Positions 1 to 64,000 of a DNA stretch of 64,000 bases are shown here, in pieces; within the stretch, counting starts at the first letter, position 1; each line of letters begins with the position of its first letter. The notes beneath the pieces are model-generated. The model searched no databases. It was not told where the DNA came from and saw nothing but the letters and a program-made list of their open reading frames with translations. The translations under genes and the position numbers were made by a program. Source of the DNA: Cyclina sinensis (Eukaryota > Mollusca > Bivalvia > Venerida > Veneridae); assembly GCA_012932295.1 (NCBI GenBank), contig JAAONU010000004.1, forward strand, positions 5,589,030 to 5,653,029, given 5' to 3'.

Positions 1-672
1 CAGTACAGTGTATGGTGAATATGCATGTCGTTTTTGCGTTATATTCGGTGTAGAAAGGCCAATATACTCCCCGCTTCATATGTGTTACACAGACCGTATA
101 TAGCTAATGGTATGAGAGAAAATAACGCGATTTCCGAATAATTGGCTCGAATTTCGTGAGAAAATGTTCGTGTTAAAATTGATTTTTGATTATAAAAGTC
201 AAGAACACAAAAGTATTCAACTATCAATTCATGTTGACGTAACGCTGTTTTCTGCAACAGATTTGTTTAAACAACATTGATTGCCTGCACGTTGTAATGG
301 TTAAGCTAAATTTTGAAAAAAAAATTAATTGAAAAAAAAATACGATAACAAACTAAAAAAATTAATTGAAAAAAAAAATACGATTAGCAAACTAATAAAA
401 AAATATGATAATATATATTAGTAAAAATAAAATATGTCACAATAAGTTTATGGAATGTTCCGTTTTATTATTTTTTATTCGTAAAAAAATGAGTGGGATT
501 TTTTTTTCTTTCGTATAAAAAATGATATTCTTCGAAATCGTTTCAGCATTAAGAGAGATAAATAAATACCGCAAAATAGATTATCAGCAACCGACTTTAT
601 TTTGTTTGCACACGGATGTAGTTACTAAGAGCTTAAAAGCTGGTTTAAAATGAGAAAACAGACAATCTGAGA
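1..672. other. AT-rich non-coding stretch
   Basis: Nothing coding is supported here. The stretch is strongly A/T biased, with several A-runs and T-runs around 310-520, and no open frame has credible composition. It lies downstream of the stem-loop gene that reads leftward from 1273. Confidence 0.6.
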
Positions 673-683
673 GGTTTCCTTTC
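673..683 (-). promoter_or_regulatory. Histone downstream element (U7-type) of gene A
   Basis: On the minus strand, 15 nt after the stem-loop, there is a purine-rich GAAAGGAAACC. This is the position and composition expected of the histone downstream element that pairs with U7 snRNA during 3' cleavage of replication-dependent histone pre-mRNA. The match is by position and purine content only; U7 complementarity was not tested. Confidence 0.6.
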
Positions 684-697
684 AGAAATATATGGGT

Positions 698-713
698 GGC
701 CCTGAAAAGGGCC
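698..713 (-). terminator. Histone-type 3' stem-loop of gene A
   Basis: The minus strand reads GGCCCTTTTCAGGGCC: a perfect 6-bp stem with a TTTC loop, followed directly by ACCCA. This matches the canonical metazoan histone mRNA stem-loop bound by SLBP. It starts 30 nt after the stop codon of the gene at 743-1273, the usual spacing for a histone 3' UTR. Cleavage would be expected just after ACCCA, near 693, without polyadenylation. Confidence 0.9.
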
Positions 714-742
714 GTTGGATTGCGCTGTTAGTACAGCACTTG

Positions 743-1273
743 TTAGTTATCTGTCCCGTCGTCTGCCTCCATATCTTCTTCTTCCGGTTCGTCTGCGACC
801 TCGTACTCATTATCCGACTCTTCTGGATCGGACGCGGTGACAATATGTACGTTCTGGTCGTAAAGCTCCTTCCTAAGTTCGGCAATTTCCTCAGCCCTGT
901 CTCTGGCATATTCGTAGAACATGTTGCGAACACCCTCAACGGCTGCGAGTCGAATGCGCAAATTGTAGCGGAAGCTCTTGAAACCTTCAGCACGGGCGCT
1001 TTTGTAACGTTTTGTGAGTCCTCGGATTTTATCGTTGAGAAGAATGACATGTTCGCAGGATCGAACCAGCTTTCTCTCAGTATTCATGAGCTGACGGGTT
1101 TTGCTAAGCCGGAGGCTTGTCATCTCCACAACACGCTCGTTCGCTCCAGAAGTTCTGTGATGTCTGATAAAATTGCTGGCATTGCGAGAAACAACTCTGT
1201 CGGCGTTCCCGGCGCTTGCAGACCCGGCGTTGGCCCTGGAAGCTAAAGCACGTGATCTCGATCGTGTGATCAT
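743..1273 (-). CDS. Unrecognised 176-residue protein with histone-type mRNA 3' end (gene A)
   Basis: I do not recognise the family. The frame is open upstream to 1321, but that start would be GTG, so the ATG at 1273 (MITRSRSRAL...) is chosen. Residues 1-60 are basic and rich in Arg, Ser and Ala, like a nucleic-acid-binding tail. Residues 65-145 are predicted mostly helical and charged. The last 30 residues are highly acidic (EEED and DDGTDN motifs). A core at about residues 82-140, with YNLRIR and EGVRNMF, aligns without gaps to gene B at 5835-6242: by hand count 27 of 59 positions are identical. No intron is needed, and a canonical histone stem-loop follows 30 nt after the stop. No histone fold, HMG box or protamine repeat is evident. 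I infer a nuclear, S-phase-expressed protein; an acidic-tailed chaperone-like role is only a guess from composition. Confidence 0.8.
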   Translation of the reverse strand: MITRSRSRALASRANAGSASAGNADRVVSRNASNFIRHHRTSGANERVVEMTSLRLSKTRQLMNTERKLVRSCEHVILLNDKIRGLTKRYKSARAEGFKSFRYNLRIRLAAVEGVRNMFYEYARDRAEEIAELRKELYDQNVHIVTASDPEESDNEYEVADEPEEEDMEADDGTDN

Positions 1274-1299
1274 GACTGTATAATTGCTGTATCGCAATT

Positions 1300-1332
1300 G
1301 AATGCTGAAACCTAAATCCACTGATATTTATT
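1300..1332 (-). promoter_or_regulatory. Candidate core promoter of gene A (TATA-like and initiator)
   Basis: The minus strand has AATAAATATC (plus 1323-1332) as a TATA-like box, and TTTCAGCATTC ending near 1300 as a possible initiator about 25-30 nt downstream. Gene B has the same arrangement (TATATAAAT, then TTCACACATTC), which supports a short-leader, TATA-driven promoter for both. Confidence 0.4.
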
Positions 1333-1380
1333 CCAAATGATGCTGCCACGGTGTTAATACGGTTATAATCATTAAACACA

Positions 1381-1395
1381 GAGATTCTGTGTATT
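1381..1395. repeat. 15-bp motif shared by both stem-loop gene promoters, copy 1
   Basis: GAGATTCTGTGTATT occurs here, about 110 bp upstream of the gene A start, and again exactly at 5594-5608, upstream of gene B. Both copies are in the same plus orientation, so they are opposite relative to their genes. The flanks here extend it into a near palindrome (ACACAGAGATTCTGTGT). Confidence 0.5.
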
Positions 1396-3049
1396 AAGTC
1401 CGAGATGCCACTTCAAATACTGACAAGAAAATTTGTAGAGTTACAAATTAACTAACTAAAAATGTCAACGTATGAACATACGAGTAGATTTAATTTCAAA
1501 AATTGGGTTATAATTATGTCAATCGTAATTTGTATGTATTTCACGGATATTGTCTACTCAGTAACATGAGAGGTGTCAAATTGACACGTGCGCATGGATG
1601 GCATGTCGGTAGAGTAGGTGATTAGATTTTAAATTTTGACACCTAAGTAAAATATGATTAGATAATAGGATTAACTTGTTTGATCAAAAGTAAAAATATG
1701 TGTGAAAATGGCATCTGTTTCTTTTGTGTCCGCTATGGAAGTAATAATGTTATTCACATTTTTGTCTAATAGGGTGTTTTGCAATTGAAAAGTAAAACAT
1801 GTAAAAAATACTCGTGAATAGGTGTAATTTATGTCTCCTCATATAAAATATCCATAAATTAAAAAGAATATTTATTACATTGGTTCTCTTTTCTGTTTTG
1901 AGAATTGTTTATTCAAATTTTTAATAAAACAGTCTTAGAAAAGAAATATAAGTTCAAGAGTGCAAATCATTACGCATTTACGATAAATCACAGACGTTTA
2001 CGATAGTTTTAACTTTTTTTCCTTTTTACTTTTTTTAAGGTTCTAAAGTCGGGTTAAAAAATGAAATGATTATACCATAGTATCACGGCGCAAGCAAGGT
2101 AGACAAAACCGACGAGCCACTTCTGATCTTAAGAAAAACAAATAAAAAGAATAAATACTTTAAAAGTAAGTTTTTTATATCAGAAACCGGATTATTTCTG
2201 GTGAAGCTCCAAGGATATTGTGTAGATTTTTTTCAAAATCCACCAAAAAGTCAAATGTCAGAATTACATAAAATAATATCACATTTTTTTTCTTTTCGAG
2301 GAAATTGAAAACGTTTTATTCACAGTTAATACATATATCTAGATCTTTTACTGTTTAACCACGACAGGTCGCTCTTTTAAATTTGAAAAGTCAAAAGTTT
2401 CCTTTACCTATACAAAAAAATAATAAAATTGAAAACTTAGACAATTTTCTTATGATGAAAATAGGTAAGAGACAGTCAAGAAAACGTTTTAATTCCAAAC
2501 AACATCTGCGCTAAACCACGCAGCATCAGATCAATTTCTTATATATTCGTATTTATCTCATTTTACTGTTTTTCAAAATTTACTTGATTTTTCGCCCTAA
2601 TATGTCTAGATGTTATATTTTTTCTTTGGCAAATGTGTTATTCATATACTTTATACAGATGATCAACTTTATCTGGTTCAAATCCAAAAGAATAATAGAT
2701 CTTGTTCCTGTCTTATACTTTGAAACAAACGTTATCGTTTTTTTTTTCTTTAAAATTATTTCTTCAAATACACAGAAATTGTTTTTTTTTTAATGTTTTC
2801 AGAAGCGGTCTAACTTTTTGCGTTTTTCGTTTCGTAGTTCTGATATCTCTGATCTGAAGTACGTGCCTGTAATTTTGATGTCTAAAGAAAAGGTGACTAC
2901 CAAAGTTTAAAGATTTATTAATTTTTATTATTTGTAACCCCTACATATATTTATTTTGAATAAATTCTAGACTCGTACTTTTTCTGACAACTGTTTCATA
3001 AACCATGTACAGTATTTCAGCCATGTTTGTATGATTGTGTCTGTGTGTT

Positions 3050-3103
3050 GGGGCGGGGAGGGGGGAGGTGGAGGGGGTTTTGGAGAAAGAGAGGGAGGGG
3101 GGT
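3050..3103 (+). other. G-rich tract with G-quadruplex potential
   Basis: Several runs of four to six G (GGGGCGGGGAGGGGGG and onward), followed by a purine-rich stretch, stand out from AT-rich surroundings. More than four G-runs with 1-3 nt loops meet the usual quadruplex pattern. No gene start is seen beside it. Confidence 0.6.
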
Positions 3104-3830
3104 CACAAAGGCATGATTCGACACTGTGGGACTTCAATAAAAGGGTCAGTCTTTTTTCTAATGAAACATTACACAATGTGTGTAATTCAAATTATTGTAA
3201 AAATTCAAATAGAAGTTTTGTTGCTACATCTAAAGTTGCAACCACATTGTTTACCAATAACATTTCAGATCTTTACCCTATGAAATCAAACATTCCATAG
3301 AACGGGTTTTTGTTTGCCATGTGACCTACTATCTAAATGACATGAGGAGGTGCCCTTCCGGAATGTTTGTCCCAACCTTATATAAAACCGAAATATATAT
3401 TTATTACGTCAAGACACTATGGTGACCAAATTGTACTGAAAAGGCAAGGTCGTATTAAGCACAAATTTATTATTCACAATTATTTGCAAACAGTTATTAT
3501 TTCAAATTTAAGTCATAGTGAAAAAAACAAATATTGTCAAAAATCTTATCAACGCCAAAACGAAGATCATTCTCAGAGAAAGAACAAAATCATTTATTTG
3601 TACAAAACAGGCGATTTTAAGACAATGCAGACGTTTAAAATGTGAAGACATCTGTCACTTATCGTCTGTTTATCTATCTGAGTTTATTTATCGTATGTAC
3701 CGGTTGCTCTTATAACCGACGCCCCCAACAGAGTTTAGTTAGTTTAGTTTATGGGGGACACATATGCAAGCCAAATATATATTTTTAGTACTTAAATGCA
3801 TGTATTGCTCATATTCATTTTTTGATATAT

Positions 3831-4086
3831 CACGTGTGAAGGGGTTGATACAAGAGGTGTAGATCCAAGCGTTTATCCTATAGCAATACATCCGGAATAC
3901 ATTTGGCTACCGGGCCTTTTAAAGGGTCACCTATCAGACACGTGTTACATGAAACACGTGCACTAATGACTCTGTTCTGCCCACAGGTCTGGACGCTTAA
4001 AACTTTCCGCGATATAGTCAACGGGTCCCATTTTTTTTTCTTCCAGGATGTATGTACTTATTGACACGTGTTTAGTATGACACGTG
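3831..4086. promoter_or_regulatory. Cluster of five CACGTG palindromes (E-box type)
   Basis: CACGTG occurs at 3831-3836, 3939-3944, 3955-3960, 4065-4070 and 4081-4086. Three are preceded by GA or TGA. This 6-mer is the binding site of MYC/MAX/USF/CLOCK-type bHLH factors. It lies 1.7-2.8 kb from the two stem-loop genes. A regulatory role is inferred from clustering alone. Confidence 0.35.
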
Positions 4087-4540
4087 TTGACACTATCCCG
4101 TGACGTACACTAGTTAATGAAATAAACCCATTTCTCCATTTTGATAACAAGAAATGTTTTTAACTCAGTGCAAATCATTCTTTTGACCAAAAAATCATTG
4201 TTGTTGTTGTTGTAAATATCAAATGATTTTGATGTCTGCTATGACTTCAAAATAAATGAGACTAGATTAGCAAATCAAAGTTTCACATTTCAAAGTTCAG
4301 TTTTAGTACAATCTCTGGGGTGTTTTTTTTTTCACCTCTGGAATTTTGCTGTATCATTGAACTAACTGCTTCTTTCAAAGTAAAGAAAAGAATGCTGCTA
4401 TTTATTGGTGTAATTATTTATGTACATGACAGGTGCGTGTTTTTATGGCTACAGATAACTTTTAAATGATTCATACAATTTTGAAGCAAATATTACAAAT
4501 TGCAAAATAGCACATGGTTTGTTCGCTATAAAAACAGATT

Positions 4541-4760
4541 TAACTATGTTATATCATTGATGTAACGATGTGATATAATTGATATAACGATGTGATATCA
4601 TTGATATGACGATATTATATCAATATCATAACTATATGATATCATTGATATAACTACATGATATCATTTACAAGACGATTTATATCAATGATACCGTGAT
4701 ATGATACCAATAATATAACGATATGATACCAATGATATAATTATGTGATATAAATGCATC
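4541..4760. repeat. Degenerate 22-bp AT-rich minisatellite
   Basis: About ten diverged units of roughly 22-23 bp on the pattern GATGTGATATCATTGATATAAC. Each unit contains self-complementary ATATCA/TGATAT segments, so single strands could form many short hairpins. Confidence 0.75.
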
Positions 4761-5593
4761 ACGTTGCATACTGATGTAGGTTTTGATATGATATCAAGAT
4801 GTATCAATATTATTTTCTGCCTGTACTTTTATAAAGAATCTGTGCGGTAAAGCACGTGTTTCTATTTACTGAATTAAGGCATTCTGATTCGAAATCAAAA
4901 CACTTTTTACACACTGGTAAAAGATACTTATAAATTTTTTTTAGCCTTTTTTTCATTCATTTTTTGCAGAAGTATTTGTTGTTGTCTCTGCATTGAAATA
5001 TTGTACTGCATAATGTTTTAATTTTTCAAAGTAGTTGTGGCAACCATCAAAGTTTTGCATTCACCTCAGTACTGGCAGCGGAAAAAAGATAACAAAAAAT
5101 ACCACAGCGAATAAATGTTAAAAACTCGTCTGCTAAAATGTTTATAATTTCGTCTGTTGATGAGTACAACATCAGTAGGTTTCAAATATCTAGCGAGATA
5201 CCTATGACGTAACTGTTATTGCTGATTGACATTTTTTCTCTACAAAAGGGAGTAATTTGTCTGTCTAGAAAAATAGATCAACACAATTTGTATCTAAAAC
5301 ATTTTATTACTACAATCGTATGTAAAGCGAGTATTAGAAAAATTAAACTTGTTTGCAACAAAAAAGTTTTTTTATAGACGCAAAGGGGATAGCTCACTAG
5401 GTGAAAAACATTTTCCGGTGTGACGCATCTTTTTCATAAAGTATACATGTACTATTCTTCACCGCCTGCGATTAATTTTTATGTTTTTTGGAAGACTAAA
5501 CTTTATTAACTTATTCAGTTACCAAATTTTTAAGGCAACATGGAACTTGTGTATTTAAACAAAGTGAATGTCACAATGAAATGTCATTTCAAT

Positions 5594-5608
5594 GAGATTC
5601 TGTGTATT
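5594..5608. repeat. 15-bp motif shared by both stem-loop gene promoters, copy 2
   Basis: An exact second copy of GAGATTCTGTGTATT, about 230 bp upstream of the gene B start. See the copy at 1381-1395. Confidence 0.5.
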
Positions 5609-5791
5609 GTCAGAAAGTGTCAAGTGTAATTCAGATCGAATACACAGGCACGTGTGTCTGCAAGTTGGTATCTCGTTTAAATCGCAGACGATATTTTATG
5701 TACCGCTAGACAGACCCCTAGCACGCGCCAGCAAATCGTCTGCTACAGATGTCATTTTTTTCCTGTTTGAGCACGGATAGGAAAACAGAAA

Positions 5792-5800
5792 TATATAAAT
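5792..5800 (+). promoter_or_regulatory. TATA box of gene B
   Basis: TATATAAAT lies 35 nt before the ATG at 5835. TTCACACATTC, about 27 nt downstream (5817-5827), is a plausible initiator, giving a very short 5' leader, as is common for histone genes. Confidence 0.6.
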
Positions 5801-5834
5801 AATCTGAAGATATAGCTTCACACATTCTAACAAA

Positions 5835-6242
5835 ATGTCTGATAGAGCGTTGTTCAACCATCTTCTCTGGCAAATAGAATTTAAATATTTTCAAGCTAAA
5901 ACCCAGGTCACTGTCATGGACGCAGAAGTTCAAAACCTCCTCAGTCGGTACGACTATGCATGTGAGAAAGGTCACAAAAGCACGTGCTACAATCTGCGAA
6001 TGCGCATTTCCATCACGGAGGGCGTTCGGTACATGTTTGTACAGTACATGAAGAAACTTGCCGCGGACATAGCATTCCTTCGGCGCGTTTTGTTTGATCA
6101 GGTTGTTGTTGTCGTTGACGAGAATGAATATGATTATCATGATAGTCTCAGCCATTCGATAGACGAAGACGATGATGACAACGATAGTGATGAGGATTCG
6201 TTCACAGATGTTGAAATGGAAATCGAGGAGATGCTTGCATGA
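5835..6242 (+). CDS. Unrecognised 135-residue protein with histone-type mRNA 3' end (gene B)
   Basis: Paralogue of gene A (743-1273), and not a family I recognise. The ATG has a good context (AACAAAATG) and lies 35 nt after a TATA box. Residues 1-30 form a short N-terminus that lacks gene A's basic tail. Residues 31-90 are the conserved helical core, with CYNLRMR and TEGVRYMF. Residues 95-132 are very acidic (EDDDDNDSDED, then EMEIEE). The shared architecture is therefore a helical core plus an acidic tail. The gene has a single exon, with a perfect histone stem-loop 41 nt after the stop. It is transcribed away from gene A. Function is unknown; replication-linked expression is inferred from the 3' end. 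The two copies differ in N-terminal length and share under half their core residues, so the duplication is old. Confidence 0.8.
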   Translation: MSDRALFNHLLWQIEFKYFQAKTQVTVMDAEVQNLLSRYDYACEKGHKSTCYNLRMRISITEGVRYMFVQYMKKLAADIAFLRRVLFDQVVVVVDENEYDYHDSLSHSIDEDDDDNDSDEDSFTDVEMEIEEMLA

Positions 6243-6282
6243 CGTCATCAGGGCCATCCATAAAATAGCAACCAAACTAAAA

Positions 6283-6298
6283 GGTCCTTTTCAGGACC
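6283..6298 (+). terminator. Histone-type 3' stem-loop of gene B
   Basis: GGTCCTTTTCAGGACC forms a perfect 6-bp stem with a TTTC loop and is followed by ACCCA at 6299-6303. Compared with the gene A stem-loop, stem positions 3 and 14 change together and pairing is kept. This is the covariation expected of a functional hairpin. Confidence 0.9.
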
Positions 6299-6310
6299 AC
6301 CCAAGTATCT

Positions 6311-6320
6311 CGAAAGAGGT
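6311..6320 (+). promoter_or_regulatory. Histone downstream element (U7-type) of gene B
   Basis: CGAAAGAGGT starts 13 nt after the stem-loop, at the spacing and with the purine content expected of the U7 snRNA pairing site. It completes the histone-type 3' processing signal. Confidence 0.6.
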
Positions 6321-7728
6321 CTTTCTCAGAATTGTCAGAATATCAATAAAAATTACATATGTAGATTATTCTAGTATCTATATATTATTCTTTTTCATGG
6401 AAAAGCAATTCTTATGTCACTATTCTAGTTCAGCATGCCGTATGCTTAAAAATGTTTCAATATTTCCGTTACCAAATCTCTGTATTTTCCACTCAACCCT
6501 AACTTACTAACTGCAAATGATTAGTGTCTTGTTTTTTTATTGTTAATCACTTTTTAAATTTAGTTTAGTATCTTAAAAATTCAAAACGTGTTTTTTGTTT
6601 GTTATTGTTTGTTGTTGTTGTTGCTGTTGTTAATTAATTGCTATTTTGTCACTTTTGTACGCATGTTGTCAGGAATAGTAGTGTTAAGAGACACATAACG
6701 TCTAGATTTCCTTGCATTAATGAACATCTTACTTTAAAAAAAGTCAGGAAACAAGAGTTATTACATCTAGCTGCTAAGAATTCATTGTATCAGAAGGTTT
6801 TATCCCTGAAGGCCCTCTGTGAAGAACTTCTGTTAGAAGAGCGCGTACTTAAACGACGCTCATTTCATTTTCATTTCACATCAAAGAAAGAAAATGTCTT
6901 TTTTTCTAAATAAATGATAACATGGGCGTGTCGACATTTTACATTTTTTTTATTCACTGAAAAATGTTTTCATTTCCTGAAAATGTAAAATCTTAAGTTT
7001 TAACTTAACAAAACCCCTTGTCATCTTGCTTTATAGCCAGATTTAGACTCAATTTCAAACACATAACCGTTCATGGTGACTGCCCATTTGGAATTCTGAC
7101 CAAAACACGTCAAAAAAAAAAAAGAAAGCTTATAAGAGAAGACCCTTAGAAATCTAATGATCCATTTCTGATTCTATTGCATTCTCTTAAAAGATGTCGC
7201 TAAGCTTAGACTACAAGTAAATAATAAGTAATAACTTATAAATGTAATACGCATAAAAATGTAATTAAGAAATGATATAACTTGGTCGGAATTATTTGAT
7301 TTTACTGTTTACCCTCCCTCCCTCTATCTTTCTCAATATATTCACTATCTCTTCTCTCAGATAAATAACATTTGGAATTGCGTTTCCAAAGGAAAACACA
7401 AGTCTGGAGAGGCTCCAGATACTTCTAGGAAAAACAATAAATCCTAATATTACGGAACGGTTTCCATAGCAACGGCGAAGCATCTTATTTAATGAAATAA
7501 ACAATAAGGTGTTTTGACAGTTACGTTCAATCAATTTATCTTGATACGAGACAGGGTGTGGGGAACTGTTAACTTTGAACAGACGAGGAAATAGATTTGT
7601 TTTTAATGCAATTTTAACCCACAGAGCAGGGACAAATGTTTCTTTTCCAAAATTTTTGTCAAGTTACTGGCATTCATTTTGAATTGTAAATGAAACTCGT
7701 CTGTATAAAGATAGACAGATAGATTTCT

Positions 7729-7729
<1 letters not shown>

Positions 7730-7807
<78 letters not shown>

Positions 7808-7808
7808 C
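7730..7808 (+). repeat. (GA)n microsatellite
   Basis: About 75 bp of nearly pure GA dinucleotide repeat with two A interruptions. Confidence 0.95.
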
Positions 7809-7950
7809 ATTACAGAAAGACTAAAATACTTTATAATAGCAATTGAGTTGAAAAGGAAAAGTAAACTTAATCAATGAAATATTTAAATTAAGAAAACGTG
7901 TATTTTTTTTTTTCATTTTCTCCTCAACTTTTCATTCCAAAGTTTTCTTC

Positions 7951-7951
<1 letters not shown>

Positions 7952-7994
<43 letters not shown>
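7952..7994 (+). repeat. 43-nt poly(T) tract
   Basis: Uninterrupted T-run. No retroelement body ending in poly(A) was recognised on the minus strand beside it. Confidence 0.9.
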
Positions 7995-9180
7995 CAAAAA
8001 ATTAAATTATTACGACTGAATTGCTAGCGTTTTCTCCAGGGTAATCATGTTGTGAAATTCAAACGGATATTTCCTGAAGCGTTGCTAAAGGAGATCTGTT
8101 CTTGTTACAGTTGTTGTTGTTATTGTCCATGGTGATTATGATAGTGGTGATGATGGTGATGAGAATTATGATGATGATTGAAATTATAATGATGCAACAG
8201 ACTACTTGTGGTACACAACGGGAGTCCGGAATATTAGCTAAGCATGAGATTTGTTGTTGTTGTTGTTGTTCTGGGGTTTTTTTACTTACTAATTAAAACA
8301 TGTAAGTTGTTATTCGTTTTTACTTTTACAGATTTACATAAAATACAAGTTTTCCAGTTACATTAAAACCTACTTCCTGTTAAAGAACCCCATGATGTGT
8401 TTATTTCAACACCATTAAATTAACTAGGAACAGAATTTTAATAATTTGCAGGAGACTCATTTATAATGTTAGCAAAACATGAACGCAGAATAAAATTTCT
8501 CATTTTTTGCCTTTCAAACGAGAATTACAGGAAAATTCAATTACTTGTTACTATGGTTTCATGTGTATGGAATGCCTGAAGGGAAAATACTCTCCAAAAA
8601 GACCCTGTAGAAATAGCTCATAAAATGTCGGATAAAGGACCATTCCAATAGACAAACTCATTTAGAACAGCAATTCGCACTGGAATATTGTAAGTGATCA
8701 ATTTTCCCCAAGTCATTTTCAGAGACACAAAATCGATTTTCTCTTGCGATAGAAGAATCCGGTGTTCTCCGTCACGCGCACGGGTTTTATCCGAATTCGA
8801 TTAAATTAGTTCTTAGAACAGCTCTAGATTGTCTGAGAGTACCAGATAGGCAAATAAATTGGTGAACAAGTTGATGATATTGATTCACAGAAATGCATTG
8901 ACGCTTTCATATTTGGAAATCTTTTCTTTTTTCCGAAGAATTTCTCTTTATCGATATAGCAAATATCTGTCAACAACGAATGATGGTTTTCAGGAGAAAA
9001 CTTTATATTCACGACAACCGTATTGTGTCACTGAAATGATTGATTGTTCTGTTTCATTTGAAAATAACTTGCTTACGTAAAAAACGGAGAACGACAGAAC
9101 AAACACATGAACGAGAAAAATAATCGTTCAGATAACCAGACAAAAGCACCGGTTAAGCTAGTAGAGGCTAGAGAGACACA

Positions 9181-9253
9181 AAGACAGACAGACAGACAGA
9201 CAGTGAGGTAGAGACAGACAGACAGACAGAGAGACAGAGACAGACAGACAGAG
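9181..9253 (+). repeat. (ACAG)n microsatellite
   Basis: Imperfect tetranucleotide ACAG repeat with GAG interruptions. Confidence 0.9.
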
Positions 9254-10297
9254 GTTGATAAAAAGGTAATCCGCAAAACATTGATTTTATAATGAAACTG
9301 TTGATAATTTGCTTGGACCACTTCCAATAAAAAGTATTGCGTGGAAATTTACGTTTTAATTGCTTGAAGTTACATTTTCCAGAAAATAACTAACAATTCT
9401 TCTATAATGTTGCATGGTCATGTCTTTTTTTTCCCCTGCCTCTAAAACGGAATCATTTATCTATATGTAATAGCTGTTCATAATGACATGTCATTTTAGT
9501 TTATCATATGTAAAATCATTTTGTTTCAACAGTACAAAAAATAACGAGTCTACTTTAGCTTGTCCAAATTGTCCAAAACAACATTTAAAAAATTAAAAAA
9601 TAAAGCCTGAAAATACTTCGTGTTGCACAGTTGAATTATGGGATTTTCCACACATTGCAGCCTTTAAGACATAAAAGATAGTCATAAAATGAAATTTCCC
9701 ATTTGCGAATTGGATATTTCAGTTTTTAATACGAAATGCTCTAGAGATTATATCAGTATATGGGAGGTAACTCTTATTTCAAGTCTGCATAATTACTATA
9801 GAGTATTTGCCCTTTTATATTATATTTATTATTTCGCTTGATGCACGTGAGCTTGTATTTTATCTGTTTCTCGATGTTCTGTTAGCCAAAGGCTATAATG
9901 CCGAGCTGCTAATAAAATGTTGTTGTTGTTTGTTGTTGTCTTATTCTTACAACGTTTCCTCTAATACCCATATGAAACATATTACCCAAGTGCGGCAGCT
10001 TCCGGTGACACACCTGAACATGTGTCGTTAGCTGCCCTTTGTTCTATTCTGGCATGTTAAACATGTTCTATGTAGCACATGGGCGAATAGCCTTTTCACA
10101 GTTCATTTTCTAATATAGTCACGTCATTTTGACATTTAAAGTAGAGCGTTACTATTGGACGCATATTTATTTTAGTCGCTCACAGGATCCAAGAAAATAT
10201 ATCTTTTATATTCTTTATATAATATTTTACATTTTAAAAAAGAATAACACCTTCGTTTTCAAAAGCAGACGACACTTTAATATTATTGAAAACGCGA

Positions 10298-10337
10298 TGT
10301 TTTTATTTATTGATTTATTTATTTATTGATTTATTTT

Positions 10338-10368
<31 letters not shown>

Positions 10369-10412
10369 TTTGTTTGTTTGTTTGTTTGTTTATTTATTTA
10401 TTTATTTATTTT
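10298..10412 (+). repeat. (TTTA)n/(TTTG)n microsatellite
   Basis: Tetranucleotide TTTA repeats with an internal block of TTTG units (about 10371-10390). Confidence 0.9.
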
Positions 10413-10590
10413 GGTTTGTTTTAAATATAGGATTATATATTTTTAAAAGCTTTAAAGGATTTCCTGGTGTTGACATTTTTCTCACACTGAATGGCGAAAC
10501 TGTTTAAATTTAAACACTACAATGATACACGATCATATGAACGGAAACAAAAATAACACAGAATTCGGAACAATGACTGCAGGAAGTGAT

Positions 10591-10596
10591 TTTATT
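10591..10596 (-). terminator. Poly(A) signal of the small secreted-protein gene
   Basis: AATAAA on the minus strand, about 110 nt after the predicted stop codon at 10704. It marks the likely end of the last exon near 10575. Confidence 0.5.
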
Positions 10597-10703
10597 CCAA
10601 GATGTACAAATTACGACACGAGAACATTAACAATAACAAATTAAAAAACACAACATCTTTATAAAACAATGTGAATACAGAAAGCCTTCTCCTATCTCGC
10701 TCA

Positions 10704-10865
10704 TTACCCACTGAAAATAGAAAAACAAAGATTGTTATTTAAGGTGCAATCTTCACCCTCCGTAATCGTCTTGGCGTTTGCATTGCTCGAAATGAGTTTA
10801 CCTCATTGACTCCTTCCGCAAGCATGCGAGTTCGATGGTATGAGATTGAATAGATCGCATCCGAG

Positions 10866-10931
<66 letters not shown>

Positions 10932-11685
10932 TTTATCATCGTCGTCGTCGTTGATATCATCATCTACATCATCCCCATTATCGGTATTTTTCATAATCAT
11001 AACTGATTTTTTTTCATAAACACTTCTATTTAAAAAGCTCGAAAAAAGGATATCAATAAATTCCATGCTCATTGCGCATGCTCCGTGATAATTGTTTAAA
11101 AGATGAACATTTGAATAGTACTTACGTCGTGATTGTGTCCGTTGAAAAGTTTCCAAACACAACCCTAAAATCTGTGCCTTGGTTACCAAGCAACGAAAAT
11201 AGAATAATCAAGGCCCCAATAAGAGACACTGAAAAATGGTAAAAATGTTTGTTTGAATATGGTTAACCCTCTATTAGAACTGTCCAGTAAGCGTTTTAAA
11301 CTGAGCCGTTTTTTGTGTAAAGGGGTATTTTGTTGAAATTCATTTTCTGAACAGACAGTGAGAAGAAATAATTTATCATTAAATAAGCATTTCATAGAAG
11401 CAAAATAAGGAATTTAGATATGTAATACATAATAAAATAATACAATTTTTCATATGAAGAGTGCAATTGGTAAAGATTTTAAAGTATTTATAACGAAAAT
11501 TAGTGGCCTCATAGCGCGATTTTTACATAATATTGTTAAGAAAAACGAACATGTGTCTTCTAGGGCATTGTTTACTTACATATTCCCCAGCTGCCGCCGC
11601 TACTCCCATAATTATCGCCAAACTGAGCCTGCGCGAGCCCAACCACGACTACCAGCGCAAGGAGCCCGACAAGAAAGGGCTTCAT
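10704..11685 (-). CDS. Small secreted or membrane protein, 71 residues, spliced
   Basis: The coding model joins 11580-11685, 11126-11228 and 10704-10710. The first coding exon opens with ATG at 11685 and a clear signal peptide (MKPFLVGLLALVVVV, cleavage after AQA near residue 20), then a short Gly/Ser/Trp segment (GSSGGSWG). It ends at a GTAAGT donor. The second exon follows a TTTTTCAG acceptor and ends at GTAAGT; in phase it encodes a hydrophobic segment (residues about 35-49, ILSLIGALIILFSLL) and an N-glycosylation sequon (NFS, residues 62-64). The third exon adds Thr-Gly and a TAA stop. An upstream acceptor at 11690 implies a 5' leader exon near 12312. Small signal-peptide proteins with Gly/Ser segments are common in molluscan mantle and mucosal secretions, but I cannot name this one. 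The first exon is the surest part; the 7-nt last coding piece is the least certain. Confidence 0.6.
10866..10952 (+). repeat. (ATC)n/(ATT)n compound trinucleotide repeat
   Basis: A run of ATC units, then ATT units, then a few GTC units, inside the last intron of the small minus-strand gene. On the minus strand it opens an Asp/Asn run, which I treat as non-coding. Confidence 0.9.
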
Positions 11686-12311
11686 TTTATCTGGAAAATA
11701 TATAGCTTCACTTTGATCCTAAAATATATGAAATTATTGTCGAAAAACTAGGTATAAATCTGCAATAGGCATTCGACACGAAATTTTGGCTGAAATTGTC
11801 TTTAGAAATCAACTAGAAATCCTACATTATTGGTATTCCGTTTTGATAAGTCACAGCGAAATGACAAAAAATATCACCAAAAATCTTTAAAAAAAATTCA
11901 TCCATTATTTGTCAAACTCGGCATCATTCAGGTGCAATAAAGTCTACAACTATCACCTAAATAATCTTAAAAGAATTAAACTGCTGCTCACAAAGCTCTA
12001 ATTTCTTTAAAACCCCATTTATACTGTAAGTATTCAATCTCTTAGCGCACTTTAGTTAAGCGGTGTAAAATGTTCACAAATTCGATTACAACTTCTGATA
12101 TAGTTTAAAAAATATCTGCTTCTTAATTTTCCTCAAATTTTCGCAAATTAGCATTGATATTTTTCCCCACAATTTTTTTCTTTTGAAATTTATTTTCCGT
12201 ATTATTTTGTAAAACAATTCACGTAGCTGAAAAGTCGTGTTATTTTGCTAAAATATAAAAAAGCAAAATATCCAAATAGTCTCCTGACTCCCGAAATACG
12301 AACATACTTAC

Positions 12312-12380
12312 TGGGGTGACTGTCGAACCTAAACTAATCCGTCCAGTGGCTTCAGACCTTATACGATTGGTTTAAATAAT
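12312..12380 (-). promoter_or_regulatory. Likely promoter and leader exon of the small secreted-protein gene
   Basis: A strong donor (GTAAGTATG, minus strand) lies immediately downstream of 12312. Upstream are TATAAG (12358-12363) and ATTATTTAAA (12371-12380), either of which could act as a TATA box. Together with the acceptor at 11690 they suggest a non-coding first exon of about 20-40 nt. Confidence 0.35.
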
Positions 12381-12602
12381 CACGCGGTACATAGAGGCCC
12401 GGATTCAGAAACGAAATTTCATTAAATTATGAAAAAAGAGGAATCGTTCTACAGAGTTTTTGTCGCAATAAAAGAAAGTCTAGACAATTCCGAACCGGAA
12501 GTTCAGTACTGCATGTCGGTATTGTCGTGGTTCAGTACTTCCGGTAAAGTTTCGTCTGCTGCAGACTAATGAACTAGATGTTTCACACATCCTGGAATGC
12601 CC

Positions 12603-12878
12603 GCCCGCTTATCTCAATAGGTAGATCACTGGATTTGTAATCCATGGGTCCCTGGATCGACCCTTGGGCAGGGCCGTGACAATTGATCTCATGCATTGTG
12701 TCTAATGTTCATTTGTCTCTCACCGCTTATTCAGAGTAGATCAAGTGGGAACAGTAGTCAGTCACTTGCGGAGAAAATGGTAATTACTGGTTAGTTATCC
12801 AGGAAAACCGGTTAGGGGGACTGACTGCCCAGATATAACCTAGATGTTGAAATCGGCGTTAAACACATCCAAACCAAT
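12603..12878 (+). mobile_element. tRNA-derived SINE
   Basis: The first 70 bp resemble a tRNA: five paired acceptor bases (GCCCG and TGGGC), an A-box-like TAGGTAGATCACTGG, an anticodon loop TTTGTAA (TGT, Thr-like) and a B-box GGATCGACCC. A 200-bp body follows, ending in GGCGTTAAACACATCCAAACC, the kind of tail found in molluscan SINEs. Parts of the same body recur inverted at 58268-58400 and 62219-62290. The tRNA arms are imperfect, so this is not a functional tRNA gene. Confidence 0.75.
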
Positions 12879-13609
12879 AATTCTAAAATTACAATATGTT
12901 TGACTACCATTTTGCCCACATCTCATTCGGGACAACCTAAAAATGTATCGCATATTTGACAGAACTTGACCTCTTTTACAGGTATGGCCTTTGACAATGC
13001 AGGGCTCTACAGTTTAAAGCATTATACATTCTACTGACCGAATAAGCTTTAAGTGATGATTGAGGGGACACAAAAATTATACAGATCATAACATATTTTG
13101 ATTCTGTTCGAATTGCAAACTTGATGGAAAGAAGCACCCTAACAGTTTAACATGTACTGTTCCTAACTTTTGGCTATTGTAAAACATGTTTTATCATCAA
13201 ATTTTCTGTAATCAAGAAAGAGTGAAATGTTTTCTTGGATTTCGTATTTTTCGGGCCTCTTACGACAATCACATTTTATTACTGCGTCCTCGGGCAGGGA
13301 TGTTGTCTCACATTGGTCCATTCACTGTCCAGTTACTGCTCTAGTGGGGACGGAAATTGGTAATGTATGTATACTAGGATGGAGACTATGAAATTTTATT
13401 ATCATAAAAGGTTTAAGGCTAAGAAATAAGGTGACAGTTGTTGACAATTAAAGCTACTTTCCGGATAGTGCAGCTTCATGCTCAAAAGAAACCTATCTAA
13501 AATCAATTATATACCAGTAAGTCATTATTTTTTACCAAATACATCGAACAATAGTATGGAGACCTCTAATATTCATAAACTGCGAAAGGTATAAAAGCAG
13601 TAAAAATGT
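12879..13609. other. Non-coding stretch before the satellite
   Basis: No gene or repeat was recognised. The last 100 bp drift into sequence weakly resembling the satellite unit, so the array edge is gradual. Confidence 0.4.
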
Positions 13610-16600
13610 CTGAACCAAATGAGCATTTTTTTAGAAACAGATGTATATTATTTACATCAAAAACTGTCAGAAACTGATACCATCAGTATATGTTTGTCTA
13701 AATCTGTATTTTATTAGAAAGTGAAAAATGTTTTGACCAAATACGCATTATTTATTTAACCAAATAACATGTTGGTACCCAATTTACATTCTTTGTGAAA
13801 GTGGTATATGTTTTTACCGAATGTGCATTTCATGAGAAACTTGTACATGTTTGTACCCCGTATGTATGCTTTGTGAAACTGGCATAGGCTTGTTCCTGAT
13901 GTGCATTCTTTAAAAAAAAAATCTGGAATGTCTACACCCGATCAGTATTCTTTCAGAAACTGGCATATGTTTATATCTGAAGCCCATCCTTTGAGAAACT
14001 GGCATACGTTTGTTCCTGATGTGTATTCTTTGAGAAACTGGCATATGTATGTACCAAATGTGCATTCTTTGAGAAACTTGAATATGTTTGTTCCTGATGT
14101 GCATTCTTTGAAAAACTCGCATATGTTTGTTCCTGATGTGCATTCTTTGAGAAACTGGCACATGTTTGTTCCTGATGTGCATTCTTTCCGAAACTCGCAT
14201 ATGTTTGTTCCTGATGTGTATTCTTTGAGAAACTGGCATATGTATGTACCAAATGTGCATTCTTTGAGAAGCTGGCATATGTTTGTTCCTGATGTGCATT
14301 CTTTGAAAAACTCGCATATGTTTGTTCCTGATGTGCTTTCTTTGAGAAACTGGCACATGTTTGTTCTTGATGTGCATTCTTTCGGAAACTCGCATATGTT
14401 TGTTCCTGATGTGCATTCTTTGGGAAACTCGCATATGTTTGTTCCTGGTGTGCATTCTTTGGGAAACTCGCATATGTTTGTTCCTGATGTGCATTCGTTG
14501 CAAAACTCGCAAATGTTTGTTCCTGATGTGCATTCTTTGAGAAACTCGCATATGTTTGTTCCTGATGTGCATTCTTTGAGAAACTGGCACATGTTTGTTC
14601 CTGATGTGCATTCTTTGAGAAACTGGCATATGTTTGTTCCTGATGTGCATTCTTTGAAAAACTCGCATATGTTTATGTCCAGTGTGCCGTCTTTGAAAAA
14701 CTCGCATATGTTTGTTCCTGATGTGCATTCTTTAAGAAACTCGCATATGTTTGTTCCTGATGTGCATTCTTTGAGAAACTCGCATATGTTTGTTCCTGAT
14801 GTGCATTCTTTGAAAAACTCGCATATGTTTGTTCCTGATGTGCATTCTTTAAAAAACTCGCATATGTTTGTTCCTGATGTGCATTCTTTGAAAAACTCGC
14901 ATATGTTTGTTCCTGATGTGCATTCTTTGGGAAACTCGCATATGTTTGTTCCTGATGTGTATTCTTTGAAAAACTCGCATATGTTTGTTCCTGATGTGCA
15001 TTCTTTGAGAAACTCACATATGTTTGTTCCTGATGTGCATTCTTTGGGAAACTCGCATAAAATTGTTCCTGATGTGCATTCTTTGGAAAACTCGCATATG
15101 TTTGTTCCTGAAGTGCATTCTTTGGGAAACTCGCATATGTTTGTTCCTGGTGTGTATTCTTTGGAAAACTCGCATATGTTTGTTCCTGATGTGCATTCTT
15201 TGAGAAACTGGCATATGTATGTACCAAATGTGCATTCTTTGGGAAACTCGCATATGTTTGTTCCTGATGTGCATTCTTTGGGAAACTCGCATATGTTTGT
15301 TCATAATGTGCATTCTTTGAGAAACCGGCATATGTTTGTTCCTGGTGTGCATTGTTATGAAAAACTTGCATATGTTTGTTCCTGATGTGCATTCTTTGAG
15401 AAACTCGCATATGTTTGTTCCTGATGTGCATTCTTTGGGAAACTCGCATATGTTTGTTCTTGGTGTGCATTCTTTAAGAAACTCGCATATGTTTGTTCCT
15501 GATGTGCATTCTTTGATAAACTGGCATATGTTTGTTCCTGCTGTGCTTTCTTTGAGAAGCTGGCATATGTTTGTTCCTGATGTGCATTCTTTGAAAAACT
15601 CGTATATGTTTGTTCCTGATGTGCATTCTTTGAGAATCTGGCATATGTTTGTTCCTGATATGCATTCTTTGAGAAACTCGCATATGTTTGTTCCTGATGT
15701 GCATTCTTTGAGAAACTGGCATATGTTTGTTCCTGATGTGCATTCTTTGAGATACTCGCATATGTTTGTTCCTGATGTGCATTCTTTGAGAAACTCGCAT
15801 ATGTTTGTTCCTGATATGCATTCTTTGAAAAAATCGCATATGTTTGTTCCTGATGTGCATTCTTTGAAAAACTCGCATATGTTTGTTCCTGATGTGCATT
15901 CTTTGGGAAACTCGCATATGTTTGTTCTTGATGTGCATTCTTTGAGAAACTCGCATATGTTTGTTCCTGATGTGCATTCTTTGAGAAACTCGCATATGTT
16001 TGTTCCTGATATGCATTCTTTGAAAAACTCGCATATGTTTGTTCCTGATGTGCATTCTTTGAGAAACTCGCATATGTTTGTTCTTGATGTGCATTCTTTG
16101 AGAAACTCGCATATGTTTGTTCCTGATGTGCATTCTTTGAGAAACTCGCATATGTTTGTTCCTGATATGCATTCTTTGAAAAACTCGCATATGTTTGTTC
16201 CTGATGTGCATTCTTTGAAAAACTCGCATATGTTTGTTCCTGATGTGCATTCTTTAGGGAAACTCGCATATGTTTGTTCCTGATGTGCATTCTTTGGGAA
16301 ACTCGCATATGTTTGTTCCTGATGTGCATTCTTTGGGAAATTGGCATATAATTGTTCCTGATGTGCATTCTTTGGGAAACCCGCATTTATTTGTTCCTGA
16401 TGTGCATTCTTTGGGAAACTGGCATATGTTTGTTCCTGATGTGCATTCTTTGATAAACTCGCATAGTTTTGTTCCTGATGTGCATTCTTTGATAAACTCG
16501 CATATGTTTGTTCCTGATGTGCATTCTTTGAGAAAACTCGCATATGTTAGTATCTGAAGCCTGATGTGCATTCTTTGAAAAACTCGCATATGTTTGTTCC

Positions 16601-18482
16601 TGATGTGCATTCTTTAGGAAACTCGCATATGTTTGTTCATGATGTGCATTCTTTGAGAAACTCGCATATGTTTGTTCCTGATGTGCATTCTTTAAGAAAC
16701 TCGCTTATGTTAGTATCTGAAGCCTGATGTGCATTCTTTGAAAAACTCGCATATGTTTGTTCCTGATGTGCATTCTTTGGGAAACTCGCATATGTTTGTT
16801 CCTGATGTGCATTCTTTGAGAAACTCGCGTATGTTTGTTCCTGATGTGCATTCTTTGAGAAACTCGCATATGTTTGTTCCTGATGTGCATTTTTGAGAAA
16901 CTCGCATTTGTTTGTATCTAAAGCCCATCCTTTGAGAAACTCGCATATGTTTGTTCCTGGTGTGCATTCTTTGAAAAACTGGCATATGTTTGTTCCTGAT
17001 GTGCATTCTTTGATAAACGCGCATATGTTTGTTCCTGATGTGCATTCTTTGAGAAACTGGCACATGTTTGTTCCTGATGTGCATTCTTTGAGAAACTGGC
17101 ACATGTTTGTTCCTGATGTGCATTCTTTGAAAAACTCGCATATGTTTATTTCCAGTGTGCCGTCTTTGAGAAACTCGCATATGTTTGTTCCTGATGTGCA
17201 TTCTTTGAGAAACTCGCATATGTTTGTTCCTGATGTGCATTCTTTGAAAAACTGGCATATGTTTGTTCCTGATGTGCATTCTTTGAGAAACTTGCATATG
17301 TTTGTTCCTGATGTGCATTCTTTGAAAAACTGGCATATGTTTGTTCCTGATGTGCATTCTTTGAGAAACTTGCATATGTTTGTTCCTGATGTGCATTCTT
17401 TGAAAAACTGGCATATGTTTATTTCCAGTGTGCCGTCTTTGAGAAACTCGCATATGTTTGTTCCTGATGTGCATTCTTTGAGAAACTCGCATATGTTTGT
17501 TCCTGATGTGCATTCTTTGAAAAACTGGCATATGTTTGTTCCTGATGTGCATTCTTTGAGAAACTTGCATATGTTTGTTCCTGATGTGCATTCTTTGAAA
17601 AACTGGCATATGTTTATCTCCAGTGTGCATTTTTTTCGACATTTTTGTATGCATGTACCAAATGTGCATTCTTTGAGAAACTTAAATATGCTTGTTCCTG
17701 ATGTGCATTCTTTGAGAAAGTCGAACATGTTTATATCCGATGTGCATTATTGGCGAAACCAGCAAATGATCGAACTATATGTTCATTCTTTGAGAAACTT
17801 GAATATGTTTTTACCCGGTGTGCATTCTTTGAAAAACAGACATTTGTTTTTACCCGAGTTGCATTTTTTGAGAAATTTGTTTGTTCCAAAAAAGTATCCT
17901 TTGAGAAACTTGCATATGTATGTCACCCAATGTGCATTCCATGAGAAACTTGTACATTTTTGTACCCTGTGTGCATCTTTTGAGAAACTTTCATATGTTT
18001 GTATCTGATGTGCATTCTTTGAGAAACTTTCAAATGTTTGTGCCCGATGTGCATTATTTGAGAAACTTTCATCCGTTTGTATCTGATGTGCATTCTTTGA
18101 GTAGCTGACATATGTTTTTAACCCGATGTGCATGCTTTGAGTAGCTGATATATCTTTGTACACGATGTAATACTATGTTCATTGAGTTTTCATATATGTT
18201 TCAAATGTGCATTTTCTAAGAAGCTGACAACTTTTTGTACCCGATGTGCATTCTTTGAGAAATTTTCATGTAAAAGTAACATATGTTTGTACCTGATGTA
18301 TATGTTTTGAGAAGCTGGCATATGTTTTTACCCGCTGTACATTCTTTGAAAGATTGGCATGTGTTTGTACACAGTGTTCATTCTTTGAGAAACTGGCATG
18401 TGTTTGTACACCATGTGCTTTCTTTGAGAAACTGGAAAGTGTTTGTACCAAACGGAATTCTTTGAAAAACTTGCATTTTGAC
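13610..18482 (+). repeat. 39-bp satellite, family 1
   Basis: About 125 tandem units of 39 bp with a core such as CATATGTTTGTTCCTGATGT followed by GCATTCTTTGAGAAACTCG. Units are highly alike in the centre (about 14.4-17.6 kb) and degrade towards both edges, the pattern left by unequal exchange. Variant units containing CCAGTGTGCCGTC recur at 14.68, 17.15 and 17.43 kb. The last two are about 273 bp (7 units) apart, so a higher-order repeat is present locally. Because 39 is divisible by three and the consensus has no stops in several frames, long reading frames exist on both strands (up to 509 codons). They are not treated as genes. Confidence 0.9.
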
Positions 18483-19045
18483 CCAGCACGACACGGCAAG
18501 AACTGACAAGCTGCTCATCCTCTTCAAACGCGTCCTCTTGAAATGCAAACTTTAAAAATGATAATAGTTCAAATATTGTCTTTTAAAAGAATGATAATTA
18601 TTTTTGAAATTAATGGATGTTCCATTACTTTAGGAACATTATTTTATAACTTTTATTTAAGTTTTGGAGATGTGATTTGAATAAATATTGAATGAGAACT
18701 GTAATTCTTTTGCAAAAAGATGAAATACGTTAAAAAGGTACATATTGCAATAAAATTACTAAATTTTAAGCAAATGCAAGCTATTATATCAATATGTTGC
18801 CTGCAGAAACCAAGTTAATATTGCTGCTTAATGATCATAGGTGACGTCATTTCAATGAGCATTGATTTTGCATGTCACGTTTCTCTTAAGCTATCATTTA
18901 GCATCTAATCTATGCAAAAAGGGAACATTTCCAAACATTTATCCGATAAGTGATTTGTCAAAATATGGAGAGAAAAAAATCGATTTCCAACAATTATGTC
19001 CGATGTCCCTTTTCCTTGGTCGGTCTAATGTACATAAAAGACACT
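18483..19045. other. Unique spacer inside the composite satellite
   Basis: About 560 bp of AT-rich single-copy-looking sequence between satellite families 1 and 2, with nothing coding seen. Confidence 0.5.
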
Positions 19046-21768
19046 ATCCTTGAGAAGCTGTTATATGTTTGTATTCAATGAGCATTCTTGAGAACATGGT
19101 ATATGTTTGTACTCAGTGCGCTTTCTTGAGAAGCTGTAGGTGTTTATACCCAATGTGCATTCTTGAGAACATGGTATATGTTTGTACTCAATGTGCATTC
19201 TTGAAAACCTGTATATGTTTGTATTCAATGAGCATTCTTGAGAACATGGTATATGTTTGTACTCAGAGTGCTTTCTTGGGAAACTGTAAATGTTTATACC
19301 CAATGTGCATTCTTAAGAAAATGTTTCTATTTGTATTCAATGAGCATTCTTAAGAACATGGTATCTGCTTGAACTCAAAGTGCTCTCTTGTGAAACTGTG
19401 TATGTTTATACTCAATGTACATTCTTAAGAACATGTTTCTATTTGCATTCAATGAGCTTTTCTTGAGAACATGGTATATGTTTGTCCTCTACACAATGTG
19501 CTTTCTTGAGAAGCTGTATATGTTTGTATTCAACGAGCATTATCGAGAAGCTGGTATATGTTTGTTCTCAACGTTCTTTCTAGAAAACATGGTATATACT
19601 TGTACTCAATATGTTTTCTTAAGCTGTATATGCTTTTATTCAATGAGCATTCTTGAGAACATGGTAAATGCTTGTACTCAATGTGCTTTCTTTAGAAGCT
19701 GTATATATTTGCATTCAGTGAGCATTCTTGCGAACATGGTATATGCTTGTACTCAGTGTGCTTTCTTAAGAAGCTGTATATGAGTGTACAAATTGTACAT
19801 TATCGAGAAGCTGGTATATGTTTGTACTCAATGTGTATTCTAAGAACCTGTATCTGTTTTTATTCAATGAAAATTCTTGAGAAGCTTGTATATGTTTGTA
19901 CTCAATTTTGCTTTCTTGAGATTCTTTTATATGTTTGTATTCAATGAGCATTCTTAAGAACACAGAAAATTTTTGTTCTCAATTTGCTTTTGTGAGAACA
20001 TCGTGTATGCTTGTACTCAATGTTCTGTCTTAAGCTGTATATGTTTTGTACTCATATGTCAATGAGCATTCTTTAGAACATGGCATATGCTTGTATTCAT
20101 TTTGCTTTCTTGAAAACCTGAATAGGTTTGGACTCAATGTGTATTGTTAAAATCCTGTATCTGTTTGTATTCAATGAGCACTCTTGAGAAGCTAGTTTAT
20201 GTTTGTTCGCAATGTGTTATCTTAGAACATGGTGTATGCTTGTACTTAATTTTCTTATAAGCTGTATATGTTTGTATTCAATGAGCATTCTTGAGAACAT
20301 GGTATATGCTTGTACTCAATATGTTTTTTGAGAAGCTGTATACGTTAGTATTCAATGAACTTTCATGAGAATATTGTATATTCTCGTACTAAATGTGCTT
20401 CCTTCAGAACCTGTATATGTTTGTATTCAATGACCATTCTTGAGAAGCTGTATATGTTTGTACTCAATGTGCTTTCTTTAGCACCTGTATCTGTTGTATT
20501 CAATGACAATTCTTGAGAACATGGTATATGTTTGTAGTCAATGAGCTTTTCTTGAGAACTTGTATATGTTTGTACTCAATGTGCTTTCTTAAGCACCTGT
20601 ATCTGTTTGTATTCTATGACCATTCTTGAGCACATGGTATATGTTTGTACTCAATGAGTTTTTCTTGAGAAGCTGTATATGTTTGTAATCAATGTGCTTT
20701 CTTAAGCTTTTTTATCTGTTTGTACTCAATGACCATTCTTAAGAACACAGTATATGTTTGTACTCAATGTGCTTTTCTTGAGAAGCTGGTATATGTTCGT
20801 ATTCAATTAGCTTTTCTTAAAAAGCTGTATATGTTTGTAATCAATGAGTTTTTCTTGAGAAGCTTGTATATGTTTGTATTCAGTGACCATTCTTGAGAAC
20901 ATGCTATATGTTTGTACTCGATGAGCATTCTTGAGAAGCTGTATATGTTTGTATTCAATGACTATTCTTGAGAACATGGTATATGTTTGTACTGGATGAG
21001 CATTCTTGAAAAGCTTGTATATGTTTGTATTCAATGACCATTCTTGAAAACATGGTATATGTTTGTACTTGATGAGCATTCTTGAGAAGCTGTATATGTT
21101 TGTTTTCAATGTGCATTCTTGAGAACCTTGTACATGTGTATGTTTGTACTCAGTAAGAATTCTAGAGAAGTTAGTATATGTTTGTACTCAGTGAGCATTC
21201 TTGAAAGTTTATATTATTTTGTACTCAATATGCAAACTTGGGAAGCTGGTATGTATTTGTACTCCATGTCCAAAGTTGAGATTATTTTATATGTTTGTAT
21301 TCAATGTTTATTCTTGAGGAGCTTGTATATTTAAAAAAAAGTCCATTCTTGAGATGATAGTATTTGTTAGAACTAAATGTGCATTCTTGAGATGATGGTA
21401 TGTTAAAACTCAATATGCATTCTTGAGATGATGGTATGTTAAAACTCAATATGCATTCTTGAGAAGCTGATATGTGTAAGTACCCAATGTCCATTTTTGA
21501 GAAATTGGTATATGTTTGTACTGTGTATGCATTGCTGAGAGGCTGGTAATTGTTAGTACCATTATGGTGATAAAAGTTAGTAGGCAATGTGCATTCCTCT
21601 GATGCCAGTTAATGTAAGTACCAAATGTGCATTCTTGAGTTGCTGGTATAAGTGAGTAGCCAAAGTGCATTCTTGAGATGCTGATATATGTAAGTAGCCA
21701 ATGTGTGTTCTTGAGATGCTGGTTATGTTAGCAGCTGATGTGCAATCTTGAGAAGCTAGAAGATGTTT
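19046..21768 (+). repeat. 38-bp satellite, family 2
   Basis: About 70 diverged units of roughly 38 bp on the pattern TATATGTTTGTACTCAATGT, then GCATTCTTGAGAACATGG. Units alternate between AGAACATGG and AGAAGCTG endings. This is the most degenerate of the three families and shares the TATGTTTGT...TGTGCATTCTTGAGAA core with both neighbours, which suggests it is an older intermediate. Confidence 0.85.
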
Positions 21769-24700
21769 TTACCCAATGTGCATTCTTGTAGACACAGGTA
21801 TATATTGGTACCTAATGTGCATTCTTGTAGACACAGGTATATATTGGTACCTAATGTGCAATCTTGTAGACACAGGTATATATTGGTATCTAATGTGCAT
21901 TCTTGTAGACACAGGTATATATTGGTATCTAATGTGCATTCTTGTAGACACAGGTATATATTGGTACCTAATATGCATTCTTGAAGACACAGGTATATGT
22001 TTGTACTCAATCTGGATTCTTGAAGACACAGGTATATGTTTGTACTCAATCTGCATTCTTGTAGACACAGGTATATATTGGTACCTAATGTGCATTCTTG
22101 TAGACACAGGTATATGTTTGTACTTAATCTGCATTCTTGAAGACACAGGTATATGTTTGTACTTAATCTGCATTCTTGAAGACACAGGTATATATTGGTA
22201 CCTAATGTGCATTCTTGTAGACACAGGTATATATTGGTACCTAATGTGCATTCTTGTAGACACAGGTATATATTGGTTTCTAATGTGCATTCTTGTAGAC
22301 ACAGGTATATATTGGTACCTAATGTGCATTCTTGTAGACACAGGTATATATTGGTACCTAATGTGTATTCTTGTAGACACAGGTATATATTGGTACCTAA
22401 TGTGCATTCTTGTAGACACAGGTATATATTGGTATCTAATGTGCATTCTTGAAGACACAGGTATATATTGGTATCTAATGTGCATTCTTGTAGACACAGG
22501 TATATATTGGTACCTAATGTGCATTCTTGAAGACACAGGTATATGTTTGTACTCAATCTGGATTCTTGAAGACACAGGTATATGTTTGTACTCAATCTGC
22601 ATTCTTGTAGACACAGGTATATATTGGTACCTAATGTGCATTCTTGTAGACACAGGTATATATTGGTACCTAATGTGCATTCTTGTAGACACATGTATAT
22701 ATTGGTTTCTAATGTGCATTCTTGTAGACACAGGTATATATTGGTACCTTATGTGCATTCTTGTAGACACAGGTATATATTGGTACCTAATGTGCATTCT
22801 TGTAGACACAGGTATATATTGGTACCTAATGTGCATTCTTGTAGACACAGGTATATATTGGTACCTAATGTGCAATCTTGTAGACACAGGTATAATTGGT
22901 ATCTAATGTGCATTCTTGTAGACACAGGTATATATTGGTACCTAATATGCATTCTTGAAGACACAGGTATATGTTTGTACTCAATCTGGATTCTTGAAGA
23001 CACAGGTATATGTTTGTACTCAATCTGCATTCTTGTAGACACAGGTATATATTGGTACCTAATGTGCATTCTTGTAGACACAGGTATATATTGGTACCTA
23101 ATGTGCAATCTTGTAGACACAGTATATTGGTATCTAATGTGCATTCTTGTAGACACAGGTATATATTGGTATCTAATGTGCATTCTTGTATACACAGGTA
23201 TATATTGGTACCTAATATGCATTCTTGAAGACACAGGTATATGTTTGTACTCAATCTGGATTCTTGAAGACACAGGTATATGTTTGTACTCAATCTGCAT
23301 TCTTGTAGACACAGGTATATATTGGTACCTAATGTGCATTCTTGTAGACACAGGTATATGTTTGTACTTAATCTGCATTCTTGAAGACACAGGTATATAT
23401 TGGTACCTAATGTGCATTCTTGTAGACACAGGTATATATTGGTACCTAATGTGCATTCTTGTAGACACAGGTATATATTGGTACCTAATGTGCATTCTTG
23501 TAGACACAGGTATATATTGGTACCTAATGTGCATTCTTGTAGACACAGGTATATATTGGTACCTAATGTGCATTCTTGTAGACACAGGTATATATTGGTA
23601 CCTAATGTGCATTCTTGTAGACACAGGTATATATTGGTATCTAATGTGCATTCTTGAAGACACAGGTATATATTGGTATCTAATGTGCATTCTTGTAGAC
23701 ACAGGTATGTATTGGTACCTAATGTGCATTCTTGAAGACACAGGTATATGTTTGTACTCAATCTGGATTCTTGAAGACACAGGTATATGTTTGTACTCAA
23801 TCTGCATTCTTGTAGACACAGGTATATATTGGTACCTAATGTGCATTCTTGTAGACACAGGTATATATTGGTACCTAATGTGCATTCTTGTAGACACATG
23901 TATATATTGGTTTCTAATGTGCATTCTTGTAGACACAGGTATATATTGGTACCTTATGTGCATTCTTGTAGACACAGGTATATATTGGTACCTAATGTGC
24001 ATTCTTGTAGACACAGGTATATATTGGTACCTAATGTGCATTCTTGTAGACACAGGTATATATTGGTACCTAATGTGCAATCTTGTAGACACAGGTATAT
24101 ATTGGTATCTAATGTGCATTCTTGTAGACACAGGTATATATTGGTATCTAATGTGCATTCTTGTAGACACAGGTATATATTGGTACCTAATATGCATTCT
24201 TGAAGACACAGGTATATGTTTGTACTCAATCTGGATTCTTGAAGACACAGGTATATGTTTGTACTCAATCTGCATTCTTGTAGACACAGGTATATATTGG
24301 TACCTAATGTGCATTCTTGTAGACACAGGTATATATTGGTACCTAATGTGCATTCTTGTAGACACATGTATATATTGGTTTCTAATGTGCATTCTTGTAG
24401 ACACAGGTATATATTGGTACCTAATGTGCATTCTTGTAGACACAGGTATATATTGGTACCTAATGTGCATTCTTGTAGACACAGGTATATATTGGTACCT
24501 AATGTGCATTCTTGTAGACACAGGTATATATTGGAACCTAATGTGCATTCTTGTAGACACAGGTATATATTGGTACCTAATGTGCATTCTTGTAGACACA
24601 GGTATATATTGGTGTCTAATGTGCATTCTTGTAGACACAGGTATATATTGGTACCTAATGTGCATTCTTGTAGACACAGGTATATATTGGTTCCTAATGT

Positions 24701-25256
24701 GCATTCTTGTAGACAAAGGTATATATTGGTTCCTAATGTGCATTCTTGTAGACACAGGTATATATTGGTTCCTAATGTGCATTCTTGTAGACACAGGTAT
24801 ATATTGGTACCTAATGTGCATTCTTGTAGACACAGGTATATATTGGTACCTAATGTGCATTCTTGTAGACACAGGTATATATTGGTACCTAATGTGCATT
24901 CTTGTAGACACAGGTATATATTGGTACCTAATGTGCATTTGTAGACACAGGTATATATTGGTAGCTAATGTGCATTCTTGTAGACACAGGTATATATTGG
25001 TACCTAATGTGCATTCTTGTAGACACAGGTATATATTGGTATCTAATGTGCATTCTTGTAGACACAGGTATATATTGGTGTCTAATGTGCATTCTTGTAG
25101 ACACAGGTATATATTGGTACCTAATGTGTATTCTTGTAGACACAGGTATATATTGGTACCTAATGTGCATTCTTGTAGACACAGGTATATATTGGTACCT
25201 AATGTGCATTCTTGTAGACACAGGTATATATTCGTACCTAATGTGCATTCTTTCAG
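21769..25256 (+). repeat. 39-bp satellite, family 3 with higher-order structure
   Basis: About 89 highly similar 39-bp units of the form TGTAGACACAGGTATATATT, then GGTACCTAATGTGCATTCT. A marker pair of variant units (GAAGACACAGGTATATGTTTG with TCAATCTGGATTC) recurs near 22.01, 22.56, 22.99, 23.27, 23.76 and 24.23 kb. Several spacings are close to whole multiples of 39 (about 14, 11 and 12 units), so blocks of units have been copied together. The final unit ends in TTCTTTCAGAAACTG, which resembles family 1. Open frames of up to 922 codons here are period artefacts. Confidence 0.9.
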
Positions 25257-27351
25257 AAACTGTTTTTCCCTTCTACTAGTATTTTTTTGTATTTTCTGTT
25301 ATAAAAGAATTTTAAATATTAATGAAACACATACTTATGCAATGATCTGACCAGAAAGTTTGCATGACTAAGGAAACAAATGAAACCCTGATTTCTGTAC
25401 TCAGAATATTATCTGTTATATGCTATCTCTACTTCCAAAAATTACTGATGAAAAGGACAAAACCAGTCAAAGGAGATTAATGCTAAACTTTCTTGTTGGC
25501 TTCAATTATCTATGAATGAAACAGTGCTGTGATATTTTAAGTATGTTAGAGAAGGCCTGAAATAACCTTTATCATTATTTCTTACTCTTGACTAAAACTT
25601 CACATTGTGCTGGCTGGAAAACTATATTCTTAAAAACAGTAGCAGTTTCAAAAATTTGTGCATCATAAACAAAAGTCAAGTTCACAATAAGGGCTAGTCC
25701 GTTCTTTCATAATAATAGTCTGAAGGCATTTTTTGTGACCTCTTCAAACTCAAAAACTTTGAACATTTTGGTCTGATGTGCAAATACGTTCCAACAAGAT
25801 GGCAAAACTGGTTTTGCATGATTAAGAACAACAAAGTTGATAATTAAACAAAAATTTTAATATTTTTTATCAAATAGACATTCGAAATACACAAAGTGAG
25901 AATAATTCTGCAGATGTCACAGAGTAAAAAAAGTACAGTAAGCATTAACAATAATCACCTAAACAATGTTTAATGCAAGTGTTACTTATTCTAGATAATA
26001 CAGCAAAGCAACTACTAGTACACACAAGTGTATAATTTTTGGGCTTTGCTGAATAAAAATCATTGTCTGGACTGCAAATATACATTTACATAATATTTGG
26101 GCCTTGCTAAATGAAAATCAATGCCTAACTGCTGAATATACATGTATATAATTTTGAGACTATGCAAAATTAACATTGTTCCATTCACTGTTTAATGCAA
26201 GTTCGGAAAGCTTGTTTTTGCATGGTAGGGCTTTTTTTCCAGATCAAATGAGAATTTAGCTAAACTGATCAATACAAAATTATATATATTATTATGTAGC
26301 CATAAAATCTGCTAAGAATAAGGCCTTTTATGCTTATAAAGATCTCTGCTAAACTGAGCTCTCACTTGAAATTCTGCTAAAATGCACTTTGCTAAAATCT
26401 ATTTTGAGGAGGTTTTATAAAATCTGGTTATAAGATCTTTATGTTGCAAAAACAAATTCTCCTTACTGATATAACTGGCTTTAAGTAATTGTTAAATGTC
26501 ATTAGTCCCCTTTGGATTCTGTTACACATATTAATTAAAGCCGTAAATTCATTCACTAAGATATACAAATGTTTGTCCTTTTGACATTAACCTAAGGAAA
26601 TGTTAAAAGCATCAAATTATGACTAATCATACAGGTTTTATTGTCACAGAAAATATCAGTCTTATATTCAAATGTAGCACATTATTTGATAACATACAAA
26701 TAAAAACATAAGCACTTTCAACTAGTTTCAAATAAAGAAAAACAATGAAATATATATATATGAAAAACATCATACTGTCAAAGATAGTTTTTCTTATGGG
26801 AACAGAACAGAACATACACCTTATTCAGATATGTAAAAAGTTCATCATCTATTTTAATAGTTATTGTTGCAGGAATACAAACCCAAGTTGACTCTTTCTG
26901 AGTCACTTGTACTGACTGTAATTAATGCAGTGTATTTATGCTTTATAATTATTGTATGCCAACTCACAAAGTATTCTGTATATTACATTCTACCACAGGA
27001 AACAACAATATTCTTTGTTTTTGGACTTTTTTCCTATACACAGAGCAGGTATAACCAAAGGTTTTGTCAGTTATTGCAAGGTATGCATTCAGCATTTTTT
27101 TCCAGTATGATGTAAATTTCACATATACTCAAAATACTGAAATATAATGTGCTCAGCATAGTGTATTTTTCGCTGTTAGAATGTTAGAAATATATAGGCA
27201 AAGCCAATTCTAAAATAATCTTGACAAGAAAAGGGAGGATTTCAAAGATACTGGCATAGATAAAACAGGACACACAAAAAAACTTGCTGTCAAAATGACT
27301 TATGGATGAATTGTACATCATCCAAAACTGTTAACTCTTTGTTGGCAATTG
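25257..27351. other. Non-coding AT-rich stretch
   Basis: No gene is supported. A diverged segment of about 60-70 bp is present twice or more near 26030-26160 (sharing TTGGGCTTTGCTGAATAAAAATC-like text). Short frames here have no recognisable product. Confidence 0.45.
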
Positions 27352-28232
27352 CTTTTACCTTTGCAACATGAGAAAAACATGACAGCCTCTAAGTCTGTTT
27401 ACCTTTGCAACAAGAGAAAAACATGACAGCCATCTAAGTCTGTTTGCCTTTGCAACACGAGAAAAACATGACAGCCTCTAAGTCTGTTTACCTTTGCAAC
27501 AAGAGAAAAACATGACAGCCTACAAGTCTGTTTACCTTTGCAACAAGAGAAAAACATGACAGCCTCTAAGTCTGTTTACCTTTGCAACAAGAGAAAAACA
27601 TGACAGCCTCTAAGTCTGTTTGCCTTTGCAACACGAGAAAAACATGACAGCCTCTAAGTCTGTTTGCCTTTGCAACACGAGATAAACATGACAGCCTCTA
27701 AGTCTGTTTGCCTTTGCAACACGAGATAAACATGACAGCCTCTAAGTCTGTTTACCTTTGCAACAAGAGAAAAACATGACAGCCTCTAAGTCTGTTTACC
27801 TTTGCAACAAGAGAAAAACATGACAGCCTCTAAGTCTGTTTGCCTTTGCAACCCGAGAAAAACATGACAGCCTCTAAGTCTGTTTGCCTTTGCAACACGA
27901 GAAAAACATGACAGCCTCTAAGTCTGTTTACCTTTGCAACAAGAGAAAAACATGACAGCCTACAAGTCTGTTTACCTTTGCAACACAAGAAAAACATGAC
28001 AGCCTCTAAGTCTGTTTACCTTTGCAACAAGAGAAAAACATGACAGCCTCTAAGTCTGTTTGCCTTTGCAACACGAGAAAAACATGACAGCCTCTAAGTC
28101 TGTTTGCCTTTGCAACACGAGATAAACATGACAGCCTCTAAGTCTGTTTGCCTTTGCAACACGAGAAAAACATGACAGCCTCTGTTTGCCTTTGCAACAT
28201 GAGAAAAACATGACAGCCTCGGAGTCTGGTTT
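27352..28232 (+). repeat. 44-bp minisatellite
   Basis: About 20 tandem copies of a 44-bp unit (GAGAAAAACATGACAGCCTC, TAAGTCTGTTTACCTTTGCAACAA). Units alternate between ACAAGAG and ACACGAG and between TTTACC and TTTGCC, so two subtypes are interleaved. The last copy is truncated. It lies 6.4 kb downstream of the PIP4K2 stop codon. Confidence 0.9.
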
Positions 28233-31200
28233 CCCCCTTCTCAATATTTACAGTGAAGCCCATTTCTTCCTGGAACATGATTGTATTTCTCATTAAGTCT
28301 CAAGGCCTTTAGTAATTTAATATATAAATGACTTGGACTTTGACCAATAGGAGGAAGTGAAATGATAATTAAACTTTAGTATATCAAATGTAGCAGTTAA
28401 ATTGATGTTATAGTCATCAAAGTATCGCATTTTAAACAGCAGTAAATTTTCAAAAGTGAACAAGACTGGTATTTCGAAACAGATTTAAATGTACTGGAAT
28501 AAAATGATAATGATCAATTTAAGATTATGGTGTGAAAGGACCAATTTTAAGATTATGGTGTGATAGGGCTATAATTTTAAGATCTTAACGCCCCATTATT
28601 TCTCAGAAGCAGGCATTCTGAGCATATCAAATAGGTTTTTCAGGTCTTCACCGATTTTCGTACTCCTTGTAACTTGTTAAACTTCACTTCACTCACGATT
28701 CTCAGAATAGTTGATGACGAAATACACACTCCAAGTACAGTCTCTGTCTTACCAGTATTTTGAATTTTATCTTGAGGTAATCAATCAGTTTATTCACAAT
28801 TCTGAAGTATTAATGGAAAGTCCTCAGAAATGTAAATATTTTGTATATTTACATTCATGGAAAGTACTATAGGTGTCTTTACATCAGTGTTATTTTAGGC
28901 AACAAAATGTCAGTGGAGTTCAGGTATGGGGAATTTGAGTACTATTCATGCAGAACTATATAAATATTAGCAATTATAGAAATTACGGGGCTTTAAAGGA
29001 AATACTATTATGTTAATCTTTTAGCCAAGTACAAATTCTGATGTGTGTTACATAAAATGAAAAAATCTAGCACTAAAAAACTACCATGATGATCTGTTGT
29101 TTGTTTGTATTGTTTTCTTTTACAAGGATGAAATGAATTTCATTTCTTTAGCAAAAAGCACAACAAATTTTATTTCAAATACTTCTGTAATAGTTTACAG
29201 CTAAGGTCAAAGAAAGAATTTTTAATTATGTCACAGAGTTTGCCACATTGAGTTGAACCTAAGCAATCACATTATTCAGAATCACCTTTGAAAATTCTTA
29301 AAAAGCCGACAGCAGTGGAAATTCGAATTGCAGTTTTATGATGTAGAGTTCCACTTGAAAATGTTTCATAAAAAGCCAACAAAAGAGCAAATATGAATTC
29401 TGGAAAATAATTCTGTAAAATAATATGCTTACAAATCCATGACTCTAGCCTGATCTGTTTGTTCCTTTCTGCTTTCACAACTTTTGCTGAAGTTATTTTC
29501 TACTCTAGGCTCCTTTGGTTCAGATTAACATGGACTTTTCTACCTTGGAACAATATTGCCCCAGTAATTATACACTTTAAATTTATCATTTAATCATGTC
29601 ATAATTCAAGAGATTTTGACTTAACCATTTTCCTGCCAAGTCAATGTCAGTTTACAATTCGTCGTACGCAATGTACATGTAGTGTCTACCATAAGAAATC
29701 AATGAGTTGTACTTAATTTCTTATTAAAAAAAAAATTAGATTTGAAGAAAAAAAATGTATGCTGAAATATTCTGACCTGTCACAAAGAATGAAGTCATAA
29801 AAACTGAAATACTGGCAACATATATTTCATGGACTATAATTTATATAACTGAAGTACATATTTCTGATAATGCAGATTCCATTAAATCTTGAGTATTTCA
29901 GCTTCAATCATGAGTACCCATAATGCCCTAAAGATGTGGCAAGTGGAAACAATGTCTGATTAAGTCAAGGGAGAAAACTTGTATTACAAACTTTCTGATT
30001 AAGTCAAGGGAGAAAACTTGTATTACAAACTATTTCTAAGAACAACATGGTTAATTCCCTTAGATGATTGTATATTTTTCAACACAAGGCAAAGTTAACA
30101 AAACTATCTAATAGTAAAAACATAGAGACAAAAGAACAAATGTTTACATAATTTATCTAAGGCAGCAATTCATTTCATCTTCAACTAGACAACATTCAAT
30201 TAGTTATAATAAATCACGAAAACATTTCTTTACATAGATTGTGTTAACAATATTATGTTTTGCCACATTTCTGACTACAAAACGACACATTTCAAACAGT
30301 CACAGTGATATTAAACTTTTGGAATATTAAAATCATAAACAAAAAAACAAAAAAATGAGACAAAATGGTTTTAAGATAACTGGTTATAATAATCTACTAA
30401 TATATATATTGCAATATATTCCCATGAAATTAATTTCAATCTGAAATATCTGTAACTTTCATCAAAGTAGAATGCCCTCATTCCACAGTTCTTTTTCCGT
30501 AAAGAAAATGTCAACTTTTTACACTAACTGTAACATTTTTGTGTGTACCTTTAAAAAAATTTCCAACTCGACTATAAAAAAGAAATCAATAATATTAGAA
30601 CATACAAATAAATACATGGAAATAACATCATGTTATTTTTCATGCTGAAATCTACAAGAATATGTTTAATACTGAAATGCCTGAAAACAGGGTTAGTAGA
30701 ATTTATAAGATTTAGTATGTGGATTTATTCATCAAAATTTATGGCCTTATCTTTTTTGGTCTGTTTTCAACTATCTGTGTACCTTGAAGTCCAAATGCAT
30801 CAAGCATGACTGATATGGGATTTGACCTTGACCTTTCAAGCCTCTACTGTAGGCAATATCAGGGAAATACTGTATGAAGGAGTTGTTTTTCTTTAATTTT
30901 CAATTTCCCTGTCACACTTTTCCAATAAACTACCCGGAATAAAAATCTCATTGACAAGATATCATGATCTATTTATAGATTTTTATTTCTACTTTAAAGA
31001 ATGAACAGTGGTTTTGAAATTAACTGAGAAGTGTGAAGTGTGATTTTGAAATTACTTGAAAAAGTGTGAAAGGCCAATCCTTCAAATTTTCAATGAACAT
31101 GATTGATGCAAAGGAAACAATAATTAGCATAATATTATAAACTAGTTATTTACATAATGCACGCATCACTAAGGCCTAATGACATTATGTTAGCATATAA

Positions 31201-34200
31201 AAAGTGATAAATGAAAATGTGACCCAACAATGAACACTGATTGCTAAATTTGCATCCATTTTTTTTTCAAAAATGAAGCTTCTGGTCATGATAATTTTAA
31301 AGTTTTGTTCGATGTTATCTTACAGATTATAACTTTCAGAGAATAAAAATTAAAACACATCCATGTACAAATTTCATCTTATTCAACTGTTCTGTTAATA
31401 CAGACATCACAAATACACAGGCTGAGTAAATATAATGAAGAAAACAATATTATGTCAAGTTTACCACTTTACTCCTTGAAACATCATTGTATGAATATGC
31501 TACAACATGAAGTAAATGTCAAAATGTGTTTGTAATGAAAAATGAAATCCAAGTGCAGATCATACATCCAAAATCACTAAAAAAAAATGATGCTGTATGA
31601 AGCATAACTCACTGCTAACATACATAGAACCATTCCCATACAGTAAACAAGAGTTATGGTTCTTGCACAATGACTTTTGAAGGTACAATACTGAATATGT
31701 CCAATGATATCTCTGTTGAAAACAGTCAACAGTGGTGCCATTGAGATAAAAAAAAATGTGACATGACACTGACTGGCCATAAAACTATGTAACATCTCAA
31801 AATGTCACCAATCTTTAAGCTTATACCATCAAGTGAGTGACACTTGCAATCTGACTGAAGTTCACGATCTCTCTGCGGTTAGATCTGAAGATGACGCATC
31901 CATTTCTATCTTCTCGATAACCTGGAATTTCCACTTTTGTTATTCATATCCAAGCCAATGACACTGCAGCTTATGACGTGTCTCGATAGCTTACCTGTAC
32001 ACTCGGCGTGTTCAAACAGCATGTAAACTTATCTAGCATAACAATGTTTATTAGCAAAGATGGAAAGTGCTTAGATATTTTGAAAAAATGATATTCATCA
32101 CAAACATAATTCTCATTATTTTGAAAGAGTTTGACAAATAAATTTAACCGAGTTTGGTGACAGTTTATACATGGCAGATAACTGTTTGGGATCCCAGCTA
32201 TATAAAAAGATTTTCACAAGTTGAACATTTACTTCCATGAGGGTGTAAGCGTTGCTCTGATTGGCTGATGGATAGGTCACGAGAAGGTGACTTTCTATTG
32301 GTTGTCCTCAGATCCTAATGGCGTAGGGATTTTTAGGAGACTATTTTAATCAGATTGGTGACATTTGCCTTTGTTTTCTGACTGTGTTTACTCAAAATAT
32401 TTCAGATAAATCATGCAAGAATAACAAGATATCAGTTACACCACAGAACACACATTCTTATCTTTATGCATGATAAACTATCATAACTACTTTATGCTAT
32501 AAAAACTCTGCAGCAGGTTTTTCTCACATTTGAGATTACACAGCACACCTGAGCATACTACCCTTGTGCACATACAGATAGCATATACTCGAAAAAAATC
32601 ATGTCCTAAATATTACATCTACTATGTCCAACACACAGTTCTTCCATTCTCTATTTGTGATGCAACATGACAAAATCAAAAATCCGGTCAACCTGATGTC
32701 ACCAAGAAAACAATGCCAAAGTTTGGAAATAATAAACTAAGTAATGATTTCTGGAAATACACCATGTTTACTGCATTCTCTAAATTACTATAGAGTGCTG
32801 TCTTTGAAATGTGTGAGTTAAACCTGTTCAAAGGTTACTGAAATATGGAGATGGATCAAACAACATGTTGATAATCTCATAACATGGCCCATTTAAGATT
32901 GATACATTATGATTGACAAAGCAATGGTGGATGAAGTGAATGTAAAACAATGGGAGAAAAGATGTTTCAACAATGAACCGTCCTCTTTGTTTTGTACAAT
33001 GTAATAAAAATCTTACACACACATATCAATTATCGTGTACAAACATTTGTTTCGTCTTAAATTTTTGAAAATAGTGAATTCTTTGAGATAATCTATATTT
33101 TCTTCAGTTTCTTAAGTTTGTGTCATACAGTCCTGATAAAATTATAACAAAATTACTTTTTCATTGCATCACATCTTTTTACTTTTAAAAACAAAAGTAA
33201 TATGGGTCTAAGAATATTCTCTTACTGCAACTTCACTTTGGTCTTCCGTAATTTGTTCTATCACACTGACTTTATACTGCATACCCATTATTATCTGAAT
33301 AACATAAAATCACAAAAAGAATGAAGTTGAACAAAATTTCATTTCTTTAACATCAGTATATGAAAGTTATTCCAGTCCAATAGTTCATGAACAAAAAAAG
33401 CAACATTGATTTTATTATTCAAAATGCATCTGATTTCTAAATTTGTAGATTTCTATAATTCAAGGGACTTTTTTTCTAGACCAGTTTACATATATTTTAT
33501 ATCATCAAAACATGTTAATTAGGCTTATCAGGCAGTGTACTTTTTACAACAGCTAAGCAGCAGGTAAAATGCCACAAATATCATATCCTTTAAAGCATCT
33601 AGCAAGCCTCTTTTTTATAAAAAAAAATCAAAAGAATACAACTATGTTTAACACAAACGTTTTTTACCTATATACAAGAATAACTTATAAAATGAATCAC
33701 TTACAACTGAACCATCTAATATAAAATTTACATCAAATATTTTCTGCATAACAAAACAATTTTAGCATTTCTCGTCACGTCTGGGCTCCCTTTCACATCA
33801 AAATTACCTCCCTTGAAATTAGATGGTACTGCCTTATCCATTTAGAGTAACCTCCCTTACACCACTATAAACCCTCAAGACAACTGTTTCTTTCATAGCA
33901 TTAACAGCCTACAGTATAGTTCTGGTACATTAGTTTCTGACTTCTTATCTACTTCTATAGCCTGTAGTTCTTATAAATGTTATTTTAAAATACCAAGCCA
34001 GACATATCCACACTTTCTCTGCCTCACATACTATAGCTGGGATGTATTTTACAAACTAAGCAAACTGCATTTCAATTCTTTCAAAGTGACTGCATCAACA
34101 GTTTTCCATTCTGAGGCCTGCGTCTATTCATTTTTTTTTTTAACTAAAACAATCAGAATTTTTGTTTACTATACTTAATTTTTTACTCCTTCCAAAAAGC

Positions 34201-34600
34201 CGAGAGTATTTCTATAATTTTCAGATTCCAGTGCGAGTAATAGACAAACATATTCATTTTGGTCCCCTAGACTGAGATTAAAAAATAAAACATCACTACA
34301 CGAGACTTTATTGTACATCTTAAGTGAAATAATGTAAAACTGGTTAATTGAAAACCTGTAACACGTCCAATACCCTGTGATTTATATACTTTCATAGAGC
34401 CTCAAATGCATTTTATGCCGAGTCCATTACTATAAATGTGAATATGATATGAAATGACAATGCCGTTAAGTAATTAATTCATACAATTCTGACAGATTAT
34501 GTACGAGATAATATTGGTTTGCACATGCCCTCGTCATATATAAATAGTGATTAAAATCGTATCAATGTAGCACATATTCAGGAGATATTTATTTTATCAC
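28233..34600. other. Long AT-rich stretch downstream of PIP4K2
   Basis: No coding exon was recognised on either strand. The proximal part (33.7-34.6 kb) may be PIP4K2 3' UTR; an AATAAA on the minus strand at 34307-34312 could end it. A 39-bp direct duplication sits near 29957-30034. A CCAAT-containing, more GC-rich segment near 31.9-32.3 kb is listed separately. Confidence 0.4.
31990..32330 (-). promoter_or_regulatory. Candidate promoter and first exon of an unidentified transcript
   Basis: On the minus strand two CCAAT boxes (GACAACCAATAG and ATCAGCCAATCAG, near 32297 and 32260) are followed, about 260 bp downstream, by a strong donor, GAGTGTACAG then GTAAGCTATCG, near 31995. The segment is less AT-rich than its surroundings. 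No downstream coding exon was found, so this could be a non-coding RNA or a chance combination. Confidence 0.25.
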
Positions 34601-34613
34601 ATTCAAGCACTCT

Positions 34614-34798
34614 TCATTCAATACACTTGTCTATAAATTCGAGGAATCGTTTTGCGTATTGTTCAGGATGAACGGTTGAAATTTCCGCTCCGGCACCATG
34701 TTTCATAGTCTTTGCAGCTTGAGCGGTTCGTTTTTTCATGCCATAGCGCGTTAAAATGTCTATCAAAGCCAGAAAGTACACTTCTTTCTTTGGTCCTC
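34614..34798 (-). CDS. PIP4K2: PIP4K2 last coding exon (C-terminus, activation loop)
   Basis: Begins after a TTCTTTCCAG acceptor in phase 1 (completing Gly) and encodes [19 protein letters not shown], then the activation loop [16 protein letters not shown] and the C-terminal [10 protein letters not shown], ending at TGA. In PIP4Ks the Ala in the loop's GAGAE motif favours PI(5)P, whereas PIP5Ks have an acidic residue there; the PIP4K form is kept. Confidence 0.95.
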
Positions 34799-37700
34799 CT
34801 GGAAAGAACAGAAATATAAATTTTAGAAAACTAAACATACATGCGTCAGTAGAATGTTTGTTTCCCGTTTAAAATTATCAAGATGCATGATGGGAAAGAA
34901 AAAATGCCGAAATTCCCGCTATTTTTTATATTATTTACATCTAAAGCCCGAGACAGAGTATCTAAAAGACTTCTGAATAATATACTGTTTATTTCATTCC
35001 GACTTACTTCCAGTCTTTCTAGAATATTCAAAGAAATCAAAGTATTTTTGCAAGACAATTTGTATCAGCAATTATAATTTCAGGTGCTTCATGACAAACA
35101 GTGGAAATTTCTGCTCAACTTAAGATAACGATTTGTCTCATTTAAAGCAGAAGTTTAGGAATGTGAAAATGTCCTTAGAAAAAACATGACAGAATAAGTC
35201 TGTCAATAACTAGCCTTAAATGTTTTTTTTTTATCTCAGAAAAATCAACTATAATGATTATGTTCATCACGAATATTAATCACTAAATGTACCTTCAACA
35301 CTTTTTATTCCAAAGCGTTCAATATTTGGATCAATGTCACCATTAAAGGCAGGCAAGACATTGGGCTGAGGGCTGTCAGGTGGGGTGGGGGCAAATCCAC
35401 CAATGTCTGGCACATCATTATCGTATTCTACCCCATTCTCCTCATCCCCGCTGACTGCTTCATCCGAGTCGGTATTCGGTGGGTTTAATTCCGGTCCCTC
35501 TGGATCTATTCGGTCACAATCGTGAATTCCCACAATTAAACTGTAATCCATAAGGTGTAAACTTGCCAAAAACTGCAAGAAAGTAACAAGACTTATAACA
35601 TCAAGTTTCAATGATGTAAAAATAAAAGGAAAAATGAATCTGATCAGAGGATTATTTTGGCACAAAAATCAATCTTATTTCTTACAGAAAGCAACACACT
35701 AATATGTTTTTTAGTCTAACTTCTTCTTTGCATTCTATATTCATGATTCAAGGTACTACGTTTGCTTCACTTAAAATATAAGAATTTGCTTTGACAATAA
35801 ATAATGTCATATTGACAGCGTTTGACAGATACTGTAAGTGGCAACTGTCGAACGGGCAAACTTCCTACATGTTTACAAAGATTAAATCACCTTCTAAGGT
35901 AAAGATGTTGCAAAAACAAACCAAACCCTAAACACATTCCAAAGGGGACAACAAAAAATGACTACAGATTCTACAAAAACATTTAGTAATCACCTCAACA
36001 TCCTTGGTTAAATGTTCTATCAATGTCACCTTGGCTTCCGCTCCAATGTGTATCTTTCCACCGTCGGTGAGGAAATCATTGTCTTTAAATGTAGGCAGGT
36101 CTTTTGCCTGAAAATAGATACTTCCTCGTTTATTTAAATCACCTCTGCGTGTCTAATACTACTTTTAATCAGCAGAAGATTTTATTTCTTTCTTTTTATA
36201 TCTCTTCTTTCTGTCATGGTCATGATAGCGGCTTCTCCTGACCGCCAACGGTTTCCAGATACCCCTACTGTTATGTGGAAGCTTTTAACAGCAGCAAGTC
36301 CCTCCTGTAAAAATGTCAATAAATGACGACTACCATTGTTAATAACGATTGATAACATGTCTCATTCTCATAAAACAATCAGTGGCTTATAAACTGACAC
36401 AGCAAATTGATCTAATAAGATCGAAAGAATTCATATGAAAGGTAAATGTTCACTTGTTTTGAAATCATAAGAGAGCTCTTTAGAATGTCTTACCTTTTCT
36501 TTGTCACTAGCACATCTGTCTACCGTTGAACCCTGAAAATAAAACAAAGTTTAGCTACATTAGAACAAGGCTCAAACACATGAATTCTTCAACCGTTTTG
36601 TTCACTTTTCACCAAACCTTGCAGACTTGAACTGTTACCAATAGAGAAAGTGAAAAGTCATAGGTCATTATCATTGCCATGACAAGTTATCAGTCCTACT
36701 TCAGAAATTTTGCAAACTGATATAATTCAATGAACAACAGTGAGATTAATCAACAATATGGTCAATTCTTAAACTTTTAAGGTTGTTTCACTATCAGATG
36801 ATTGACTGTTAGAGATATCTTTTGTAAATTTTTATCATACTCCGACTGCTAGAATAAACAATGCATCTATAACATTTCTTATCATTATTTTCATCTCATG
36901 GATGTCATACCTCTCAACATCAAAAAACTGTTACCACCAGCATCTATAAGGTCAAAACAAAGTCTAAAAAACTCAACAAAGTTACCAATTAGAAATTTGT
37001 CTTGGGATGAATATACTTCATCTATATTTTAAAATGCAATGAAAATCAAATGATCTACTAGACAGAATTACTGACTGAATTTTCTTATTTCCAAGAAAAT
37101 TAGCTGAATTTATGTCTCTGTTTATGGCTTTTTCTTGCAGTTTTATCATACAGTCTAGATGAAAGTAGCCCAGATAAAACAAAAATCACCCTTGTAAGGG
37201 TCTAGTTTATATTGTAAGAATGACATTTATCTATGGGGGGAAAAAAGGACATGGACGCACCTAATCTTTTTTCTGTACTTAAATCTAATAACAGAAGGGC
37301 ATAAACTAAGCCAGTTAAGTCTACATAATGTCATTCCTTACCAAACGCACCCGTTACAATCAAGACAGCCTGATGAAAATATCTGCCCTAATTTATACGC
37401 GACAATAAAATAAGCCATCTCCTTGGCATACACAAACACTGTTCTAACTGGCTAAAAATTACAAACTTCATAGATACGATCTGTCAAACCTGTAATTTCT
37501 CATCAATGCTGAATAACATTATCTTCCATGAATAAATATCCACATTCCACTGATAATACAATATTTCTATCAGTTGTACATAATGTGAATTTAAGTGAAT
37601 TTAGAAATGTCCATTCATCATAGTGTATTTGCTGTTGCTTCTCAAATACAGATAAGTAAAGTTTGATAGCTCTGTGATTCAAAGCCTAGTCAAAGAAAAC

Positions 37701-40700
37701 AGCTTAAGTCAAGTTCAAACAAAACAAATTCTTGGAAATGATACACAATTTATGCTGCCTTAGTTCAACCGTGAATGGGTACCAGTTATAGTTACTGGTT
37801 CCCTCTCAAACCACACTAGTGGGAGGGAGAGAGGGAGAAGTTACAAGAGCTTTTTGTGCAACTGCACTTAAACAAATTTAATAAAAACAGAATTACATTC
37901 TCTAACTCACCTTTAGATCATATTTTTTGTGTAGCGGTAGTCGAGGACTGAACACATTTCTCATTATGACGAGGTAAGTCTCCACATCATTCACTGTGAT
38001 CCGGTACATACCAAGGTAATGCGGCAGTAAGGTCTGGGCATGGCATTCAACGATATGCTGTAAATATAAATTAGTCAATTGTTAGGTATAAATTCATCCT
38101 CTTTTTTTTTTTTTTTGGTTAGCATTACTAGAAGCCAAAATTGACATAGGCAACTAAACCTTATGAAATTATTTGAAAAGGACTTCCTTTTTCTTCCAAA
38201 TCTTTCAGAATTTTCCCGAAAATAATCTATGTTCAAGACAAACGGGAAAATCTGGCTCCTGAGGGTTTTTTTTCTTAGTGCAAATGTAGTATATAGTTTA
38301 TCTTGATTGTAGATTTTTAAAGCTCTTGTGACATGACAGAAACATATATGTAACAGGGAGATGGTCAAGATAAAATTTTACTGACTTCAGCCACCTATGT
38401 CTCTAACCCTACACCACTGAAGTCAACAGTTACATTTCGGCTTTCATTCAATTCTACAAATGATGCTAAGCCATATATTCTGGTCATAAAGAACAAAAGC
38501 AGCATAAATGAGGTACAAAACATTACCATGGCATTGGAAACATCACAATATTCAATATTTACATTTTTTTATCAGCATATTGTTTCATTTGAATTGGAAA
38601 ATTAAATTTCTGTTGTATATTAAACAATTTTTCATTGGTATTAATAACGTCTTCATAAATTTGCATTTGTATTTCATAATTTTCATTTATACTAGGAAAT
38701 TCCAATTCCTTTTGTAAAACCATATTTGTAAACAATGAATGTTACATTTTGAATACCACACGTTAAGCGCTGACTGCGATTTGTTTTAACTTATGTTTGC
38801 AATATGAGGAGGTCAGAAAGGTACACCTTCACAGAAGTACAATGTCATCTTCAAGTCAGAAAAAAAGATATGATTTGACTGTCTAAGTATTGTACAAACA
38901 GGTTGGATTATGTTTATCTCACTTTAGTACTGTGAAGGTCGTGCATTTGAAAATTTTTGATACACTCGGTGTTCGATGTCATTTCCTATCAGATAGCGGC
39001 TCTCAGCTTCTAGACTAAAATTATCTGATAAAGAGCTCCATTTGTTGCAATTATTTCACAAACAACAACTGTGTCTGGGTCATTTAGTTTTGTCGGGAAT
39101 GCTTTCATCAAATTACATACTAATGGTGTAATTATTCTAAATTTGATTCCATGAACATTCAATAACCCATCAAATATGAAACATGCTCATAACTGGCACT
39201 TGAGACAGTGTTATTCCAGACCTCTGAATCTATTATTTGGTTCAATAATGACAAAAAAAACCACACTATGGTCTTTCTGTTGAAACTTGTCTTTTTTCCT
39301 CAAAGGGAAACAAGAACTTGTAACATGTATTTATCCTGCTTTCTGATACCTTCCTATGTTCAAACCAGTACTCAGGTCAACAGTGTGGAATGCATGATGC
39401 CACTTTACACTCATTCCTGGTGAGGTTTGAATCAGAGGCCTCTGGACTAGGTGCCCACCACTCCCTATCTATATGACCAAAGCCCCCCACCCCCAAAAAA
39501 AAGAGTTTAATGATTGTTTTAGGTTGTGTGGGATAGTGCGATTTACAGAAAGCATCCACTTCAACAGAAATCCCTGGTTCTTTTTCCATGCTCAGCATGT
39601 AGTACCAATACACAGTGTAACAATACAACATGACTATGACATCACCAGGCATCAACACCAAGACAAAACTGTCAACATTGGCTCTGCTTGAAAACAGAAA
39701 ATTACCCGTAAGTATTTCATTTCTTAATCGATTTCTATGGGAGATGTGTCAGTTTAATGAGAAAAATATAGGATCTCCACCGGCAGCTGAGCCGTAAGCA
39801 CTATGTGAGTTTTCAAGCACTTGGAATTTGTTTGTATGTGAAAAAAGCAGCTCAGCTGCTGATAGAGGTCATGGGTAATTTTCTATTTTCAAGCGGAGCC
39901 AATGTTGACAGTTTTGTCTCGGTTCTGATGCCTTTAGTGACGTCACCATCACATGGTATTTCTACACTAAATACATTACACCTTGGTTACAGAAGACCTC
40001 AGATACATTAGAACTAAGATACATTACACCTCGGTTTTATCTCATCAAAAAGACAATTAGTTGTTTCAAAAGAGGAACGGGGAATAAAGTCACAACCCTG
40101 GATTGCAAGTCCATCAAATTACCACTAAACCTTTGATCCACCCCTCGCTTTTCCCTCAATCACATTTCTCAACAAAGGCCTTTTAATCAAGGCCACATGT
40201 TTCTAAGTCTTTAAAAATAAGTCTTAAAACAAGTACACAAGATATTTCCAATATCAAAATCAACATCTTCGGATAAAATATAAAACCATATTCAAATTAA
40301 AACATAAAACCAACATTTACAAGCTTTTAATTTCCTGTTTATTCTCAGTCATGTTTCATAAATCCACTAAATACAGAAACTTATTCGGCTTGTCTGAAAG
40401 AAAGGACAAAAAGAGATTAAATGAAGCATTAACAACCCTGAAGTCATTATTAACTGTTTACAATATTCCATTTAATTATCTGGTTCAGTTATGTGACATG
40501 TATGTCTGTGGGAAACATACTTAACAGTTCACACTACTACATTCTGTGCCTAACAGCCAAACATACCTAACAGTTTACACCACTACATTATGTGCCTAAC
40601 AGCCAAACATACCTAACAGTTTACACCACTACATTATGTGCCTAACAGCCAAACATACTTAGTTCACAGTACTACATTCTGTGCCTAACAGCCAAACATA

Positions 40701-40848
40701 CCTAACAGTTTACACCACTACATTATGTGCTTAACAGCCAAACATACTTAACAGTTCACAGTACTACATTCTATGCCTAAGGCCATCCTTAAAAAATTGT
40801 TTGTTTGCGGTAACGCGACCCAGAATTTTTAGTGTGGGTAGGTAGGTC

Positions 40849-40885
<37 letters not shown>

Positions 40886-43800
40886 TTACATACAAACAGG
40901 GCACCCTGCAGAATGATAATGCTCAACGTATACCTGGGCATCAGCCTACCTTATACTCAACTGATAACTTAATACTTTTCAGCAATAAACTTTATTTCTG
41001 GACATATTCATAAACTACATGTAAGTAACTGTGAGAATCAGAAAATGATCTATTTGGTAGTCCCCCTGGACACATTTCCAAACAATTTCATTAAAAACAA
41101 CTTTGGAACAGTGTTCAGTTTTTTTTCTGGTAATCTTCTTGTTCTTTCCTGAGTTTTTACACCTGTCACATAATGGTAACACCACTCTGTATGACTTAAG
41201 TGATTCCTCATCTCTCAGACCGTCTTCAGCACAGTAACAACAGATGTCCTGTCACCCAACAACCTACGATGTAGCAGAATAGTATTGCAGCTGTATTGGA
41301 ACGCGCCATAAAAGTACAACCTTTCCTAGACCTGCCCCAGGATCATAAGAGAGGACGTCCACAGGATGGGTGATGGACAGACCTTCAGTGTATCTTATTC
41401 TACTCATACTCATAAATGTTTCACACAAGTATGGAGATATTCATCAAAGAGCACTGGTACATAGTCTTCAGATTCTGACATAACTTGATCTAATATACTA
41501 TAACATGGTTTTACAAGACCAATACACTTTGGATATTGTTGAACAACAGCATTACCTCCAACTGGTCTTGCTGGATGAAGTAAAGACTGTCTGAATTTTT
41601 GTTTTGTGTTACTTTGATCTAGATAGATTTCATACTGATGTAAGCACACAGACAATGTATTCAAAGCTGCCCAGGATAGAGCAAATGTTGATGAGGACAA
41701 CCGATATACAAAATCAGCATGTTGTTTAAGCTCATGAGATGACAACTGTGGAGCCGAAATTTCTTCTTGAAATGGTTATACCCAGTGTATTTAGCAAACC
41801 TAGAAAAAGATACAGTACATACATGTTTCATCTTATTAAGTACATCTGAGAGCAGACAAAGCAGAAAACCTGACAGTTTATACTACAACATGATAAACTT
41901 TGGTTCTCATCTGACAGGCTGATATTGAAAAGTCTTCTGTTTTCATAAAAATGACTTGGCATGTGTTGGAGCCCTGTCATGCACTCTCATCTCATTTTAG
42001 TACCTTGTATGCCATTAGAATTTTTGGTACTTTGAATAAGAATTTGAAAAAAAATGAGGTCATTAAATATGAATGAGTAAACAAATTATATACTTTATAG
42101 CTTGCTTGCTAAAACATGGAAAATGAAGGACTTCGTTTTTAACATGGCATACACTCCTTGGAGAAATTCTGGATGTTGCTTATTACAAATTGAAAAACTA
42201 AAGATGCAAAGTTGGAAAAACAAATGGTAACTCAGGTTAAGTGTTAGTGATCAGACACCTTGCAGGAGGCCCCATTTGCTTGACTGAGAATGACAATTTC
42301 TCATATTGATATATTATTTCATGCAATACCTGAAAACCTCGGTTTATCTAATGGAATTTTGTGTGGCTTTATCCTCCCAGCAGAGCCCTGTGTAGACGTA
42401 AGAACACTGAAGGCATCTTTCGTTTGTCATGGGCTTTCATCTTCACAGACATTACCCAGAGCGTTCAAACTAATAGTGACATATTTCAAGCTTGAGTCCA
42501 AATCTGTCAGAATATTAACAGCGTCACACAGATCAGCATCAAACAGTTCTGTTGACGAAATCGTACTCGAAACTTTTACTTTCGCTTTCTCTTCAAAATT
42601 TTCATCCAGTTCAATTTTCATGCATTTTGGCAATTCAATCCCTTCGCAAGTCTAATTTAGTACAAATTGAACCACGTATGATCAGGACTAAATTAAAGTT
42701 TGGCATATTTTTGCTAAAGTCTCGCAAGAATCGTCGCATTTATGACGTTGACAGTTACAGAAAATTTACGATAGGCTCCGCCATCTTTCTTCAACAGCTG
42801 ATTAATGAACGCAAAGGAACAAAAGTACCGGAAATAACGGAAAGGATAAAAACCACCGGAATTTCGTTGGGACAAAAAAAAAAGTTTTGCCGGAGCCAAA
42901 AAAAAAGTTTGAGTCGGGCCAATCTTCGTGAGTCGGTCGCGTTACTGCAAACAAACAATTTTTTAAGGATGGCCTAACAGCCAATCAGCATCCAAAGATT
43001 TTTAAATTTTTTGGCCATTTATTCATGTATCTGAGCAATATTAAGTGAGTTCATTAAGTGACTGCATTAAATCGATGAATTGGCAGTCTCTGAAAACAGA
43101 AAAATGCGTCACACCTGAAACAGATCATTCCATGTCAGGTGAAAAGGGGAAACAGGTACAATTTCAATACCTTTCAAAAGCCCAACTTTCCTAAAGGCCT
43201 CCGACAGGCTGAAGGCCTTAATGGTACATGTACAAGTAATTAAGATCACGGGGCCTCTAAAAGCCTCACAACTTCCGTAGGTGACTGAATTCCTTTTTTT
43301 TAAACAACAAAAAAACGAAAAAATCAAACTTTTACGAACAACTTAATTACCTCAAAAAAAACTCAGCTGCCTGGTAAATAATATTGTCCATTTCGATCCT
43401 TTTTGACCTCTGCCTGTGTTGATTGAAACTCCCTTGCACTTAATTCATTCAAACTTCTAATATATGAACAACAACTTATACTTATCATGTGTTCTGTTTA
43501 ACAATATTTTCTAAGTAGGTCTCATTTAAAAACATAATGGTCAAGAGGCTAAAATTGTTATTGTAATCTTCAACAATGGACACTTAATGTTTGCTGTTTT
43601 TTTTCTTTTCCTCTTTCTAAACAGATTCTCCTTTAAAAAAAAATCCAACAAATACAGTGACCAATAGCATTTTTTTTTCTTTTGGTTTATACCGCCTCCT
43701 ACAAAGTTACCCCGCTAAATGACTGCTACTGGGCTTAAACTAGTACTTTTGGAATATCAAAAGTCACTTGATATTCTCACTTGATATTCCAGAACTCTAA

Positions 43801-46800
43801 CCCCCCAACCACTGCTTCTTCTAGTAAACATATTACATACAGCACAGTCATACTGTTGGAGTTATTTTAATGTCAATTTGGAGAAACATTTCCAATGGTA
43901 GGATACTACGTCATTGCACACCTGTTTTATGCTCTCTCGCGGACCATTTTTTTGTCAACAATCCATTGCTTGAAAGGTGAAATGGTCTTTTTCAATAAGA
44001 AATCTGTAGAGTTGCAAAAAATCATATTGTGCACTGAAGATTGGCTGTTATGCTGGTGTGGTGGAAGTTTTTTTCAGCATGCATTCAGAAAAAAACTTTC
44101 ACCCGTTTTCAGGCCTAAACTACATGTAGGATTTTACATTATAAAAATTCTTTACTTAAATACAAAGCACACAAGCCAATCTTCAGTGCACAACATGATT
44201 TTTTGCAACTCTTTTCTTACTGAAAAAGACCATTTTACCTTTCAAGCAACGGATCGTTGATCGGCCAGAGAGCATAAAACAGGTGGGTGATGACGTAGTA
44301 TCCTACTATTGATTTCGTATACTGCAAAAAGTTTTGACTAATCAATCTGGGGATAATTTGAGAAGAGGAAGCTAATTAAAAACAAACTGGTATCATACAG
44401 GGTATTCACTTAGAACTTACAGAAACCCATGCTCTGCCAGCAGGAATGTATTCTGGGCATGATACATACAATTCTATCTGAAAACACACCATGAACGTAA
44501 CTTGTTAAATAATTTCCAGAAATAATAATTTTATTAAAATATTTTCTCTCAAGTTGAATGATTTTTGGTCTATACTTAGTTCTGAGTTACTGCATTTAAG
44601 AGAAAAGCATATTTACTGCAATTTGTAAAACATACACTGACTTTAAAATTACACATTACTTTCTGTATCAATATAAAAATCGTAAGGATGATAGGGCAGA
44701 TACAACTCTTGTATGTTTACCCTCCATTTGTGCTGCATCATTAAACAACAGGGATTGGTATCATAATAGGACAAATTTCTTGTATATCAGTTTGCTGACG
44801 ATCTTTAAAAGAAGAGATTTTCTACAGTACATGGCGATTTAAAAAGTGCTGATTAGTTCTTTAAACGAGGCAACTGCATGCATTAATTGATCTTTGAGAA
44901 AGAACTGATGCAACAATGGTCAATTTCCTGGTGTTCAGCTGAATTATGGGTACATTTTTTTCTTCCTTTCCCTTTTTTTTTTCTTCTTAATGTTTCTTCT
45001 GATGTTCTTAACATCAGGGAAAAGACAGAAGAGACATTACTTCTGCAGCTTGGTTTTGTCTTGTCTGTCATCTGTCATAGCATTTCATTTTTTCTGATAT
45101 AATATGTAGTTCAATCATTCAATCATTTCAAAAGCTCTGCAGACCCTCACAAACTTTCTGGAACATTTTTTTCCCAACTTTTGTTTCCAAAAATAAATAA
45201 AAGGTTTTATGATATGCTGTGGTATCAATTTAAACTATCAAACTGCTTAATTTTATTTCAGCTGGCAAGAAAGTACTCCCCTTTTCCAGTCAAACTTGAT
45301 GATGTAAAGAAAAATGAATTCCACTACAAATTATAAATGGAAGTTTCTGAAAAAGGGAAATAACCAAATGAAATAAAATCACAGATTATAAACAAAACAA
45401 GTGTAGAGAACATTACTGATTGGTTTAAATACATCATTTTCTTTTAATGACAGATTAACTAACCTTTAAAATTAGGCAAAGCCAGGTTAAGTTTTATTTT
45501 GTTAGTTAAATGTCTTTGGTAAGTTCAAGTCCATGTGGGCACTTTAACATATCCACTGTCTGTAATATTGATTTAGATAAATTGAGATTAATTGTTTTTT
45601 AATGCACATAAAATATCAAAAAAACAGCATGAGTCATTCTGAAATGTCACTGTTCATAACAAATTGAGTAAAATATCAATCAAACACATGAAGGTTAAAC
45701 AGAGCTGAGATACTGTTTACAGACATTTACAAAGTTGCAGAACTAACATGTCACCAATATAATAACTACAGAGGCAGGCACATGTCATGAAGTAGGCATC
45801 GGAAATTACCTGTAAGCATATGTAACTTATCAGAGATATAATTCTATGATATGAGGTTACCAGACAAGCACAAATATCATGTATGCAGGCACTTGGTCTC
45901 AAACTAAGAACAAGCAACTTAAAAGTTACCATAAGGCACAAAAATATTAAGTACATAAACATACATATACATATATACAGGGCCTCATATAAGATGAATG
46001 TACCAATAAAGCATATAAATCATGACATTACATATCAGACAAAATATCCTGTGAAGTTACAAAGCAGCCGTATTGAAAGCTGATGAGCAATTCTGAATTC
46101 TGAAACAGAGCCCATCCTGGTAGCCTTCTGGTTTGATCCCCAGTAAGACATCTCCTGATGTGAGCTTTGCTGTTAAAATGGACATTAAACCCGGAGACCA
46201 CTCACTCAGGCAGAAACCTTAGCCAGCTAAATAGTGTCAAAAGTTATTTCACTTTTGTATCAGCAGTTTAAAACACTGTGTAGAAAGATCCATAACTTTT
46301 CTTGTACAAATTTATTGACATAAACAATAAACAAGAATATCATCAATAACTCCTGGCATCATGTTCAATCTGCTTATATATAACTGTAAGATTTTCCCAG
46401 ACCAATCGTCTTCACATTACCAATGAAGCATGTAAACGGAATAAATTCTGGGGACAAAAACCTGCAGAAGCTTACTTTGATATTCTCAGCACGCCTAAAC
46501 AGCACTCATATAGTCCTCAGGGTAATGCCTACTATAGAGAGAGGGAATGTGAGGGGATGAGACAGTTCACAACTAATAAATACTTCTTTTTTCGTTCTAC
46601 AGGCAAGTACATTTTCCAGTATTTCAGGGAACCCGATTTTCAAAAATACCTTATCATGTTCCTGAACCTTTTTTAACAATACTAAATATTTTTTCTTTTT
46701 TTTTTACTCAGAGATGTATCTTTATTAAACAGACAGCTCCTAACCAGTGACAATAACTAATACAAATTAAATTAAATGAATCCTTACTTTAGGTAAGTCT

Positions 46801-49800
46801 GTTTTGTTTTATTCCATCCAGAAAAGAAGAAAAATCATGGATTTAAATAGAACCTACGTAAAATGAACACAACAATTTCATGCTACAAGTAGATTCTCTA
46901 AACTCATAACCGGTTCCTTTAATAGGGCAGCTGTACCTAATGTTGCTTATAGGCTTAAATATAAGCTAAGTGAAATCTTCACACTATGTTCCAAGGATTT
47001 CCTTCTGGAAGCCATTTAGTACAGAAGCACCAAAAGGTGTTGACATATCACTGAGTGAGGGTAAACGATATTGCTATTTCCAGAAAACAAGCAAAAACAC
47101 TCCTCTAAAAAGATTCCTTTAATGGCCTCTCTAAAATGTCAAATGCTAACAAATTTCCAAACAGAGCACTTTGCTGACATGCAAACAAGTGATTTAACTT
47201 TGGAGATCAAACAACTCCATTCACATGAGAGACATATTAAGTCTTTCATGGCCAGTGTTAATTTGTGGCTGTATTATCTTAGAAAAACAGACTGCTACTT
47301 AGATCCTCTAGAAAAAGAAGTCAAAGATTTTCCCCACAAAGATCACCGCGCTAAAATGTATACCAAGTTTTAGCAGCATAGAAAATCTAGGCTACTACTA
47401 ACATCCCTGAGAAAAATCTAAAGCAATGTTTGGGGGGCAAGAATTATGAACAAATGACTGCTCTTTTGTAAGCAAAAACCTAAGGTATTTACACTTATTC
47501 ATGCAAACCTCTGGATAAAAAAGTAGCCTTCACCTCCTTAACTGCTTCTGGACCCTAATTTTACCCCTTCAGCATTACACTTCTATACCAGTCTATTTCA
47601 CTGTAGCTAAAGGAAGAAAATGCCAGTCAAATACAAAGTCCCTTTTGTTATCCTTTTTTCCATAAGATAAAAACATGCGCTAGGTTCAAATGAATGCCAT
47701 GCCCCTGGGGGCATTGACCTTTGACCCCATATCCTCTAAGTGTGTCTGGCGGGTAGAGCTCATCAAGGTGCATGCACCTGCAAAGTTTGGAAGCTGTAGG
47801 TGGAAGAACTTCCGTATTATGGTGAAGGATAAGTTTTGTGACCAACAAACAAACAGACTAACAAACAGACAGACCAAAAACAAAATCCTCCCTCCAGGGG
47901 CATAGTAAAAAGAATTTGTTAAGATTTAGGTTTTACTTCATCAACAAAACCAGTCATCAAAAACCATTCACCAGTTTCAATTTTCTATAAGCTTTTATTA
48001 CGGAAAAAAAATCTTAACAAGTACCATAGCAGTCATGAGTGACTATGGATTTCATTTTTATAGTGTAACAATAAATTCTTTAAAAGAAATTCACTTTGTC
48101 AATTATTGCAAAGGAAGTCCATCCTTGTATCAAAAGCAGTTAAAATGAACTTTGGTCTTTTAGCTAAGTGAACAATGCTAACTTATAAACCAATTAAAAC
48201 AGATGAATGATATATTTCTTTGTAAAAGAAATGTTGATTCAATATCATGCCTATTGAATAAGACTTCAATCATACTTTGTCTGAAGAATTAAGACTGTTA
48301 CTCTGCAAGTCTATCTTGTCACCTATTTCATAACTGCCAGTACCATTTACATTGATTACCTGTGTGGGGCATAAACTATATACAAGACCTTTGCATGGGG
48401 GTAAAGAAAATTATATAAACATCTGCAGGACATTACAAGTAACAAAATTAGGTCCAATCACTTGATATAGTTTACTTGTATCAACTGGTTATATTGCATG
48501 CTAAATAACTGTCAATACTGCTGGATGAACAACTGTCAATATTGCAGGCTGAACAACTGACAATACTGCATGTTGAACAACTGTCAATACTGCCAGCTGA
48601 ACAACTGTCAATATTGCTGGCTGTACAATCGTCAATATTGCAGGCTGAACAACTGACAATATTGCATGCTGAACAACTGTCAATATTGCAGGCTATACAA
48701 CTGTCAATATTACATGCTGAACAAGTGTCAATATTGCAGCTGAACAACTGTCAATACTGCCAGCTGAACAACTGTCAATATTGCAGGCTAAACAACTGTC
48801 AATACTGCCAGCTGAACAACTGTCAATATTGCAGGCTAAACAACTGTCAATATTACATGCTGAACAACTGTCAATATTGCAGGCTGAACAACTGTCAATA
48901 TTACATGCTGAACAACTGTCAATATTACATGCTGAACAAGTGTCAATATTGCAGGCTAAACAACTGTCAATACTGCCAGCTGAACAACTGTCAATATTGC
49001 AGGCTAAACAACTGTCAATACTGCCAGCTGAACAACTGTCAATATTGCAGGCTAAACAACTGTCAATATTACATGCTGAACAAGTGTCAATATTGCAGGC
49101 TAAACAACTGTCAATACTGCCAGCTGAACAACTGTCAATATTGCAGGCTAAACAACTGTCAATACTGCCAGCTGAACAACTGTCAATATTGCAGGCTAAA
49201 CAACTGCCAATACTGCCAGCTGAACAACCGTCAATATTGCAGGCTAAACAACTGTCAATATTACAAGCTGAACAACTGTCAATACTGCCAGCTGAACAAC
49301 TGTCAATACTGCCAGCTAAACAACTGTCAATATTGCAGCTGAACAACTGTCAATACTGCCAGCTGAACAACTGTCAATATTGCAGGTTAAACAACTGTCA
49401 ATACTGCCAGCTAAACAACCGTCAATGTTGCAGGCTAAACAACTGTCAATATTACAAGCTGAACAACTGTCAATACTGCCAGCTGAACAACTGTCAATAC
49501 TGCCAGCTAAACAACTGTCAATATTACATGCTGAACAACTGTCAATATTGCAGGCTAAACAACTGTCAATACTGCTGGATGAACAACTGTCAATATTGCA
49601 AACTGAACAACTGACAATACTGCATGTTGAACAACTGTCAATATTACAGGCTAAACAACTGTCAATATTACATGCTGAACAACTGTCAATATTGCAGGCT
49701 GAACAACTGTCAATATTACATGCTGAACAACTGTCAATACTGCCAGCTGAACAACTGTAAATATTGCAGGCTGAACAACTGTCAATATTGCAGGCTAAAC

Positions 49801-52800
49801 AACTGTCAATATTGCAGGCTGAACAACTGTCAATATTACATGCTGAACAACTGTCAATATTGCAGGCTGAACAACTGTCAATACTGCCAGTTGAACGACT
49901 GTCAATATTGCAGGCTAAACAACTGTCAATATTACAGGCTAAACAACTGTCAATATTACATGCTGAACAACTGTCAATATTGCAGGCTGAACAACTGTCA
50001 ATATTACATGCTGAACAACTGTCAATATTACATGCTGAACAACTGTAAATATTGCAGGCTGAACAACTGTCAATATTGCAGGCTAAACAACTGTCAATAT
50101 TGCAGGCTAAACAACTGTCAATAATACATGTTGAACAACTGTCAATATTACATGCTGAACAACTGTAAATATTGCAGGCTGAACAACTGTCAATATTGCA
50201 GGCTAAACAACTGTCAATATTGTAGGCTAAACAACTGTCAATATTACATGCTGAACAACTGTCAATATTACATGCTGAACTCTTGTAAATATTGCAGGCT
50301 GAACGACTGTCAATATTGCAGGCTAAACAACTGTCAATATTGCAGGCTGAACAAATGTCAATATTACATGCTGAACAACTGTCAATATTGCAGGCTGAAC
50401 AACTGTCAATATTACATGCTGAACAACTGTAAATATTGCAGGCTGAACAACTGCCAATACTGCCTGCTGAACAAGCTGTTATTACAGAAAAAAATCTTAA
50501 CAAGTACCATCATAGCAGTCTTGCAGGCTGAACAACTGTCAATATTGCCAGCTGAACAACTGTCAATATTGCTAGCTGATATCCATGTCAAATCTTTATT
50601 ACTTGTTAATTTGTTAGTCCAAAAGTAAATGTTGGACAAGTCCATTTTAAAAATTTTGCAAGGGCAAGTGGGATACTGGTCCACACTTCAGTATTTCTTA
50701 GTCAATGAAGTGAAATTTCAGGAAAAGGGTGCCAGGTAATTGGAGATAGGTCATATGATATTTTCTCATCTCCTAAACAGGGGTCAAATAGGCATGGATG
50801 GAGCAGTTAGAAATGAAAAAAAAGCCAACAACAGAAGTTTCCAATGAATAAATACCCTTCTGACATGTTCTTCTATTGTAGACAGAATAAATATGGTTTT
50901 CACAAGTATTACAAAGAATACTGTTTTGTGTTTTTATCTACAAATGAATTAATATTAATTTCTTATCTCATATGAACAGAACGCAATTTTCTAACCAGCA
51001 AAAAAAAAAAAAGTGAAAAATTGTTCCCTTTCTATTGTATAGATTGTATATGAACAAATGCTTTGCTTTATCAAAATGAATCAACTGCATGTTTTTTTGC
51101 AGCCACTATTTAAGGTCCTGGTAAATTAAATTAGAATTTTATTTTCATGCTTCCCAAGTCTAACAGACTGTTAATGTCTTCACTGGTGACTTGATATAAA
51201 CTTGTCTAATTACCCTTGAAGGGGAATTATCAGTGGTCTAGTCATATAACAGGAACTAGTAATCCAGCACTTGCGAGTTTGATCCTACTCTCATCCTGTA
51301 ACACAACTAACTGTCACGGGTGTCTCTGAAACATGATGCTTTCTGTATTTTGCACTATCCCCAACAATCTAAAATAGCTTTTTGCATGGCTGGTCTTATG
51401 GGCGACCAGTACAAACAATACAAAAATATTCAAATATATAAATATATACTGGACTTATAAATTCTTCAAAACATTGTACTTACTTACACTTTGCGCAAAA
51501 AAAGAGAGAGTTATCTTAAAACGCATTATAAAAAGGTCGAACCAAAACTCATCAATTAACATTATCTTGTAAGTTTTATCGTTAGACTGTATGTTTATGT
51601 TTAAACTGAGCTATAAAGAACTTTTTATGTTCCAACAAATTACACTCTAAGAGTTCTAAAAATAATTTTCTATAATCCCCATGGAAATTAACTGTAGGAA
51701 ATTTGTAGCGTGTCTCTACGTCTTGGAGAGATATTTCAATAAAAAAATTTATCAGCAGAGTTTAAACTTCCATAATTTAGAGATCTATAATTTTACCTTG
51801 AATTACAAGCGCTCATCAAATTAGTTTCTTCATAATCAAATTTCAACATCCCTACAGACAACATAGGAAAATATGAAGCCCTTGAATGTACAACATTACC
51901 AGGAAAAAACGTGGACTGAATTTCAGCATGGAAATGTGGACACACTAAGACAACAAAAAATGAACGATTCTTCAATTAATCAAGCACTTAAATCAGTAGC
52001 TGTTTCACTATGAAATGACAAGGAAATGCAGAAATTATGATACTGAATAAACAAAGTAACTATACCCTTTTTTATGTCAAGTTCACAGCTGTTTCTACAA
52101 GTATAATATCATGTAGGTCAGGGAATTAAATTTATGACTCACTAATCCATTGTTGTTGTTGTTTTTTTAAAGCTGGACTGCTTCAGAGTTCAAATCCCAT
52201 TCACAGTTATCTTTCTCTGATGTACTGTGGGGAATAGGAACACTTCTGAAAAACTGGGAAAAAAACTAGGAAAACTAGGAAAAAAACTAGGAAAGCTGGA
52301 GAGCCTGTAAAGGGGATGTAACTCTGTCAAAGACCGACCACATATGGCTAAGATAAGAACTGTTTGCTTTTCGTAACAAAGACGCAGCCATACCTGATGA
52401 TACTGTTTAAGAAGATGGTGCATTTGTTCCACTTCCTCTTGGACTAGAGTTTTGATGAAGTAACGCTTATCTTGAGACATTAACATGCGAGCTCCACTTC
52501 GACCTGGAGAATCTGTGTCTTGTGGCTGCTTAGTCAATGAGTTCTGTAAATATAAAAATAATGGTTAAAAGTCACAAGTAAAGAAAACTGTTATAAGTCA
52601 TAAATAAAGATAACCATGTTGTAAAAATGAACAATGATATTGTGAAAATTAACAATAACGGTAACTTAATATAAAACTTTGATCTATCTTAAAAAAAAAA
52701 AAAAAAAAAATACATTCTTTTTTTCTGAGGAAATTAAGTCATAAAAAACCAGGCTGTGTGATATAAAAGTGCAAAGTAATTGAAAACATAAAACATGTTA

Positions 52801-55800
52801 CACTGAATATTCAATACTTCTACAGGGTATTATTTTGGCCTCATTCATTTTATTACAAGGATTGAATGTTATATTTGATGAAAATTACCTTTATTCAAAT
52901 TTCAAACTGACAAATCATTGAAATTTCAAGATATCAGGAAAAAATTTCAAGTCCATGCAATAAAATGTCAAATGGATCCTTTTTCAAAGCAGAGCAGTCA
53001 CATAGAATTAACCCTACAGAAACTTATATACATGGTTTTTCTTTATTAAATATTCAATAAAAATTGTTCTCTGGAGACTATTTTTGATCCTTAGCCGATT
53101 TCCAATCAACAAAAAAATGAGCTCCCACAAAAAAAAACAAAAAAAAACATTGAGTAATATTGCTGGAAAAACAAATGTCTCCTAAATGCCCTGGTTTAAT
53201 GTTTTTAGACAAACACCATAAATGTTATCACAACATTTATTAGCTGCCAATTAAATCTGCCTTTTATTTTAGGGTTACAAACAGTCTCTGAATTGATCCC
53301 AACATTAGTAATTATGACTTCTGGTGGCTTTTTATCCGTTCATAATAAAGCGCTATAACTTGCTGGAAAAGATTATATGAATTTTTTATTGGCTCCGAAT
53401 GCTGATATGAAAAGGTTTGAGGCCAAATTATGCTGGCACAGCATTTCAGAATTCTAATGATTGGGAACAATAATGACTAAACACTTGATTACTATAGAGA
53501 ACTTCTGTCTAAACACGACAAAACTTCCTTCGGTACCAACTCATGCACTTCTTTCTGCTAGCATGGAAAGACGTGATACAACAAAACATGTAATACCATA
53601 AAACAAAAGTAGCAGAGATACAAGACAACATTCATACCCCCTTGCCTATCAGCTAGCTTTCATGCCCACATGGTGGACTGGATTTTAGGACTGATGAGGA
53701 CTCCGGCTCTAACTGTTCTTTACACTAATAAAATTATTATTCTTTCCACCTGTATTTCTGTCCAGAGCTCCAGATAAGATTTTAAGCTTAAATGTATTTC
53801 ACTCCCTTCTTTTTTTTTTTTTTTTTTTAAGTGTATTTTTACTCCTCATTATTTTTTTAAAGTGTATTTCCAAATTTGAAAAGGTACGTATTTTCAGTTT
53901 TCTAAGATTTAAAAGGGTAACCGTATAAATAATGTAACATAAAATTAAAAGCAGTTAAAATAAAAAAAAAACTTTTATTAATACCTTTACAGTTTCACGA
54001 CATAATTATAAATTGTCACAATGGTGGAGTAGATAATTCTTTACAATATCAACTTCATTTCTGTGATTTCAGAGCGGCCATTTTGATAGCGAAAGTACTC
54101 GATTATGAAAAGTCTGTGCTTGATTTATTGTAAAATTGAAATACGCAATTTAACCGAGTAAAAAACAAAAGCCATATAGTATGCAGGGGATTTAATTTTG
54201 ATGCGTTTTTGTATACACAGAATTTATTATTTCCGATGCGTTTTTAGGAAATTTTAAAGGGTATTTACGCAAATATGCACCTTATCTGGAGCTCTGTCTG
54301 TCTTGATTTATTCCCCTATAGAATTACGTAGCAATAAAATGTTTCCTTCTATGTTTCTCTGTTTTGACCTTTTAATACACATCACAACAGAATTTCACTT
54401 AAAATAACCCGGCATTGATAATGCTGTTGGTGACCAAACGCCTCTTTTTCAGTGAAGGTTCAACCCTTCGAACTTCAACTCAACCCAACAGAACTCTTAT
54501 CTAGGACAGTAACCAGCTTCTCTCTGACATCTCTTGTTCAGAGCAGGGTTTTGAGAACAAAAAATAATTTATAATGAGCACAAAAAAACTGACTTGAACC
54601 TAGCTTTAACTGTTGGCACTAGCAAAAACGAAGCTTAGAATCAAACAGACAAGTCAGATTTATACATATTTGTTCTTGAAGTACACTTTCGGAGCCTCTA
54701 AATCCCAAATTCCAGATATATCTGGAATTCTAGAATCTTTGGCAAGACGAAGAAAAAAGGATTCCTCTGTTTGCAACTTGTAGTAGCCATAATAAATTAC
54801 CAATACACATTTATAGATCAATAAAATATACACCATACAATTATGACCTCATAAATAGCTCTCATTCATAATATATGACAACAATTACAGCAGAAACATT
54901 ACTTTACACTTCAAGGTGTAAATCAAATTCCTCCAACACTGGTGAAAAACAAAAAATCTCCTGTAAACTTCTGACAAAAGACTTACTCAGTGTGATCATA
55001 CCATATGATAAAAGATGTCATTTAGGCTGTCACAAGCAGCATTTTTTACCTTGATTCGGAGGAGAAAACTGCAATAGTATTTCAATTCTTCATCAACTTA
55101 AATGGTATATAGTGAATACGAAGCAGAATATTATGCCCTACACACTGTCCCTGATGATTCTTTTGTCAGATGTACAGAATTTTCAAACATTCGAGAAAAC
55201 TGATGCACTTTTCGCGACATCAAACATTTTTACGAATTTTTACTTGCAACAGCCTAAATGTGCTATGTGGTATGGCCACACTGGTACTGAGAAGTCATAT
55301 GAGGCAAGCAGTTCACCTAGCCATCAGTCCTGAGCAGTACAAATACAGTTAGAAACTTCCAACTTTCTCGAATAAGTGGCAATGTTCAGTAGCTGGTCTC
55401 AAACCCATAACTTTCAGTTCAAGAGAGGTTAATAACAACAAGTCAATGATCTTTACATCTAAACCACAGTTTCTTTGACTTTTTGAGGGCAAAAAAAAAT
55501 GGCTGCTCATTCGATTTTGTGCATTTGTTGTTGACAAAACCAAATCTTTAGTGGTATTAAAACATAACGACATTAAAACATCATCACCATGGTAACTAAA
55601 CTCAATTCAGCAATCAAGCAACAAATCTTTAACTTAATTTAAATATCACAGGCAAAAACCTCAACTAAAGTTAATAAAAAATGAACTTCTGCTTTAAATC
55701 TTATCAGTAATGAGAAAATTTTATAAAATCAATCTTTCTTTCATATTTGCTCACTATTATTGCTTGAAAATTGTTCTGCAATAACCCTTGTGTTATGTTC

Positions 55801-58800
55801 AACAGTTCAATCCTCTGATTTCTACAGTACAACCTTGTCGCCAATCCATCAATAATCAAGCAAACATAATCTGCAATCCAACAATGATCAAATAACCAGA
55901 ATCTGTAATCCATCGATGATCAAACAAACAAAATCTGCAATCTATCAATGATCAAACAAACCAAATCTGCAATGCATCAATAATCAAACAACCATAACCA
56001 ACACTCTATCAAAGACCAAACATTCTGAGTCTGTTATCTATCAATGATAAAACAATCAATACCTGCAATCTATCAATGATCAAACAACAAGAATCTGCAA
56101 TATTTCAATGATCAAACAACCAGAACCTGTAATCCATCAATGCTCCAACAACCAGAACTAGCAATCAATCAATGGTCACACAACCAGAACCTGTAATCCA
56201 TCAATAGTTAAACAACTAGAACTTGTAATTCATCAATGCTCAAACAACTGGAATCTGTAACCTGTTATGTTGTTATTGTTTCAACGACCATAACACAGTG
56301 GATTAAAATGGATGAAGTAAGCATGGCTCTTCTTTACCTACGACTAAAAATAAATTTGTCTGGTGAGGCTCCCTGTCGATGATCAACATCATATATTGCA
56401 CACTCACGTGGAATCAGAATGCACGCGCACAATCTGTAAACTTTTTCTTTACAAGTTTTATCTATATTGGGTTAGTATTTACTATTTACACATGATTTTC
56501 AATTTGCATGTGTATTTCAAATTTATTGTGGGTAACTGTGATGCATGAATTCTAAAACTGATGTGTTTATCTTTATTTTCAATGTGTATTTCATGCCAAT
56601 ATGCATGCTATCTGGAGCTTTGCAACTATGAACCTGAAATTCATCAATGATCAAACAACCAGAACCTGAAATCCATCAATGGTCAAACAACCAGAAGCTG
56701 CAATATACCAAGGGTCCAAACAACAACAAAAATACAACATCACATTAACAGCAATGGTCAAACAAATGCTATATGTAATCCATAAATGATCAAACAACCA
56801 GAATCTATATTTCATAAATGCTCAATCAATCAGAATCAGCAATCTATCAATGATCAAACAACACAGCATTTGGAGAGTTAAAAGGAACAAGAAATGTTTG
56901 TAAAACATACATGCCCCCCAGCAGCACCTAATTGCTTGTGGTTGGGCCAAAGCGTTCTCTAGTTATTGATCGGAAACCGTTTTTAGGATGAAAGTCTCTG
57001 TGATCTTGACCTTTGACCTAATGACCTCAATGTCAATAGGGGTCATCTACTGGTGATGACCAACCAGCATACCAAGTTTGGTGAACGTAGGTCAAAGAGT
57101 TCTCTAGTTATTGATCAGAATCCGTTTTTAGGATGAAGGTTCCTGTAAGCTTGACCTTTGACCTAATGATCTCAAAATCAATAGGGGGTCATCTACTGGT
57201 GATGACCAACCAGCATACCAAGTTTGGTGAACCTAGGTCAAAGCCTTCTCTAGTTATTGATAGGAAACCGTTTATAGGAAAAGTCTCTGTGATCTTGACC
57301 TTTGACCTAATGACCTCAAAGTCAATTGGGGTCATCTACTGGTGATGACCAACCAGCATACCAAGTTTGGTGAACCTAAGTCAAAGCGTTCTCTAGATAT
57401 TGATCAGAAACCGTTTTTAGGATGAAGGTTCCTGTGAGCTTGACCTTTGACCAAATAAACTCAAAATCAATAGGGTCATCTACTGGTGATGACCAACCAG
57501 CATACCAAGTTTGGTGAACCTAGATTAAAGCGTTCTCTAGTTATTGATCGGAAACCGTTTTTAGGATGAAGGTTCCTGTGATCTTGACCTTTGACCTAAT
57601 GACCTCAAAGTCAATAGGGGTCAACTAATGGTGATGACCAACCAGAATACCAAGTGTGGTGAACCTAGGTCAAAGCGTTCTCTAGTTATTGATTGGAAAC
57701 CGTTTTTAGGATGAAGGTCCCTGTGAGCTTGACCTTTGACCTAATGACCTCAAAATAAATAGGTGTCATCTACTGGTGATGACCAACCAGCATACCAAGT
57801 TTGGTGAACCTAGGTCAAAGCATTCTCTAGTAATTGATCGGAAACCGTTTTTAGGATGAAGGTCCCTGTGAGCTTGACCTTTGACCTAATGACCTCAAAA
57901 TCAATAGGAGTCATCAACTGGTGATGACCAACCAGAATACCAAGTTTGGTGAACCTAGGTCAAAGCATTCTCTAGTTATGGATTGGAAATTGTTTTTAGG
58001 ATGAAGGTCCCTGTGAGCTTGACCTTTGACTTTATGACCTCAAAATCAAAAGTGGTCATCTACTGGTGATGACCAACTAGCATACTAAGTTTGGTGAACC
58101 TAGGTCAAAGTGTTCTCTAGTTATTGATCGGAAACAAAGTGTCTACCAACGGACCGACCGACCGACCTACCAACCGACCGACATTTGCAAAACTATATGC
58201 CCCCTCATCTTCGATGGGGGGCATAAAAATGGTTTATATGCTTTTATGTTCAATAGGATTTTTTTCTTCCTTAACTTGGGTTTAACGTGCACAAACGCTA
58301 GTTTTAACAGGTAAGGTCATATCAAGGCAGTCAGTCCACCTAACCAATGTTCCTGGGTATCCAACCAGTTTACTAACCAATTTCTCTGCAAGTGATCAAT
58401 AGGATTTAGAGCCTTCCCCCACCCCAACCCAAACCCCTTAATTTGTGTTTTGTTGGCAATTAGGATGAAAGTCATACTTTCAACTTCATATTTAACTGAA
58501 GTGAATTTTGAAACCTATAAAGCAATCAATAGAAATGATACAAAGTTCCCTACCCCCACCTGCTTAAAAATCTCAAGGTAACAACACCCAATATTATCAT
58601 TCACTTGATTTAGGAGGTGAGGAAAGGAGGAAATACACATTCAACTGACAGCCAACAGTACTGTTCCTGTGTTTGTTATTTCAAAATTAAGTTTCTTTGA
58701 TTTCAATACTAAATTTTAAAAGTTTACTTTCTCAGAAAAAGCACAAATAAATCAGAACCAATTTTGAATTTTCCCTAAATTTACATTTAGACACAACTAG

Positions 58801-61800
58801 AGAGGACCTTTATTCAATGAACTGTTCCCATTTAGAACAAAAAAAATATTTTATTCAGAAATTAAAGAATACAATCAATGAGGATGGTGTCCATTAGACA
58901 TTTTTTCCTCCAATTCTCCAAAAACAGTTGTTGTAGATTTTCATTGAGAGAATTGTAACATCATTAAAGAAATTGGAATTTAGGAGATTTCTTCCAGCAG
59001 TGGAATTGATGAATGCAATGAAATTACCTCCAAGACTTTTAGCTTGATTGGTACCTAGTTGAATTTGCAGATTGCTTTAAGACATAAGTGCTCATTCCAT
59101 ACTGACAGGAAAATTGTGAAACACAATAAATCAGGACATCCGATAAACTTACTTGATCTTTTAAGAGTTCTAGTATATATTCACAATTGTACAGATATAA
59201 TTTTAATTCCTAATGAATTCTTTTCTAATCTGACTTACTCAGTTTATCAACAAAACACAAAAATAATCATAATTCTTTTTCTATTACTACAAAAAATCAC
59301 TCTTTTATTTAGTTCAGGGGAGGTAACTTTGTCATTAAGACATGGTGCTCTGTTTAACAAATTAGCCTACAGTCCTTCCATACTGGTATCAGTTAGTCAC
59401 AGAATGGATAGTGTCTATATTTTCACTTACAAAAGCCAAGTTTTAACCCAAACTTAGGGTTACATCAGTTAACCAGATAGAAAACCTTTCTACTCACTGC
59501 AGGTATCAACATTTATTTTAATTTTTTACTTGCTTTCAGTTGAAACAAATACCATGGCAAGCAAAATTCTAAATCTCTCTTGAATAATGTAAAAGGAATG
59601 TTTTCATCCATGCAAATTCACTAAACTAGACATTCAAAAGGAACAGTCATCTCATATATTGTATTCAGAAGAACAGCATTACGGTCCCAAGGGAAATCAT
59701 ATGTGTCTGAACACATATAATCTAATTCTTAAAAAGTTACAAAGCCTTACGTCATTTATCAATAATTAATTGAATAAACTGCCCAAACAAGTAACAAGTC
59801 CACCCCTGAAGACAGTAAAACTTTTTTAAACCTTACATTTTATACCAGACGGACTCGAGGCATTTACCGAAAAATATCTAACTAATCGTGATGTCATGAA
59901 ATTACAGCGAGTCCACTATATTCTCCTGCTCCTCTCTGTTTTTTCTATGAATTAAAAGATGCAATCCAAAAGAACATGCAATTCTTTGAAAACACAGAGC
60001 AAGCCTTCCGCCAATTCAAATAATGTTTAAAACTGTATGATCAGTAACTTAGAGCTTAGGGTCCACTATAGAGTTGCTTCTGTCACGGTATGTTGGGAAA
60101 TCACTCGAGTGCTTCTTTCTTATGTTACCCATAATCATCACATCCTTTGTACCGAGCGATTTTCATGTGGCTTCTGAACTGAGAATATTGCTACAGGGTG
60201 ATTTTAACAATATGCCAAAATGCCAACATTCAAGTATATCACTCTTTCCCCATAAAGGAACAACAATTTTTATTCTCAATTTAACTTCAGAGAACTAAGA
60301 AATACATTGGTCATGCAAAGACCTATATTCCAATAAAATAATCAACTGTCATCTTGTTTTACACAAGTCCAAGGGGACATGGTCTGTGTTATATCATATA
60401 ATATCTATATTTTCTTCTACAATGAAATCATTTGTTAACTCTATCCCTGCTGGAGGCAATAGTCTCTGCCTTTGCAACCAGAGTAGACCAAGATCAGCCT
60501 GCACATCCATGCAGTCTGATCATGGTCTACACTATTCCCCATTCAGTTAGTAAATTTTGAATGAGCAACCCACTAAACAATTAATGGATCTGTCCAAACT
60601 GAAAGATGGACAAGTCCATTTAGAAAATATAGGTTGAACAGAAACTGTAGATCATGCATCACATAGGAAATGCAGACTGCAGTATGAATACCTTGTAACA
60701 TAAAATTTTCTGCACATTTACAGACAAATCCTTGAAAGTCTACAGAAGTATAGAAATGTATTCTATGTTGCTTTATTTTTTACTTCTATTATTTGAACAG
60801 AAACCATAAGCAAGATTTTCTGAAAGTTAACTAGTTTAGATGGTGAGAAAAGTTTGAAACTTAAAGACACTTATTTTGATTATGCAATTCTTCTGTAATC
60901 AGCTTTCAAAGCACTTTCAATAATAATAAAAATTCTGATAAACTGTCAATGAATGTTGATAAATTTTGCCAGTAAAATTGAGGATGCTCCAAGTTAACAA
61001 TTTCAGACTAGTGTATGACTTACTTCTTACCTTTTTCACAAACGACAAATTAAGCAAACTAGAAGTAGTTTGAACATTTAAACTCTTTGTAACATTTTCA
61101 CACTCTCACTTTTCAAACATTTTATTTCATACAGAAACTAAGGTTTTCTTCCGTCTCTCTTTCATTCCTGAGACAAGAGTACTGTAAGTGGCCATAAGGA
61201 ACTTGAAACTGATTGTCCATCCATTTGATTTAAACAATAACTGTAAAATAACTAGAACAATTCTTTTAACTACAGCCAACACATAAAGTGATATATACAC
61301 TCAAACTCTGCCTTGTCACATGAACAAAAGCAAAAGAACTACCGATGCAATCCAAGTGACAACTGCAAACAAGCTACTTAAACACTATTGCATTACACAT
61401 TCCAAAGTAAGGGTACTAATGAAACCGTTTCTCTACTTTCAGTAACAGTGACCTTGACCCTGAATACAGACAACCCAAATACAAGCCCCAACAAGCTACC
61501 TACATATGACGTTTCATTGATGCATGTCAACCTGTTCCGTCTGGAATAGGTAAAAACTAACAAAAAGAATAACAGACGAAAACAAACTCACTCAAACCAT
61601 AAGAAATATAGGCATTTGCAGTTACATGGACTCAGACTGATATTACGTTAGATGCTCTTGCTCCAATTCAAACTCAGAACTTGTCAAACCAGGCCCAAAC
61701 ATGCATGACTGAGCACTTGATCCCAACATCTTACGCTGACTTGCAGCAAGAACGGCTAAAATACATACCATGTAATCTTGATCATCTATGCCGAATCTCT

Positions 61801-61865
61801 CTCGTAGATTTCTGAACACAATAGGACAGTACTCTTTCACCTTGAAATGACTTGGCATATTCTCT
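34614..61865 (-). CDS. PIP4K2: Phosphatidylinositol 5-phosphate 4-kinase type 2 (5' end missing)
   Basis: The enzyme phosphorylates PI(5)P at the 4-position to give PI(4,5)P2. Exons, in transcription order: 61769-61865, 52394-52543, 37911-38057, 36494-36532, 35994-36107, 35293-35572, 34614-34798. All have GT-AG junctions and phases that agree, giving 336 codons. About 65-70 N-terminal residues are missing compared with the roughly 400-416 of animal PIP4Ks. In order the protein shows [20 protein letters not shown]; a nucleotide-binding SGAR loop and DKRYFIK; HIVECH; YDLKGSTV split over two exons; the [12 protein letters not shown] catalytic motif; an acidic, Pro-rich insert with TPPDSPQ; and a C-terminal activation loop KHGAGAEIS. 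The activation loop has the type 2 (PI5P 4-kinase) form, not the PIP5K form. The introns are large (9.2 and 14.3 kb) and full of repeats. Some usually conserved positions differ ([25 protein letters not shown]), but no stop or frameshift is present, so the gene looks functional. Confidence 0.95.
35293..35572 (-). CDS. PIP4K2: PIP4K2 exon with catalytic [11 protein letters not shown] motif and acidic insert
   Basis: Acceptor TTTCTTGCAG; the exon opens with [18 protein letters not shown]. It then carries an acidic, proline-rich disordered insert ([12 protein letters not shown]...) with the TPPDSPQ segment also found in vertebrate PIP4Ks, and [11 protein letters not shown]. The donor is GAAG/GTACAT, giving phase 1. 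Confidence 0.95.
35994..36107 (-). CDS. PIP4K2: PIP4K2 exon ([12 protein letters not shown] segment)
   Basis: 38 codons, phase 0 at both ends, between a TATTTTCAG acceptor and a GTGATT donor. It encodes [20 protein letters not shown] and ends LTKDVE, matching the family's KELPTLKDNDF region. Confidence 0.95.
36182..36304 (-). CDS. Candidate alternative terminal exon of PIP4K2
   Basis: Within the 386-bp intron between the DKEK and AKDLP exons, a TTTTTACAG acceptor at 36305 opens an in-phase frame of 40 codons ([20 protein letters not shown]..., ending RRDIKRKK). Its TAA stop overlaps an AATAAA signal (36181-36186). The stretch is much more GC-rich than the flanking intron. If used, it would give a kinase truncated before the catalytic motif, with a new 40-residue tail. 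Nothing here shows that it is transcribed, and a fixed insertion or chance is possible. Confidence 0.3.
   Translation of the reverse strand, partial: EGLAAVKSFHITVGVSGNRWRSGEAAIMTMTERRDIKRKK
36494..36532 (-). CDS. PIP4K2: PIP4K2 39-bp micro-exon ([13 protein letters not shown])
   Basis: Thirteen codons, phase 0 on both sides, between TATTTTCAG and GTAAGA. It completes the split YDLKGSTV motif and carries ASDKEK as in other PIP4Ks. It is too short to show as an open frame and was found by homology at the exon junctions. Confidence 0.95.
37911..38057 (-). CDS. PIP4K2: PIP4K2 exon (HIVECH to YDLK)
   Basis: 49 codons, phase 0 at both ends, acceptor TATATTTACAG, donor GTGAGT. It encodes [20 protein letters not shown], a central beta-sheet segment with RNVFS, and YDLK at the end. 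Several residues differ from the usual family form (Pro in FSPRLPL, Met in IMRN). Confidence 0.95.
38067..40511. other. PIP4K2 intron, first part
   Basis: Intronic sequence with no recognised exon. It holds a fold-back element at 39636-39945. Open frames here are intronic noise. Confidence 0.6.
39636..39945. mobile_element. Fold-back element with about 70-bp inverted arms
   Basis: The left arm (39636-39707) and right arm (39873-39945) are inverted copies. The inner part (GACAAAACTGTCAACATTGG and onward to AAAATTACCC) is almost identical, with about three differences in 48 bp. A 165-bp spacer separates them. The long arms suggest a MITE or fold-back transposon. No target duplication was confirmed. 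Confidence 0.65.
40512..40780 (+). repeat. 46-bp tandem repeat
   Basis: About five copies of a unit of the form CTAACAGCCAAACATACCTA, then ACAGTTTACACCACTACATTATGTGC. The last copy is interrupted by the transposon at 40781 and its continuation (TAACAGCCAATCAG) appears on the far side at 42975. Confidence 0.85.
40781..42974. mobile_element. PIF/Harbinger-like DNA transposon, 2.2 kb
   Basis: The terminal inverted repeats are about 40 bp (40781-40820 and 42935-42974, starting GGCCATCCTTAAAAAATTG) and differ at one position. It is flanked by a 3-bp TAA duplication (40778-40780, 42975-42977). The insertion interrupts a 46-bp tandem unit, so the empty site (GCCTAACAGCC) can be read directly. A 3-bp TWA duplication is typical of PIF/Harbinger. 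Inside is a 28-nt T-run (40852-40879) and short minus-strand frames (41410-41745, 111 codons; 42427-42633), which I could not match to a transposase, so it may be non-autonomous. The near-identical ends suggest recent insertion. Confidence 0.8.
43901..44303. mobile_element. Fold-back MITE, 403 bp, TA-flanked
   Basis: Nearly the whole element is an imperfect palindrome. The ends are GGATACTACGTCA and its complement, bounded by TA on both sides (43899-43900, 44304-44305). The arms of about 170 bp match with scattered differences (for example CTGTTTTATGCTCTCT, AAAATGGTCTTTTTCA, TGTGCACTGAAGATTGGCT) around an unpaired centre near 44080-44140. A TA duplication fits Tc1/mariner-derived elements. 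The 121-codon frame across it is a by-product. Confidence 0.8.
44421..44477 (-). CDS. Candidate 19-codon cassette exon of PIP4K2
   Basis: In the 14.3-kb intron, 57 bp sit between a GTGTTTTCAG acceptor and a GTAAGT donor. They are open in phase 0, the phase of the flanking exons, and would insert [19 protein letters not shown] between YHQ and HIVECH. Known PIP4Ks have no insert there. Good splice sites, length divisible by three and no stop make it worth noting, but there is no homology support. Confidence 0.25.
44478..48479. other. PIP4K2 intron, middle part
   Basis: Intronic sequence without recognised exons. It contains a weak SINE-like fragment near 46104-46190 (TTTGATCCCCAGTAAG, ...TTAAACCCGG) and a pearl-like element at 47700-47902. 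Confidence 0.5.
47700..47902 (+). mobile_element. Short pearl-like element, single core unit
   Basis: Ends are a perfect 9-bp inverted pair, TGCCCCTGG and CCAGGGGCA. Inside is one core unit (TTGACCTTTGACCCCATATC..., GCAAAGTTTGGAAGC) related to the 145-bp unit at 57.0-58.1 kb, then a tetranucleotide run (CAAACAGACTAACAAACAGA). Core plus tetranucleotide plus palindromic end is the layout of bivalve pearl elements (Helentron-type non-autonomous elements). Confidence 0.6.
48480..50575 (+). repeat. 24-bp minisatellite in PIP4K2 intron
   Basis: More than 80 copies of CAACTGTCAATATTGCAGGC plus TGAA, with variants (TACTGCCAGC, TTACATGC, TAAA). The period is a multiple of three, so several frames stay open on both strands (up to 395 codons: NCQYCRLN and AEQLSILQ repeats on plus, SCSACNID on minus). 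None has a start context or unique flanking coding sequence. At 50479-50520 the array is interrupted by a copy of sequence that also lies just outside it at 47995-48034. Confidence 0.9.
50576..52393. other. PIP4K2 intron, end part
   Basis: Intronic. TTGGACAAGTCCATTTTAAA near 50632 is a fragment of the dispersed repeat seen more fully at 60440-60640. A degenerate tRNA-like SINE fragment may lie near 51231-51320. Nothing coding is seen. Confidence 0.45.
52394..52543 (-). CDS. PIP4K2: PIP4K2 exon (nucleotide-binding loop)
   Basis: 50 codons, phase 0 at both ends, acceptor ATATTTACAG, donor GTATGG. It encodes [14 protein letters not shown], the glycine-containing SGAR loop, and DKRYFIKT, whose Lys is the conserved ATP-binding lysine, then [15 protein letters not shown]. 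Confidence 0.95.
52544..53762. other. PIP4K2 intron, part before the TIR element
   Basis: Intronic sequence with a 20-nt A-run near 52690 and no recognised exon or repeat family. Confidence 0.5.
53763..54296. mobile_element. 534-bp TIR element with 6-bp target duplication
   Basis: Perfect 16-bp terminal inverted repeats, CAGAGCTCCAGATAAG and CTTATCTGGAGCTCTG, lie between direct TCTGTC copies (53757-53762 and 54297-54302). The interior is AT-rich without an open frame. The CAGAG end recalls hAT elements, but hAT duplications are normally 8 bp, so the superfamily is left open. A related right end (TATCTGGAGCTTTG) occurs at 56609-56622. Confidence 0.75.
54303..55829. other. PIP4K2 intron, non-repetitive part
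   Basis: Intronic; nothing coding or repetitive was recognised. Confidence 0.45.
55830..56870 (+). repeat. 33-bp tandem repeat split by an insertion
   Basis: Diverged units of about 33 bp (AATCTGCAATCTATCAATGA, TCAAACAAACC) run from about 55830 to 56262, stop, and resume at 56623 with CAACTATGAACCTG and continue to about 56870. The 360 bp in between ends in TATCTGGAGCTTTG, like the terminus of the element at 53763-54296, so it looks like a related insertion whose left end is eroded. Confidence 0.7.
56911..58224 (+). mobile_element. Pearl-like element with eight 145-bp core repeats
   Basis: Termini are a perfect 10-bp inverted pair, ATGCCCCCCA and TGGGGGGCAT. The core has eight tandem units of 144-145 bp, each with TTGACCTTTGACCTAATGAC, TACTGGTGATGACCAACCAG and CAAGTTTGGTGAACCTAGG. 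A (GACC)n tetranucleotide stretch follows (58150-58180), and the 3' end is itself a hairpin (ATGCCCCCT...GGGGGGCAT). This is the layout of pearl/HINE elements described in bivalves. Confidence 0.75.
58268..58400 (-). mobile_element. SINE body fragment, inverted
   Basis: Reverse-complement match to the body of the SINE at 12603-12878: the GGGTTTAACG end, GGCAGTCAGTCC, CCTAACC...CCTGG, and CTCTGCAAGTGA correspond in order. The tRNA head is absent. Confidence 0.6.
58401..60439. other. PIP4K2 intron, 5'-side part
   Basis: Intronic sequence without a recognised exon. Frames at 59059-59457 and 60074-60298 have no supporting splice sites or family match. Confidence 0.45.
60440..60640 (+). mobile_element. 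Dispersed bivalve-type hairpin repeat
   Basis: Contains GACCAAGATCAGCCTGCA and, inverted a few bases on, TGCAGTCTGATCATGGTC (16 of 18 positions complementary). It then runs to GATGGACAAGTCCATTTAG. I recognise this as a repeat type frequent in bivalve genomes. A fragment of its end is at 50629-50650. Confidence 0.55.
61769..61865 (-). CDS. PIP4K2: PIP4K2 exon, first one present in the window
   Basis: Acceptor CTTTTCTTTCAG at 61866, phase 2 entry (last base of a split Lys or Arg codon), then [19 protein letters not shown] and [13 protein letters not shown], ending at GTATGT. In animal PIP4Ks this is preceded by about 65 residues that were not found between 61.9 and 64 kb, so the upstream exon or exons and promoter lie to the right of the window. 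Confidence 0.95.
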
Positions 61866-63120
61866 CTGAAAGAAAAGAAATGTAACTAACAGTTACTATT
61901 CTATTTAATATATAATTTTCCTTGAGATCTAGTTTTTATTAACTTGGGATGTAACACTAATGTTTCTTGTAATGTTTGAATATGTATAAATTATTCGTAT
62001 TGTTCTGAGAATATATGCTTGAGTTCTTCCGGCTGAGTTGAATAATACTGGACGACTTCAGGAGTGCAATATCATATAACTCCACAGGAAGAACATGTAC
62101 ATATCAATGCAAATTAATCAAACAAACTTCTATTGCATATGCCTCAAATGACAAAAAAAACATTGAGAACACAACTAGGTAAAGTTTACTTGATTAAAAG
62201 TTTTATTTGTTTAGTTTATTGGTTTATTGGGGTTTAACGCCAGTTTTAACAGCTAAGGTCATATCCCAACACTGAACCAGGATCGTCAAGTTTTCTTTGT
62301 AATAAACTGCCAACAATATAATTCTCAAAATCAAAAGCCATTATTGTTAACCAAAAATAAATACAAATTCTTGTGAATTTTATGAAACAGGATCATGACT
62401 TCAGCATGCTACTTATTAAATGTAGTGTAGGTTCACATACCAGGTACCGATTCATGACACACCCATATTGACTCGGAATGAAATGAAATAAAAGGACAAT
62501 TATTCTGCCTATTCAATCAAATATATACAGATTTTATCTGAGGAGTCTTTATACAGAAATGTTTTCCCCATAAACCCAACCAACCATGCTACAACTAACA
62601 CACCTCACCCCTTATACTAATGTGTACTTTATTAAATTATCTCCTTTTTTAAAAAACGAGGGTCATGGTGGCCTGAGTATTTAATTGGTGCAATTTGTAA
62701 TTATCAAAATGAAAGAATAAACTAATATCAAATACCAAAGCTTGAGCCTATTTGGTTAAAGAACAAAAACCTTTACATGGTTTCCTATATATTTCTAGGT
62801 AAAATCTGTGATCCTCTGTTAGGTTAAATTTGACCCTAAAGGCAAAGTCTGAGCAATCATGGTAAATATCCACTGTGTAAAAATGCTTCATGCCAATTTC
62901 AGAACTCTGATTCTTGTGGTTGCAGACAAGAAGAATTTTCAAGATTTTGTAATCAACTTCATTTTTAAGAATTTCTTACTTATTTCTATTAAAAACATGC
63001 AGGGCCCATTAGTGACCAAAGGAACAATACCTGAATAATCCTGGATGGGGTCCATTAGACAATGCTATACACCTAAAATCAGAGCTCCTTTGCTTGGTTA
63101 TTTTAGACATGAAGAATTTT
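61866..63120. other. Upstream intron of PIP4K2
   Basis: No exon was recognised. It contains another inverted SINE tail fragment at about 62219-62290 (GGGGTTTAACGCCAGTTTTA) and a short degenerate piece (GAGGGTCATGGTGGCC, near 62659) like the start of the element at 63123. Confidence 0.45.
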
Positions 63121-63122
63121 TA

Positions 63123-64000
63123 AACAAGAGGGCCATGATGGCCCTGTATCGCTCACCTGAATATGACTGCTTTTAACAAAGTTGCTATGGACCTGGTTAA
63201 CTGACCCCAGATGACCCATATTCGAACTTGACCTAGAAATTATTGAAACAATCTCTTTGACAAATTTCAAGGTTATTTGTACTGAAAATGTTACCTCTAG
63301 AGTGTTTACAAGGTTTTTCCATATTTGGGCTCTGTGTCCTAGTTTTTGACCCAAGATGACCCATACTCCAACCTGAGCTAGAAATCATCAAAAAAACCTG
63401 TCTGACAAATTTCCTGGATATTTGGACTGAAAATGTAACCTCTGGAGTGTTAAAAAAGGTTTTTCCATATTTGGGCTCTGTGTCCTAGTTTTTGACCCAA
63501 GATGACCCATACTCCAACCTGAGCTAGAAATCATCAAAAAAACCTGTCTGACAAATTTCCTGGATATTTGGACTGAAAATGTAACCTCTGGAGTGTTAAA
63601 AAAGGTTTTTACATATTTGGGCAATGTGACCTAGTTTTTGAACCCAGATGATTCATATCCAAATCTGAGCTAGAAATCATTGAAACAACCTTTCTGACAA
63701 ATTTCAAGGACATTTGGACTGAAAATGTAACCTCTAGAGCATTAAGAAGGTTTTTTTACTTTCGGGCTCTGTGACCTGATTTTTGACCCCAGAAAACCTA
63801 TATTCAAAACTGAGCTAGAAATCATCGATAGAACCTTTCTGACAAATTTCCAGGTTATTTGGACTGAACATGTTACCTTCAGAATGTTAACAAGGTTTTT
63901 CCATATTTGGACTCTGTGACCTAGTTTGTGATCCCAGATGACCCATATTCAAACTTGATCTAGAAATCCTCAAGGCAACCTTTTTGACAAATTTCCAGAT
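63123..64000 (+). mobile_element. Tandem-core repeat element with 146-bp units, truncated by window end
   Basis: Starts with ACAAGAGGGCCATGATGGCC, a short palindrome typical of the start of a very common bivalve repeat, then runs as tandem units of about 144-146 bp (TTTTTCCATATTTGGGCTCT, GACCTAGTTTTTGACCC, ACAAATTTCCTGGATATTTG). At least five units are present and it continues beyond the edge. Open frames on the minus strand (63103-63624) are repeat artefacts. Confidence 0.7.

Follow-up and report, generated by a model that had tools for sequence, protein, structure and literature searches.

A pair of intronless non-histone genes with histone-type mRNA 3' ends in the clam Cyclina sinensis

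We identified two intronless genes, para1 and para2, which lie on opposite strands of a 64-kb stretch of Cyclina sinensis DNA (the window) and are each followed by a histone-type mRNA 3' end, whereas the proteins that they encode matched no Pfam histone profile (Table 1). The explanation that we lean towards, with slightly more confidence than doubt, is that of a paralogous pair from a conserved non-histone family with complete histone-type 3' ends, whose mRNAs would be cut by U7 and SLBP and be made in S phase or stored in the egg, and whose proteins would be partners in the handling of histones or chromatin.

Table 1. Features of the gene pair, in window positions.
Feature	Position	Strand	Basis
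para1 CDS, intronless ORF, 176 aa	743-1273	-	ORF list
para1 stem-loop GGCCCT-TTTC-AGGGCC	698-713	-	Rfam RF00032
ACCCA after para1 stem, predicted cleavage site	693-697	-	Sequence; cleavage inferred
Purine-rich downstream element of para1, TATATTTCTGAAAGGAAACCTCTCAGA	666-692	-	Sequence
CACGTG (E-box) cluster, densest part	3831-4086		Five of 8 intergenic sites
TATA-like sequence TATATAAATA, putative	5792-5801	+	Read from sequence; ~33 nt upstream of para2 ATG
para2 CDS, intronless ORF, 135 aa	5835-6242	+	ORF list
para2 stem-loop GGTCCT-TTTC-AGGACC	6283-6298	+	Rfam RF00032
ACCCA after para2 stem, predicted cleavage site	6299-6303	+	Sequence; cleavage inferred
Purine-rich downstream element of para2, AGTATCTCGAAAGAGGTCTTTCTCAGA	6304-6330	+	Sequence

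Both elements match the histone-type mRNA 3' end in covariance score and layout. The Rfam Histone3 model (RF00032) matched positions 674-718 on the minus strand at para1 with 38.8 bits and positions 6278-6322 on the plus strand at para2 with 34.4 bits. Both alignments span model positions 1-46 of 46 and both scores are above the gathering threshold of 34 bits; across the 64-kb window these two stem-loops were the only Rfam gathering matches. A preliminary description of this DNA had reported two intronless genes on opposite strands, each with a perfect 6-bp stem, a TTTC loop, ACCCA and a purine-rich element beyond its stop, and the open reading frames and the RF00032 scores agree with it. It had also noted a single compensated base pair between the stem-loops, which is indeed the only difference between the two stems (pair 3, C-G in para1 vs T-A in para2). 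It gave a spacing of 30-41 nt from stop to stem; by our count the spacing is 29 nt for para1 and 40 nt for para2.

Within the window, a perfect 6-bp stem with a TTTH loop and a following AC is found at two places only, the 3' ends of these two genes. The same pattern appeared 17 times in total in 150 Markov-simulated windows, and at least two copies were present in one of the 150. When a less strict 15-nt pattern was used, allowing 2 mismatches, the count was no higher than chance (4 matches vs 3.45 expected, with 45 of 100 shuffles reaching 4), and this pattern was dropped as evidence. Our case therefore depends on the covariance score, on both stems being perfect and on their location after two paralogous ORFs. 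The arms at 666-716 and 6280-6330 form a 51-nt inverted repeat that is 71% complementary. Beyond each of the two elements there is also an AATAAA (6345-6350 on the plus strand and 596-601 on the minus strand), in an AT-rich region, so polyadenylation is possible. A partial copy of the 3' half of the stem-loop was also seen at 6248-6262.

BLASTP showed the two proteins to be paralogues at the sequence level, with 31 of 79 residues identical in an ungapped alignment (E 7e-17), in keeping with the paralogy proposed earlier. The para1 protein comprises a basic N-terminal arm (MITRSRSR...), a helical hairpin core at residues 42-138 and an acidic C-terminal tail with a net charge of -16, while para2 comprises a hairpin core at residues 3-87 followed by an acidic tail with a net charge of -20. 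AlphaFold2 gave pLDDT values of 95-98 for the 10-residue blocks from 51 to 140 of para1 and 94-98 for the blocks from 11 to 90 of para2. Helices were predicted at residues 42-96 and 99-138 of para1 and at residues 3-45 and 48-87 of para2, with no third core helix. The core is thus predicted with high confidence as an antiparallel hairpin of two helices, about 90 residues long, and the acidic tail after it as disordered. Since helical hairpins are a common arrangement, the fold tells little about function. The hairpin is rich in Arg, Tyr and Asn.

The earlier view of these proteins as non-histones was borne out: no Pfam histone profile matched para1 or para2 at E<=10 (the HMMER filters drop most matches above 0.1), and none was found among the matches of 77 family members at E<=0.1. 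Judged by the predicted helix boundaries, both the histone fold and the winged helix are absent from the para1 and para2 cores. Sub-threshold Pfam matches included Sld5/GINS in 5 of the 77 members, HR1 in 9, PUFD in 1, and others. NCBIfam gave weak bacterial matches only, far below cut-off, in three of six proteins.

The family is large and well conserved, and apparently undescribed. Our search returned 335 matches at E<=10; among the 120 of these that were listed, the weakest had an E of 7.6e-37 and the records naming an organism came from three bivalves. Bivalves with the family include Mya, Dreissena and Mactra. Over 57% of its length, the para1 protein shares 79-80% identity with P0004 (from Mactra antiquata) and P0003, and para2 has a close relative of its own, P0121, with 58% identity over 93%. 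From a tree of 110 rows and 86 columns, in which the bootstrap had not settled and the midpoint root serves for drawing only, we used only an 87-row group and the pairing of para2 with P0121, both supported at 100/100. The median D/E fraction of the tail was 0.5 in group A (26), 0.29 in group B (95) and 0.38 in group C (2), these groups having been assigned by hand after the tree. The family is multicopy, with sequence clusters of 135 and 102 members. No DNA of relatives was confirmed in viral contigs (164 pattern matches) or among prokaryote contigs (90 pattern matches), in searches that may omit records closely similar to the window. Among the papers listed by literature searches covering few subscription journals, none described histone stem-loops on bivalve genes other than those of histones.

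The histone-type 3' end also appears to be present in other family members. In some relatives the ORF extends beyond the usual stop, and we back-translated these read-through protein tails, rather than reading DNA, and compared them against both strands of the window. More than 25 residues follow the core in 39 proteins, 18 of which end in a non-acidic tail. The best ungapped match fell at one of the two stem-loops for 9 of the 18 tails, compared with 3 of 1800 shuffles; the 3' end is therefore likely to be conserved in relatives, and homologues with the stem-loop, as the idea of a family had supposed, seem to exist. The tail of P0121 can be written as GGTCCTTTTAAGGACCACCAA, which equals the para2 stem, and it scored 39.8 against the para2 3' end, where the best of 200 shuffles reached 26.4. 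All six stem pairs are allowed in 8 of the 39 tails, every one of them within the 18, and in 59 of 3900 shuffles. This count includes P0013, the sole read-through tail of the para1-like group, which is equivocal: its six pairs arise through free codon positions only and the ACC after the stem is not fixed. One broken pair is implied by five tails (P0029, P0030, P0089, P0096 and P0098), a level that 420 of 3900 shuffles reach.

A stem-loop was not ranked first in the other 9 of the 18 tails. The top match of P0121 is its coding tail, with the stem-loops at ranks three and four; P0096 and P0089 reach a stem-loop at third and fourth rank, and P0013, P0035, P0037, P0098, P0103 and P0120 have none in their top four matches. 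Seven of the 18 tails were also compared directly with the two 3' ends, giving 14 comparisons with uncorrected shuffle counts. With the para1 3' end, each of the seven scored above every one of 200 shuffles. With that of para2, four did so, while the score was reached by one shuffle for P0044, by 42 for P0112 and by 29 for P0098. Letters compatible with the stem, ACC and the downstream element recur in tails across several lineages.

Like the replication-dependent histone genes of metazoans, para1 and para2 are intronless, have a stop soon before a 6-bp stem with a 4-nt loop, ACCCA and a purine-rich element, and carry elements that pass the curated RF00032 cut-off. Unlike those genes, they encode proteins with no Pfam histone match and with a predicted hairpin and acidic tail. 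In having a helical domain and then an acidic stretch, para1 and para2 resemble acidic histone chaperones such as the NAP1 family, but they are much smaller and homology is not established, the best sequence match (NAP1L1, over helix 2 and the acidic tail) being non-significant at E 0.041. We know of no NAP1 genes with histone-type 3' ends. Comparison of the family hairpin with the LSD1 tower, the ING dimerisation domain, Snf7 (ESCRT-III) and the SerRS arm gave 2-18% identity, with many unrelated families tied. The likeness to helical-hairpin coiled coils is a common arrangement and no evidence of kinship.

It is possible, although we find it rather doubtful, that the 3' end is used to control the storage and translation of a maternal protein unrelated to chromatin, in the oocyte or early embryo, for example a coiled-coil hairpin that belongs to the cytoskeleton or binds RNA. 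Against this, acidic tails recur throughout the family, and a basic N-terminal arm and an acidic tail are common among chromatin and chaperone proteins. It seems improbable that the stem-loops are passive relics of a family that arose in or near a histone repeat, with working mRNAs polyadenylated downstream. The AATAAA beyond both elements, the broken pair implied by five relatives and the partial copy of the stem-loop would fit such an origin; however, both stems are perfect and differ by a compensated change, compatible letters are found in the tails of several lineages, and Rfam detected histone 3' elements nowhere else in the window.

Two further readings are very unlikely. The multicopy nature of the family and the inverted repeat that flanks the pair could suggest a mobile element or a virus-derived family, but the repeat consists of the two 3' ends themselves, no relative was found in the viral or prokaryote contigs searched, and 10 other ORFs scanned in the window had no transposase or viral domain. 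We give least credence to para1 and para2 being highly diverged histones or linker histones with an ordinary 3' end. They are intronless, with a small, basic core and a histone-type 3' end, yet they have an acidic tail, the 77 members matched no Pfam histone model at E<=0.1, and the core, with its two long predicted helices, has neither a winged helix nor the short-long-short pattern of the histone fold.

Under the explanation that we prefer, a handling partner of histones or chromatin, the complete histone-type 3' end on both genes suggests that the mRNAs are probably processed by U7 and SLBP instead of receiving a poly(A) tail. Together with those of histones, they would probably be produced for the most part in S phase, or be kept in store in the egg. 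The hairpin would bind a partner, the acidic tail may hold basic histones or compete with DNA, and the proteins would be needed in proportion to new chromatin. These small hairpin proteins with acidic tails probably act on histones or chromatin during S phase or in the early embryo. The preliminary description had proposed an undescribed nuclear protein family under histone-type control, perhaps a chromatin, chaperone or gamete-chromatin component; the real elements, the conserved family without histone matches and the homologues that appear to carry the element favor this proposal in part, its nuclear location, histone-type control and chromatin or gamete role staying putative. A bolder version is plausible, though we hold it a little short of probable: the whole non-histone family would have joined the histone mRNA regulon, with U7/SLBP-cut messages rising in S phase and encoding a lineage-specific histone-handling or chromatin component dosed to new histones.

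The histone stem-loop, together with SLBP and U7, is regarded as dedicated to histone genes; SLBP-bound mRNAs were reportedly the subject of work by Townley-Tilson in 2006. A 2026 preprint (PMC12803260) describes the mRNAs of replication-dependent histones as unique among those of metazoans in not being polyadenylated. A conserved non-histone family with the full element would show that the histone regulon is open to other genes and would name candidate proteins required in step with new chromatin, and this family reading is directly testable in clams.

The start codons of para1 and para2 are 4.6 kb apart, and a common promoter is therefore not evident. Within 1274-5834, CACGTG occurs 8 times compared with 0.5 expected (maximum of 4 in 1000 Markov simulations), and its densest cluster includes two pairs of sites spaced 16 nt.

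We found that para1 and para2, two paralogous intronless genes in divergent orientation, are each followed by a full-model match to Rfam Histone3 above its gathering threshold of 34 bits, and these are the sole Rfam gathering matches within the 64-kb window. Both stems are perfect and differ by a single compensated pair (pair 3, C-G versus T-A), and in both 3' ends the loop is TTTC, with ACCCA and a purine-rich element after the stem; over 51 nt, stem plus downstream element are 71% alike. A perfect stem with a TTTH loop and AC occurs at only these two places in the window, and at least two such occurrences were seen in 1 of 150 Markov-simulated windows. The preliminary description of a divergent pair with histone-type 3' ends, its stem-loops differing by one compensated pair, is borne out by these results. 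AATAAA is present downstream of both genes, so their mRNAs may be polyadenylated.

Features of the window
Feature	Position	Strand	Details
para1	743-1273	-	intronless ORF, 176 aa
para2	5835-6242	+	intronless ORF, 135 aa
Stem-loop 1 (para1)	698-713	-	
Stem-loop 2 (para2)	6283-6298	+	
Histone3 (RF00032) after para1	674-718	-	38.8 bits
Histone3 (RF00032) after para2	6278-6322	+	34.4 bits
PIP5K-matching exon-like ORF	35279-35668	-	25.7 bits, E 8.2e-06, slightly below cut-off
PIP5K-matching exon-like ORF	52193-52564	-	40.7 bits, E 2.2e-10, above cut-off
Long tandem arrays	13769-18161, 21770-25252, 48491-50479		39-nt and 24-nt units

An extra hairpin (GTGCTGT...ACAGCGC, 722-739, minus strand) lies between the para1 stop and stem-loop, and the 71-nt stretch holding both hairpins folds better than 200/200 shuffles. 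Directly past the para2 stop, TCAGGGCCATCCATA (6248-6262) agrees at 14 of 15 positions with the second arm of the para1 stem-loop region through ACCCA and is perhaps the relic of an older stem-loop.

The two proteins share 31/79 residues without gaps (E 7e-17), confirming their paralogy. Pfam gave no match above cut-off for either protein, and the matches obtained for 77 family members include no histone model, in line with the earlier view that the proteins show no recognisable histone fold. A profile search returned 335 proteins at E<=10, 120 of which were listed (P-numbers); the organisms named among these records (Mya arenaria, Dreissena polymorpha and Mactra antiquata) are all imparidentian bivalves, and no relatives were found in viral or prokaryote contigs. 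para1 is 79-80% identical to P0004 (M. antiquata) and P0003 across 57% of its length. Since para2 has a close relative, the only one found (P0121, 58% identity over 93%), it appears to represent a distinct conserved lineage rather than a degenerated duplicate. With 110 cores aligned over few columns, the tree holds an 87-row group (100/100), the para2-P0121 pair (100/100) and a remainder, para1 included, without resolved branching; by our own assignment the larger group has 95 proteins, with a median length of 110 aa. Several listed clusters match in the size of their longest contig (P0023/P0062; P0019/P0058; P0060/P0093/P0096), suggesting that copies may be clustered. P0022 and P0023 (Mya arenaria) are annotated with three and two cores per chain, respectively, being either true fusions or gene models merged across a tandem array. 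The name "mitochondrial fission protein ELM1" on P0005, P0075, P0088 and other JGI members is likely misapplied.

Relatives' 3' ends were read from ORFs extending beyond the family's usual stop. Of 39 proteins with >25 residues past the core, 18 had such read-through tails (D/E <25% in the final 20 residues), which were back-translated, allowing every possible codon, and compared with each position on the two window strands. Stem-loop 1 or 2 was the best match for 9/18 tails (shuffles 3/1800), namely P0021, P0028, P0029, P0030, P0044, P0110, P0112, P0114 and P0115, although these are not independent, P0110/P0112/P0114/P0115 being one line and P0021/P0028 near kin. For P0121, its own coding tail ranks first, stem-loop 2 third and stem-loop 1 fourth; this tail is compatible with GGTCCTTTTAAGGACCACCAA and, beyond it, with TCTCGAAAGA, like the para2 downstream element. 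In the window search a stem-loop was not first for P0096 and P0089 (ranks third and fourth), nor for P0013, P0035, P0037, P0098, P0103 and P0120 (none within the top four). All six pairs are possible in 8/39 tails (shuffles 59/3900) and five pairs in five further tails (at least five: 13/39 versus 420/3900). Homologues with the stem-loop thus seem to exist: judged from back-translated letters, the element very likely extends to other species, both in the 87-row group and in the line of para2; the para1-line stem-loop is seen within this window only, and the sole read-through tail of the para1-like group (P0013) is equivocal. In the back-translated stem-loops of P0029, P0030, P0089, P0096 and P0098, the fourth pair (numbered by hand) is always broken, reading C-A or A-C, and the P0030 and P0096 tails are compatible with identical letters in two reading frames.

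Histone mRNAs are cleaved by the U7 complex together with SLBP at a 3' end made up of stem-loop, ACCCA and downstream element, which also ties mRNA level to S phase. By analogy, para1 and para2 mRNAs would be cut in the same way and coupled to S phase. With supply paced to new chromatin, the predicted basic hairpin and acidic tail would most simply point to a histone- or chromatin-handling role; in the main rival reading, identical control acts on the mRNA of a protein stored in eggs for some other function.

Passages of PMC2781718 and PMC12803260 treat the stem-loop/SLBP system as histone-only. Bivalve histones do use the stem-loop: Lucina pectinata histone mRNAs are reported to carry the typical form, with purine-rich elements nearby in only some (PMC6210712). 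Among the papers listed by literature searches that covered few subscription journals, none reports such a family. The histone-type 3' end is known; the kind of gene beneath it would be new.

Between the two genes (1274-5834), CACGTG (E-box) occurs 8 times against 0.5 expected (1000 simulations, maximum 4), with pairs at 16-nt spacing (3939/3955 and 4065/4081), and 10 of the 12 sites in the window fall in 1249-5986. Shared bHLH-type control of the pair is possible. Both PIP5K-like ORFs are likely exons of a single kinase gene beside the pair. Because each repeat unit (39 or 24 nt) spans a whole number of codons, the tandem arrays have several open frames, on either strand.
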